Below are positions 1 through 64,000 of a DNA stretch of 64,000 nucleotides, piece after piece. A program made the translations under genes and the position numbers. The notes below the pieces were generated by a model. It made no database searches. It saw only the letters and a list, made by a program, of their open reading frames with translations, and was not told the DNA's origin. Position 1 is the stretch's first letter, and each line of letters starts with the position of its first letter. The DNA comes from Amphibalanus amphitrite (Eukaryota; Arthropoda; Thecostraca; Balanomorpha; Balanidae). The DNA is taken from assembly GCF_019059575.1 (NCBI RefSeq), contig NW_024881869.1, forward strand, positions 248,001 through 312,000, given 5' to 3'.

Positions 1-256
1 TTTGGTAGGAATTTCTAGTATAACTACTAGAAAACCTACTATATGTGGTCGGGACTAGCAAAAAGTTAGTTCAAACTAGAATATGGTAGCGCTTATGGTT
101 GGCAGTCGTGGCGCGCACGTGACATTCATTTCTTAAACTTCTTAAATAACAGGTTTTAGGGGCCGATTAGTGGGTAAATACATTCAATTAGCTATTAATA
201 ATTGATTATGCAAACATTCAAGAATCTACATCATTCAATTCTAGCCAAAATCACTC

Positions 257-337
257 GGCGCTCCCAGGATTCGAACTCACGACCCTCGGATCCGTAGCCC
301 GATACGCTACCGACTGCGCTACCGAGTACCGCGCGCC
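257..337 (-). pseudogene. tRNA-Arg(ACG)-like relic or SINE head
   Basis: Read on the minus strand, the stretch has an A-box-like TAGCGCAGTCGG, a B-box-like GAGTTCGAATCC and a good anticodon arm (TCGGG / CTACGGA / TCCGA) that presents anticodon ACG, as in tRNA-Arg. The outer 7-nt arms (GGCGCGC and GAGCGCC) pair with one mismatch. It is not a normal tRNA gene: about nine extra bases (GGTACTCGG) sit between the acceptor strand and the A-box, and the T-stem pairs poorly. A tRNA pseudogene or a tRNA-derived SINE head fits best; a diverged functional tRNA is unlikely. Confidence 0.5.
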
Positions 338-2380
338 GACGATCGGAGAGGCGGATCGCGGGTGCTGGCGTGCAGAGAAATCTTTACCCTGTACGCCGTA
401 GAAGATCGGCTGGGTTTCGTGAAAAATGGTAGAGGAATTGTCGAAAGAAAATTCATCGATCTATCATTTGAGACTAAGAACCATTGATTCTTTCAAAGGT
501 TGACCGAGATATCGCTCGCCGAAAACAGGTCATTTAACATGTAAACCCTATGGGCTGGTAGGAAATGTACGCCGTGGAGCAGCAGTGCTACCAACTAACT
601 TCGGCGGGGGCCGGTTCTATCAGTGTACCGACTTTTGTGTCGCTATCTCGACGTTTCCCGTGATCAGAGGATCCATCGTCAAAACCGTTAACCGCCCCCC
701 GCACGCGCAGCTTGCACCCCTCGGATATTATCTCGCCGAAATGTCAAGATTCAATGCATTTTTTCTTATGACCTGCAAGGTTTGAACCAGTTAGAGCTGC
801 CGTTTACCCTGCAGGCGTGGCAACGTACGAAGGGGTGCAATCGGCTTGCACGTGCATAGCTCATGCACCACAGAGTTTAGCTCAGCCAAATGTGCATTAT
901 TTTGGAGGCCTTGCCTGGGACTACCATTGAACCGATTTTGAGGTTGATAGCTTAAATTTTTTTTTGAGCCAGAGGACCTCACGTCAAAACGGTTTTCCGA
1001 CCCCAGCACGTGCAGCCTGCACCCCTCGCAGACGGTGACCCCCCTGGAAACTGGTTCAAGGTGTTACCGATGTGTCCCGCCAGTATGGCTTTGCCCGTGA
1101 CCTCGGGTTGACCTGTAGCCTTGACAAAAAATTTCGTGTCACCGAAACTTTGAAGCCGAATAGCATGTGCCACGAAGCACCGAGCGAATCGAGGCCAGCA
1201 CCAAAAGTTTACCTCGCCGGAGACGAATCAAACGGTCCCACTTTCGTCCCGATCGGTCCACCCATTTTGACTCTAGGTCCAAAAAAGCTTGGACAAACTC
1301 ACATACTCACTGACAAACATGTTCAGCCGAACTTTTTTTTCAGCGACCCACCAATGGGAATTTCCGGATGCAAAAGCATGCTATCGCATGCTTTTGATCC
1401 TCCAATTCTGGACAATAATGACAACTAATATTTACAATATTTAGGTACTAATATTTACAACTAATGACCTCCCTATTGCTTATGTGACATGCACTTGCAG
1501 CCTGAGACATGACAATATTTCAGTATATTATCTACACCAAACCTATTCTCATAGCCTCTTTCCACGAACGGATCAGCTCGATGGCTACCAGCCCCTGGAT
1601 GGCCCAGCCAGGTGATTCCCCGTTCCGCGGGCCCCCGGCTGGCCCGTCGCCCGCTCCCTGGGCCGGGCTTTCCAGTGCCTGTCTGAGCTGCGAACAGATA
1701 CGATCCTGCACCACCCAGCTTGGACGACCGGCCGCCGCAGTAGGGGATGACGTCATTTAGGGCTAAACTGACGTGAGACTCGGCTGCGGTCATACCACGG
1801 CGATCGGCTTGACGACCATGCTGCCAAGCTGAAGCCATTGACACCATGAGGGTGTTATACTACGCAGTGGAGAAGCCAAATAAGCAGCGTTGCCGTGTTG
1901 CGTAGTTGGAAAGTTTCGTCCAACTTCTTGAAAGCTGGATACCGATAGCCCAGACAACACAAGCAAGCTCATAGTCCAATGGGCAAGCGCGCAACTTGGC
2001 TCATCTCGGACGAAAGTTTCCTTCAACGAGCTAATTTTATGGCACGATTAACGCCCTTTCCAAGGCCGTATAAGAGAGGTAGAATCATCCCGCAATTTCC
2101 AATGGACCGGTCGCTAAGCATTAGCGTGACGTCACTGGTGGATACCGCGCGGCGACCGGCTCCAAGCCGTACGTCGGGTACATTTGGCACTTTATCGTTG
2201 CTATTACTGAACGTAACGACAACTAATGACTCTTAAAACTTTTTTACCCACCTAAAGCTGATTTCCTTGCCGATACATTGCCGACCCGAGCCCCAGGGTT
2301 GACAATCTTGGGATATATGGGTCGGATGGGCGACCTCGCGACGGGAGAAGGAACGATTGCAATTGTTGTGTCCCGCACCG
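338..2380. other. no recognisable gene; degenerate repeat DNA
   Basis: No ORF resembles a known protein and no exon with good splice sites was seen. A diverged direct repeat of about 57 bp lies at 666-721 and 972-1028 (GTCAAAAC ... CTTGCACCCCTCG / CCTGCACCCCTCG), about 306 bp apart. CRE-like TGACGTCA palindromes occur near 1747 and 2128 without a linked gene. Confidence 0.5.
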
Positions 2381-2439
2381 CCGATTGCATTCTCTATCTG
2401 CACCCGGAGGGGGGGGGACAGGGGGCACGTGCCCCCATC

Positions 2440-3440
2440 GGATCAGGGGGCTTCTCGGACCCGAGGGGCCCTGCGACGCCAATTGGCGGCTGAGGGTCCA
2501 CGCTGGCATTTTCGACTCAGAAGGGCCCCACAGGGCTCGAAAGAACACCTTATGTGCTCCGAATAGCCACACAATAGCCACACTTCTCTCCATAAGAGCC
2601 ACACACCGGCTTTTTATTGTTCCTTGTCGAAATTTGAGGGCCCCTTGCCGGCCTCCCAGGGCCCATTGGCGACCTCTGATGGCTACTTGCCGGCCTCTGA
2701 GGGCCCTTACCGGCCTATCAGGGACCAGCAGCCCTATAAGGGTTCCACACACGCCTCAGCCTGTGATGACCCCCTAAACCAATGGTTGAAGGCCCCCACA
2801 ACGGCGCCTGCGAGGGCCCTCACCGGCGGCTGTGAAAGCCCCAAAGCGGTGCCCAGCTGAGGGCCCCACACTGCCACCTCTGAGTTCAACCGACACCCCT
2901 GAATGAAGTTCCAAAGGCCCAAACCAGTGCTTCTTAAGGCCATATCGGCGGCTCTGAGGGCTCAACGCCGGAGCCTCTGACGGCCTAAGACGGGACCTTC
3001 GCATCGGACGGCCACTCACCGGTGACTTTTGAGGGCCCCGCACCGACGACTCTGAGGGCCCCCACCGGCGTCTGAGAGTACCTTGCTGGTCTCTGAGGAC
3101 TCCACAGGGCTCCTTGAAGACACCGCAGACCTCTTAAGGGCCCTTTGTCGGTCTCTGAGAGCCCCTGTCGGCTTATAAAGGGTTCGAGCCAGCAGCTCTA
3201 AGGGTCCCACACCCGACTGTGACGACCTTACACTGCAGTGTCTCTGAGGGCCCACAATGGCAACTGTGAGGACCCTCATCGGCGCCTCTGAGGGCTACAC
3301 ACTAGCACCTCAGAGGGCCCACAGCGGCACCTCCGGGGCCCCGCACCAATGCCTCTGAGGGCCCACACCAGTGCCTCCAAAGGCTTCATAACCGGCGGCC
3401 CTGAGGGCACTACACCGGTGATTTTGGGGGGCCTACCGAA
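2440..3440. repeat. degenerate GGCC-rich minisatellite
   Basis: A run of roughly 20-30 bp units built around GAGGGCCC, CACCGGC and CCTCTGAGGG repeats for about 1 kb with much divergence between units. ORFs across it are artefacts of the repeat. A shorter run of similar units lies at 27.6-27.9 kb. The flanks (GGGGGGG at 2410 and C-runs at 3523) resemble the G/C-rich ends of other elements in the window, but no clean terminal inverted repeat was found. Confidence 0.65.
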
Positions 3441-3540
3441 GGCACAACACAATTCCTTAGTCTCGCTGAGTTTTCATCCCAATCCCATACCGGCTTCTAT
3501 CCCAATTCCGGCTCTAGCTACCCCCCCCCCCCTCCCCCCC

Positions 3541-6500
3541 ATGGGTCAGCGGCGCCGCGCCGGTGTCGGTGCCGGGGGCCAGTGCCATCGGGGCGGCAGT
3601 CGGCCACGCGCACTCAATGGTTAGCGCTTAGCACCGGGCGGCTAGCGCACGCCCGGCGTGTTATCGGCCGTGAGCCGCTCCAAAACGGCTGCAGTAACTG
3701 GTCGATATAGGCAGTAAGCAGATGAGGAGATGCAGGTGGATTGATAACCGGCAAGCTTTTGTATTTTACGAGGGCGAAGGGTCGAAGTCGGCTGCTAAAC
3801 CGTGAGCGGATTTTATCAGATGCCGGTTCACTATGACCTTTATCCTGGTCCTGGTCCGCTGACGCACTCTTGGAGAGCCGAATCACAGCAAAACTCCATC
3901 CAAGACTGTATCTATACGGCTTACGCTTTTCTGAAAACGTCTGCGTCTGGCCTCCTACGGGCCCGGCCGGCCGGCCCCGATTGGTGATCCACCAGTGACG
4001 TCACTGGTAGTGTTAAGCTGATTGGCGAATAATACATGGGGAGAACCGGGACGACATCCCCCTGGCCCTTTCGCAGTCTGGCAAGTGATGTCTTCAGTTT
4101 GCACGTCAAACGCCGTTCCGTCATGAGTGGCGTAGCGCCGAAGTTTTGTATGGGAGTATCGACCGCCTCTCAACTTATCCTGTATCGACCGTTCCACGTC
4201 TGTTGACTAAGTGACGTCACCTTGTGAAGTGCACACTGCACACGCGGGAAGCTGAGTGGCGGCCTAGTAGCTTACTACCGCAATGGCGCATAATTCATGC
4301 ATATATGCTGTAGCTGCAGGGAACAGATTCAGCAAGGGACAGCCTCAGAACTCGACACTTATTGCTGACCACCAGCTCCGAGCTGTTCGGCAATTACTGC
4401 TCAATGGTCTACTGAGATGAACGCTGCTCACTGCTAATGACTGCACCACTCACCAGCACGTAGTATATACGGCTGTAACGGACTGTTCAGTGTTCAGATA
4501 TGACCACCGACAATACTCCTGTTACCCCCAGTCATCTATAAACTTAGCAAGAGTGTTTCTCCTGCAGTCCCGGCCTCGGGCCTCGCCTCCCCCCCCTCCC
4601 CCAGATGAATACATTCGCTACTTATTCTGATTCAGTCCTCAATTTGGTACTCACCGACTGCAATTGTCCTCCGCTGGCCAAATGTCGTCCTTTCTAGCGT
4701 CAGATATCAGGATTCTGCTCCTTCAAAGATGGCTTCTAATCGGCAGCAAGTCAGCCGTCACGCAGCAAGCTCACACATTTCGCCAGACAGCACTTTGTCC
4801 AGCAAAGTTCATTGCACCATTTCGATCACGCATGGACACGCACAGGCACAGCACCTCACTAGTCCAAGTCACTGCTCAATAGTCAATATTCCCCGAACCG
4901 AGGAACGTTCTAGAAACGTCCAACCTCTCCATGGCTAAACAGCACTGCCCACCACGCCTGCGCATGCCTGTCTCTAAGCACAGACACTGACGGATACTGT
5001 CCGTCACCTGACCCTGAGGTCAGAGGTGACGGCGACACCGAGCGGCAACTCGACACCGAGCCGCGAAGCCGCGATCATGGCTCTGGAACGAGCCAATCAG
5101 CGTCCGCCGGTCGTCTCATGAGGTGGGGGAGGGGGAGTAGGGTTGGGGACTGGGGAGGGTGTGTGTGTGGGGGGGGGGGGTACTGCTGACAGGTGGTCGA
5201 CTTGCATCTGGCGAAGTGCGCCATGGGTCTTGCGCAGTGCGTGGTATTGTGAAGTGCATCACGCGTGTTTCAGTATGTGCCATAATGAGCTTCTGTTGCT
5301 GAATAGATATCCGTAGCAAACAATGTCAGAATAAAATAAAACAATTTTACCTCACAACTTCGCTTAAACTTCAAATTACGTTCCAGGTAATTTATAAATA
5401 ACGCTGCAACGCTTATTCGCTGCACATCATTGTTTATTACCTTTTCAAACAATAGTGAGCATTTTGGACCGCTCTGACGAGAGTTCTTGCCATACGTCCA
5501 CCCACAATCCCTCATATTACGTGCAAATTTACAATTTATCGGAATACCTAGCACCTACTTAGAAGAAAAAGCATACAAAACCTATCTAATCACCAACAAA
5601 ACAAGCCAACGCCGCCACCAAAGTGAGACATAACGACCTCTGACGTGCTCTGGTCTCTGGACTCAGTGGGGATGGACCCGTAGTGGACAGGACAGGACAG
5701 GACACTCAGTGAGGACAGGCTCATTAGGAGGTGGGACCGAGGCCACCTCTCCTCCCCCCTCCCTTCCCCTCACTCGCCAGGGACATGTGTGTCCGTGTCG
5801 GGAAGAGGCCAGATAAGGAGACAGGGAGCCAGAGTGGTAGGAGTCAGGAGACTCACTGGAGAGGCCACGGGAGGCGTCAGACGGGAGGGAGGGAGACGAA
5901 TAGGACAGATAGAAAAGGTGTAGAAAGGAGAAATGTAAAAAAGCGCATAATAAAAAAAGACAGCATAGGTACTTACACACAGGGAGTGACGTTGTTGAAA
6001 AGACATAAGAAAACATAAGAGCTAAAACGTTGGGAGACATACATAGAAGGCACGGAAACACGTCAAGACAGGTGCGATATAGGGGACCAGTGACGGAGAC
6101 TCCAGAGAAAGGAGACACACACGGAGACACAAAGAGACACACGGATACACAGAGACATACGAACGGAGCCCGACCCGGTGCAGCGGCAGACTGCAGCCTG
6201 ACTGCCGATGACTGATGTGACTGACCGTGACAGGGAATGAAAACCGATACTGAAACCTGTCGCTCTCTCAGTCCGGCTGCATTTTGATCGGCCCACTGCG
6301 CCTGACGGCTGTCTTGGCGGCCGGTATACGGACGGCGGCGGCGGTGGCGGCTGCAGTCCCCTTGTAAATAAACACTCCTAGTTCGGAGAACACGACATAC
6401 TGCCCGCCCCATGGAGCGATACAGCTCCGGCCATGGCCGGCCCCACCGGCAGACAGACTCCAGTGGTCTGTCAGTGGTCTGTTAGTGTTTGTCAGTGTCT

Positions 6501-8804
6501 GTCAGTGGTCTGTTAGTGTTTGTTAGTGTTTGTCAGTGGTCTGTCCACGGTGAGTCGGTGGTCGGCCAGTGGTCTTCGTTGGTCTTTTGATGCTGCTCCC
6601 ATCGTTCACTTGCTCATCATATTGGCAGTGTACCAGTGTAAACTGCTCAATATGCAGCGTGGAATGCAGTTGTTTGTGCAGGGGTCGAACCATTATGTAA
6701 CCATTATATCCTATCTTCATATTTAGAGGTTCCGATCAGGTTGGACCTATCTGTGAGTTTCTAGAGAACTCCAGACTTCTGTGGACCAACGGTCCCGGTA
6801 CCGGCGCCCCGAATCTGGCCGTGGTGTGACGCCCCTATCTGTGTCGTTGCAGTCAGCTGAGTGGCAAACACGGTTGGGCGGCCGGCCGGCCGGCCGGGCG
6901 CTGCACCCCCCCCCCCCCTCCCGCTGCAACTCCCCCTCCCGCGCCGGCCCTCACGCACACGCACACACACACACACAGACACACAAACATGCGTGCAGTG
7001 AACTCTGCGGCGCGCATTCAGCACAGGGCCGTAGCAACAACCGGCAGAGGACACTCGGCGGTCAAACTCGACGAGAGGGCGGACCGGTCCCGCTCCGCGC
7101 TCTCTCTCCCCTCCAGCGTGGTCCGCTCTCTCCCCGCCCGCCCGGCTACTCTCTCTCTCTCTCGCCTTTTTCCCTCTGCGGGGTGCAGGACTTTCAGCGG
7201 GCAGATTTCGATTTTACTTTGACCGCACCTGCTGATGCTGTGTGATATTCAAACAGCGCCCTGTCGCACTGACCGGCCATCGTTTGACAGTTTTGACATC
7301 CTTATTGTCCGTGATCGTGATCAAAGAATAACAGAGATACCTTTTGGTGATAGGAGGTCTATCAAAGCATATTGTAATCGCTGGGACACGACCTGTCATA
7401 TTGTGTGATCAATGATCATAGGTGATCACTGGAAATGAGGGACCGAGCCAGGCCAGGTGATTGGAGAGGGATATAGGAAACACCGGGCGTAAACACTGTT
7501 CGTCACTTCATCCAGCTTTTAGTCAATTTAGTAAGTAGTGGGTAGGTAATTCGGTTTGGACTTAATAGCATGGGGATTGGATCGTATAACTATAAGCTAA
7601 TATGTACAATTAACATGATTTCAAATTAAAATGATTCCAAATGTCAACTAAATAATGACCCTCAGTGTTTGTTACAAGCAATAAAAGAAGATTTCCAGCT
7701 CCAAAAATATTGGGCGTTAAAGCAATGCTTGTCCTGAAGAAATGCCATTTCAATCTACGAGACGTTTCTCAGGCGCCCCACCCGAGAAACCAAGCCTTAC
7801 TGAAGAGTGATCGGTTAGTGATCACCAGCCTTTACCGCCAAAGAAAATTAGTGTTATAAGGAGGATCGAGGGAGTTATTTGGCAACTTCCTAATAATGTG
7901 CCCTGCTCATCCCCTCCCCCTAAAAAGAGACGGTCGTGGTTAATGGCTCATTATACAGTGCACTAATGACAGCGTTAAATGGCCTGCAAATATACACATC
8001 CTGCCGTCTCGTCTCGGGGCGGAATGTGGAACTAACTAATATCAACAAAAAACAACCTAAATAATAATCAACGAAATATATTGATCAATGACCAGCATGA
8101 TCCAGACGGTACCGGAAAATGCACCGAACTTATAAACTCCTGTCGGGCACGTGGGTCAGTTTTGGCTGACGTCAGCCAGACACCCTGGCACTGTGCCAAA
8201 ACCACCGCATGACGTGGCGCGATTTTACGTTGGTGTCTGCGGTCTCCTCCCTCTCTCCTGTCGGCTGATACCCCGGCCTCTCTCCTTCCGGGACACTTCC
8301 TCCCGAGAGAGCCGAGTTGTTCAATGAACATCCGCTGGTCGATGCTTTACAATTCGCGGCACGACGTCGCTCTCGACGGGACCGACGTAGTGGTGTGACG
8401 TCCGGGTCTGAAAATACACCGGCGCACGCCGCCGAAACTGATGTAACACCGGCCTGCATGCATCGGGGAGGGCAGAGGAGGAGAGGGGAGGCGGGGAGGC
8501 GCCCGGGCCATCGGCATCACGTCTGACGACACAGCTCCCTGTGACTGACCCGCCTGCTGGAGTCAGTGCTCTTCCGGTGACCGGTGGTGGTGTCAGTCTT
8601 ATTTGGTGTCAGTCCCCTGCATGGCTTGTTTCCTTAGTCTCCAGTCAATCACCTCTCTGATATCAGTCAAAATCAGGTGTCAGTTCCCAACTTAGTGCTG
8701 TGTTGTCTGATGTCAGGTCCCCTGCTGGCATCGGTCTCCTATGGGTGTCAGTCATCTTTCAACGTCAGTCTCCGCTGGTAAGTAATAAGTATACGAGTAT
8801 AGTA
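3541..8804. other. intergenic DNA without a recognisable gene
   Basis: No coding exon could be supported on either strand. Visible items are a palindromic CRE (CCAGTGACGTCACTGG) near 3991, a GGACA run near 5690, a 10-bp GTCAGTGGTCTGTTAGTGTTT-like simple repeat at 6465-6545, a (CA)n tract at 6955-6990 and a CT tract near 7150. The GC-rich stretch 6780-7220 looks like a CpG island and could be an undetected promoter, but no linked coding exon is seen. Confidence 0.4.
6955..6990. repeat. (CA)n microsatellite
   Basis: A short, slightly interrupted CA dinucleotide run in a GC-rich setting. No function inferred. Confidence 0.8.
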
Positions 8805-9302
8805 GGGGCATTCCACGTCAAGTGGGACAAAAAATGATCATTTTGAACCTCACCTCCTCCGATTTTTGCGAAACTTTGTGAAACTGCTCATCTATATGTG
8901 AAAAGAAAGGAGACATATTTTTGTCAAGATATGACGTCACGTTTCCGAGATACACGTCATCAAACATTGACTTAGGCAAGGCACATTATCATCTTTAAAG
9001 CGTCATAACCATAGAAGTTTTAGACATATCACCACGAGACAAAGTGTGAAATGGAGGGAATAGGTCAGGCTTTAATTTGAGGATAATAATATTGACGTAA
9101 TTAACTAAGTAGTGAACTTAATTAAAATTCAAAAAATAAATTTTGATTTTCTGAAAAATGGGTACCCTTCGATTTTGCTAATTTTTACATATTTTATTCT
9201 CCTATACATTAGCTACATCATATAAAAAATCCAGAATGGGCCGACGACTACGTAACTGTCTTTTGGACTTCGTAATGTCTGGCACTCGCGTGTTTCGTTT
9301 TA

Positions 9303-9679
9303 GCAACCAAGGAGAGGCGCTACCCGGAGATGCTTCTTTCTACCCCAAACCAAAGCAAACCTAACCTGACCTGACGTGACCTGACCTAATCTAACACGCG
9401 TAAATATGTACAGCCCTCACGGCAGTTGCCGACTGGCCAAATGCCACCTAGATACGAACATTAGCCCTTACGACAGTTGCCGGCTGGCCAGATGCTACTT
9501 GAAAAAACAAATGCGTATTGAACACTTCAGGCTGACCCGCTGCGAGCCAGCGACCTTTAGATTTCGAGGTGGGTACACTCGGCGCACTTACTACTAAGCC
9601 ACGAAGATAGCTGGTCATCGTAAGCCAGTTTTTAATGATGAATTTGGGCATTCTCCGGGCAGCGCCTCTCTTTGGTTGC
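9303..9679. mobile_element. nested 377-bp TIR element
   Basis: The 28-bp arms at 9303-9330 (GCAACCAAGGAGAGGCGC...) and 9652-9679 are inverted copies with two mismatches. The element lies wholly inside the 8805-10963 element, so it inserted later. Its interior holds a tandem duplication (9413-9450 and 9465-9502, core CAGTTGCCG.CTGGCCA) and a tRNA-like stretch. Confidence 0.7.
9530..9612 (-). repeat. possible tRNA-derived SINE fragment
   Basis: On the minus strand the segment contains GTGGCTTAGTAG (A-box-like) and GGTCGCTGGCTCGCA (weak B-box-like) at a plausible distance. Folding was not tested and the match is weak. Confidence 0.25.
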
Positions 9680-10963
9680 AAAAAGAAAATACGCCTGACT
9701 CTCCCAGCGCTAGGGGAGAAAAGCCCGGTTTAGCCAAAAAAGGTATAAAAAAAACGGAATTTGAAATGTAGGTGGGGCGGTGGGGAACTTTATCGTGTGC
9801 CGATTTCATGGCCCTAGATCAATATATTCAAGATCAAATGAGGTTAAACGTGATCAAATTTGCTATAGTGACTATTTTGCGTTTATACGCCCATAGCTCT
9901 AAGAGATACTGGCCGATTTTCCTATTTCTTCCTTTTTACGACATTTGTAGTGTTATGAGAATCTCTAGTTAATCTGACCATAAGCTTGGCAGTTAGTGGC
10001 TTGCTAAGAGTAAGATGTCGCCGGCAGTGGCGGGGATCGGCCGACGCGGGAAACGTCATAGTCACATATTGTGTTTGCACCCTAAAGATTTAATTTTGCC
10101 AGTTGATTTTCGTATTTATTTGAACATTAGATTGCCTGTACATTTTTAAGCCTTCACACACAGTTTGACACGAATCGATCATAATCAGCGGTAAGAAGCG
10201 CGGTGCAAAGATTGAACCGTCCCGCGCCGGCACAGTCTACCATTCAGGCGGCGCCGGCCGGCGCCGGCCGCCGAGCCGCTCCGGCAGGAATGCTTGACTT
10301 TACACCGCTATTACTAGAAAAATTGTGGACCGATTTACCTATTTCTTGCACGGGAGGATTTGCAATTCGATTCTGGACAGATACTTAGAGTTTGACGTTA
10401 ATATGATAATTATGGCGTGAGTTATTGGCGATAAACAGGTGGAGTTAGCGAAATCGGCCCCTTCCACCGCCCGTGCTACGTTGCACTACTTGTTGCTATA
10501 TCATCCAAAGTTATCGTTGGCCCACTCTAATTTTCTCAGCACGTGTGCCTTACGTCTAGTGGAAGACAATATCTAAATTTGAGCAAAATCGAAGGGTACC
10601 CATTTTTCACAAATTACATTTTCAGAAATTAATTCAAAATAAAATAAATTCAAAATCACCAAAAAATGTAAAAATTGTCAAATTTTTCTTGCATAACTCC
10701 TTATGTACACGTTTCAGTTTGTTTGACATTAATAGCTTCAAAAATGTTGAAGCTATAGATCTTTCAAGATTGCAATACACGTCCAATTCTGCTCAAAAAG
10801 CAGAAGTTTAGCGACTTGTATCTCTGTAGCCCGAGGGCATATCGCATATGACAAAATCCTTTCACCCTCAGAGGTTTCACCCAATAGCCAATAAGTATAC
10901 CAAGTTTGAACAAAATCGCAGAGGTGGCCGATTTTGGCTGTCCCGGTTGACATGGAATGCCCC

Positions 10964-12625
10964 AGTATAACTATGCCCTTTCGACTAATCATCGTCAGTC
11001 ATCTACCATAATGTGTCAGACTTCTACCGTGCAATGTCTGTCAGTTGTTTGCAATGCGCCAGTGATTGTGTGTCAGTGTTTGACAATGTGTCAGTGTTTG
11101 TCAATTTGTCAGTATTCGTCAATGTGCCAGTGTTTGACTCTTGAGCATCTGCCCCAGTGTCAGACCCCCCCCCCCCGATGTCGGCTCCCCCGGGGTACAA
11201 CAACCTCTGGCTAGCCGGCACAAGTCGGAAGGTTACGAGAGGTCACCCGAAGCCTCCAGGGGGCGGTCAGCTGATCCGGCGGGCTAGCTGTCGGGGCCAG
11301 CTGCAGCGGCCGACGGCGACGGCGCAGCCTTGGCCCTCGCCGTCGCTGCCGTCGACCGAATCGATCGTCGGCTCATGTGATTCTCGCCCAGTCACGTGAC
11401 CGGCGCGACGTCATCGCTGCGCCGCTGCGCCGAATTCGGCGCACCACGCGGTGCCGACGGCGTGGACCGATGCTGCCCATGCGCGCGCCACCCGCCGCCA
11501 GCCGCGCCCTCGCGCCGGCTTGGCTGTGGATCAAGGTCAAAGCGGTGACCTACCGCGCTGAAGAAACTTGCTAGTCTATTTATTATTTCCTGGATGCTGG
11601 CTGCGCCGGAGCGAGGGGGGTGTGTTCCTGGCAGGGCAGGGCCCACGGGTGCCGCGGCCGAGGGGTGTCGCCGATGAGATAGGCGCTATGTATGAGAGAG
11701 GGGGAGGACGCCCGCTATAAGGGGTGGTAGCTGGGAAGGGGCGGTTCCGCCGGTTCCGGTGCAATGCGGAACCGGCGGACGATGGAAGTAGGCGGATGTA
11801 ACTGAGCCTCCATCCGGTGACGAAAACTGCTGCGTCGCAGACGCTAGTGACGCCGGCGACAGATTGATTTGATCATGAGACGGCCGGAGCAAATATAGTG
11901 GCCGGTCGAAGGTCAGACGCCACATCTATGGAACTCGAATACGGCGAGTTTCGTGAGTTGTAGGTATATGAAGACCTTGGGGGCGTGCGATGGCCCCGTA
12001 GGTTAACCGAATAACCGGGCGAGTTTGATGGCCTAGCGGAAGCCGATGTTGCATCACCACTCACCATGGCGCGTGCACCAGTCTAGTGCCGGGTCCTAGC
12101 AACATTAGTACTTCAAACCGTACCGCCGGGTAACTGCGCAATACGACAGTGCCTCAGGGCACCGAAATAAATAGAAAATGGTACAGATCGTTCATCAGCT
12201 GCGGACGAGATCCGGGAGTTTTATTTGTGTTCCATTGATAATGGATGGGCACAAGAATAACACTGAAACTCCTGAGATGTTGCAATTTGAATAGCTATAA
12301 ATTTTATCCTTGCTGTATCACAATATTGCTTTACGTAGCCGTAGCCGGCTTATGTTTTGGTTGAGAACAGCCTAAAACGATGCGTTAAATCTAATGAAAA
12401 CTAGATTCTGATGTGTACCTAGGTGTATCCGCAATAACGTTAGGAGAGCCATAAACGTTTACATTCGTTGTGGTGCCTATACATACACCACAGCCGCTCT
12501 CGGGCGATCAGTGACCATCCCAGCACACAGCTCCTTCTCATGCGTCTCGGAAGTTTCAGCCTCCCCTCCCCCTTCCTCTTCCATCTCTAAAAAGGAACGT
12601 TGCAGTCTCACAAACCAGAAAACGC
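10964..12625. other. intergenic: tandem repeat and CpG-rich island, no gene seen
   Basis: A degenerate repeat of about 18 bp (CAATGTGTCAGTGTTTG-like) covers 11022-11135. It is followed by a GC- and CpG-rich stretch (about 11160-12060), downstream of the C/EBP gene. No ORF there looks like a known protein and no spliced gene could be traced. It may be a promoter for a gene outside the window. Confidence 0.4.
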
Positions 12626-12645
12626 ACATGGACACAGTACAACAT

Positions 12646-12651
12646 TTTATT
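12646..12651 (-). terminator. poly(A) signal of the C/EBP gene
   Basis: A minus-strand AATAAA lies about 480 bp beyond the C/EBP stop codon. It implies a 3' UTR of about 0.5 kb ending near 12625. Confidence 0.6.
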
Positions 12652-13130
12652 AAAATATGTTGATTTCGGCGTCATGAACACATAATTACTGCACAGTGTG
12701 CGCACCGGCGGCCAATTTCCGTCCATCGGAGGTGGGCAGCGGCCACGCGCACCGCGCTCCCTGGCTGCCAGCTATCACAAAGTCCAGCTTTGGTGAGAGC
12801 TGGCCGCGCCCCCTCCTTCTCTCGCCGGAATGAGTCAGAGCCGGCGCTCGGCGTGACCCGGCCCACCGGCACGGCCGGCAGACGTGCACGCGCACGGCAC
12901 GGCTCGGCGCGCCGCGCGACGAAAGACATGAACAATGGGCCCCACTATATTAGCACCGCACGGGCGACTAACATCCATCCACTCTGGACGCGACACAGGT
13001 ACAGGTGACTCGTAATAGTCCGGTAACGCATGCATAACAACCACGGTCGCCACGCCAAACAAGCAGAGCAAGACTAGTGCCACGCGGGCCGCTCCTGGCT
13101 GTCCTGCCCCAACAGCGCACGGCCCTACTG

Positions 13131-14009
13131 TCACAAGCCGGAGGGCGCCTGGCCACGGTTGAATCCTTCGCCAAGATGTTTGGCAATCTCGCGATGCAAC
13201 TGGTCAGGCAGCACTCCCACATTCGCGAACAAGTTTTTGAGCACACCCAGCTCCTTGGAGAGCATCTCGATGCGCTTGTGGAGTCCGTCGTTCTCCCTGG
13301 TCAGCAGTTTCACTCGCTCCTCCGTCTCACGGGAACGCATCTTGGCCTTTTCTCTGGAACGGCGCACGGCTACGTTGTTCCTCTCACGGCGGCGGCGGTA
13401 CTCGTCTGACGAGCGGTCTATCCTCTTGGACCCGCCACCGCCGCCGCCACCGCCGGAGCCCTTGGCCGCCGGCCTGGCTGGCGCTGGGCTGGGGGCGGCC
13501 GCGGCGGCCGGCGCCACCGCCGGCCGCGTGGACGCCGGTGTCAGGCTCGTGTAGGCCGGGCCGTGCGCGGTGACAGCCGGGTAGCCGGCCGGCGGACGGT
13601 ACGGCTGGTACTCGCCGCCGTCCGGGTCCTTTTTGACGGGCGGCAGCTGGGCCTGGGGCGGCGCGCCGGCCGCCGGCCGCGGTGCTGTCGAGCACACGGG
13701 CTGTGCCGGCGGCAGGTAGCCCCCGCTCGAGTAGGTCAGACCCGAGGAGCAGGTGGCCGCCGGTGTGGCGCGGCTGCCCAGGCCCACACCCAGGCTCTTG
13801 TCCACGATGTCCGGGAAGATGCCATCGCTGAAGTGCGGGTCGTTGACGAACGCCTGCAGGTCGAGCGACACCTCGGAGGCACCGAGGTCGGCCAAGTCCC
13901 CGAACTCCTCGCCGTAGGGGCCTCCCAGTTTTCCGCTCTTGTTGGGCAGGTTCAGTAAGTTGGGCTTCACCACCGCGTCGCTGAGGTCGTACATCTGAGG
14001 CGACTCCAT
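13131..14009 (-). CDS. C/EBP: C/EBP-family bZIP transcription factor (intronless)
   Basis: A 292-aa CCAAT/enhancer-binding protein, a nuclear bZIP factor that binds ATTGCGCAAT-type sites as a dimer (Drosophila slbo is the insect relative). The start chosen is the ATG at 14009, giving MESPQMYD, close to the MESADFYE start of vertebrate C/EBPalpha; it has A at -3 and G at +4. The frame stays open upstream but has no ATG (it reaches a GTG at 14159). The motif DLGASEVSLDLQAFVNDPHF near residues 43-62 matches the conserved activation segment. A low-complexity middle (Ala/Pro, then a glycine run) leads to the C-terminal bZIP: basic region EYRRRRERNNVAVRRSR from about residue 202, then a zipper with leucines spaced by seven. 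The single exon is normal for the family. Family assignment is secure; paralogue naming is not. Confidence 0.95.
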   Translation of the reverse strand: MESPQMYDLSDAVVKPNLLNLPNKSGKLGGPYGEEFGDLADLGASEVSLDLQAFVNDPHFSDGIFPDIVDKSLGVGLGSRATPAATCSSGLTYSSGGYLPPAQPVCSTAPRPAAGAPPQAQLPPVKKDPDGGEYQPYRPPAGYPAVTAHGPAYTSLTPASTRPAVAPAAAAAPSPAPARPAAKGSGGGGGGGGSKRIDRSSDEYRRRRERNNVAVRRSREKAKMRSRETEERVKLLTRENDGLHKRIEMLSKELGVLKNLFANVGVLPDQLHREIAKHLGEGFNRGQAPSGL

Positions 14010-14234
14010 GCTCAACCAGCCATCGCCCGAGGCGGCCTCACTGTTCTCCAGCACGGCGGGCACGTCCGCACAGGCCGACTGCCCGTCACCGAGTGGCCAC
14101 AGGTCTGCCAGCGCTCCGTCCTGCTCCCACTCTCTCTCAGCACCGCTGCGCTCGCGCACCTCGCTCGGTATAGCTCAACACAGGACTGCCACCACACCAC
14201 TCCCTTCGGGACCTGTAACCACAATGTCGGAGGA

Positions 14235-14243
14235 TGATGCAAC
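14235..14243 (+). promoter_or_regulatory. C/EBP-ATF composite site (CARE-like)
   Basis: TGATGCAAC on the plus strand fits the TGATGxAAx consensus bound by C/EBP-ATF4 heterodimers. It lies directly downstream of the TATA-like box of the C/EBP gene, around the expected start of transcription. Autoregulation or stress control is inferred. Confidence 0.4.
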
Positions 14244-14249
14244 ACCGAC

Positions 14250-14256
14250 TAATATA
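14250..14256 (-). promoter_or_regulatory. TATA-like box of the C/EBP gene
   Basis: On the minus strand the sequence reads TATATTA about 240 bp upstream of the ATG. It would place transcription start near 14222-14228 and give a 5' UTR of about 215 nt. Confidence 0.5.
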
Positions 14257-14461
14257 CCAGTCCTTTCGCCGTCGTCGCGCGGATGGAACTTAAGTCGCTT
14301 CAAATTGACTGTAACTTTTACCAAACACGGTCAGATAGAAACCACTTCTAATTTTCATTGATTTGGTAAAATTATGCACCAAAAGATGGTTTAGCTTAGC
14401 CACAAATAACAATTTTACTCGGAACTATTTTCCTGCCCATTGTCTATTTCAGCCACACATG

Positions 14462-14555
14462 TGACGTCATACGTCATATGGGAGTGACGTAGACAAAATG
14501 CGCCGCGCTGATTGGCCAGCGCCGTGGTGGTCGGTGCCTGCTGTGACTGACGTCA
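14462..14555. promoter_or_regulatory. cAMP-response-element cluster upstream of C/EBP
   Basis: Two perfect palindromic CREs (TGACGTCA at 14462-14469 and 14548-14555) and two further sites (ACGTCAT at 14471-14477, TGACGTAG at 14485-14492) fall within 94 bp, about 235-330 bp upstream of the predicted transcription start. CREB/ATF control of C/EBP genes is established in Aplysia and mammals; here it is inferred from sites and spacing. Confidence 0.6.
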
Positions 14556-14921
14556 ACGGAATGTGCCGGAGGCATCAAGCGCGAGCCCAGGTATCACGTG
14601 ATTAGGGGGCAGCTGGGCACTGCGTCGTGCCCCCCTGGACCCAGAGATAGCGACGCTCCTGCGCAGGCGCTGCGTAGCGTTGGCGGAACGTCGCAGTAAC
14701 TGGGGGCGACCGTGCTGCCCACTACATTAGGGAAATACGGAATGCCCCATAGGTTTCATAGAGGGCTCTGCAAGATAGGGCCGCGTACCTGTGCTTCCCT
14801 GCGCAGAGGAAACTTCGGTAGGTAGCCTACGCAATAAGCTTGCTACCTAGGATACATGTATTTCTTATTTCCGCGAGGCCTAACAGCCTTACACATTTCC
14901 CTTTTAACATGCTATTGACCG

Positions 14922-15146
14922 TTTGAAAATATACAAGCATGACCTTTCCTCGATATTGAATAAAAAATTGCCGAAAAATGTACTAAATTAATATAGGTAC
15001 TTAAATCACATATTTTCTATTACCGAAAGTGCCGAAAAATGTACTTCACTAATAGAAAATATGTGATTTAAGTATATTAATAAAGTACATTTTTCGCCAC
15101 TTTTTTGTTCAATATCGAGGAAAGGTCATGCTTATATATTTTCAAA
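14922..15146. mobile_element. foldback (snap-back) MITE
   Basis: Nearly the whole 225 bp is one imperfect palindrome. The left arm starts TTTGAAAATATACAAGCATG, the right arm ends with its inverted match, and the inner arms (AAATCACATATTTTCTATTA and TAATAGAAAATATGTGATTT) are perfectly complementary around a loop near 15020. No coding capacity. Confidence 0.85.
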
Positions 15147-16348
15147 TAACTATTACAATGTTCCTCGTACAAGCACTTAACTCCATCAACAATGCTATTG
15201 ACCATGCTTGACTGCATGACGAAGTACGAACTACCTACCTCACCTGAAGTAGGTAGTCCTCCTTGTGCCACGGGGGGGGGGGAGGAGCACGTGACCATGA
15301 CCCCCTCGAAGACCTGATTTTATTATAATGCGTGTGCAGGATTGTGCAAATATAATATCCCGCTATAATGAGGCATGAAATCCCGGCCCCTTCCTGTTCC
15401 AGCCCCTGGTAGAGCCAAGCAAGGATAAGGCCATCAAAAAGATTCGCCAACAAAGAGATGTTTAGGATGACAGCCTGCTCCGTAATTTTTCGCACCAGTC
15501 CTATCCAGAATGGCGCTGAATTTTGACAACTGACATCAAGTGCATGGCCGAGAGGTGACGGGGCGCATGAGGCATGCAGAATTACGCACGACCCTATGTG
15601 GTTTGATAATACGAGGCCATAGCCCAATAAGTGCGCAACACTAAATTTTCCAAGCTTGTAGCACCGTTCCACAGGATAAATCACACAAAAATATTGCCCG
15701 AAAGAAGACCTGAGATATGAATTTCCGCGTACCTTTCTCGCGACTTACCGGAAAACACCACACCGCGAACAAGCTTGACGCGCTTGTTTACAGCTGTTGA
15801 AGGATGATAACTTCTGCTACAATCAAGAACTTTAAAAATAGTTTTGGAGAGAAAAGTTCACTTTCATAACATATTTGTGAAATTAAAATATGTGTTTGGA
15901 AATGTGTACGAAAATACACACATAATTCTTTTATTAAACCACTCAATTTTATGCAGCGTTTTCTTGAGCTCAACCAGCCGATGCGGCGATGTTCTTGGTT
16001 GGTTGGTTGGAAACGTACACTCTGAATGAAACGTCTAAATAACCAAAACATTGTTGAATGAGCCAATGAATTCCGAATTATCTGTAAGAATCTTGTTCCG
16101 AACTAAAAAGTGAAATATACCTTTATACCTACCTACTACCTTGCTAAGATGGTTGCTGCAATATTGGGCCTGATAGCTTCAGAATGGTCTTATTTCAGTT
16201 CAAACTACAAAACTGCTATTTCCATACGTATGCTAAAAGTGGAATGCTCCCTAAACTTAAGGAAAAATACTATGATTAGAAAGTGTATATCTGTTCAAAT
16301 CGGGTAAAAATACAAAACATTTTTGGCTACATGGACACTGTTTTTGGT
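15147..16348. other. intergenic DNA, no gene seen
   Basis: AT-rich sequence with a CT/CCCC tract near 15276. ORFs are short and unlike known proteins; no splice-bounded exon was found. Confidence 0.4.
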
Positions 16349-16352
16349 TTAA

Positions 16353-19300
16353 CCCGCGGCGGGGCGGGGGGTGGGGCCGGGGGTGGTGACTGATGTGAAC
16401 ACCCCCTCCCCTGCGGTTTTTCGCAGATATCTCAAAAACGGCGGCGCTCCTGCACGTGTATCTTCTCCGCACATGTGAAAATTTCAGACCCAGGTCTCTC
16501 AAGGTCAGGTCACCAGGTCACGCCAAGTGACCTCACCTCAGAAAAAAATGCTCGTCATAGCAGCTACACCGACTGAACGATTGCCTTGAAACTTTCAGCA
16601 ATTGATAAAAGTAACAGCAGGTATTTTAAAACGTATAGGTATCTCGGAATTTTGATATCGGTGACCTAAGGTCAGGCCAATTTTGCGGCCTCTCCATTAG
16701 GTATTATAAGTCAATGGGAGAATATTGAAAAGCGTATGTTTTGCACGGACGCCATTTTACAGGGCCTATTTTAACATGTTAACTGGGGGGGGGGGCGGCA
16801 AATGCCCCCGCACTCAACAGAATTGCCCCCCTAGTCGTCGAGATTTGCCCACTATAAAAATGGGCATAAAGGAACAGGGTGACAAACATACTACGTAACT
16901 ACTGTGACTTGTTTTGCAATGGATGTCAAGTGAGTCAGTCTGTAAGTAATGACCAGTGGTGTATCTAAGGGTGGGTCATATGGGTCATGACCCCCCACCC
17001 TCTTGGGGCCCGGGGACACCACAGGCCTGCCAGGGGCACCACCGGCCTGTCAGGGGCACCACAGGCCTGTTGGGAGCACCATCAACCTAGCAAGAGCACC
17101 ATAGGTCTGCCAGGGGCACCACAGACCTGCCAGGGGCCCCACCGGCCTCGCAGGGGCACCACCTTGGGCCTGTCAGGGGTACCACCACAGGCCCGCCAGG
17201 GGCACCATAGGCCTGCCAGAGGCACCATAGGCCTAGCAAGGGCGCCACGGACCTGTCAGGGGCACCAGAGGCCTAGTATGGACACCACATGCCTGGCAGG
17301 GACACCACCGGCCTCGCAGGGACTGGGACACCTTGGGCCTGTTAGTGGCACCACGTGCCTGTCGGGGACACTCCAGGCTTGTCAGGAGCACCACAGTCCT
17401 GTCAGGGCCCAGGGGCACCACCATAGGCGCGGGAGCCGGGGGGGCAGTGGGGGCAGCTTGCCCCCCCAACTCTGGGGCCGTGGGGGCGGTGCCCCCATAG
17501 CTTTGAGACGGAATACCACACTTTTTTTTGCAAATGTTTTCTTTTTTGTTGAAAAAGCCGAGGGGTGAAAAATAAGTGGCCTAAAACCGGTGAGAAAACT
17601 AGATTTGGGGGTACCCTAGGTTAATCTCTATTATGGTGTGCCCCCCCAGTCGGAAAGTAGTTCCCGCGCCCCTGGGCACCACCGGCCTCACGTGGACACC
17701 ACCGGCCTCGCAAAGGCATCATGGGCCTGTCAGGGGCACCACGGGCCTGTCGTTGGAACTTCAGGCTTGTCAGGGGCACCACAGTTTTTTCAGATGCACC
17801 GGCGGCCTAGCACCATGGCACCATGTTTGGCCGAGGTCGCGATTCGGCGTATGTCGCCTCGCATTAGCCGCGCGTTTGCAGTCTTTTCGTGGTTTCAAAC
17901 GTTCAAACATGGGATATGATGTTGCTCCCATGCATTAGGGTGGGTGTCAAGATCACCGGAAGGTCAGGTCAGATCATTTACCTTTGATGACCTCGGTTCA
18001 CATTTTCGAGTTTTATATGTTTCTAGGCTAGTTTTTGGAGCTGAATTCGAATTAAGCAACCATTTGACCATTTACGAAGTAGTTTTGGTGCCTTCGTAAC
18101 ATGTTACGAAGCTGTCAGAGGCGGTTGCCACCTACTACGAATACCCGGCAAAACCCTTACTGGTTGACCTGACCTGACCTGACCTGGCCTAAATGCATGA
18201 AGACATCATCTATGATCATAACTAACATGATAGTCGTGATCAGCACCCCGAAAAACCATAGCAGCCACTCTTTACGACGCTCTAACAGGTCCCGATTTTC
18301 CCGACTTTTGGGTCAATGACCTGACCTGGAAGGTTAACCGATGACCTAGGACCTCAAAATTGGGTATAATCGGCTTCCTTTCATCACGGGCAACACGGTC
18401 GTTTTTTCCGCGAAGCTCTAGCTCGATCAGGGGCGAAACGGCAAGGGGGAGGGTCCAACGGACCCCCCCCCTATACGCTCGCTACTGGAAACACCAATAC
18501 GGGCGAGGGTTAATGGATTATTAAAGACAATTTTCCAGGTTGCCCCCCAGTCAAATTCCCTTAAAATAGGCTCTGCCATTTTAGACACTCTCAAACATCG
18601 GGATGCAGGTAAAATTGACACACTGAACCGGAAAATAGCAACTGTGACCTCTCGTTATGTCCCCGAGGTCATCTCAGGACTCAGGTCACGAATAGTATCT
18701 AACAGTTTTTCGCTAATAATTCTGATAGAGGCATGCTAGACCGACGGAAACGCCTTAGATGTATTGGGCACGACGATGCGGATCGACTGATAATTAACAT
18801 GACCTTTTCCGGTCAGGTTAATCGATCATCAGGTTAATCAAAATTTGACCTGCTGAAGTCAAATTTTCAAGTTGAACTTTCAAGGTCAAATTATAGTTCA
18901 TTCGACGTGTCTCGACGAGAGGAACACGATGCTGGCAACAGAAATGTCGTGGCTTTTTCTAGTCAAAAGTTATTGCTGAAAAACACTTTTCGTAAAACGG
19001 CTACTTTTGGAGTTTTTGCCCTCTGGAGGCTAAACCGTTGACCTGAGGTCAAATCTGAAGACCATTAGCGAAGGAGTGTTAAAAGAGCTCTCAAATGCGC
19101 TTTTCCGCGGCGCTTGTAGCTTTATCGGTTCCCGAATTAGCCGTTGGCAGTTTCCAAAATGCTGAGATAGCCAACATTTTACCTTTGGTGACCTCTGGTG
19201 ACCTGACCTTTGACCTGACTGAAGTGTTTTCTTCCTTTTTTGGAGGTTCCTTCGAATGCCACTTACTGCGTGTCGCTACGTGGCCCAGGAGCCGAGCTAG

Positions 19301-19366
19301 AAAGGGGTGTTCAGACACACTCCCGGCCCGGCGCGGAAGTCGCGGAGCACCGGCCCGGCGCGCTGC
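16353..19366. mobile_element. composite TTAA-flanked AGGTCA-rich element with nested insertions
   Basis: TTAA at 16349-16352 is followed by CCCGCGGCGGGGCGGGG and a G/C hairpin. The sequence then matches the interior of the 48529-49714 element, starting with the block GGTTTTTCGC.GATATCTC. Homology stops near 16740 and resumes near 18580 (ACTGAAC...AGGTCATCT), running to a degenerate end near TTAA 19367-19370. The middle is later insertion: a minisatellite-bearing element (about 16946-17815) and an inverted partial copy of the 22815-23700 element (about 17823-18509, with TTAA at 18510-18513). Non-autonomous; TTAA sites suggest a piggyBac-type origin. Confidence 0.6.
16946..17815 (+). mobile_element. 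hAT-like minisatellite element, second copy
   Basis: The start (CAGTGGTGTATCTAAGGG, then GGGTCATATGGGTCATGACC) is a diverged copy of the start of the 32383-34157 element. It is followed by about 23-bp units of the type CACCACAGGCCTGCCAGGGG, clear at 17020-17420 and again at 17675-17800. The right end is missing: the copy stops at the inverted AGGTCA element. Confidence 0.55.
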
Positions 19367-19749
19367 TTAATAATCTTTTCAGCTCCAAGCTAAAAGCTTG
19401 CTATGTCAGTTCAAAAGGCATACTGAAAGTGGAATATTTCCGGGAAAATATTCAGAGGAAACAAACATTTTGCTTCTAAGTAGTCATAAAAAGTGCAGTA
19501 GCGGCGGAACACCTTCAATTAAGGGGGGGGGGACACTGCCGACTTTTGGTCCCATTCTTTCCATGCAACGCCCATAGGGGCTTAGGGCTAATGTTAAAAT
19601 GCCAAAATCAAAGGGGGGCACGGTGCCCCGGTGCCCTCCCCGTTCCGCCGACTATGAAAAAGTGAACGATTTCATTCCGAATGGGTCTATTGAAGTCAGA
19701 GCGCAGAGGCAATGTATTCCCTAGATTGAAATTTGGACAGACATATTAA

Positions 19750-20663
19750 CCCGGCAGTTGCTGGGGTATTTCGCCACCCACCGTTTGCTGGGCGGGGGGG
19801 GGGCGTTAAACGCCCCCAGCCGATAACTCGAGAACCAATAGGCGCAGCGAAACGCACGAGGCGGCAAACGAAAGAACGCGACGAGACGCTTCAGATGAGT
19901 ACTTTAAAGTTGAATTTTGAGGTCACAGGTCGGGTCAAGGTCAGGTCAAACACCTGAAATCGGGCTTTCAGTAGCATGGACTTCAGGACTTCGCAATGGG
20001 CGCCTCTCGTCAGAAACTCTGTCAAAACGGTGCACAATCCATCATATAAGGCCTACAAGAGTGTCAGTTCCATGTAGGGGTCAGTCAAGCATAGGTCAGG
20101 GTCAAGGTCAGGTCAACCGGGTAGGCACATATCCCCGAAAATCAAAACTGATATTCGCAGCCTATGACACATGTTTTATGGGTAATTTGGGCCGTAGAAC
20201 ACGATGGTGACATTCATTTTATCATATGTGTACGTGTTTGGCTCAAAAATTTCAATTTAAGAAATTCATGTATCATGGTCGTGAAGTAGTCACGAGAAAT
20301 TGTCAAGATTCAGTTCAAGATTTTGGAAAATGCGGAACGATAATCAATAATCGAAGATAGCCATTTGATTGTTCATGGTATTGGCATTCTAATGGCGTTT
20401 ACGGCATGTCTTTATGTCTATCCTGTGATTTTATATGATTTTTTGAACATATGCCGTTTTTGGTCGAAAACTCAGAAATCATGACGTCACTAAAACCTCG
20501 ATATCTCAAAAATTTTCCGACCGAATTTTTTTGAAACTTTGTCAAAATAAACTTCAATCAAATCCCTACAGGTACCCAAAATTTGGCGCACCATTTTTAT
20601 GCTATGGCCCGGCGAAAAAGTGGGGGCGTTTAACGCCCCTCCCCCCCCCCAGCAACTCGAAGG
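19750..20663. mobile_element. TTAA-flanked MITE, 914 bp
   Basis: TTAA at 19746-19749 and 20664-20667 flanks ends that share GTTGCTGGGG as an inverted repeat. Each end carries a G/C-run hairpin with the core GCGTT(A/T)AACGC. The interior holds AGGTCA repeats (19919-19950, 20094-20115) and no coding sequence. Confidence 0.7.
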
Positions 20664-20667
20664 TTAA

Positions 20668-22810
20668 ATCCCATCTTGGAGCACTAAACCCACCATTGAC
20701 TGAAAGGGAAAGACGCTTAATGCCACCCCCTCCCCTACCCCCGCCTTTCAACAACGCTCAAAACAATGCGTCAAACAAATCAAAGCAATGCGTACCAGAT
20801 ATTGTTCCTCTCCGGTTTTGCATGGAGCACACTCACAGCCGGTGCAAGCACAACGAAGTCTTAAGAGCGCGCCGTTCAGCCGCAGTCACCAAAAATGAGT
20901 AATGTCTGACACCCCTTATCCGTGCCCTCAGCCAAGCGGCCCGCGACAGTCACAGTCACAGCGTCATGTTGACGCGGCCAGCCGACCCTGTCCCAGCTCA
21001 AGCTCTGTCGTGGCTCCCCTCCCGCCGAGAGGCACATGCGGAGCGAACCGAGCCACGTGACCAAACGACCCGGGGGCTATACCGCAGAGGCGCACTCAGG
21101 TCTCCGTACAGGTCACGGAGCACACAGGAAAGCGCACCTGAAACGCAGACTGAGGCCACCACTGTTGACTTCCACCAAATCCAGCTCCGGGACCGGGGTC
21201 CAGTTCGTATAGAAAAACCAGTCGGCAAGTGTCACTTTGCCAAAGTGTCATTTATCAAAGGGACACTTTTGGGAACATTGGTACCGGTGTGTAAGGGTGG
21301 CTATATGAACTCATCTGTAGGGTCGCGGCTCGCGCTTTTCAATAAGTGTCACTTAGCAGCAAAGGGGCTCTTTATGTATGAACTGGGCGCGGAGCCCAAT
21401 CTTTTGCATTGCGCCTTCGGTATTTGACAGCACTGGTTGAAGTTCGGCTGCTGAGAAAGCGGCTACCAAACGCAAAATGTTCTTACGCGTTTCAAAGTAT
21501 CGTGTTTTTATGGCCAAAGAGGTCGTTTTTTTATAAGGTTATCAATTTCTCCGAACATTCGCAGACACTGATGTCTTTAAATGAATGTTACAATTACCAT
21601 GAATGGAGTATGTACTACGACACTTTTTGGGCCCAGCTTCGCCCGTCAAAAAACTAACGACCCTCGGGCGGTAGGCCCAGAAAATAATTCTAAGTGACCA
21701 TGCAATATGCTTGTCTTGAATAATAAGTATTCGTACCACGCTTGGTCAATAGACGGCTATATAACTGGGGAAAGTTAGACATGCTTTCAATGTAAGACGC
21801 ACAGCAGGCGTTCAAACTGGGCCGGCTCAGGGCCCTGCAACCACCAATGGTCAAGCGCTGTAGGCCTGGCAAGTGCGAACGTAACTGACCTGCACGACTT
21901 TGGGAGACTAGATAGCGGTACAGCTGCGCACTGCACATGTTAGGCTTGCACTTCTGCTGGTTAGCGACGGAGAGACACATGCAGATTTTCGAGGACACTT
22001 CGGCCTGCTTGTTGCTGTGGTGTCTGGTGCCATTCGGGATTAATTCATTATTTCCACTTCCTGACACTGGACAGTAAGGTTTCTGTTGACCGAGGCAATA
22101 GTGATTCATTTATTATTTCTTAATATGACTGATAGGTCTGTGAAAGATTTTATATTTCTTTGAAGGAGCATATCTCAAGTGGCAACTGCGTTCAATATTT
22201 CAGTTTAGAAACTAGCTACGTGCCATGCCCTGACAGACGGCGGGCCTGCGCAACTTGTATTTATACGGAGCGCGAGCCAGGGTTTGTATTTCACGTCAGT
22301 GCCGCACTTTGGACCCTGTGAAGAGCTGATTCTGTACACCCCGCGTAGTAACCTGACGTGTGTACAATCTTCAACTGCGCAGTTGGCCGAGAGGAACGCA
22401 GATCAGCTGCAGATTGCAGGGCAGCGTGTGAATTGAAATGCTGTCATCGCCCAAGGGGATATGAGCAGCGGAAAAATACGTGCTTATTTCGCAACGCAGA
22501 GCAAAACACCTTGGCGTAAGCCATGATTTCGCCTGATGCCTAAACGTTTTAGCAACTAAAAGCATGCTTGCTCCGAGAAAAGTTAAATTTAAATTTAACC
22601 CCAGGTCATGGTCATGGTCATGACCAGACTGGAAAAGGTCACGCTGCATACGAGTGAATATGTACCGTTGAGCTGAACACGTCCGAGGTGCTTTCATCGC
22701 TACTGCATGTCTATCAAAAGTTAAATTCAATAACTGCTGTAGGCCCTTCATGACCTGACCTGAGATGACCTCAGGGGCATAAAGGGGGTCACAGGTGCAA
22801 TTTTTCAAAG
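20668..22810. other. intergenic DNA, no gene seen
   Basis: Moderately GC-rich stretch at 20900-21200, otherwise unremarkable. The last 250 bp (22590-22810) has the TGACC/AGGTCA-rich character of an older element into which the next TTAA element appears to have inserted. No gene supported. Confidence 0.4.
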
Positions 22811-22814
22811 TTAA

Positions 22815-23700
22815 CCCTCGCCGGCACAGGCCATTTTGCGTCCTTCGACGGCACAAGTTGGTACGACCCCCCCCCCCTCGCGTTTGGCCCCTGATCGAGC
22901 TAGAGCTTCGCGGAAAAAACGAGCGTGTTGCCCGTCAGGAGACGAAACCGATGATACCCAATTTTAAGGTCCTAGGTCATCGGGTGACCTTCCAGGTCAG
23001 GTCAATGACCCGAAAACCGGGAAAATCGGGACATGTTAGAAAGTCGTAAAGTGTGGCTGCTATGTGGTTTTCCGGGGTGCTGATCACGAATATCGTGTTA
23101 GTTTTGATCAGAGATGATGTCTTTAAGCATTTAGACCAGGTCGGGTCAGGTCAGGTCAGGTCAACCGGTAGGGGTTGTGACGGGTATTCGTAATACGTGT
23201 CAACCGCCTTTGACAGCTTCGTAACATGTTACGAAGGCACCAAAACTACTTCGTAAATGTTCAAATGGTTGCTAAATTCGAATTCAGCTCCAAAAACTAG
23301 CTTAGAAACATGTAAAACTCGAAAAGTGAACCGAGGTCACCCGAGGTCACCAAAGGTCAATGACCTGACCTGACCTTCAGGTGACCTTGACACCCACCCT
23401 AATGTATGGGAGCAACATCAAATCACATTTGAACGTTTGAAACCACGAAAAGCTTGCAAACGCGCGGCTAATGCGAGCCGACATACGCGGAATCGCGATT
23501 CCGGCCAAACATGGTCTCGGAAAAGAGGTCACAGGTCAAAGGTCATTTGGGTCAGGGTCATGAAATTTTCAGGGTAGGTGTAAAATTGAGCAATGCGAGG
23601 GTACTGAAAGTTTCGTCGCGATCGGCCGCTTTTTACGCGAGTTATTTGCGAAAAACCTTAGGGGGGTTGCATCAACCCCCCCCCCCTGTGCCGGCGAGGG
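22815..23700. mobile_element. TTAA-flanked MITE with perfect 16-bp TIRs, 886 bp
   Basis: TTAA (22811-22814 and 23701-23704) flanks CCCTCGCCGGCACAGG, repeated inverted without mismatch at the right end. C/G runs with short hairpins lie just inside both ends, and the interior is rich in AGGTCA tandem motifs. An inverted partial relative lies at about 17823-18509. No transposase. Confidence 0.85.
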
Positions 23701-24988
23701 TTAAGTTATGCTGACCTGTTACTCGATGTTTTATGTAGAGTGTTTCCTGACTTTCGTCAAAACGGAAGAGAAGAGAACTTCCAAACTCATTTTTTCAAAG
23801 AAGTTCGAATGTAAAGGTCGAAAAATTAACATGACCTTCACCTTAGGTCACCGATATCTAACTTCCGAGATGTAGGTATTTATGAACGTTTCATACAAAT
23901 TGTTAGCCTTATCAATCAATGCAAGTTTCAGAAGAGCCTCCTCCTCGCGAGGCCGAGGATATATAAGGTCACTTATAAAAAAGCAATCACGTTCAGTCGG
24001 TGTAGCTGTGGTGAGGTGAGCATTTAAACTTTTTCTGAGGTAGATAAGTTTGAATTGACGTAACCTGGTGACCTGACCTAAGGCGACCTGGGTCTGAACT
24101 TTTCGCAACATTTGCAGGGAAGATGCATAAAAGGGTTCAAGAACCGGCCACGGTCCGGCGTGGGTTAATATGCAATAACATGACAGGATCACGAGTGCCT
24201 AAATCGGGTTGGGTTGGAAACAAGACAAGCAATACTCGTACAAATGAGCGTTTCACTTGATCGATACATTATCGGTTCAACAGCCTGTGTCGAAATATGG
24301 GATGATTCTCCCAAACCTAAACTGCAGACCCGCGCGGCGCGACGATTTCGAAACACTTCCTGAACCGCGACGGCGGCAGGCGGCATCTCGGTCGGCCGTG
24401 TTGAAATGGTGCCAAGTGCCCGGCATGGCATGCGATAGCGTGGCGGCCGGGCTGGCGTCGGTAGTGCAGCTATCGGACAGCTGAGCGCTGTACGGGATAT
24501 GATGTGGGGTGGCTGCAGGGGGGGAGGGGAGGGGGGGGGGTCGGTTGCTGAGGCCACTGCGCAATGCACAGATGCTTCTTCGGGAAGCAACGAGTGCGCG
24601 CTCGAAATTGATAGCGCCTTCTGGCACAGTGCCAACGGAAAGTGATGTTTTATTTACGCCTATGAGGCGCACAAGAATGAACGGTACTTCATCGATAGCT
24701 TATATGACAGTGATCTCAGGCTCCGCGGGACAATGGACATTGCACATTGAACGTTGCGCTTCTCAGTTCCCACGCTACAACGCCTCTCTTCTCACCCGGC
24801 ATTGTGGACTTTGATATTGAATGAATGAGATTTACCGATCAATATCAACTATCAAGGTATCTTTTTATAGTGCAATTGTATTGTGTCAAGATCCACCATG
24901 TATTTTGCAATGGCTGTTTCGTACTGGTTAGGTGTCTGCTCTTTTTAATTTCGTACTTAGACTTACAGGCTCCGCTTCGGCTACATTA

Positions 24989-25267
24989 GCCGTTTTCACG
25001 ACGGCCATCTGGTACACATTTGGTGCACATCTTGTATAGATTAGGTGCAGATTTGGTCAAATCAGGTTCAGTGTGTCTCTTAGCAGCTATCAGCTAGGGC
25101 TGCACTAATTGCTTATATGCCTGCTTTGTCATTCATATTATCAGAGAGCATCATCGATTAAAACACTAATATAAATTCATAAAATGAAGATATTTGCTGT
25201 AAAAGAAATTAGGTGCAGATTTGGTCAAATCAGGTGCATTCGCCGGATAGCCCGTCGTGAAAACGGC
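24989..25267. mobile_element. 279-bp TIR MITE with TA duplication
   Basis: GCCGTTTTCACGACGG at the left end is inverted at the right end with a single-base difference near its inner edge, and TA flanks both. The interior contains a direct repeat (TTAGGTGCAGATTTGGTCAA at about 25042 and 25210). A Tc1/mariner-type origin is possible from the TA site. Confidence 0.7.
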
Positions 25268-25469
25268 TATTAGGTATCAATACGCTGATAGCCCCGAATG
25301 CAATTTGCACGGATTCCTTGCCGTGCATTGTTACGTAGGTATTTGTTAGCACTTAGCAACAATGTTTTTGACGTTTCCTGAGTTTGGCGATGCTTACGAA
25401 TGATATTTTACGTACTACCGGTAAAAGTACCATAAAATAATGCATCATAAAATAAATGCTAGTCTTTAA

Positions 25470-26659
25470 CCCGGCAGGCGGTGGGCCTACCAGCCACCTT
25501 CCACGCGGTGGGGGGGGGGGGGGCACTTTTTTGCCCCCCCCCCGTATCTCCGAAACTACTGGACGGATCCGAAAAATTCAAACGGCGTTCGATAGCCCTG
25601 TCAAATTTGTCGAGGGAAACCAAATTTCATTGACCTCGGGGTCACCGATGACGTCACAGGTCAGGTCAAAGATAAAATGTTTCACCGTTCACAGGGCTTC
25701 TAGGGAAAGCGCTATAACACCGAGTAAAACGCATTTTGTCGAAAATCAGCGATAAGGCGTCAGTTGTCTAGTACATATGTTGCTATTAGAGGTCACTGGT
25801 CATACCAGGTCAGGTCACAGGTCAGGTCACCAAAGGTCACCAAGGGTCACCACATGAGCCCAACTTTACTAAGGTTATGTGATGCATGTTTTATGGCCAG
25901 CTTTTCATTTCCAACTCAATGGTGTTGGTCATAAGACCATCAGGTACGGTTTAGGTCACTTTCTGGTGGAGGTCAGGTCAAGGTCAGGTCAAAAAAGGTC
26001 AAATTTCAAAGTTGATATTTTTGCACAAAATGGGTATCGATTCGATGCAGCTCGTCACGGGGAGTCTAATGGTGGTCTTTGTTTTGCGCTACGAGGTCTA
26101 GAATTGCTAAAAATTGAGTTTGAAAATTTGACGTCATCAATTTTGAACAGTTTTTTCGCTATAACTTGGCCAAAAAACGAGGTATCGATCTCAAATTTGG
26201 TATGTAGATAGAAGGCGGTAGGGACTATCACATATATTCCGGTTTTTTCGAAATTCAAAAAACTTTTTGGATTTTTTGGCTATTATATTCAAAAAATCTA
26301 TTTTTTGATTTTTGGGGGTCAAAATTCAAAAAATTCGAAAAACCGAAATAGCAGTTTTGTAGCCCTTTTGATTCGACACCTTTTATGCCTAAAACATTTT
26401 TCTGTATCTCTAAAGCTGTAGGCCTGACAGCTCTTCCCGCGAAACCTTTTTTTGGGTCGAAAATGGCAAAAATGACGTCACTCTTACGTCATTAGCGGCC
26501 AACCTATCATAGCCTTTGGAAAAATTTTTGGTCACCATGTGCGCTAGCTGCTCCCGGGAGGGTACTGAAAGTTTGGTGACGATCAGCGCAGCGGTTCTCG
26601 AGATATATCGAAAAAAGTAAAGGGGGGCAAAAAATTGCCCCCCCCCACCGCCTGGAAGG
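25470..26659. mobile_element. TTAA-flanked MITE, 1190 bp (same interior as 43711-44880)
   Basis: TTAA at 25466-25469 and 26660-26663. The inner TIR AGGCGGTGGG matches at both ends; the outermost six bases differ. Each end has a G-run/C-run hairpin. From about 25970 inward it is nearly identical to the 43711-44880 element, including GGGTATCGATTCGATGCAGC. AGGTCA arrays at 25801-26003. Confidence 0.8.
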
Positions 26660-26663
26660 TTAA

Positions 26664-28543
26664 CCAGTGCGATTGCAGCTGCCACCAGCCTAGGTATAAG
26701 ACATAAGTATACGCCATTGCGAATGTTGTAACGGTTCTCAAATCAACGTTTAGTTCTATTCATGATTGTTGTTTAGGTAAGCATTTGGGGTATTCAGAAG
26801 TTAATTCCAGTAGATAAAAAGAACACTTTTTAACAACTAGTTGGTTATGTTGCTTCGCATGATGCAGCTCAGCTATCTCATTTATTTTATTTGCTAAGTT
26901 GCGTTTTTAATTGCTTATGCCCATATTTCTGACTTTGCAAGCTGCAAATGTCAAAGGCGGTAAAAAGTCGTCTTTTTCAGAAAACAGCTGCCATCGCTCC
27001 TAATTCCTTAAAATAGGTAAAATTTACCAACTAGCCGCCTACCTTCCCACTCGGCTCTCGGCAGTAGGTAGCTGAAAAATGCTGTGTTGAGTAAGTTACA
27101 ACTTTATGTATACGTCTCCATTATCGAATGGGTGGGAAATGACTGAAGGTGTCCGGCGATTTACCCGCCCCGTGCTGGATGGGGGGCGGGGGGGGGGGGA
27201 AGGAGCGCATTTTTACGCCCATTCAATTTTTTATGACACCTCTTGAGGGATGGTGCCTCCCAAGACAGTTTGTCCGCACCACTCTGTTGAGCGTGGTGGC
27301 GCCTCTGTAATCATCGTTCATATCGACAGGAATTAGGGAAGGTTTGGAGGAAACCGATAGCCAATGGGAAACCTGCAACCGAATTTACTTCCATTCAAGG
27401 GCGGCGGAAGGGGGCTGCAGGGTATGCAACTGCACCCCCATCCAAAATATGGGGATGCAAACGTATCTTTTTTTACCCCCAAAATCCGTGAAAGGGGCCC
27501 GTCGAGCCATTCAGTACAGTTCCTCCTAAAAACTAATGATCGGGAAACGAAAATCGATATAGGATCACAGGAGGCCCAAGTTCCGTCAGGAGAGCTCCAT
27601 GATCGACTCTGGGGTCCCCATGCCGGCTTTAGGACCCAAGCCACGTTTTGTGCCCCATGACGGCCTCCAAGGGCCCTCACGATGACCTCTATGACCCCTA
27701 GGGCCTTCACTAGCGACCTCTGCCCCCCTTCCCCGACGACCTTTGAGGGTCCTGCTCCTGACGACGACAGCTGAGTGCCTCCACGGAGGCTCCAGTGGCC
27801 ACACTTCGAGGGCCCCACAACGGTCTCTGGGGCCCCCACGACAGCTCTAAACGTGGTCCACGACAGGACCAAACGTAGGTCCAGGGGCCCACTCCCTTGG
27901 TTCTAAGAGCCTTGCGACGGCTTTTGTGTATAGGTAATGGCTAATGTTTTTCGCAAACTTCGGCTTGTCACAATCATTGATTAAATTTAAAAAAGTGAGG
28001 GGCCTTCCTGCGATTTGGAGGGCCCCTGGAGACAATTTTGCACCCCATCTAAAACGTCTCCCGCCGACACTGTTTGATGTTTCAATGGTTTGTTTCGGCC
28101 ACTTTGGTCCATCGATTGCTTCAAAGGTACGCAAAATACTTTAAGAAATGAATGTTTCGTGTGCAACATTGTAAATGTAATCAATATTATAATCGATTGC
28201 GCAAATTCGGAGAACGGGCCCGTCTGCCACATTGGTCTGCTCTTTAGTAAGTTTGTCTGTGTTTTATGCAAGTGATTCATAGAAAGCGCTATTTTTGTAG
28301 CTTGCACACCATTTTTGTCTACGTCAACAAATATCGTCCCTTGTGGGCGGAACTTGTATGGTTTGCAAGGCTATATAAACCAGGTAGAACGCTCCGGGAA
28401 AAAAGTTGGAAACAATAAATTAGTTGCAGCATTCCCTGATGACGCGAATGTGGGTCAGCGGCCGGCGGCCGGCGGCCGCTAACACTGTATGAGGATGAGT
28501 GCACGGAACTTTTGCTTGTTGGAGATTGCGCTAGGCAGTTTAA
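26664..28543. other. repeat-rich DNA, no gene seen
   Basis: A truncated-looking TTAA-family end (CCCGCCCCGTGCTGGATGGG plus a G-run) lies at 27166-27205. About 27401-28066 may be a decayed element (GGGCGGCGGAAGGGGG at the left, CTCCCGCCGACACTG at the right) containing GGCC-rich units at 27650-27880 like those at 2.4-3.4 kb. A GGCCGGCGGCCGGCGGCCGC tract lies near 28460. No exon could be supported. Confidence 0.35.
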
Positions 28544-29010
28544 AGGGACCCTCCCACCTTAACATTAGTTTTGAGTTGAGATAGCCAAGTTTGCGGCCAG
28601 GCTCAGAAACCACCATTTATCCTGGTCGCAACCCCCGCAGCTTTATGGTGTTCAAGAAATTTCTTCCCTTTACTTGCAGGGTGGGACCAGCGTGGTCCCT
28701 ATCTCTTAACCATTACGGGAATCTGATGACGTCATCAGGCTTTCGAACGTCCGTTAAATGTTTGACTAAAACGTTTTGTAGCACGCGGTGGTATATGCTG
28801 CTTTGCGCGCAACAAATGCCGCACTTTCAAATAAAGTCGCTAGGAACAGCGGAGATCCCAAAAAGTAAACAAAGGTAAAAGTCTAATATCTTGAAAACCG
28901 GTGAATATTTTTCGATGAAATTTGGTAGATATTCGTTTTTGCTCTTTCTGAACCGAGCGACATCATTTTCATGCCAATTCATTAACTTTTTTGAAGGTGG
29001 GAGGGTCCCT
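28544..29010. mobile_element. 467-bp TIR MITE, TTAA-flanked
   Basis: AGGGACCCTCCCACCTT at the left end is exactly inverted at the right end. TTAA lies at 28540-28543 and 29011-29014. The interior has no AGGTCA repeats, so it is a different family from the larger TTAA elements. Confidence 0.8.
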
Positions 29011-29014
29011 TTAA

Positions 29015-32000
29015 TGTTAATGTTAGGTTATGTTTCGAAAGTAAATTGAACGACGCTTCGAACGCCGTCAATGAATTTTTGATGCGACGCGTATTTGTTT
29101 AGTTTGAGCCGGCGAACTTTTACCTTCCGACCGCGCGGGGAGGCGATATGGTGCCACACTGACGGTTTTTACGATAGCTCAAAATTCTTTTGAGCTAAAG
29201 AGCTGAAATTTGACTCGTCCAATCTTTTGATCAAGCTGGATCTTCTGGTACAGGTCGCATTTTTAAAGTAGGTACGTCAGGTTGTTGACCTATGTTGTCG
29301 CTCGTGAGCCTCTGCACAGTCCGAAAACAATGCAATTTCTGAACACTCAGTGCCAAGAAATCCTTCACAGAAAGATGACACTTGGCAGAAAAAAGAGCTG
29401 TCGGTTTCTTATCGTTCGTATGTATCGTGTTTTCACAAGAGTTTAGTAAGGTCAGGTCCGTCACGTGACGTCCCCTCATAACTCAATAGGTTTACTTTCA
29501 TAGAAGCGTTTATCAATCGCCAGAAATCTTAGCCAATCCCATGTGGACACTGGATCCATACCCACATGGGGCCCTCCTGACTGGCCACTCCCTCTGAAAT
29601 CCACAAAGCATTGGGCTGCGGCCACGGTTATGTATTAATGCTTTTCACTGACAGAAATACAACAACTTCAACCACCACAGTGCACGCCGCCACAACAGTC
29701 CGACCCACGTCCCTGATATCGACTAGCACCCGGCCGGATGCACATACGCGGAGCCAATCAGTCCGAATGTGACCTGAAGCTTACTATTGCTGTGTCGCAT
29801 GGCGCATGGTACAGGACGATTCCTAGCAGCTGTCGGCTTGAGTGGAGAAACAGCCGTTGCGACACACCGCGCCGGCGACAGAGCTCAGCAGGACTGGTTT
29901 GAGGCTAAAGCCGGAGGTAAGGGCGGATACAGGCACATACATTGCAGGACAAATAACAGGATGTCAGTTAGGGATATAATTCAAGACGAATGATTCAAGA
30001 CGGACTGAAATAATGCACATTCTGCTCAGAGCTCATTTAGATACCAACTTCAAACTTGACATTTATAGCACCACGGAAACAATTGGCACACAGGAAAGAA
30101 ACAAAAGATGAGGTGTTTTTAACTCAAGGAGGTAAAAAGAGGTTGCATATGATGGAACAGCCCGAAGTGCAGACAAGCACATATTTTTGGTAATAGCTAT
30201 CAGCTGTCCTACTTCTCTTCTCCCTTCACCAACTACTGGACACATTTGAAGCATCATATTAGCACCAATGTCCATAACAAAAGCTTGCAAGTAGTTTTAT
30301 GAAGCCAAGGGAAATATGCCTACATCATGCATGTAAGCTCAAAATGCATTACAAAGGAAGGTTATCTAAAGAGAATAGTGGGCAAAAGCATTTCATAGTT
30401 GAATTATTCAAAACTGCACACAGGGCAAACATAAAGCAGCAAGTGTAGTGTTCTGTTATGCTTAAAAATAGTCCAAAACAAAATACAATCTTTTCTTGTT
30501 TGAATTGGTTGTTCTTCTATGCCACTTCATCCATATCTTGATTACAGATGGGCTGTTACTGTAGGCTGATGAAGTGACACTTGATTGTCTTTACTCTTTG
30601 TGCGAGTTTCAGTTGCAGCCTCCTAGGTACTGCACTGGAAAGCAGATTGAATTGAATGCCTCTGAAAGATAGGAATATAGGCAAAGTTAGCTGTAGTAGT
30701 GTCAATGATAATAGACATGACATTTTTGTCTTTTGACATACATTTGTTGAAGTACAAAAAGATACAAAATAAATTGGTTTGTTTCAAGACACCCACACTG
30801 CACAAAGCCGCACAGACATTACACAAGCATATGAAATTGGTACACATAAAACTTGATGATTAAAAAGGTCAAAACTAGCAACAATAATTAATTGAAGTAA
30901 AAGTTACAATCACAATCATTTGATTTAAAATGACTTGACAAAGTCACAAGACGCAACACTCCTATTCACTTAAGAAAAGTGTTTATGCTTTCATTATCCT
31001 CCACATATCAACCAGCTTGATACCAGGCTGTGCAATAGTGGGTACATAACCCCATGTTTCCATTTTATTAGAGCAAGTGGTGTTACAACAACAATACTAA
31101 TGTCAAACCCACATCTGCAACCCGTACTGAAGTTTCAATCACCTTACAAGAACACCTTCTGGCAGTTTGATGGGCAGAATGGTCATAACTTCTTTCTCCT
31201 CATATTCCACACAAATTATCTCTTATACAGATACAGTTTAGACTTGGTCATGGCAAGCATTTTCGAGAAAAAATATGATAAAAGTCCAAGACAAACGTCC
31301 AGAGAAACAACACCAACATAAAACACCGACTATGTAGCACTAATACTGTCAAACTCATAAAAATATATACATGAGTCGATCAGAAATTCACTGTAGATTT
31401 CGAAAATGGTGTCAAATGCCACTCAAATATCCCCATTCGCATGTACGAAGCAATATAACACTGGCCTTCAGTTCCGCGTGCCATTCTCCATAGGCCACTG
31501 TGTATTAAATAACGCGTTCACTGATCGCAAAAAAATGAGACCCACATATGACGCGTTTGCTACCAGCCAATCAGCGCTCGAGATGCCGAGCGCTGATTGG
31601 TGGAGAGGGCCGTCGTCAGCAGTCCATTACATGTTGTTTTCCTTGAACATATACGTGAGCAGCTGATGCTGCTCACGGGTTGTTTCCATTTTTCGTAATG
31701 CTGAAGGCACGGGAGCGAACCCCCCTGATGGTTTGTTTCGTGAATTACTGCTTTTACTTTTATTTTTTAAGATTGTTTGATGTGTTTGTAAGTCCATGAC
31801 ATCCTTGATCCGTGGATGAATGTGACGGGAGGTAGAGACTGGGGAGGGTTTTATTGAAAGTAGCAAGAAACAGGACTGCTGAGTTCCATGGATTTTATGG
31901 ATACAGCTCCGTTTCTGACGAGCTGTATGATTTTGTGTAAAACAACACATTTACATTGACAGTATGTTGGGATACACAGCCCAAATTGATGATGGACACA

Positions 32001-32374
32001 ATGCAGACACACTTTTCTGGTTTGTAACCTTTATATGTAGTTACTGCCAGGATTAGTTCTAGCATTGAAGAACTGGCGTGTCTTGTGCTTCCGGGTTCCT
32101 CTTCTCAGTCTTCTCCCTCCCTACACCCGTCCTGTAAGGCTGGGAAGTGGAGGAACCCCACAAGGTGAGTAAACAAGGTGAGAGTGCTGGCTGCCAGTTG
32201 CCAATTGCCAGTTTTCAACGATTTTTTAAGTAAGTAGGTAGGTACCTACCAAAGAACCAACTGTTGCAATACCAAATTAACATGTCAAACATAACTGTGA
32301 ATATCTTACCTTACCTTACCTTACCAGGTACAGGAATTTAGATGGCCAAACTTGGTCTGTTTGGGTCCTGATCT
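29015..32374. other. intergenic AT-rich DNA, no confirmed gene
   Basis: No ORF matches a known family. A perfect 14-bp inverted repeat with opposed CCAAT boxes lies at 31567-31600. A stretch at about 32085-32164 ending in CACAAG|GTGAGT resembles a 5' UTR exon and donor and could belong to par-6, but this is unproven. TACCT repeats lie at 32310-32330. Confidence 0.35.
31567..31600. promoter_or_regulatory. opposed CCAAT boxes in a perfect inverted repeat
   Basis: CCAATCAGCGCTCG and its exact complement are separated by six bases. Paired inverted CCAAT boxes suit NF-Y-type promoters, but no gene start is identified beside it. Confidence 0.3.
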
Positions 32375-32382
32375 CATCGAGC

Positions 32383-34157
32383 CAGGGGCGGATCCAAGGG
32401 GGGGGTCACATGGGTCATGGCCCCCCCTTGAGGCCCGGGGCCCAAAGAACTGCCAGGGGCACCACCGGCCTATCAGGGGTATCACAGTCCTGACAGGGGC
32501 ACCACAGGACCGCCAGTGGCACCACAGGCCTAGCAGGGACACCACGGGCCTGGTGCCCCTGGGCCCTGACAGGACTGTAACGCCCCTGACAAGCCTGAAG
32601 TGTCCCCGGTAGGCACGTGGTGCCCCTGACAGGCCTGAGGCGCCCCTGCAAGGGCGGTGGTGCCCCTGGCAGGCCTGTGGTGTCCATGGCAGGCCTGTGG
32701 TGCCCTTGCTAGGCCTCTGGTGCCCCTGACAGGCTTGTAATGCCCCTGGAAGGACTGTGGTGCCCCTGGGCCCTGACAAGCCTGAGGTGCCCCTGACAGG
32801 CCAGTGGTGCCCTTGCTAGGCCTGTGGTGCCCCTGGCAGGCCTCTGGTGCCCCTGACAGGCTTGCGGTGCCCTTGGAAGGACTGTGGTGTCCCTGGGCGC
32901 TGACAAGCCTGAGGTGCCCCTGACAGGCCCGTGGTGCCCTTGTTAGGCCTGTGGTGCCCCTGGCAGGCCTCTGGTGCCCTTGCTAGGCCGCTGGTGCCCC
33001 TGGCAGGCCTCTGGTGCCCTTGCTAGGCCGCTGGTACCCCTGCGCCCGGAGAGGACTGGTGCCCCTGAAAAGTCTGAAGTGCCCCTCGGCAGGCCCGTGG
33101 TGCCCCTGACAGGCCCAAGGTGCCCCTGCGAGGCCGGTGGTGCCCCTGGCAGGTCTGTGGCGCCCCTGGCAGACCTGTGTTGACTGGTGCCCCTGCTAGG
33201 TCGCTGGTGCCCCTCACAGACCTGTGGTGCCCCTGGGCCTTGACAAGCCTGAGATGCCTGGCTATGACAGGCTCGTGGTGCCCCTGATAGACCAGTGGTG
33301 CCCTTGCTAGGCCTGTAGTGCCCCTGGCAGGCCTCTGGTGCCCCTGCTACCCCTGCGCCCGGAGAGGACTATGGTGCCCCTGAAAAGCCTGAAGTGCCTC
33401 TCGACAGGCCCGTGGTGCCCCTGGCCCCTGACAGGCCCAAGTTACCCCTGCGAGGTCGGTGGTGCTCCTGGCAGACCTCTGGTGCCCCTTGCAGGTCTGT
33501 GGTGCCCCTGGCAGGCCTGTGTTGACTGGTGCCCCTGCTAGGCCGCTGGTGCCCCTCACAGGCCTGCGGTGCCCCTGGAAGGACTGTGGTGCCCCTGCCC
33601 CTAGGGGTGCTCATGGGCCCAACAGGTCCGTTGTGCCCCTGACAGGCCTGTCGTGTATACTTGCTAGACCTGTGGTGCCCCACTTCCTGGCAGGCCTGTG
33701 GTGCCCCTGGCGGGCCTGTGGCGCCCCTACAAGGCCGTAGGTGCCCCTGAAAGGTTTGTGGTGTCCCTGGAAGGACTTTGGTGCCCCTGACAAGCCTGAA
33801 GTGTCAAGGACAGACCCTTTAGACGCCAGGGTCAAGTTCGTCGGACTGACAACGATTTGCTTACCTGATAACGTTCCTGGTAAGTACTAAGTACTCACTA
33901 CTCAGCGTCCACAACATATATACACATAGCATCTATGCACATAGCACATTCATATATAGCTTACAATTGGTAAATGTGGTTGTGGCTAAGAGTTAAGATA
34001 CTGACTAAAAATAAAAAATAAAAAGAAAAAAACTGAAAATGGGGGCACCACCAAAATGAAGTGGACGAAATCCGTTGAGTTTTTAATTTTGGGTATAGGT
34101 AGGGGCACCACTTCGATTCATGACCCTCCCCTTGGAGTTTTCCTGGATCCGCCCCTG
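32383..34157 (+). mobile_element. hAT-like non-autonomous element carrying a minisatellite
   Basis: The ends are inverted copies starting CAGGGGCGGATCCA. A perfect 8-bp target duplication, CATCGAGC, flanks it (32375-32382 and 34158-34165), the length typical of hAT elements. Most of the interior (about 32450-33810) is a minisatellite of about 20-24 bp units such as GGCCTGTGGTGCCCCTGGCA. All ORFs in it are by-products of the repeat. No transposase. Confidence 0.85.
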
Positions 34158-34165
34158 CATCGAGC

Positions 34166-35076
34166 TCCATGCATGAGGATAGACATAGGATGAGCTTAGT
34201 CTGGGATATCAAAGCAGGATGCAATATACATAAACATGTTTTATTACTTCTAGGAACTGACTGATAGCTGCAATTTGATAACTGAACAAACCTGATCAGG
34301 AAACTCAAATTGGGTCAAATTAAGGCTACATCATATCAAATTTGGTTTGGCTGGGTTAAGTGAGGTTAGGGCGTATATTATGAGCATTTAATATTTTGCG
34401 AACCTTCGCAAAAATGCTGAAATTGATATGATTTTCTATAAATTAAATTTGAAAAATTAATCTTAAATGTTGCTACCGTAATGTTTGGTTGCTAGGTAAG
34501 TACAAAGTTACTGACTTATGTTATTTTGATGTTTTTGCTGGAAAGGTATTAAGTGTGGCATGATAATAAATTTGAGGAAAATGCTGCAAAACTTGATTGA
34601 TAAATGATAAGTGAAATGATGGGAATCATCAAATTGTCTTTCAAACAAGTCAGAATATGATCAAAATCTAGTACTTTAGTGTTTTCTTTTACTGTTTCTT
34701 TTACCTTTTCTTTTACTTTTAAAATACTTTTTAGTATTTTCAAGTTTTTTTCTGTGTACTTAATCTGAGATGGAACAGCTGATTCCAGGCATAAAAAGCT
34801 GTTTGGATTAGCATTAGGTATGCATCTGAAGTATTGCCATTATTGATTAGACATTGTAAGTGAGAATGGAGATCTAATAGGAAGAGATTTGTCTTGGGGT
34901 GGGCATGTGTGCACCGAGTCATTTGCTGTAAGTGAGAATGGAGATCTAATAGGAAGAGATTTGTCTTGGGGTGGGCATGTGTGCACCGAGTCATTTGCCA
35001 TTTTTGAAATGTGTTTAGGACAAATGCAAATGCCTTTTTCAGGTTTTGAACATCTAGTCATTTTCTACAAGAAGAC
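34166..35076. other. upstream region of par-6
   Basis: AT-rich, no ORF of note. Contains an exact 72-bp tandem duplication (34856-34927 and 34928-34999), each copy starting with the consensus splice donor GTAAGT. A good acceptor (CCTTTTTCAG) ends at 35042. Together these suggest a 5' UTR intron ending 35 nt before the par-6 ATG. Confidence 0.4.
34856..34999 (+). repeat. 72-bp direct tandem duplication with a donor site in each copy
   Basis: Two essentially identical copies each begin GTAAGTGAGAATGGAGATCT and end GAGTCATTTGC. The near-identity implies a recent duplication. Confidence 0.85.
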
Positions 35077-35148
35077 ATGTCTAAACACTACAATCACAAA
35101 ATGCAGTCGAACACAGCCCTGCCTCCATTGATTGAAGTGAAATCCAAG
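35077..35148 (+). CDS. par-6: par-6 exon 1 (coding)
   Basis: 24 codons ending in IEVKSK, followed by donor GTATTT. A second in-frame ATG lies at 35101. Confidence 0.85.
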
Positions 35149-38100
35149 GTATTTATAGGATATCAATTCATCATTTTTCTTCACTTGTCAGTGACACACG
35201 TATTCTCTTATATAATTATATTTTTCTTTCACCTTCACTCCTGACCATTGCTTTCCAGCTTTTATGGAAATATGATTTTGAATGTTATATTTGAAGTATA
35301 TTAGATGTGTTGTTCTTGATTATTAGATATTGCTGTTTCATTTCATCGCCTACCTTGGGCACTCTCCTGCTTGTCATTGTTCACAGCCCTCCCTCTAATT
35401 ATCCCCCCCCCCCATTCCACCTTTCCCTGAACAGTTCGACGCCGAATTCCGGCGCTACAGCATAGAGCGCGGCAAGATGAAGAAATTCGATGAACTCTAT
35501 CAGCTGGTTCAGCGGATCCATTTCCTCGAGGAGATCCCATTCACCATCAGCTACACAGACCCGCGCGACGGCTACCTGCTGCCCATCAACAACGACGACA
35601 ACTTCGCCAAGTCGCTCGAGTGCGCCCGGCCCCTGCTGCGTATCATTCTTCAGAGGAAAGGTGCGGCGCGGTGCGAGACATGCATACAGGCTGGTGGAGG
35701 TAGCGCAGTGAGTGTGGAATGCTTGCTAGGCGGGATTGTGAAGCATAGAAATTTAGAAGCCAGTTTTATTTGGGAAAAATGTTGATTAAGTCTACAAGGC
35801 TTTTATATTTTTATTGAATCGGACAGTTGTAGTTCAGCATGCATTCAAAGATAGGCATTCATTTATTCAAACATGTTTTTTAGAGTAAACCAAACACAAG
35901 CTGCAAGTTTAGCATGAATCTATATCCTCCCCAGTCCCCCTGTCTCATGACAAGCCTGAAAGCCGTCTCGTGTCCGCCCACAGGAGCCCCGGGTGAGAGC
36001 GTCTGGGACATTAGTGGCGCCAACACGATGAAGCGGACCAAGTTTCTGCCGCAGCTGATCGGCTCGCCCAAAGTCAAGCCTCCCATCTCCTACCCGGAGG
36101 ATTTCAGACAGGTAGAGTGGGATATGATGCATTGCAGAGACTTTGGCAGGAAAAATTTGCGTGTAAGCTAGCACATAGGGCATAGGAAATAGCATGTGTG
36201 CTGCGTGTATGCACCCATATTGTTTGTGACGGCCTGCCGCTATGCCGAATCTGTTGTTTGATGTTCGAATCGTTCGGCCGGTCTGATCTTTATCTGAACA
36301 TTTCCGTCTGGCTCGTATCTGTTCCGATTGTCCGTTTCCGTCCCACTATGAATATCCCGGTTTCATTCACCGCTGGATTACTCGACTATCACATACCTGA
36401 TATTTACCAGCGTCCTGTTCTTCTTCAATGGTAATATCCACCATTCCCACTTCCCATGCCCAAAAAAACGTTCAGCTTGTATTTCAGATGCCCTGCCACG
36501 TGTTCTAAATAAAGAAGTCCGGGTTCAAGTGGATTATCCGTTCATCTCTTCATGCATCCATTAAGCATGAGCTCTACAGGGCTGGGCAGATAAATTGGGA
36601 CAAATTTCAACTTCCTCTAAAACGACTATTTTTTGAGTGATTAAGATAATTTTTGAACGTAAATATAGGCTAATGAATACTTTTCCATGTTATGCAGGTT
36701 GCGTTGTAATTTTGAATCGGCTGATCACAGAACGTGGGCTTAAGCAAGTGACTATCAACTTAGTCCGCGCCCACATGCATGCCAATACTCTAATTATGCT
36801 CCATCAAATGGCTGAAAGTAGTGTGTATCGAACAGACGTAAACGTTGGAGGAAGAGAAGATGTTGACTCATCCTTACATACTTATTGCATTGACACCGGC
36901 CGCTCCCCCGGTTTTCCAGGGGGGCTAAAAGGCAAAATTCAGTTAAATCAGAGGACCCTCGCGAAAACAGTGGCGCGAGTTTACAACGAAGGTAGCCGCG
37001 CTATGAGAAAGCGATATACCAGCACCTCAAACATGTACTCTTATGCATTGATGCATATCGACCTGTTAACATAGATGTTGAAGCAGCTGTGACGTTATAA
37101 AGATTGTTTCCTCTTGAAGGGCTTGGAGAAGCGAGCATGCACGTGCAGGTCTTTTTCGACGATGGTATCCCCATAACCGAACATATGAACAACCGCAAAC
37201 ACCATGAAACATCGCAACCAGCCCAGAAGACGTGATCTTAGTTCCAAAAAGCATGCAGCACACCTCGGTGATGGCATTCCACTCGGTGACTTCTGACGGC
37301 CACGTGGGGCCCCCTTATTTTACGGAATCTGGGGGGGTTCGCCCTTACAGCGTACCTAACCATTATTCCGGCAGTTCGAATCAACAAGATGGAAGAAGGC
37401 AACATCCTGCATGGAGTGATGCTCTTCGAGGAGTCAGCTCCCCGGCATACAGTAAATTAAATACAAAATCTCCTGAAACGGAGGATCCCGCAAACTGTAC
37501 CCAAGGCTAAATGCCCCCTCCCTCATTAAACCTCAGCCCACACAAGTTCTGGTTGCTGAGGCGTTTTTGCGGCCGAGTCTAACGAACGTCCCCATGTGAC
37601 TGTGGTGAGCCTCAGCAGTGCCAGTTGGCTACAATTACGAGCCATTTCAGACTGGAGATCTCGCCGCGCGTGCGGCCAGTCCAGGCACCGATAAGGACTG
37701 ATGCAGGTGGACCACAGTGATCATATTTGATGATAAATGTGTAAAATTGGTGTGACAATATGTGATCCAAATTTGAAATGCCTACGTTTACAAATTTCTA
37801 AGCTACGGCGTTCTGAATGCAAATATGTATTTTGTCCCAATTTATCTGCCCAACCCTGTAGGTACATCTAGCTCTCTGTTCCCTTTTTCCTGTCTATCCC
37901 TCCGTTTCCTCTGTTTCTTGTTGTTTCTTCCAGTTCCTGTTTCCTCTGGTTCCCGCTCCGTTTCCTCAGTTTCCGTTCCGTTTCCGTTCTGTCTCCTCTG
38001 ACGACAGTCCGTCGGTGTCGACAGGTGGCTCAGATTATAGACGTCGACACGGTGCCCGAGCGGTGCCGACGAGTACGGCTCCTCAAACACGGCTCGGAGA

Positions 38101-39688
38101 AACCACTGGGCTTCTACATCCGAGACGGCACCAGTCTCCGGGTCACGCCTACAGGGCTGGAGAAGGTCGGTGGGGAGAGGATATGGGAATGTTCAGAGGA
38201 TTTATGGAAGATGAGATAGTTTGCGTGGGCCTAAGTGTGGATAGAGAGATAAGTTTTTCTTTTTGGCCTAAGGGGTGTTTATGGGATTGCTAATGTTTGG
38301 GATGTCAGAAGGTGTTTTTTTTTCAAATAAGGTTATTTGAAAGGTGGTAAGGATTGAGCTGTCTTCATGGCGATTGTCGATAGGATTCATGCGATACTTT
38401 TACTGATGAACGAATCCTAGATGACGCTTAAATAAAAGCAAAATGATATAGCCTTAGTTAAAACGACATGACCCGCTATTCAATTCTTCTTTCTTATGAC
38501 TTCTTAACTTCAGTTCTTCATTCTTCTGACTTATGAATTCTGAGTTCTTACACGTTCTGATCGCTGCCCTGTGACCCCAGGTGCCCGGTATCTTCATCTC
38601 CCGCCTGGTGCCGGGCGGCCTGGCCGAGAGTACCGGTCTGCTGGCCGTCAACGATGAGGTCCTCGAGGTCAACGGCATCGAGGTGGCCGGCAAAACACTC
38701 GACCAGGTATGTGCTAAGCTTGTGTCGCGCCGGGACCGAGATGGAATCCGGTGGCCTGTCACTGATAAAATGTTTGATATTTTTTAAGTGAACGATATTT
38801 CAATTTGTCTTTAACTTTCGTTCTAGCCTGTTCGCAGTCACATTTTGAATTAGCGTCACTATTCAGGCTTCCTTAGCTTGCTCTCCTGATGAATGTACAG
38901 CCCTCAGCAGACTGCGTGGTAGGTATTCTTTATGCGACAAAAGCGATAATAACTCAAAGGCTATGCTATCAGTCGGTCGGAACTCACTGCAAATAGATGC
39001 ACCATGCTCCACTCCTTCGATTAGGTCTATCACTAAACAAGGTAAACGCCTTGTGTGGCAACAAAATGCAAGTTTGTTTTGGGGGCAAATATAAACTTTT
39101 GGGTTTTGTTGCCGAACTAGATGGAAAATGAATACGGTGATGATGCCAATTTAAGGTGCGGAGTCTCGCGCGTCTTGCTGTCACGATTTCCGAGTGACCA
39201 ATAGCACAGTATTCGCGTTATTCTCGTTTTTGTCAAAAAAAGAATACCTACCACGCAGTGATAGGTATTCTTTTTATTGGGGCTTTGGGCTGTACTTATA
39301 CAAATGCAAACCACGTGAATCTTTTTTCATCGCTGCACACTGTCGTCCTTGACAGCCCCGGCCCCTGCCACGTTCTCTGTTATGCGTCTGTGACTCCATG
39401 CCTTCATCCTTGCATTGAACCGTGTCACATGCCTTGACCCTGCACCTTCCTCAGGTAACCGACATGATGGTGGCCAACTCTTCCAACCTGATCGTCACCG
39501 TCAAACCGGCCAACCAGCGCTACCCGCTGGAGGCGGAGCGGGGCAGCAGCGCGCGCACGTCCCAGCTGAGCCGTGTGTCGGCTCAGTCCGGCCGCTCCAC
39601 ACGCAGTTCCGACTCGGGAGGAGCCGGTCCGGAGGATCTGAGTGGCGGACTGCTGGCCGGCAGGAACGACGGCGTGCTGCATCTCTGA
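35077..39688 (+). CDS. par-6: Par-6 polarity protein (six exons, 308 aa)
   Basis: Gene-level entry. Join 35077-35148, 35435-35660, 35984-36111, 38025-38165, 38581-38706, 39455-39688. All introns are GT-AG and phases agree. Par-6 is the scaffold of the Par-3/Par-6/aPKC cortical polarity complex: PB1 binds aPKC, the semi-CRIB binds Cdc42-GTP, and PDZ binds Par-3, Crumbs or Lgl. Seen here: LIEVKSKFDAEFRR opening the PB1 domain (about residues 18-95, with the acidic [15 protein letters not shown] loop), [18 protein letters not shown] (semi-CRIB, about 138-155), GFYIRD and [19 protein letters not shown] (PDZ, about 160-255), and the C-terminus DGVLHL, a PDZ ligand. The start is the first ATG after an in-frame TGA at 35047 and gives MSK, as in Drosophila. 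Intron 3 carries a transposon. It faces CPSF1 tail to tail. Confidence 0.96.
35435..35660 (+). CDS. par-6: par-6 exon 2, PB1 domain
   Basis: Starts [14 protein letters not shown] after a C-rich tract and ACAG; ends ...LLRIILQRK in phase 1 at AAAG|GTGCGG. It holds almost the whole PB1 domain with its OPCA-type acidic motif. Confidence 0.95.
35984..36111 (+). CDS. par-6: par-6 exon 3, PB1 to semi-CRIB linker
   Basis: Encodes [18 protein letters not shown]...YPEDFRQ; acceptor CCCACAG, donor CAG|GTAGAG. The linker is less conserved, but PEDFRQ directly precedes the semi-CRIB as in other Par-6 proteins. Confidence 0.9.
36577..37858. mobile_element. TA-flanked TIR transposon in par-6 intron 3
   Basis: The left end CAGGGCTGGGCAGATAAATT and the right end are inverted copies with one change (CAGGGTTGGGCAGATAAATT on the minus strand). 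TA flanks both. At 1.28 kb it has the length of a Tc1/mariner element, and interior reading frames are broken, so it is probably a decayed copy; no transposase motif was confirmed. Confidence 0.75.
38025..38165 (+). CDS. par-6: par-6 exon 4, semi-CRIB and start of PDZ
   Basis: 47 codons, [20 protein letters not shown] to TPTGLEK. Acceptor GACAG, donor AAG|GTCGGT. Phase 0 at both ends. Confidence 0.95.
38581..38706 (+). CDS. par-6: par-6 exon 5, PDZ core
   Basis: 42 codons from [18 protein letters not shown] to GKTLDQ, nearly identical to insect Par-6 as remembered. Acceptor CCCCAG, donor CAG|GTATGT. Confidence 0.95.
39455..39688 (+). CDS. par-6: par-6 exon 6, end of PDZ and C-terminal tail
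   Basis: 77 codons plus [23 protein letters not shown] completes the PDZ; a short Ser/Arg/Gly tail ends in DGVLHL. The tail is shorter than in Drosophila, giving 308 aa against about 350. Confidence 0.95.
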
Positions 39689-41575
39689 GAAGAGAAAGGG
39701 GAGGAAGGTTGAAGGGACGGACAGAGAAGTGGATGAGAGGGGAGAGAGGAGACGAGATAGAGGACAGTTGTTGCTGAGGGGGACGATGTGGGGTATGCAC
39801 TCTGCGTGGGAGTGTGTGTGTGCGTGAACCATGCTTACTGAGTGTTTGTCCGAATGTATGACGCGAAGTGAGCAGGACGTGTGACTTAGCGGACTTTACC
39901 CGCGGCGTGATGAGATTTGTTGAGCTGAAGACGGGGTCGCGACTCTGACGCGGCCCCAGTGTGCGACTGCCCAGTCGACCCCAGCTCTCCTCCCGCCCAG
40001 CCCGTCTGGGTTGGGGACTGACATTGTTGATTGCCGAGCTTTTGGTGCCTCGGCCAGAGGGTGGCGGCTGCACGGTACACACATTCCTTCCCAGAGCTGT
40101 GGAGTGTACTGGGGTGCAAACTGCAGCTCTACTGGCCACCGGCGGTGATGTGGCGTGAATTCGGGTGTTAAACTGCAGCTCTACCGGCCACCGGTGGCTG
40201 TGGCGCATATTTGATGGAAACTGGCAGCTCCACTGACAAGCTGCAGTGGCGTGTATTCCGTGTTAAACTGCAGCTATTTTATCCCTCACGCGTTGGCGCG
40301 ATAGAAGCAAGCCCTCCCCGGGCTACGAGCGGTGTAAACCTGCCACTCTAGTGTGGCGTCGCCTATACTTACACATAAAGCCGTCCTTATAAAGTGCTCG
40401 TTACATGCCCATATGTCCGCGGCCCTAGGGTCACCCTGTCTTCCGCATAAACGTATCAAAGTAGGAGAGGCAGCTAGCTCCCTTGTGATCCATGTACCGG
40501 GCCTACAGGGCCGTAAATTAGTATTGTTAGGAATATCCCGCTCGCGTCTGAGATTGTTACAGGCCTGCATTTAGACGGAGATGTTGATACCGGTTTATAC
40601 CTGCGCGCGTTGGACGAAAGGAGAGCTTTACGAAGTCGTTCTCGGCAGCTAATTGAAGTAATCTTGACTGGTAGTGTGCGTAACCATGTATTAGCGCGAT
40701 AGGACCGCCGCGCTGGGCTGTATTTCTCTCTCCAGAGTGCCCTTCCCTCTGCCTGTGCTGCGATTTTCGGGACCAAGCGGCGACACGGGACGGTGTTTTA
40801 CCCTGCGACTGAGCTGCCGGACCGTCGGGCGGCGCCGCGAGACGATCGGTGTTTGTGATATGACAAGAAGCTGGTAGCTATTACGATCAACTGACGGTGA
40901 CTTACCTAACATTCCCCAGCGCGCGCGACCGTGATTGTGTGGCCGATTGGACGCTTTTCCTGTAACGCGCGCGTGCCGTGTCCGCCCGGTAAACGGAGGA
41001 GATGATGGAGGATTACTGAGGTGTATTTATGGATGGTTTATACCGGGGACGGGAGGGACGCCGAGTGATGGACACAGGTCCGGAGCTGTCCCCGGTGTGA
41101 ATGCACCGCTTCCAGCCACGGGTTGAGACGACGGAATGAAATACACTGCTGTTGACAATGCGCGACTGTATGTACATACATGCGAAACATGAGAGCTCGA
41201 ACGGGTACGACCCTGGGTACGTAGGGCACTGCCCTTCGTGTTGAGCACGCTTCTGGCAAAAGGCGACATGAACTACGGCGATTGTCGGTTTGACACCAAC
41301 TGTATACAAATACAACGTACCATTCACACAACCATTCCAGCCTGGGACACAACACGTGTATCACAATCTACACGATACTCCACTTGGAGCAGGACCAGTG
41401 CTAGCAAACTAGTCTTTGTACCATTGCGGACACCTTGAAAGCCCGGCATGGCTACTCAACAAATCCCCCTTCTCATGCACTTGTCCATCCTCGCCACACA
41501 TACCTATTCTCACGCTTCCCCTATCATACATTCCACCCTCCCGATCCCTCCCCAGTCCCCAGTCTTCCTCTTTCC
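39689..41575. other. convergent 3' region between par-6 and CPSF1
   Basis: Contains the 3' UTRs of both genes; no canonical AATAAA was found for either. A degenerate repeat of about 65 bp (ACTGCAGCTCTACCGGCCAC-like) occurs three to four times at 40110-40285. No further gene seen. Confidence 0.45.
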
Positions 41576-41892
41576 TCAGAAGTGAGCCGTGAACCGACTG
41601 ATATCCATCAAATCATCAGCCAGCTCGTCGGTTTTGGCGCCAATTCTTCGCGCCACGTCGTTCCGCTCTGGCGCGGGCAGGTTGAGGTAGGAGAACACCA
41701 GGTCTCCGTCGAGCACGCCGCGCGCCGGCGGCTGCAGTTCGCGCCTCTGGCTGCGGTATGCGCGGAACGTGCGGGGGTTCAGGCCGAGGCTGTGAGGTAG
41801 CTGGCCGGTCAGCAGGTTCTGTAGCATCAGCAGCCGTCGGTAGGTCTTCTCCGGTAGGGGAAGGAGGAAGCCCAGTCCGCCGTCCAGCGAAG
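41576..41892 (-). CDS. CPSF1: CPSF1 last exon
   Basis: Begins after CGGCAG with two bases completing an Ala codon, then [19 protein letters not shown] to TAHF-stop (TGA at 41578-41576). Matches the human C-terminus over its full length. Confidence 0.95.
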
Positions 41893-44800
41893 CTGCCGGT
41901 GGTAAGAAAGAGAAGTTAGTAAAGACGCTGAGTGAGAGACAGGTTGCTACTTGCTAATTATCTTAGTCGCCCAGAACCGCTGATAAGCTAGTGTATTTAG
42001 ATGACTAAAAAAACACTACTACAGCTTCAAGGAAAACGATATGTTCCAATGTACCGCGCACAGCCAAGCCGACTAGGAATATCACGGCTCTGCTCGAGCT
42101 GTCGCAAGTGTTCACAAGTTACGACCGAACAGAGAACGCCAGATGGTAGGCTAAGGCACGCCATCTGGCAGATGCGTGTTTGGCAGATCCAGCAGTCAGC
42201 GTTCGGTAGATGCAATCTGCTCGATACGCCTCGCATGACAAATTTGGGTTACTTGATGAAATGTCGTTTCATCATGATAAGGTCATTGAAATTTGTATAT
42301 AACCCAGAGGTGTGTTAGTATATAACCCAGAGGTTCCGTATAACACACCACCCAGAGGAGTTAGGTCACTCGTAGTAATAAAAATGTACATACAGCTTTT
42401 AAGGTCTTCATAGCTCGGAACAGTTGCATTCTCAATAATGCACTTTCGCCATCAATCACATCAAGACCTCCGGCGCGGCGGTTTGAGGTGACGGTATGGC
42501 CCTTGTATTATTTCGACAGTATGAATGAAGACGCTATCCAACAATGGTCCCTCACGACATACCGTAAACGGTCATGTGTCGTTTGGCCACGATGGGCGGG
42601 TGCTTCCTCTCGCCCGAAGTATCCTTCAGACGACACCGGACCCGCGTCATCGTAGTTACTCGCGAACAGAGCTGTCAACAGAACAGTCAGAATCAAACAC
42701 CGGTCACGAGTCATCGTGGTCACTCGCGAGCACAGGCTGCCAACAGAACACAAACTGTCAACAACAGAGCACACCGTACCCGGGTCATTGTGATTACAAG
42801 CGAGCACAGCTGTTAACAGAATACAAACTGTCAGCAATAGTCTCCGGACCCGCGTCATGGTGGTTACACGCGAACAGAGCTGTCAACAAAATACAGGCAG
42901 TCAGCATCAAACACCGGACCCGAGTTATTGTGGTAGCTCATGAGCACAGTGCTGCCAACAGAACACAAATTGTCAGTATAAGACGTCACCGGACCCGTGT
43001 CATGGTGGTCACACGGCAGCACAGCTGTCAACAGAGCAGTCGAGATTAGACGTTAGAATAACGTAATACCCTGCGAACACACAGGTCAACATCTGACACC
43101 GGGTCATAGACTATGATCCGGTATCAGATGCTGGCCCACAGACTCAGCGGCAAGCACTCTGTTGATGAAATCGTCATCATGAATATTGAACAATGATAAA
43201 TCTCAGGGAAAGGACGCTGTCACTGAAACTTCCAGTTGAAGCACAACGAATCGAACAGCTTCAATAAAAAAAAAACATTGCCACGTCCACTCACTCACAC
43301 ACACGTCACACACACCCCAAGTGAACCCTTCTCGCCACCACCCCTGGAGCTCCGTCGGACACCTACGTTGAAGTCTGCCCTGCGCATGAGTCTCTGTCCT
43401 CCGTTGCTCTCCCGGGCCTCCGGTTGGTACTGAAACACCACCAGGTTCGCCTCGGCGTCCGTCGCGATAAACCTGGGGAGGAAGAGACGCAGAACTCTGT
43501 CAAAAGTGGAAGGAGGAGAGCGATCAGGTACAGGGTGGAAAGTAATTACGCGAACATGTATTTTCTTACAATTTTCACCGTCAGTAGAGCATTTTTATGA
43601 GTACGGGCTGTCATGGAACATAATTGGTCCTGTTTGTTGTCACCTCATCTACCAAAAGTGACCTAACTTTGAACAATGACCTGGAAGGTCTTAAACACCT
43701 CTCCACTTAACCCGCGCCCCGTAGGGCTACCGGCGGACCCTACCACCCGTAGGGGGGGGGGGCCGTTTCGGCCCCCCCCTAAGATCTCGGAAAGTTACCG
43801 GCCGATTTTCAAAATTCAAACGGCGTTCGATAGCCCCACCCGGGAACTACCTTGTGACCAAATTTCATTGACCTAGGTCAAACCGATGACGTCACAGGTC
43901 AGGTCAAAGGTCAGATTTTCACCGTTCACAGGCAATTCAAGAAATGTGCTGTGAAAGCGAGTAAATTGGCAATTTATTGAAAACCATCGATGGTACATTG
44001 TTCGTCAAACACATACTTTGCTATCTGAGGTCACTGATACCAGGTCAGGTCACAGCGAGGTCAGGTCACCGGGGGTCACAATATGAATGTGTCGTGTGAT
44101 ACATGTTTTATGGTCCATTTTACATGACAAATGCGATTATGTGGGTTAGGCAGCCTTTGGGGCCAGCCTAGGTCACGTTTTTGTGAAGGTCAGGTCAAGG
44201 TCAGGTCAAATTAGGTCAAATTTCAAAGTTGATATTTTTGCATAAAATGGGTATCGATTCGATGCAGCTCGTCACGGGGAGTCTAATGGTGGTCTTCGTT
44301 TTGCTCTACGAGTTCTAGAATTGCCATAAATTGAGTTTGAAAATTTGACGTCATCATTTTTGAACAGTTTTTTCGCTATAACTTGGCCAAAAAACGAGGT
44401 ATCGATCTGAAATTTGGTATGTAGATAGAAGACGGTAGGCACTATCACATATATTCCGGTTTTTTCGAAACTCAAAAAACTTTTTGGATTTTTTGGCGAA
44501 TATATCCAAAAAAATGCTTTTTTGATTTTTGGGGGTCAAAACTCAAAAATTTCAAAAATTCGAGATAGCAGTTTTGTAGCCCTTTCAATTCTACACCTTT
44601 TATGTCTGATTATTTTTCTGTATCTTCAAAGCTGTAGTCCTGACAGGTCTTCTCGCGAAGGTCTTTTTTCGGTCGAAAATGACAGAACATGACGTCACTC
44701 TGACGTCATTTGTGGCCAACCTATCATAGCCTCTGGAAAAATTTTTGGTCACAATGTGTAAAATTGATGCTCGGAGGGGTCCTGAAAGTTTGGTGGCGAT

Positions 44801-47800
44801 ATCTCCAGCCGTTTAGGAGATATCGACCGAAAAGGACAGGGGGGGGGGCCGTTTCGGCCCCCCCCCCTACGGGGCGCGGGTTAAAATGGTGCAGACACCA
44901 TACGCTGCACAAGACCGAAATGGGCAAAGAGCTCAATTTGGAGCTGCCAGGGAAAGCGTTTGTGATTATTTTCGCTGGACTGGCGGAGAAGGGATTCGTA
45001 GCGGTCTCAGCACCAGCATTGCACAATTATACGTTTTTTTTAAACATAACACTTGAGAGGACTTAAAAAGCAAAGCCGTCCGCGGCAGCAACCCCTCGGC
45101 GAATTCTGTCGCCGGGCGGGTGGTCACCATGTCGGCGACAAAACGACGCCAGTCGACCCGAAAACTGGCAAAATAGCTTACTCTGGCCGGGTACCCGATC
45201 TAGGATATCACGATTCGCACATTAATACGCAAAAATTCGAAAATTAAGTCGTACAAACCCTCGGGATGACCAAATTCACGAATTAACAGCAGAATTGTTA
45301 ATTGAAGCTTTTCAAAGACAATCAAAGATGGACAGAGGAGGACAGGCAGCTGGATTTGTGGTTGGGTGAGACATCTGTGAAACTGTTTCATCCGTCAAAC
45401 CTGCAGAACAACTGCTCTGAGGGCTGCTGTTGCGTCCTATGTCCCGTCCGTCCCAACCTTCAAACATCCGGCAAAGGAACACATCAGTGGGTCACGAGCC
45501 CCCGGGTGGTGTCAGAATTGCGTGTAGCGCTAAAAAAGGTCACTAAAAATAAAGTATACAACCGGTGGAACATCATCCAAGACGAGTGTCTCTGTCTAAT
45601 CCACCGTGCAACGAAAGGGGCAAAATGACTGAGCGCACTTTTTTGCCTGACGCAAAGAAACTGCTCTTCGTGATTGGTGAAATCCTTATATTCACGGCCA
45701 ACAAAACGCAATACTGGTGCTGTGAGAACCTGTTTTTCTTCAGGACATACAAAAGCTGATCTGGGAAACGCCTGGGCCTCAATTCGATTAAAAATCTCCA
45801 GATGACTCCTCAGGAGACCGTCTAAAAGCTGCAAGGAGCCACCAATACCGATTACCTCACTGGACAGCTCCATAAGGTGTGGGCTGAGCTTTGGCCAACA
45901 GATCTTCACATGCTGATGTAAATCATGCCGGAACGCCTATGTCAATGCATCGCAACTAGATAAGGATAAAGTAAAACATATATTGTTTATGTCACCGCCG
46001 TTTTTTCATTACTAGAAGACGAAAAAGTATGTTCGCGTAATTACTTTCCACCCTGTAGGCATGTGCTGCGGGGCGTGGAGTGTGAAGATGAGCGGTTCAG
46101 AAATATGCCTAAGTGGCGGTAGTAACTAGTAGCCTAACGCCATGACAAGCGCCGGAAGATATTGTTTTTAAGCGACTTGCGTTTCCCCAACGTATTAACC
46201 CGCGCACCGACGGGGGTCTGCGCCAACTTCGCACCGACGGGGGAGCGGATGACCGCCCCCCCCCCCCTGAGATCTCGAGAACGAAGCAAGATAGCGACAA
46301 GCGGTAAACGGCATCGGATACGCACGGCCAGGATCTACAATTTTTACTAAGGTCATTTTCAGGTCAGGTCAAAGATGACGTCACAGGGGTCGAAAAAGTC
46401 AAAATGGCGGCGCTAGATATGGAGAGAGTGTTTCTCGAATAACTTTCGAATGGGGAATATTTGTTTCTGGTCCCTAAAAAGCTGTTTCTGGCACCTAATT
46501 GCTGATCAGCCCCAAAATGCTTATTCGACCCTAATATCTGAATCTGGCACCTAATTGCTTCCACACAGCCTAAAGTTGCCAGATCGTCTAGTTGAACTCC
46601 GTATTTGCTGTTTGCTGATTCAGCACCAAAACCAAAACATCCAGCACCTATTTTATTCCACGTTTGCCTACCTAATTCGCGTAATCTTCCTGATTTTATG
46701 CATCCTAACAACATGAACGTTGCATTCGGTGATGTCAAGTGCCATTTTCGCCAGTGGAGATAATGGTTAATGCCATTTCTAGCCAAAAGAGAATCACTAG
46801 CCAGCTATGGTGCAGCATAGCAAGACGCTCCTATGCCAGCCCGCTATGTAGAGACTAGAGATTATTGCACCCCCAGCCATTTTAACGTGAAAAGTTTGGA
46901 TCCGTCACTTCCAGCCAGGCTCTCAGGTCATAAACTGGAGTAAAGCAAAATCTCAACTCTGAACAGACATGCCACGCAACCGGCCCTCTTTTCAATATTA
47001 TTAGCTTTCTGCAATCATCGTCTGACTCCATCTCGATCAAACGCAGCATCCGGTTTCTACAGGGGCGTTTGACTGACCGGCCACACAATAACCAAAAACA
47101 AAATCAAAGCTTCATGCACACATATGACATAAGTAAGAAACGGATGAAAAAGGCACAACCACGGCACAACTCTGCGCGGCAAACAACGGATAATGTCCCA
47201 CGCAAGATCCCGCGTTTCTTCAGCGGCCTTGAACGGAATGAAAACATTACATTTCTTTTTTGGAGCTATTTGATGACGTCAAAAAAATACAATACCCGTT
47301 TTAATGGTCAAAATGGAGACAATTACTCACAAAAATGTTTCCCTTTAAGCATTACAAATAAATACTTTTAAATATTTAAATGACATTGTTTTTTCAAACA
47401 AATCAATATTATTTGCTTACTTTAACGTCATATACAATGCTGAGATCACTACGGGGCTGTCTTAGAGTGAAGCTGCACTGGCAACCTTTAGGCTAGACTC
47501 CAGGGGTCATTATGCCAGAACAACATGATTCTACCAGCCAGTAGTTCATTTTTCTACTAGATTGGTGCTACGCTCAGCATTTAGGTGCCAGATTCAGAAA
47601 AAAGAGTAAGCTGTACCGTTGAATAGGTGCCAGAAACAGCTAATTAAGGTCATTTTCCATGATTGGTGCTGGTATCCACCAAATAGATGCTGAGGACCAA
47701 TTTTGGGGCGAGTCAGCTTTTAGGTGCCAGAAATAGCTTTTCTGGGACGCAATTAAATGGCGTCCCTTTCGAATTAGTCAAGATAGGAACAAACTAAGGG

Positions 47801-50800
47801 CATCATCGTGATCCTCTCGTCAATCCGCATCGAATGATATATATATATGTTGACCTCGAAAGGTCAAGGTCAAAGGTTGACCTCAGGTCACGTGACCTCG
47901 AGGTCATCATGTATATCATTCGATGCGTCTTGACGAGCTGAACACAATGAGACCATCTACGCGTCTGTATCTTGTTCCTGTACGGAGTTATTGGCCAAAA
48001 ACCTTTGGTGACCTTTGATGACGTCACATGACCTCACAGCTGCCCAACAGCAAAACAGACCTCAAGGTAGTGAAGGTTGATCGTATATGAAGTCATGTAT
48101 GGTATATGGGGCCATTCCGACCCGTTTTAGTGGTAAAAACAGGGAGTTGATTTTTCCCCCATTGACTTATAATGGGGAGGTCGCGAAATTGACCTGACCT
48201 TAGGTCACCGATATCGAAATTCCGAGATATACAAATTGTAGCTACTAATGACCTAATAATATCCTGCGACTTTCAAAGGCCTCCGACATCTACTGTAGCT
48301 CTGGCACGGTGACAAAGTTGCAAAAAAGTGACTTGAGGTTGGGTCATTCAAAGTGACCTGGTGACCTGACCTTAAAAGGTAGGAGGTTCAAACTTGCACA
48401 CCATGTGTAAAATTGATGAGGTTATAGTCATACCAAATTTCGCGCCGCGGTTTTCCCGCTATTCGTGAAAAACCTCAGGGGGGGGGGCGGATATCCGCCC
48501 CCCCCCCCCCCGTCGGTGCGCGGGTTAACCCGCGCCCTGCTGGGGGGGGGTGTTTGAACACCCCCCCTTGTGGTTTTTCGCGAATATCTCAAAAACGGCG
48601 GCGCGGAGCGCCGCCGTTTTTGGTACACCTTACCATACATCAATTCTACACATGTTGTGCAAATTTCAGACCAAGGTCATTCAAGGTCAGGTCACCAGGT
48701 CACTTGAAGTGACCTCACCTCATAAAAAGTTTCAATGTCTGTCATAGCTACACCGAGTGACCGATCGCTTTGAAACTTTCAGCGATTGCTAAGAGCAATA
48801 GCATGTACAAAATGTATATCTCAGAATTTTGATATCGATGACCTAAGGTCAGGTCAATTTTGCGACCTCCCCATTATAAGTCAATGGGAGAAAATTGAAA
48901 TGCGTCTCTTTTGGACGAAAGACATTATAAACACTCCCAAACACTGAATTACAAGTGGTTTAGACACACTGAACATGAAAATGGTGTCCGTGACCCCTGT
49001 TTATGCCCTGAGGTCATCTTAGGTCACGAATGGTATCTAACAGTTTTTCGCAAATAACTTTTGATAGAGGCATGCTAAAGCGATGAAAACACCTTAGATG
49101 TGTTCAGCTCGACGATACGGATCGACTGATATGCAACATGACCCTTTCCGGTCAGGTCATGACCCTGACCTGAGGTCAAATTTTCAAGTTGACCTGTCAA
49201 GGTCAAGTTATAGTTCATTCGATGCGTCTTGACGAGAGGAACACGATGCCGGTAAAAGTAAGCTCGTACAATGCTTGGGTCAAAAGTTATTGCAGAAAAA
49301 CTGTTTCCGAAAAAATCGGCTATTTTTGCAGTTTTTGCCCCCTGCAGGCAAAACCGTTGACGTTAGGTCAAATCTGAGAAAATTACTCAGAAAGGGCGTT
49401 AATAGGGCTATCGAATGCGCTTTTCCGCGGCGCTGTAGCTCTATTGGTTCCCGAGTTATGCGTTGGCTTCTTGGAAATTTTCGACATTCGACCTGGAAAT
49501 CGGCGAAATTTTGCCTTCAATGACCTCTGGTGACCTGACCTTTGACCTGACCAAAAAATTGACCGAAGTGATTTCGTCATTATTTTTGACGCTCTTTCGA
49601 ACGCCGCCTTCCGCGTATCGCTACGTGGCCCAGGAGCCGAGTTAGAAGGGGGGGTGTTCAAACACCCCCCCCCCAGCAGGGCGTGGAAATCCAGGACCCC
49701 CAGCCGGGCGCGGGTTAATCTACGCGCACTCCGATAGATCCGGTACGCTGCTGAAATAGAATCGGAGGAAAAGGAGCCAAACTGAATGTGATAGGGCGTC
49801 CACCTATGCAGCACATTCGCTGTTCTTATTAACTGAACATCATTCTAGCATCGTCATATGCGATATCAAAAGTCAATCCTTCGATTAATTACTCTTACCC
49901 GACTTGTGTGTTGTCGACCAGATACTCGACGCCGTAGATGTCCCTGGGCTTGTAGTCCCTGGCCAGGAGGGAGATGGTGCGGAAGTCCTGCTGGAAGCGC
50001 AGCACCGACACTGAGTTGGAGACGTCCGAGGCCAGGATCATGTTCTTCATGGCATGCAGCTCGTGGATGTACACCTGGGTGTCGATGAATGCCAGACCGA
50101 CCAGGTCGTTGTTCTTGACAGTCCATACGAATACCTGGTGACGAGAGGGGGAAGGTGTCAGTGATTAATGTGTGGCGAGGGAGGGGTGGGTAGGGGTGAG
50201 GACAGTCGTTGGGAACTGAACGTTGTGGAGGTCAGCGTGATAAATAAGAGGGAGGACGTTGAAAGAAAGACGCATGTTGTTTAATAGGACGTGTAGTTCG
50301 TTGTGGTTCTCAAATCCAATTCATATAAACATTTCTAGAGTTGAAAAGTGGACATCGTGGCCGTAATCGTTCGAAGACACAAAAGAATAACAGCATACAA
50401 TAGCACTCTTGCAAAATTAACAATACAACAAAAGATGCACAGCATTAGCAACTGTCTTGATCAGGCTGAGGCCCCATTCATTTCACATCTAGCTGCGGTC
50501 CGCACCTTTTGTCCGACGGCGCCCAGCAGGAAGCCGGCCACGGAGCTGATGGCTGTGACCGGCGCCGACTGCTCCTTGGTCAGCAGCGTCTTCAGCTTGT
50601 TCTTGGTCAGCGGCTGGCCCGGCTCGGGCACCACCTCGATGACGTCCATCAGCATCAGCTGTGAGTACCGTAAAGTGGGGCTATTTGAGACAGTGGGGCT
50701 ATTTGAGACAGTAAGGTAATGGTATAGTAAAATCGCTGTAAAATGAAAACCGTTTGATGTTTTTTCGTCATTTTTGCTTAAGCTGATGTGGAATTGAACA

Positions 50801-53800
50801 ATGAATGCTCTGAATAACCTTTTTGAAAATTTCGAAAAGTTCTGAAAGAAATTTGCAATAAAATACGAAATACAGAAAAACGCACAATTTAAGTTGCTCG
50901 AAAAGGACCCCTACCTGCAGCTTAAAAAAGTTGAAGTTTTAACAGCTTCGCCACTGTATCTATCGCTACTACCTTTTTGCTTATAGGTTAAGCACATTTT
51001 TCATGAAAATATTATATATTGTTAACGGTACTGCCGATTGCGCAACCCATTGCCTCAGAATCCCGATGATGCCCACCTGGTCAAACCTCAACGGATATGC
51101 CAAATAGCTGATGATAACGGTGATGCGATGCACCCGAGAAGACTTACCGCCATCTACCTGAAGTGCATCGAACGTTCGACATAAGCAACACCGGTGAATC
51201 GGTCGTGGTCATAAACGTGCAGTGGGTTCATGGTAGGTCCTTTTAGCAGCAAGCAATATTTACATGTTCGTAGTGTAACATAATAACCCTTTAGCTGGTG
51301 ACCAAACTAGTTATTCTGATGAATATGTGCTTAAAATGTGCTTCATCAGTCACTGACTCATTCGACAATCAACATATGTCTACCTTGGTTGACCAAAAAA
51401 CACCATCGAATGTTACTTAACGCATGAACGTACTGTTAGGTGAGCCTATACAAGTACTTGATGTGGTAGGGTAACCGGCCAATTGATACGGCATGCAGCG
51501 ATCGAGGAAAATCGGCATAAAATCAAAACCGTTTAACATTTTTCTGTTATTTCTTCGCATGGAGATGTACAATGGAACAAACAATCATGCAGACCATTCA
51601 CTCAAATGTTTTGGGAATCCTTTTGCCTTGTTTGATTCATTACAGTGTGCTTCATAAGGCAGCGAGACTGTCTCAAATAGCCCCACCGACCTTCGGTATA
51701 TCTGTTTTCACGTCACCGGGGCTATATACAAAAACTTACTTTCAAAATTTTACTGTCGATGACTTTAAAATAGTCCTTGATGATCATCCTGTCAGTTTGA
51801 AAGCTATGGGTCACATCATATTATGATAGCCTTAGCATATAGTGATGCAATTTTATACCCTACCGAAATGAAGTGTCCTACGAAAAAGGAAAAGATTGAA
51901 TATAAAGGTCATATAACAGTCTTTGAAAAAAACAATTTTTGCCAAAATGATCAAAATTCAATTTCCAAATGCTTGGAGTTTAAAAAATTATCTCTAGCGT
52001 CACTGATTTTCTTTAATTTCCTTGCAACTAAAACTGTCTCAAATAGCCCCACCCTATGGGGCTATTTGAGACAGGCTTTAACATAAAAAATAACCTCAGT
52101 CATTATTACTAGCTGAACCAAAATACACCTATATGAAAGAGCTCACAGAGAACTACATTTTTGCAATTTACATGCTATAAGAAATATGAGCCGTCTTAAA
52201 GGGAGAGGCCAAAAACTTTAAAATCCGTTTCAAATAGCCCCACTTTACGGTACGTGCGATAGGGGCGTTAGAATACGGACACGGGGATGGATCGGAGACT
52301 TGGGACCAATGTAGTACCGAGCGAGTGGTGGGAGGGAAGGGAAGCGTGAGAGCGAACACGGGACCGGACTAGAGACTCAGGCAATAATGTGGTACGTACC
52401 AGTGGAAGCGAGGGAATGGGGAGCAAGGATACATAAACGATAACAAGTTTTGATAAGCACATTTAAAGTCAGCGGTTTCAAACAGGGAAACTTGAAGCAG
52501 TGCATTGTCATTGTAAGTCAATGGGTAAGAGAAGACGGATGAAGATGTGCCTCTTAACCCTATTCCTGGCGGGGGGGGGGGGGCCTCAGGAGCCCCCCTG
52601 AGGTTTTTTGGTTATTTCTCCCAAACGCGTTGAGCTAGGAAGCTCAAATTTTCGGACTTTTCCTAAAAGGCTTCTACGCAACATGTCTGAAAATTTTGAG
52701 TTGATCTGACTTCAGGTCAGGTCACCAGAGGCGGTTTGGTGACCCTACCTCAGAAAAGTTTGCAATCACGCCAGAGCTAGAGTTTTTGACCGATCAATTT
52801 CTTCTCTTCAGGCTTTAGTTAGGGTACCAGTATGTGCAATTTGTATATCTCGGAATTTTGATATCGGTGACCTAAGGTCAGGTCAGTTTCGCGACCTCCC
52901 CATTATAAGTCAATGGGGGAAAAATCAACTCCCTGTTTTTACCATTAAAACGGGTCGGAATGGCCCCATATACCATACATGACTTCATATACGATCAACC
53001 TTCACTACCTTGAGGTCTGTTTTGCTGTTGGGCAGCTGTGAGGTCATGTGACGTCATCAAAGGTCACCAAAGGTTTTTGGCCAATAACTCCGTACAGGAA
53101 CAAGATACAGACGCGTGGATGGTCTCATTGTGTTCAGCTCGTCAAGACGCATCGAGTGATATACATGATGACCTCGAGGTCACGTGACCTGAGGTCAACC
53201 TTTGACCTTGACCTTTCGAGGTCAACATATATATCATTCGATGCGGATTGACGAGAGGATCACGATGATGCCCTTAGTTTGTTCCTATATTGACTGGTTC
53301 GAAAGTTATTCGAGAAAAACTCCCCATACCTAGCGCCGCCATTTGGACTTTTTTGACCCCTGTGACGTCATCTTTGACCTGACCTGAAAATGACCTCAGT
53401 AAAAATTGTAGACCTTGTCCGTACGTATCCCTTGCCGTTTACCGCTTGTCGCTATCTTGCTTCGTTCTCGAGATCTCAGGGGGGGGCGGTCATCCGCCCC
53501 CCCCGCCAGTTTCTTGTCCCGGCGGAGCCCGCCAGGAATAGGGTTAAAGCCGCTGAATTTGGCAGCAAACAGGGGGCGTACTTACTCCACTTCCGTTAGA
53601 AGTAACACCAGTCTACCCCGTTTACTCTTAACCTCTTGCTCCCGTAGGCCCTTTTCCTTACAGACGACCCCTTTCCGACGGTCGGCGGCCTACATTTCCC
53701 TTTCAAACTTCCCCACGACAGCTGTTAGCCCACCTGTCCCTTGCAGACGACGTCCTCCCCGTAGCTGTGGTTGGTGGCCACGGCGATGTACATGCGCTGA

Positions 53801-56511
53801 CCGGACCGGTGGCCCTCGTACTGCAGGCTGACGTTCTTCAGCACAGTCACCACCTCCCACTCCTCGAACTCGATGGACGCCTTCGGCACCGGCTAGAAAT
53901 GGGGGGGGGGGGGGACGGGGGAGAGGTTAGAGGGAGACATCCAGGGAAGAGTGGACAATTATTGTAAAATGAAGTGTTAAATGGGAGGGTGATGTAGAGG
54001 AGCCAAATGAAGGAGGTGACGTGAGGGAGCAACACATAATTCAATGTGATGATTATTCCAAACAACGGAATTCGTATACCATGTGTGATACTGTTTTTGA
54101 TGGAGCCTAGAAAAAAGATAAAGACGTTGTTCACCGTGCATTATCCACTATCATTCATGTTACACACCAAAATAGTTTCATTTCAGATGCAGACCACCAG
54201 TGTCCTGTTAAGTTCTCACCGCTATCGACCTCACTCCTCCCCATCTTCCCCACCCTGCAACGGGCCAGCACACACGCTACTCTGTAACTAGTCTGTAGAG
54301 TGTATGTACACTGTACCTCCCAGGAGACGGGCGAGTACAGCTGTATGGTATACACCTTCTGGTACGGGTACGGGAACCGGTCGCCCTTGTCCACTGTACA
54401 GTGTACCAGTACAGTACTACCAGTGCAGTACCCTCCCGCTCTATACCCTGCACACTGTAGGTTACGTACCTCCCAGGAGACTGGCGAGTAGAGTTGGATG
54501 GTGTACACCTTCTGGTACGGGTACGGGAACCAGTCACCTCTGTCCACTATACAGTGTACCAGTACAGTACTACCAGTGCAGTACCCTCCCGCTCTATACC
54601 CTGCACACTGTAGGTTACGTACCTCCCAGGAGACTGGCGAGTAGAGTTGGATGGTGTACACCTTCTGGTACGGGTACGGGAACCGGTCACCTCTGTCCAC
54701 TATACAGTGTACCAGTACAGTACTACCAGTGCAGTACCCTCCCGCTCTATACCCTGCACACTGTAGGTTACGTACCTCCCAGGAGACTGGCGAGTAGAGT
54801 TGGATGGTGTACACCTTCTGGTACGGGTACGGGAACCGGTCACCTCTGTCCACTATACAGTGTACCAGTACCCTCCCGCTCTGTACCCTGTGCACTGTTT
54901 GTTACGTACCTCCCAGGAGACGGGCGAGTACAGTTGGATGGTGTACACCTTCTGGTACGGGTACGGGAACCGGTCACCTCTGTACAGTGTACCGCCCAGT
55001 ACCCTCCCGCTCTGTACCCTGTACACTGTATGCACGTACCTCCCAGGAGACGGGCGAGTACAGCTGGATGGTGTACACCTTCTGGTACGGGTAAGGGAAC
55101 CGGTCACCCCTGTCCACTATACAGTGTACCAGTACCCTCCTGCTCTGTGCCCTGTACACTGTAGGTTACGTACCTCCCAGGAGACGGGCGAGTACAGCTG
55201 GATGGTGTACACCTTCTGGTACGGGTAAGGGAACCGGTCACCCCTGTCCACTATACAGTGTACCAGTACCCTCTCACCCTGTACCCTGTACACTGTATGT
55301 TACGTACCTCCCAGGAGACGGGCGAGTACAGTTGGATGGTGTACACCTTCTGGTACGGGTACGGGAACCGGTCACCCCTGTCCTCCACACTCAACTCCTT
55401 GTCGTCGCCAGTGAACCTGCCGCAGGGGAGACATGTGGTTAGCAATGGGGACAACGGGAAACGACGGCAGAGATAGTTAGTGAGCGATTTGGGAAACAGC
55501 GAGACAATGTATTCTAGTGAGCTAGACACATGGTGGAAAATGGCAATGACAGATAGGTATCTAGCAGCTGCGCTGTTCTGGGGCATCGCAATTTGTCGAG
55601 AGGTCGGAAAATCACTGGGAAAGATTACTTAGTAACAGTTCTGAATCCTGATGAACATGCCTGATGAACAAGAACATGTAAGTACATCTGCTGAAAGCTC
55701 GAAAAAAAAAACAAGCAATGACCGTAGATGCATAGATGCAGAGACACCTAGAGATCGCTAGAAAAACCAGTAAAAGACTAAGTGAGAGCTCGGGGAAACA
55801 GCTATCGGCACCAGCAGAGACACCCAGCGACTGCTCAGAGAAACAGCTATCGACGTCAGCAGAGACACCTGGTGACTGCCCGAGGAGACAGCGGGCGGGC
55901 GCGGGCCCCACCAGCAGTGTTCCCGAACACACTACTGATGCGGACAATGTTCGGAGAACTGAACAGCAGGGGCGTATGGGTTCTCTAACGCAGGTAGGTG
56001 GCGTGGTCTGCTCCCACGCCGGACCAGACAGAGCGGCATGGAATTAAAATTTGCTGTCATACAGTTAAAACAGGACTGCAGCAGTGAAGAAACTCCATCG
56101 CTGGCAGAAAAATGCTACCGAGTGATTTGGCTGACGTTGGTTAGTTGCTTGGTGTTGTAAAAAGGCATTTGTTGATGTCTGTGAGAAAAAAATGAAGGAC
56201 CATAACTGCACCGAAAGACGTGTAAACATAATGACTGGTGTGTTCGAAACCACACTCGAACTCACTCCACACTCCACAGTCATTAATTAGGACTAAGGGC
56301 AAGGACAGGAACCAGAAGAGTTGGGCACAGCACGTGTTACCTACTTGTAGACCTTCATGGACTGCTGGGCGTTGGACGAGCACACCAGGTGCGTCTTGGT
56401 CTCCAGGTGGTAGCAGATGATATGTGGCGTGCAGCGCAGTGGGATCTTTCGGATCGGCCAGGGCGCATCGTAGAGCAGGTGGGGCGGCAGCACGCAGATC
56501 CGCATCTCACC
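41576..56511 (-). CDS. CPSF1: CPSF1 (CPSF160), C-terminal part, eight exons
   Basis: Gene-level entry. In transcript order the exons are 56511-56345, 55416-55308, 53892-53734, 50658-50506, 50134-49899, 43472-43367, 42671-42563 and 41892-41576. Phases agree throughout and the sum is 451 codons plus stop. CPSF1 is the 160-kDa scaffold of the cleavage and polyadenylation specificity factor, acting with WDR33, CPSF4 and FIP1 at AAUAAA. Diagnostic stretches: [88 protein letters not shown] and the terminal [12 protein letters not shown], all collinear with human CPSF1 (about 1440 aa). This is the C-terminal CPSF_A/RSE1-type beta-propeller and tail. No upstream exon was found as far as 64000. Introns carry several transposons and three exon-boundary repeat arrays. 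Confidence 0.95.
42563..42671 (-). CDS. CPSF1: CPSF1 penultimate exon
   Basis: 36 codons plus one base: [20 protein letters not shown], then [16 protein letters not shown]. Acceptor GTTGACAG, donor G|GTATGT. The aligned length to human after RADF[H/N] is equal (VGAHVNTFWRTPCR against [14 protein letters not shown]). The first 40 bases or so are the first unit of the adjoining minisatellite. Confidence 0.8.
42634..43040 (-). repeat. minisatellite of CPSF1 splice-acceptor/exon-start units
   Basis: About six units of 65-75 bp. On the minus strand each includes a form of TGTTGACAGCTCTGTTCGCG and ATGACGCGGGTCCGGTG, that is, the acceptor and first codons of the 42563-42671 exon. Units have diverged by substitutions and small indels. 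The first unit is the working exon boundary. Confidence 0.85.
43367..43472 (-). CDS. CPSF1: CPSF1 exon [14 protein letters not shown]
   Basis: One base plus 35 codons to RRADFN. Acceptor TCCCCAG, donor AAC|GTAGGT. Matches human GFLVSDRDRNLMVY...LLRRADFH. Confidence 0.93.
43531..46055. mobile_element. Tc1/mariner-type transposon relic in a CPSF1 intron
   Basis: The ends are inverted copies starting CAGGGTGGAAAGTAATTACG and TA flanks both. Near the right end, plus-strand frames around 45855-45958 read [10 protein letters not shown] and [12 protein letters not shown], like the last residues of IS630/Tc1-type transposases, but stops and frame changes break it. A TTAA element (43711-44880) is inserted inside. 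Its left tip is 58 bp from the acceptor side of the 43367-43472 exon. Confidence 0.75.
43711..44880. mobile_element. TTAA-flanked MITE with perfect 16-bp TIRs, 1170 bp
   Basis: TTAA (43707-43710 and 44881-44884) and CCCGCGCCCCGTAGGG inverted without mismatch. Both ends carry the same hairpin, a G-run, CCGTTTCGG and a C-run. The interior is nearly identical to 25470-26659 from AGGTCA arrays onward. Nested in the 43531-46055 element. Confidence 0.88.
46199..48524. mobile_element. TTAA-flanked element with perfect TIRs, interrupted by a hAT-like insertion
   Basis: TTAA at 46195-46198 and 48525-48528; TIR CCCGCGCACCGACGGGGG. Subterminal hairpins are GCGGAT(G/A)(A/T)CCGC between G- and C-runs. 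Without the insertion it would be about 1 kb, and it closely resembles the 52558-53543 element in reverse orientation. Confidence 0.85.
46451..47765. mobile_element. hAT-like element nested in the TTAA element
   Basis: The 8-bp duplication CTTTCGAA (46443-46450 and 47766-47773) brackets it. The empty-site version of the host is visible in the related 52558-53543 copy (about 53290, minus strand). Subterminal inverted repeats share TTTCTGGCACCTAA. No transposase recognised. Confidence 0.75.
48529..49714. mobile_element. TTAA-flanked MITE, 1186 bp, abutting the previous element
   Basis: The left TTAA (48525-48528) is shared with the 46199-48524 element; the right TTAA is at 49715-49718. Left tip CCCGCGCCCTGCTGGGG; the right end has the same motif plus about 35 extra bases. 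Both ends have a hairpin with core TGTTTGAACA or TGTTCAAACA. The interior is homologous to 16353-19366. Confidence 0.8.
49899..50134 (-). CDS. CPSF1: CPSF1 exon [16 protein letters not shown]
   Basis: 78 codons plus two bases, ending VDNTQV. Acceptor TCACCAG, donor GG|GTAAGA. Matches human [20 protein letters not shown] and what follows. Confidence 0.95.
50506..50658 (-). CDS. CPSF1: CPSF1 exon [15 protein letters not shown]
   Basis: 51 codons, phase 0 at both ends, ending GAVGQK|GTGCGG. The acceptor is TACTCACAG, and a transposon end begins only nine bases upstream of the exon. Confidence 0.95.
50668..52250. mobile_element. TA-flanked TIR transposon abutting a CPSF1 splice acceptor
   Basis: Inverted ends CCGTAAAGTGGGGCTATTTG and a TA duplication (50666-50667, 52251-52252). 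The motif GGGGCTATTTGAGACAG recurs near the left end and, inverted, inside. AT-rich interior with no recognisable transposase. Confidence 0.8.
52558..53543. mobile_element. TTAA-flanked MITE with perfect TIRs, 986 bp
   Basis: TTAA at 52554-52557 and 53544-53547; TIR CCCTATTCCTGGCGGG, exact at both ends. The interior is an inverted near-copy of the 46199-48524 element, yet that element has a different TIR. G/C-run hairpins at both ends. Confidence 0.88.
53734..53892 (-). CDS. CPSF1: CPSF1 exon [15 protein letters not shown]
   Basis: 53 codons, phase 0, ending VVCKGQ|GTGGGC; acceptor TTTCTAG. Aligns with human IPNARIELQEWEHVTC...VTCRGR. Confidence 0.93.
54317..55307 (-). repeat. seven extra tandem copies of a CPSF1 exon 3' part plus donor
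   Basis: Seven near-identical units (coding ends at 54317, 54470, 54623, 54776, 54910, 55040, 55174) follow the authentic exon (end 55308). Spacing is 153, 153, 153, 134, 130, 134 and 134 bp. Each holds 69 bases encoding [20 protein letters not shown] then SWE and a donor: six GAG|GTACGT and, in the last, GAG|GTACAG. Copies lack the first 12 codons of the real exon; an AGTGGACAG stands at that edge. In the 153-bp units the frame reads through. Confidence 0.92.
55308..55416 (-). CDS. CPSF1: CPSF1 exon [12 protein letters not shown]...SPVSWE (parent of the array)
   Basis: One base plus 36 codons; acceptor GCGGCAG, donor GAG|GTACGT. It is the only copy with a full 5' part and pyrimidine-rich acceptor, so it is taken as the constitutive exon. 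Matches human MTGEEKEFETIERDERY...ISPVSWE. Confidence 0.92.
56345..56511 (-). CDS. CPSF1: CPSF1 exon [18 protein letters not shown] (first seen)
   Basis: 55 codons plus two bases, ending QQSMKVY|AA-GTAGGT; acceptor TTCCAG. Matches human [27 protein letters not shown]. Confidence 0.94.
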
Positions 56512-56790
56512 CTGGAACAGAGGGGAGAGATACACACATCAGCGAATTGTACAACAGATGGGGCGGCAGCACGCACATCCGCATTCCGCATCTCGCCCTG
56601 CCGAGCGAGGGATACAGTTCCACACATCACTCATCAACCACACAAGAGCGCGGTCAGTCAAACAGATCCGCAGCTAACCCTGTAAGAGAAGGGGCAGATC
56701 CACACATCGCTCACGCTTGCTTCTATGGAAAATATCCATACACGCAAGTCCACATCTCACCCTTCCAGAATGGGACATGATTAGAATTAA
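56496..56790 (-). repeat. decayed tandem copies of a CPSF1 acceptor/exon start
   Basis: Upstream of the 56345-56511 exon there are three more degenerate copies of its acceptor and first codons (at about 56547-56600, 56665-56700 and 56740-56770 on the minus strand, for example GGTGAGATGTGGA), spaced 70-100 bp. They do not keep an open frame with good splice sites. Confidence 0.6.
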
Positions 56791-59700
56791 GATCCTTGTT
56801 TACATAGTGGTGCTCAAGCTTGCATAGACTTCTATTGTTATTTTCCGCCTGGTCAAAGTACTCCTGACATTGCCGGCCACGTATTCGTTGATCCGTTTTA
56901 GGTGCGGATCCACCAGACCTTCACTCTTGACGGGGTGGATCAGGAGAAAAGAAAGTCTTTTGTCATATTCAGTCAATGGCAATCCAGGAATGACAATCAA
57001 GGGGTGCTCGATCACACCTTGATCGCAAGTGTGGTAAAGCATTAGCCTCGTTGGTATTGGTATTAAGTAAAGCGTAATGTAATCCGTTATGGAAGCGGCA
57101 TCTCGCTCATGGACAGCACTATTAGGTTACTGGTTAAGCCAACTTTGCCGACACATACTTGCATGTCGACGATATATTCATTCTCCCCAAGAAAACGACT
57201 CAGTTTTTCAACTTGCTTCGAAAACAAAGAGCTCACTTTCGCTCTTACAGTATACAACGCTAACAACGAAGCTAATGTGTGATTTGAGCCCAAGTCTGCC
57301 GCTGCTTATAACCAACATTGCGGAGGATTGCGCCAATCAATGTCATTCTGCGTCCAGATCACTTGTATCGTGTTCGCAACTGTATCTCCAGTGTTCGGGT
57401 TTTTGGTGACCCTTCCAAAAACAGAAACACTCTTAGCCAACAGCTTGACGGATCCTGAGCCCTCGGAGCGATACATCCTCTCACAAATGATGACCGCGAA
57501 GAAGAAAAAATAAACCAAACAAACTCAGTGAGGCCGTGGGTCCCTGACAACAGGGAGGTGCGAGATGAGCTGCTGAGTTGGCACGATGCCAGGACCACCA
57601 GAGGGCTCTGTCGGATGTGACGACACAGGCAGAGCACCAGAAGCATCGGCAGAGCACCGATGGAGCACCGATGGAGCACCAGAGCACCGTCAGGTCCAGC
57701 TACAAACAGCACTGTGCTCTTCCGGCCGGCGGACGCGATACGTGGAACGGGGCGGAAAGTTACCGACCGTGTCAGCGGCTGATGGAGGGAGAGGGAGAGG
57801 GAGAGAGAGAGGGGGGAGGGAGAGGGAGAGGGAAAGGGAGAGGGAGAGGGAGAGGGAGAGAGAGAGAGAGAGAGGGAGGGAGCGAGAGAGAGGGGGAGGA
57901 AGAGAGTGAGTGTGTCATACATGACGCTGTGTAATTGTTCAGTACGCTCCAACATCAAAAGTTCAATCAATCGGAAACAAACGCGAAATAAACGGCAATG
58001 CATCATAACTTACAAAAATGACATCGTTGATGTCTTTCTCTACTGCCCTCCAATTAATTTAACAGGGTCTGCTGACTTACAGCATATCTTCATAATAAAC
58101 AAGAAATCATCGACATTCCATCAGAGGTCTGCACTGTTCGTAAACGTTCAGACCAGGAAGCCTGCAGAACCTTGTCCCAGATGGACGGAAGCCTCGTTCC
58201 GTGCAATGTGCACTGAGCAGCCAATCTAGTGAGTCCAGCACAGGCCACAGTCCATCCCTCCTCACTGGGCCAGGGCCATTTCAGCGTCCCGCTAGCCGGG
58301 AAAGAGACCAGGCCAGAGCGGGGCAAACAGAGATCAGGGCGCGGTGAAGAAGGCAGAGAGGAGCAAGGGATATAGGAGAGCAAAGCAGGCGAGACGGGAG
58401 CAGAGAAGTTCATGAAAAAATTGAGGTGGAAATACGGAGCGGAATGGTGACCAAAATTAATTCGATTCATAAATTTAGCAGAAATGTACGTCATGCATGC
58501 AAAGATAAACGACGCCAGATCGGGCGCCAATCGAGCTTGCTGCGCAGGCCACGGACTCTGAACTGCGATCCGAGACTTATGGATATTCGGGAGAATTTTG
58601 AGTCAAAGTTCAGCATTCCCACGCAGCCGGACACGGTCCGTCCCACTCACTGACTGAACCTGGCCGCAGACGTTCCCATCAACCGCAAACCAGCCCCCCG
58701 CGGCACTTTCAGCTCTTATGTATCGAGCGACGAAACAGCTCGGAGCGACTCAGACCCGGACTTTCACTGTCGGGGGTCTGACGCTGAGCAGTTCAGCTAG
58801 GGGACGAGGTTGACAGGACAAGACGAGGGCAAGGGCAAGGGCAGATAGGGGCTTATGGGGCCCAAATCAGGCCACAGAGGAAAAGCTATATATAACGAAA
58901 ATGATGTGAAACTAATTATACAAATGAGCTATGCGGAACCAACATCACTTTACTGCTGTCAAGCGGAAGCAAACAAAAATGTGAAGGATTCTTCGATTGG
59001 CTGTTATGAGGTTCGAAATGATGTGGCTTTCGGTCACCCTGAGGGGCATAAGCTGCAAGTAGCATACTGAGTGACGCGCCTCACTGCAGGGCGATAATGG
59101 CAGTGAACGGTGCATGTGGGGGGACTGGTTGGACGGGGAACCCAGATACGATCAGTGGGCAGCGGGGGGGGGGGGACTCGGGCCGGCCTCCCGCACCGGG
59201 GGCGGAGTATGGGCCAGGGGTAGGCGGTCCGCTGGTCAGTCAGCAGTCGCCCTACCGCCCCGCTCGGCACCCGGCCAGCCCCCTGAACCGATCACCGCCG
59301 CTGCAGCCGGCCACCAAAGTCTAAACATAGTCGGGGGGCGGCGGCCGGTGTCCGGGGGGCTGGCCGGGGGCCACGGCGGCCCACCAGCGGCAGCGCGCTG
59401 CCCCTTGGAGTGCCCCTCGCTGACCGACCGACCGGCCGGGCCCACCAGTGGCACCAGCCATGTCACCGGGCGAGCGGGCCGACCGGCGGCGCACCGCTCT
59501 GACCTTGGCGGCCGGCTCGGCGGCGCGGCGCAGCGCCTGTTGCACGGCGCGACAGCCGACGGCGGCGGCGGCGGCCGGAGACGACGGCAGACGCGCAGCG
59601 GAGGCGGCGACGCGCAGGCGTGTCGTCGTCAGACAGTGCGCCGCGCCAGACAGACGGTGGACGCTGGTCGTCAGGACAGACAGAGCCGACGACGAGGAGT

Positions 59701-59801
59701 TGGGAGCACCCGAGGAGTGACGGTGGCGACTGGTGCGCAGTAGAGGCGGACCAAGGTCTGACAGCCCCGGATACAGCGCGAGTGCCTCTGATAAGGCAGC
59801 G
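56791..59801. other. no recognised gene; simple repeats and CpG island
   Basis: ORFs at 56800-57040 (minus) and 57087-57510 match nothing recognised. A (GGGAGA)n purine tract covers 57780-57905. From about 59160 to 59860 the sequence is a strong CpG island with CGG runs, the likely promoter and 5' UTR of the plus-strand gene that starts at 59802. The missing CPSF1 exons were looked for here and not found. Confidence 0.4.
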
Positions 59802-59852
59802 ATGAGCCAGTACGGTCGAAAACGCAGCGCCAGCTGCCGAGAGGAGACCCAG
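59802..59852 (+). CDS. first coding exon of an unrecognised gene
   Basis: 17 codons, MSQYGRKRSASCREETQ, from an ATG in a CpG island to donor CAG|GTGAGG, phase 0. The next supported exon (63079) also starts in phase 0. The short basic start and position suit a real first exon, but the link to the next exon is inferred. Confidence 0.5.
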
Positions 59853-60682
59853 GTGAGGATTGGGACCGGGGAGCTTCACCCTTACATCATAGGGGGTAGA
59901 AGTAATGGTAATTTTATAACCAATTCCGACCCAGCCCGTTCCAGCCCCAACCGCGATTAAAATGCAAATCCATAGTACTTCTTTGGTGTGAACATCATAA
60001 TACTAACACGTTATCCACTGCGCAGTATGTTCACAATGTAGCATTTCAATATTGACACGCCCCCCCCCCCTACAATGGCGGAGAATAGACCACTGTTGCT
60101 GACGGCTCGCGTTGATAAGGCACGACTGTAAGCCCCGCCCCGCCCCTCTCCCGCAGTGTTTCCGTCCCCCTGACCTAGAGCCGTGCGAGGTCATAACAGC
60201 GGGGTGGAATGGTGGGGTGGAATGACCCGACATTCACCTCCGTCAGCTGGCAGCGAGGTCGTATGGCTGTAACTCATTGTCTCATAACCATAGCTAGAAG
60301 ACGGTGCGACGAGCTTTAGAGAATGGAGAACATATGTGAGAAAGGATTCGAATCGGAGACATTGTATTCAGTGATTGTGACAGATGCTACAGAGCAAAGA
60401 CAATGCAGACGAAATGCCAAAGATCGTTGATCGAAAAATGCAAGTTTAAAGGGCGCTCGGACTGCATGCCACATAAAACTGGTACACGTGCAGAAAAATG
60501 GTCGAGCAAACACCTTCCACGCCAATGCTGGCAGATATTTGTTTCTTCTCAATGCTCTACGTGCTTCGCACAATGCACAAACATGTAAAGTATTCTCACT
60601 AGCGAGCATTGGACTATATTATTAGTTATTACCAGTGTATGAAAAAAACGAATTATACCTGTATTTTTGGCGAAGATAGGTA

Positions 60683-61928
60683 GGGGAGAGTGGGGTAATT
60701 TGGCCGCTTTTTTTAGAAAACGATGTAACTAAAAATCGACAACACATTTCTGCATTTTCTCAACGCTGACAGGTGTGGCATACATTCTACTTTCTTGGAC
60801 TGTAAACTTGAAATGATTGAGTAACTACTTATATTGAAATTGTGGCGTATTACAAAGGTCTGCAAAGCGGCCAAATTACCCCATTAGCAGGGTTATTTGG
60901 CCGAAGGTGTGGGGCAATTTGGCCGGTGTTAGTTTGAGGCCATGATTTTTGTTATAGGCGAGTCAGCTTCACATTCAGCAATGACGCGTGTCCTACGACG
61001 CATTTGAAGCATTTTGGAGGTTGACTCAGCCGTCACAGGGGTCGAAAATAGTCAAAATAGCGGCTCTAGATGCGATGACAGTTTTTTTACGAATAACTTT
61101 TGAAGTAATCAAGTTAGGCCAAAACTAAAAGTACCATCGTAATTCTCTTGTCATTCCGCATCGAAACATGTATGTGTTGACCTCGAGAGGTCAAGGTCAA
61201 GGTCAAGGTCATGGTTGGCTTCAGGTCACGTTACCTCAGGTCGCTTGACCTCAAGGTTACGTGAGTTCAAGGTCATCATGTATATCATTCGATGCGCCTT
61301 GACGAGCTGAACACAATGAGACCATTTGCGCGGCTGTATCTTTTTTCTGTAAGTATTTATTAGCAAAAAAGCGTTAGGTAACCTTTGATGACGTCACATG
61401 CCCTTACAGCTGTCCAATAGGAAATATGGCATCAAGGTAGTCAAAGTTGGTCATGAATTATGTCCTTTATGGTATAATTGACCATGACAACTCGGCCGAC
61501 CCAGCATAGTGACTCTGAGCGCACCGGCCAAGTTGCCCCGCTAGTCCCGGCCAAATAACCCCACATTGCCATTCTGAAAATCTTTGTCTATAAAGTCGTC
61601 ATGGCTGTACAGAACTAGATGAAATTGCTCTTGGAACCGCAGAACACCCTCAAAAATGGCGCTATAATATTCGAATTCGTTTACAGCCCAAATACTACAT
61701 GTTATACAAATTTTTAAACGGAAGTAAAAGTTACCATTTTCTAACGTAATTCACCTTTTATTAATTTTGAATAAAACTAAGAGGGGGAAAGTTTTGACAT
61801 TTGTTCTCGAGTTAGTTCTGCCGATGACAAATGAATAGAGACTAAAGTTATTTCATTCACTTTTATGAGCTTTCGTACAGGTGGGGGCGGCCAATTTACA
61901 CCACCGGCCAAATTACCCCACTCTCCCC
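60683..61928. mobile_element. TA-flanked TIR transposon, 1246 bp
   Basis: GGGGAGAGTGGGGTAATTTG is exactly inverted at the right end, and TA flanks both. The motif GGGGTAATTTGGCCG or its complement recurs inside (60878-60930, 61545-61563). A fragment of the AGGTCA family (about 61028-61470), without TTAA ends, lies inside. No transposase found. Confidence 0.8.
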
Positions 61929-61930
61929 TA

Positions 61931-63078
61931 CTCGCAATGCTTACGTGCCAACAATAGAACTAAGCCGTAAATGGCAATACGCAAATGCCATAACCCCAAC
62001 CACTGTGACTAAAATAGCACACATCCTGAACCATATTCACATCGAGCGTATTTCAAAACCGCTGCGAATCAGTGGTGTGAGAGCTCCGGTATGGTAGAGC
62101 CAAGAGCCCCCCCCCCCTTCTTAACACCCCTCCCCACATCTGCCCCAGTAGCGTCATCGCCCAGAATAAAACCGTCTGGCATTCCGTCCAAAGATTGGAC
62201 AGAGGGGCTGAACGTCAGCCATTCGAAGGGAGAGAGACAGCCTCATAAGAGTCTTCAAACTACCTGTCCTGACGCAACTTGTCACTATGGCTGATGCAAT
62301 TAAGCTAACCCGTCTATTAAAAGACGCGCCTGTAAAGTTCGAAATTAGAACCAAGCACCTACGTAAATCGCGGCAGACGTTCGCGACTTCAAGAATTGTG
62401 ATCATTCGAGCACCCGCTCACCAGCACTAGACCAAGATTACTTCACTAGACTACATGAGAAATATCAACAAACGCATATCTCGGCTGGTCATCGACCTAG
62501 TCTGCCTCAGCGACAGGCGCGCCGGTTCGCAGAAAACATGTCACTGGGCGGGGAGGGGGGGGGAGGGAGGACCCCTCAGTTGGATACAACCCTGTACCCA
62601 GCGGTCAGCCGGGACACATTTGAAAAACAGTTTCGCCATGACACCGGCATACCAGAGAAGTTGTATATCTAACGATTTCCAAACATGAAGGTCTTTGGGC
62701 CCCACGTCTCTAATGACACAGTGTTTTTGCAGCCGATCTCAAAGCCCCGGAATGCCTCACGTGTTGTCCAATGTTGTCTAAATATCCTACACTGACATCC
62801 TAGATTGAGCTCCTTGCAGAAAGATATTGATGCAGATGAATATAAACAGATTAATGTTGCGGCGTAATTCGCCTGTCGGAAGCGGCTCTCTGTGCAACTT
62901 ATGCAGTGCCCCAGGAAAAACGCCAATGGAAGGCGCATTGGTGCCCTCCGCTGCTAAGCTGAGCAGTGAGCACAGAGGCGATACGTTTCGTAGCTCTCTC
63001 TTCTTAGTTCTTAGCGCCGTACCCTCAGCTTCGTTACACCTAGACATCACCCTGACCAGTGTTTTCTCTGCGTCACAG
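61931..63078. other. intron sequence, no other feature
   Basis: Lies between the 60683 transposon and the last exon of the plus-strand gene. Short G/C runs only. Confidence 0.35.
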
Positions 63079-63561
63079 AGCTCTTCCGCCTGGGAGCCGG
63101 CCAGTAAGCGGCTGCGCAGCCTGGTCCACCAGATGCGCTCGCTGAGTCTCGGCGACCTGCCATGGTCGCGGCGCAAGGTTGTGCTGGACGTACGGCCGCC
63201 GGACCCGCCGCCCACCCCGGACGCCACGCCCCTGCCGGAGCGTCGCGCTCTAACTGCCCCGGCCGTCTCCGCCGCCGCTGCCGCCGCCGCCGCCCTGGCC
63301 GCAGCAGCAGCGGCCGCTCAGGCGGCGCCCGAGCCGCGGCGGGGCAGCTACGCCGCCGTCAACCACTCCTGCAGCTTCAGCGTGCCCTCTCCGAGCCTCG
63401 GAGGAGCCGACTGTCCGTCCTACGGCGGCGGACAGGGGGCCAAGAGGACTGAGGATGAGCCGAGCGGCAGTCGGGCCAAGAAGGCGCGCAACAGAATGCG
63501 GCTGGGCCAAAACGGCGTGGTGATGACTTCCTGTTACATCGAGCAGACGCTTTACACGTGA
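63079..63561 (+). CDS. last coding exon of an unrecognised basic, alanine-rich protein
   Basis: 160 codons plus TGA after acceptor GCGTCACAG. The protein reads SSSAWEPASKRLRSLVHQMR at the start (conserved-looking, possibly helical), a PPDPPPTPD proline segment, an alanine-rich run, a Ser/Pro segment, then a basic cluster SRAKKARNRMRLG and the end VVMTSCYIEQTLYT. Joined to the 59802 exon it would be 177 aa. Clusters such as SKRLR and AKKARNRMR suggest a nuclear protein. I do not recognise the family. The frame is open far upstream of the acceptor, so a single-exon reading or another acceptor is possible. Confidence 0.6.
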   Translation, partial: SSSAWEPASKRLRSLVHQMRSLSLGDLPWSRRKVVLDVRPPDPPPTPDATPLPERRALTAPAVSAAAAAAAALAAAAAAAQAAPEPRRGSYAAVNHSCSFSVPSPSLGGADCPSYGGGQGAKRTEDEPSGSRAKKARNRMRLGQNGVVMTSCYIEQTLYT

Positions 63562-64000
63562 GCTGCGACTCCGGTCGGAGATACCTGCACAGGGCGGCGG
63601 CGGAGAGCGGGCCTCTGCACGTCTTCAGTTCAATAACATTGCCAGCATGACTGGCGTCAGTTGTGAGGCCGTGGACACGCGATGAGGTCACTGTGGGCCT
63701 ACTGGCACGTGGCTGAGGTCGACGCCAGCGAACACACCCTCCATAGGCCATGGTTTTGTGCAAGGAAACGGTCCCGTACCGCTACTTTTGGCCGGAGAGG
63801 CGTCCTCTGCAAGTGATAACCTCTTGACATGCATCGGGAAGATATTCAACACCGGGAATATAATTCCCTAGACGGGAACGGAATACAAAGTGGCGTCTGT
63901 GCCGGACACGACCAGCTTCGAAGTCAACCGACACTGCTCATGTCAGTGCAAATGTATATAATGAAGAGATGACACATATCGAGTACGGATGGTGATGTGT
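63562..64000. other. 3' flank of the last gene
   Basis: Presumed 3' UTR; no canonical AATAAA seen before the window ends. Confidence 0.4.

Follow-up and report, generated by a model that had tools for sequence, protein, structure and literature searches.

In the barnacle Amphibalanus amphitrite, the final 69 coding bases of one CPSF1 exon occur in eight head-to-tail copies on the minus strand of the window, the whole 64,000-nucleotide stretch of DNA analysed here. We consider it probable that this array is a 'mirage'-type boundary minisatellite, with normal CPSF1 mRNA made from the first donor and units 2-8 leaving mostly with the intron. Judged from its sequence, the array would be a case of mirage-like boundary repeats in a core RNA-processing gene, with a synonymous bias among the copies as its odd feature.

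Anatomy of the CPSF1 array

The eight copies (Table 1) are separated by seven spacers of 61-84 bases, each opened by a donor. In order, the unit-to-unit spacings are 134, 134, 130, 134, 153, 153 and 153 bp, and the spacers are 65, 65, 61, 65, 84, 84 and 84 bases long; the array rows in the TRF output score 1048-1365. All eight tracts are directly followed by GT (GTACGT in units 1-7, GTACAG in unit 8), and the combination of a coding tract with a GT donor that characterizes a mirage unit is present in each of them. The intron part following the tract is common to units 1-7, and the intron sequence after unit 8 is unique. The 153-bp spacings maintain one open frame throughout (54155-54901, 248 aa). 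The tract positions and spacings bear out the original prediction of an eightfold tandem array of an exon end with its donor, including the change from 134- or 130-bp units near the parent exon to open-frame 153-bp units farther away.

The assignment of the host exon to CPSF1, made in the same prediction, is corroborated by the hand-joined neighbouring exons, whose match to human CPSF1 (6bly_A) extends over 144 aa (1e-42). In a search of the 807.6-Mb assembly, CPSF1 was found at a single locus and the exon-end array at a single place, and no second copy or haplotype of the CPSF1 locus was detected.

The GC content of the window is about 0.45-0.53, which points away from amphioxus.

Table 1. 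Units of the CPSF1 array and adjacent features (window positions; minus-strand tracts start at the higher coordinate)
Feature	Position	Strand	Remarks
Preceding CPSF1 exon	56345..56511	-	Parent of the decayed acceptor-edge array
Decayed acceptor-edge copies	56542..56763	-	Exon-start positions 56597, 56679 and 56761, 82-86 bp apart
Parent CPSF1 exon, contains unit 1	55308..55416	-	G + 36 residues; start phase 2, end phase 0 (phases read from sequence)
Unit 1 coding tract	55308..55376	-	69 nt; donor at 55307
Unit 2 coding tract	55174..55242	-	Donor at 55173
Unit 3 coding tract	55040..55108	-	Donor at 55039
Unit 4 coding tract	54910..54978	-	Donor at 54909
Unit 5 coding tract	54776..54844	-	153-bp type; donor at 54775
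Unit 6 coding tract	54623..54691	-	Donor at 54622
Unit 7 coding tract	54470..54538	-	Sole non-synonymous change, R>W; donor at 54469
Unit 8 coding tract	54317..54385	-	Three private synonymous changes; weak donor GTACAG at 54316
Next CPSF1 exon	53734..53892	-	Its acceptor closes the array-bearing intron

Other boundary arrays in CPSF1

The eight-copy array is not unique in kind: two more boundary arrays, which do not figure in the original prediction, are present in the same gene. In a scan of 21 CPSF1 exons (same strand, 2.5 kb on each side, with approximate exon limits from tblastn), both exons just upstream of the array exon were found to carry such arrays, namely, a four-copy donor edge at exon 67138-67290, outside the window (units of 46-52 bp, spacers of 25-31 nt), and a decayed four-copy acceptor edge (Table 1). 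One of the three neighbouring arrays being decayed and two not, they could provide a natural series for the birth, use and loss of splice-site copies. Two further candidates were not counted: near 53668, the donor edge of the next exon has a 19-nt copy that was too weak (84%, E 0.62), and an 18-nt intron match at exon 50661 has no contact with the exon edge.

Comparison with amphioxus mirages

As described in PMC3087553 and PMC3902484, the amphioxus 'mirages' are minisatellite-like tandem duplications of exon-intron boundaries, with cases in Adh3, the globins BflGb6 and BflGb9, and TnC, and similar repeats in PGBD5. According to these accounts, which concern cephalochordates, normal splicing is undisturbed; the arrays evolve in concert, with less homogenised edge units; copy number varies between haplotypes or cells; and the BflGb6 units are 81-100% identical. 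It has been proposed that new introns and exons may arise from boundary minisatellites, and the globin paper offers a model in which a mirage unit is recruited as an exon. The CPSF1 array resembles the mirages described there in its tandem units, each of which covers the edge of a coding exon and the adjoining splice site, at donor or acceptor edges, and in unit lengths from tens to about 160 bp. It differs in the gene affected (CPSF1), in the involvement of three neighbouring exons and in copies that diverge almost only at synonymous sites, a feature not mentioned for the mirages in these accounts.

Duplicated stretches containing a splice or proto-splice site have also been described as suppliers of new splice sites in potato RdRp (PMC4974935) and in Drosophila (PMC2891723), the latter cases being argued for arthropods. 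Here, too, the duplicated stretch holds a splice site, but, compared with the cases as presented in those papers, eight units lie over an existing boundary instead of a duplication within an exon, and none of the units shows signs of having turned into a new intron or exon.

Under the mirage-type reading, the array would have started when the final ~78 bases of the CPSF1 exon were duplicated in tandem together with ~55 bases of the next intron. Unequal exchange, slippage or conversion would then have raised the number of units to eight, and the 153-bp subtype would have originated from a 19-bp insertion and afterwards multiplied. As it is unit 1 that adjoins the real acceptor, the first donor would produce the normal CPSF1 mRNA, and units 2-8 would be removed with the intron in most transcripts. 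While the repeat anatomy, donor motifs and CPSF1 identity are observed directly, we infer this sequence of steps, as well as splicing from the first donor and an ordinary CPSF1 product; undisturbed normal splicing is the default reading, by analogy with the amphioxus mirages. The unit structure and spacings argue for the mirage-type reading, along with the two upstream arrays, at a donor and an acceptor edge of the same gene. The first donor scores no lower than that of any other unit, and unit 8, an edge unit, is the richest in private changes, which is also consistent with this reading.

Synonymous bias among the copies

Seven of the eight tracts encode the same 23 residues, the exception being unit 7. 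Among the variable coding sites, 7 of 8 are synonymous (Monte Carlo P = 0.00036), with all silent differences at third positions; variable sites amount to 1/53 for non-synonymous positions versus 18/61 in the spacers (P = 7e-5). As claimed in the original prediction, which did not remark on the third-position pattern, all copies keep the encoded residues, save one Arg-to-Trp change, and a GT donor. Units 5-7 have changes in common, units 5 and 6 being identical in coding sequence, and the shift from 134- to 153-bp units coincides with a shift in synonymous variants. At the array edges, unit 8 has the most private changes (three), and unit 1, which equals unit 4, has no private coding change.

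Divergence confined almost entirely to synonymous sites is hard to explain if the first copy alone is used, and would signal a coding role for the copies, either now or in the recent past. Recent expansion or gene conversion, invoked in the original prediction, accounts for the near-identity of the units but alone leaves the synonymous bias unexplained. The bias also stands against the mirage-type reading, which predicts drift in units 2-8, whereas seven of the coding differences are synonymous and one is not; the lack of a private coding change in edge unit 1 points the same way. Beyond the mirage model alone, the bias needs either a fast build from diverged alleles or the use of copies in some transcripts.

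In simulations of array evolution in which only unit 1 was under selection, no more than one non-synonymous site was observed in 0/7, 0/97, 0/125, 0/50 and 1/7 comparable snapshots. The first population simulation gave no comparison because none of its 360 snapshots, under any of six settings, fell within the range of the real array.

It seems unlikely that the array was recently and quickly built by unequal exchange between long-diverged functional alleles, so that allelic synonymous differences were carried along while only the first copy was used. Among young arrays simulated in this way, at most one non-synonymous site was found in 0.40 of 10, 0.109 of 101 and 0.099 of 212 comparable arrays, and, with spacer diversity also matched, in 0.667 of 3, 0.12 of 83 and 0.131 of 107. 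These shares come from the earliest times at the faster exchange rate, whereas in all remaining settings and times the share is 0.055 or less, often 0. High barnacle diversity has a precedent in Balanus improvisus, for which PMC8270832 gives an average of 5.5% between putative alleles of 66 genes; in the 807.6-Mb assembly, however, no second haplotype was found. These models suggest that selection on the first copy only would rarely yield the observed pattern, unless its build-up from diverged alleles was fast.

The coincident switch in unit length and synonymous variants might also reflect an assembly artefact, in which the joining of reads from different haplotypes produced the number of copies or the mix of unit types. 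One CPSF1 exon (human residues 1306-1338) has no convincing match in the 94 kb of the locus that was searched, a weak match at 39305-39358 being taken as chance, and the assembly may therefore be imperfect. Nevertheless, we regard an artefact as highly unlikely: such a join would presumably need reads already holding tandem units, two more boundary arrays lie close by, and an artefact by itself does not explain the protein sequence kept in interior copies.

Splice donors and possible transcripts

Splice sites were scored with a generic weight matrix. The donors of units 1-7 score 4.2 each and that of unit 8 scores -0.8; the eight competing donors that had been proposed thus reduce to seven equal ones and a weaker eighth, although GT is present in all eight. 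Spacer 1 holds an in-frame stop, and splicing from donor 2 or a later one, with nothing removed upstream, would retain this spacer with its stop, which would fit decay-coupled isoforms, raised in the original prediction along with donor choice and intron retention as possible outcomes. A GT at 55277 in spacer 1 scores 4.6, slightly above the exon's own donor at 4.2, and would extend the exon by ten in-frame codons without a stop; therefore, it is not certain that even the first donor is used.

The bias toward synonymous changes could also arise if each unit were an in-frame cassette exon of 42 bases and 14 residues (CAG/AAG...GAG/GTACGT, phase 0 at either end), with the branch point, pyrimidine tract and 3' splice site supplied by the left 27 bases of the tract, a reading that we consider quite unlikely. 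Any number of units could then be included in frame, and therefore selection would see every copy, the variable repeat number holding each to the protein sequence. The 42-base segments of all eight units encode the same 14 residues without a stop, all five of their variable sites are synonymous, and the seven upstream gaps of 88-111 nt were taken as long enough for introns. The unit AG scores 1.8 (4.2 in units 2 and 3) versus 2.3 at the exon's own acceptor, and just 9 of the 222 exonic AGs in the gene, including that of unit 1, reach 1.8. However, among the 20 best AGs near the starts of CPSF1 exons, 13 exceed 1.8 (the other seven are below, some at exons with unsure limits), these acceptor scores come from a generic matrix, and the donor of unit 8 is weak (-0.8). 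Moreover, the array at exon 67138-67290 could not work as cassettes, with 46-52-bp units and 25-31-nt spacers. That the boundary minisatellite now consists of eight interchangeable 42-base in-frame exons, giving CPSF1 isoforms with a variable number of 14-residue repeats, appears very unlikely; if true, the array would represent a living stage on the way from a mirage to new exons, the step modelled in the amphioxus globin paper.

Four other readings were rejected or not favoured. Donor-hiding hairpins with TACAGTGTAC/GTACACTGTA-like spacer arms were dismissed as a general mechanism: of the eight folds computed, for the seven spacers plus the sequence following unit 8, that of the unit 1 spacer alone stands out (z -2.44), the remainder ranging from -1.79 to +0.10. 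Splicing via AG/GT within the tract (AAG/GTG to AAG/GTG, the Rogers model) is disfavoured by acceptor scores of -2.4 or -4.7. Introns ending in ACAG or ATAG before the tracts of units 2-8 score -1.9 to -5.4 and, as read from the sequence, do not suit the frame; they were rejected. Selection for read-through was rejected for units 1-4, where the 134- and 130-bp steps are not divisible by three and hit stops; at units 5-8, where the three 153-bp steps are open, it may operate.

The presence of several donors after one acceptor is reminiscent of tandem alternative splice sites. Those are usually spaced by a few bases, whereas the donors here are 130-153 bases apart, within a minisatellite.

Structure of the boundary array in CPSF1

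The end of a CPSF1 exon, together with its splice donor, recurs head to tail in eight units in all. This eightfold tandem array, proposed from the sequence in the original prediction, is borne out by the starts of its 69-base coding tracts, by the tract-to-tract spacings (134, 134, 130, 134, 153, 153 and 153 bp from unit 1 to unit 8), and by TRF scores of 1048-1365 for the array rows. The seven spacers between the tracts measure 65, 65, 61, 65, 84, 84 and 84 bases, and alignment places a 19-base insertion in the 153-bp units. The open reading frame predicted for these units also holds: the three 153-bp steps are in frame and stop-free, within a 248-aa open frame. Among units 1-5, the three 134-bp steps and one 130-bp step are not multiples of three and hit stops. 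As read from the sequence, most spacers close with GTGGACAG(G/A), which is similar to the exon's own GTGGAGGACAGG, so that the founding unit probably included about 78 exon bases.

Coordinates of the CPSF1 boundary arrays (window numbering, carried on beyond the window where marked as extended)
Feature	Position	Strand	Details
Parent CPSF1 exon	55416-55308	minus	ends in 69-base tract coding 23 residues
Tract starts, units 1-8	55376, 55242, 55108, 54978, 54844, 54691, 54538, 54385	minus	from sequence
Donor-edge array, four copies	exon 67290-67138; array 66989-67168 (extended, stretch L017)	minus	exon ends FLYFNKE; units 46-52 bp
Intron starts of donor-edge array	67137, 67087, 67041, 66989	minus	
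Acceptor-edge array, four copies, decayed	56511-56763; copies at 56597, 56679, 56761	minus	parent exon starts 56511; copies 82-86 bases apart

The CPSF1 array is a genuine boundary minisatellite and belongs to a known kind; its location is unexpected. Its anatomy fits the description of amphioxus mirages, which, in two reports, are tandemly duplicated exon-intron boundaries with units of 10 to 160 bp, unstable copy number and reportedly undisturbed splicing, and are proposed to supply recruits for exons (PMC3087553, PMC3902484). For Drosophila, intron gain via tandem duplication inside exons has been argued (PMC2891723). No multi-copy boundary array in an arthropod was noticed among the open-access matches listed, judged mostly by title or first lines, which is weak evidence of absence.

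Variation among the copies

The pattern of change among the CPSF1 copies is not predicted by the known behavior of boundary minisatellites. Across the eight tracts, eight sites vary, of which seven are third-position synonymous; the single Arg-to-Trp replacement noticed initially (unit 7) is indeed the only non-synonymous one. When changes of the same types were placed at random on the majority sequence 100,000 times, seven or more proved synonymous in 36 runs (P = 0.00036), and a simple binomial gives 0.0002 to 0.0026, depending on the silent fraction assumed (0.227 or 1/3). Read in the other two sense frames, the same sites yield 1/8 and 0/8 synonymous changes, and in the antisense frames, 3/8, 4/8 and 0/8. 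By Fisher's test, variation is more frequent at the gap-free spacer sites (18 of 61) than at non-synonymous sites (1 of about 53; P = 7e-5; 13/65 spacer sites and P = 0.003 without the hard-to-align spacer 3), whereas synonymous sites (7 of about 16) are comparable to spacers (P = 0.37). Thus, albeit on few sites, the copies are not fully homogenized at silent positions and nonetheless retain the protein sequence.

We simulated arrays undergoing turnover with selection on the first unit only, using simple models and parameter settings of our choice. At five turnover rates, at most one non-synonymous site was found in 0/7, 0/97, 0/125, 0/50 and 1/7 of the snapshots comparable to the real array; the first population simulation produced no comparable snapshots. 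With fast building from already diverged alleles, the fraction of such arrays was 0.40 (of 10), 0.109 (of 101) and 0.099 (of 212) for the earliest time points under the faster exchange rate; at all other times and settings, it did not exceed 0.055. Under these models, the outcomes make it less likely that unit 1 alone is used.

Splice signals

Donors and acceptors were scored with weight matrices. Of the eight competing donors originally envisaged after one acceptor, seven stand as equals (4.2, units 1-7), but that of unit 8 is weak (-0.8). A GT at 55277 in spacer 1 scores 4.6, slightly above the exon's own donor; its use would add ten codons in frame. Every tract also contains CAG|AAG, with an acceptor score of 1.8 (4.2 in units 2 and 3), near the 2.3 of the exon's own acceptor. 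A score of 1.8 is reached by 9 of 222 exonic AGs and exceeded by 13 of the 20 best AGs near exon starts. If CAG|AAG served as an acceptor, the units would become exons of 42 bases, in phase 0 at either end and 88-111 bases apart; this unproven reading would explain the constraint on the copies, but is inapplicable to the other donor array, with its shorter units.

Host gene and further boundary arrays

Hand-joined exons match human CPSF1 (6bly_A; 144/144 query residues aligned, 1e-42). The exon map, taken from matches to a human CPSF1 sequence, comprises 21 exons at window-extended positions 74818 to 41579 (the window and the adjoining stretches L017-L019). In searches of the 807.6-Mb assembly that scored only the best candidates and skipped very common words, so that absence elsewhere is not proven, all 12 listed matches of a 274-aa CPSF1 query fell at this locus on contig C372, the four listed matches of the array DNA were the array itself, and the acceptor-edge copies had one listed match, themselves. 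The exon for human residues 1306-1338 had no convincing match between its neighbors (41893-43361), a caution about the assembly. A 70-bp x 5.7 tandem array lies in that interval (42632-43035).

Each exon, extended by 40 flanking bases, was compared on its own strand with 2.5 kb of sequence in each direction. Edge copies were detected for three of the 21 exons, which are neighbors within CPSF1; by hand arithmetic, three marked exons out of 21 would happen to be consecutive in 19 of 1330 chance draws. One further exon has an 18-base intronic match away from its edge, and the other 17 gave nothing at E < 0.05 in this range. In the second donor-edge array, three copies are identical across 21 coding bases, and the only two differences, both synonymous, are in the last copy, which has lost its GT donor. 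Among the acceptor-edge copies, one contains an insertion of 7 bases and a second has a stop codon when read in the frame of the exon. At about 53650-53734, a 19-nt match (84%) may represent a weak copy of the donor edge of the next exon.

Other repeats in the window

GC content is 0.45-0.53 by 8-kb stretches. A 20-bp minisatellite of the CAGGCCTGTGGTGCCCCTGA type occurs in two places and both orientations (32564-33798 and 17013-17407), and an exact 72-bp tandem duplication (100% identity) spans 34855-34998. Two 481-bp repeats, 97% identical, form an inverted pair (47766-48246 and 52829-53305), perhaps a transposable element.
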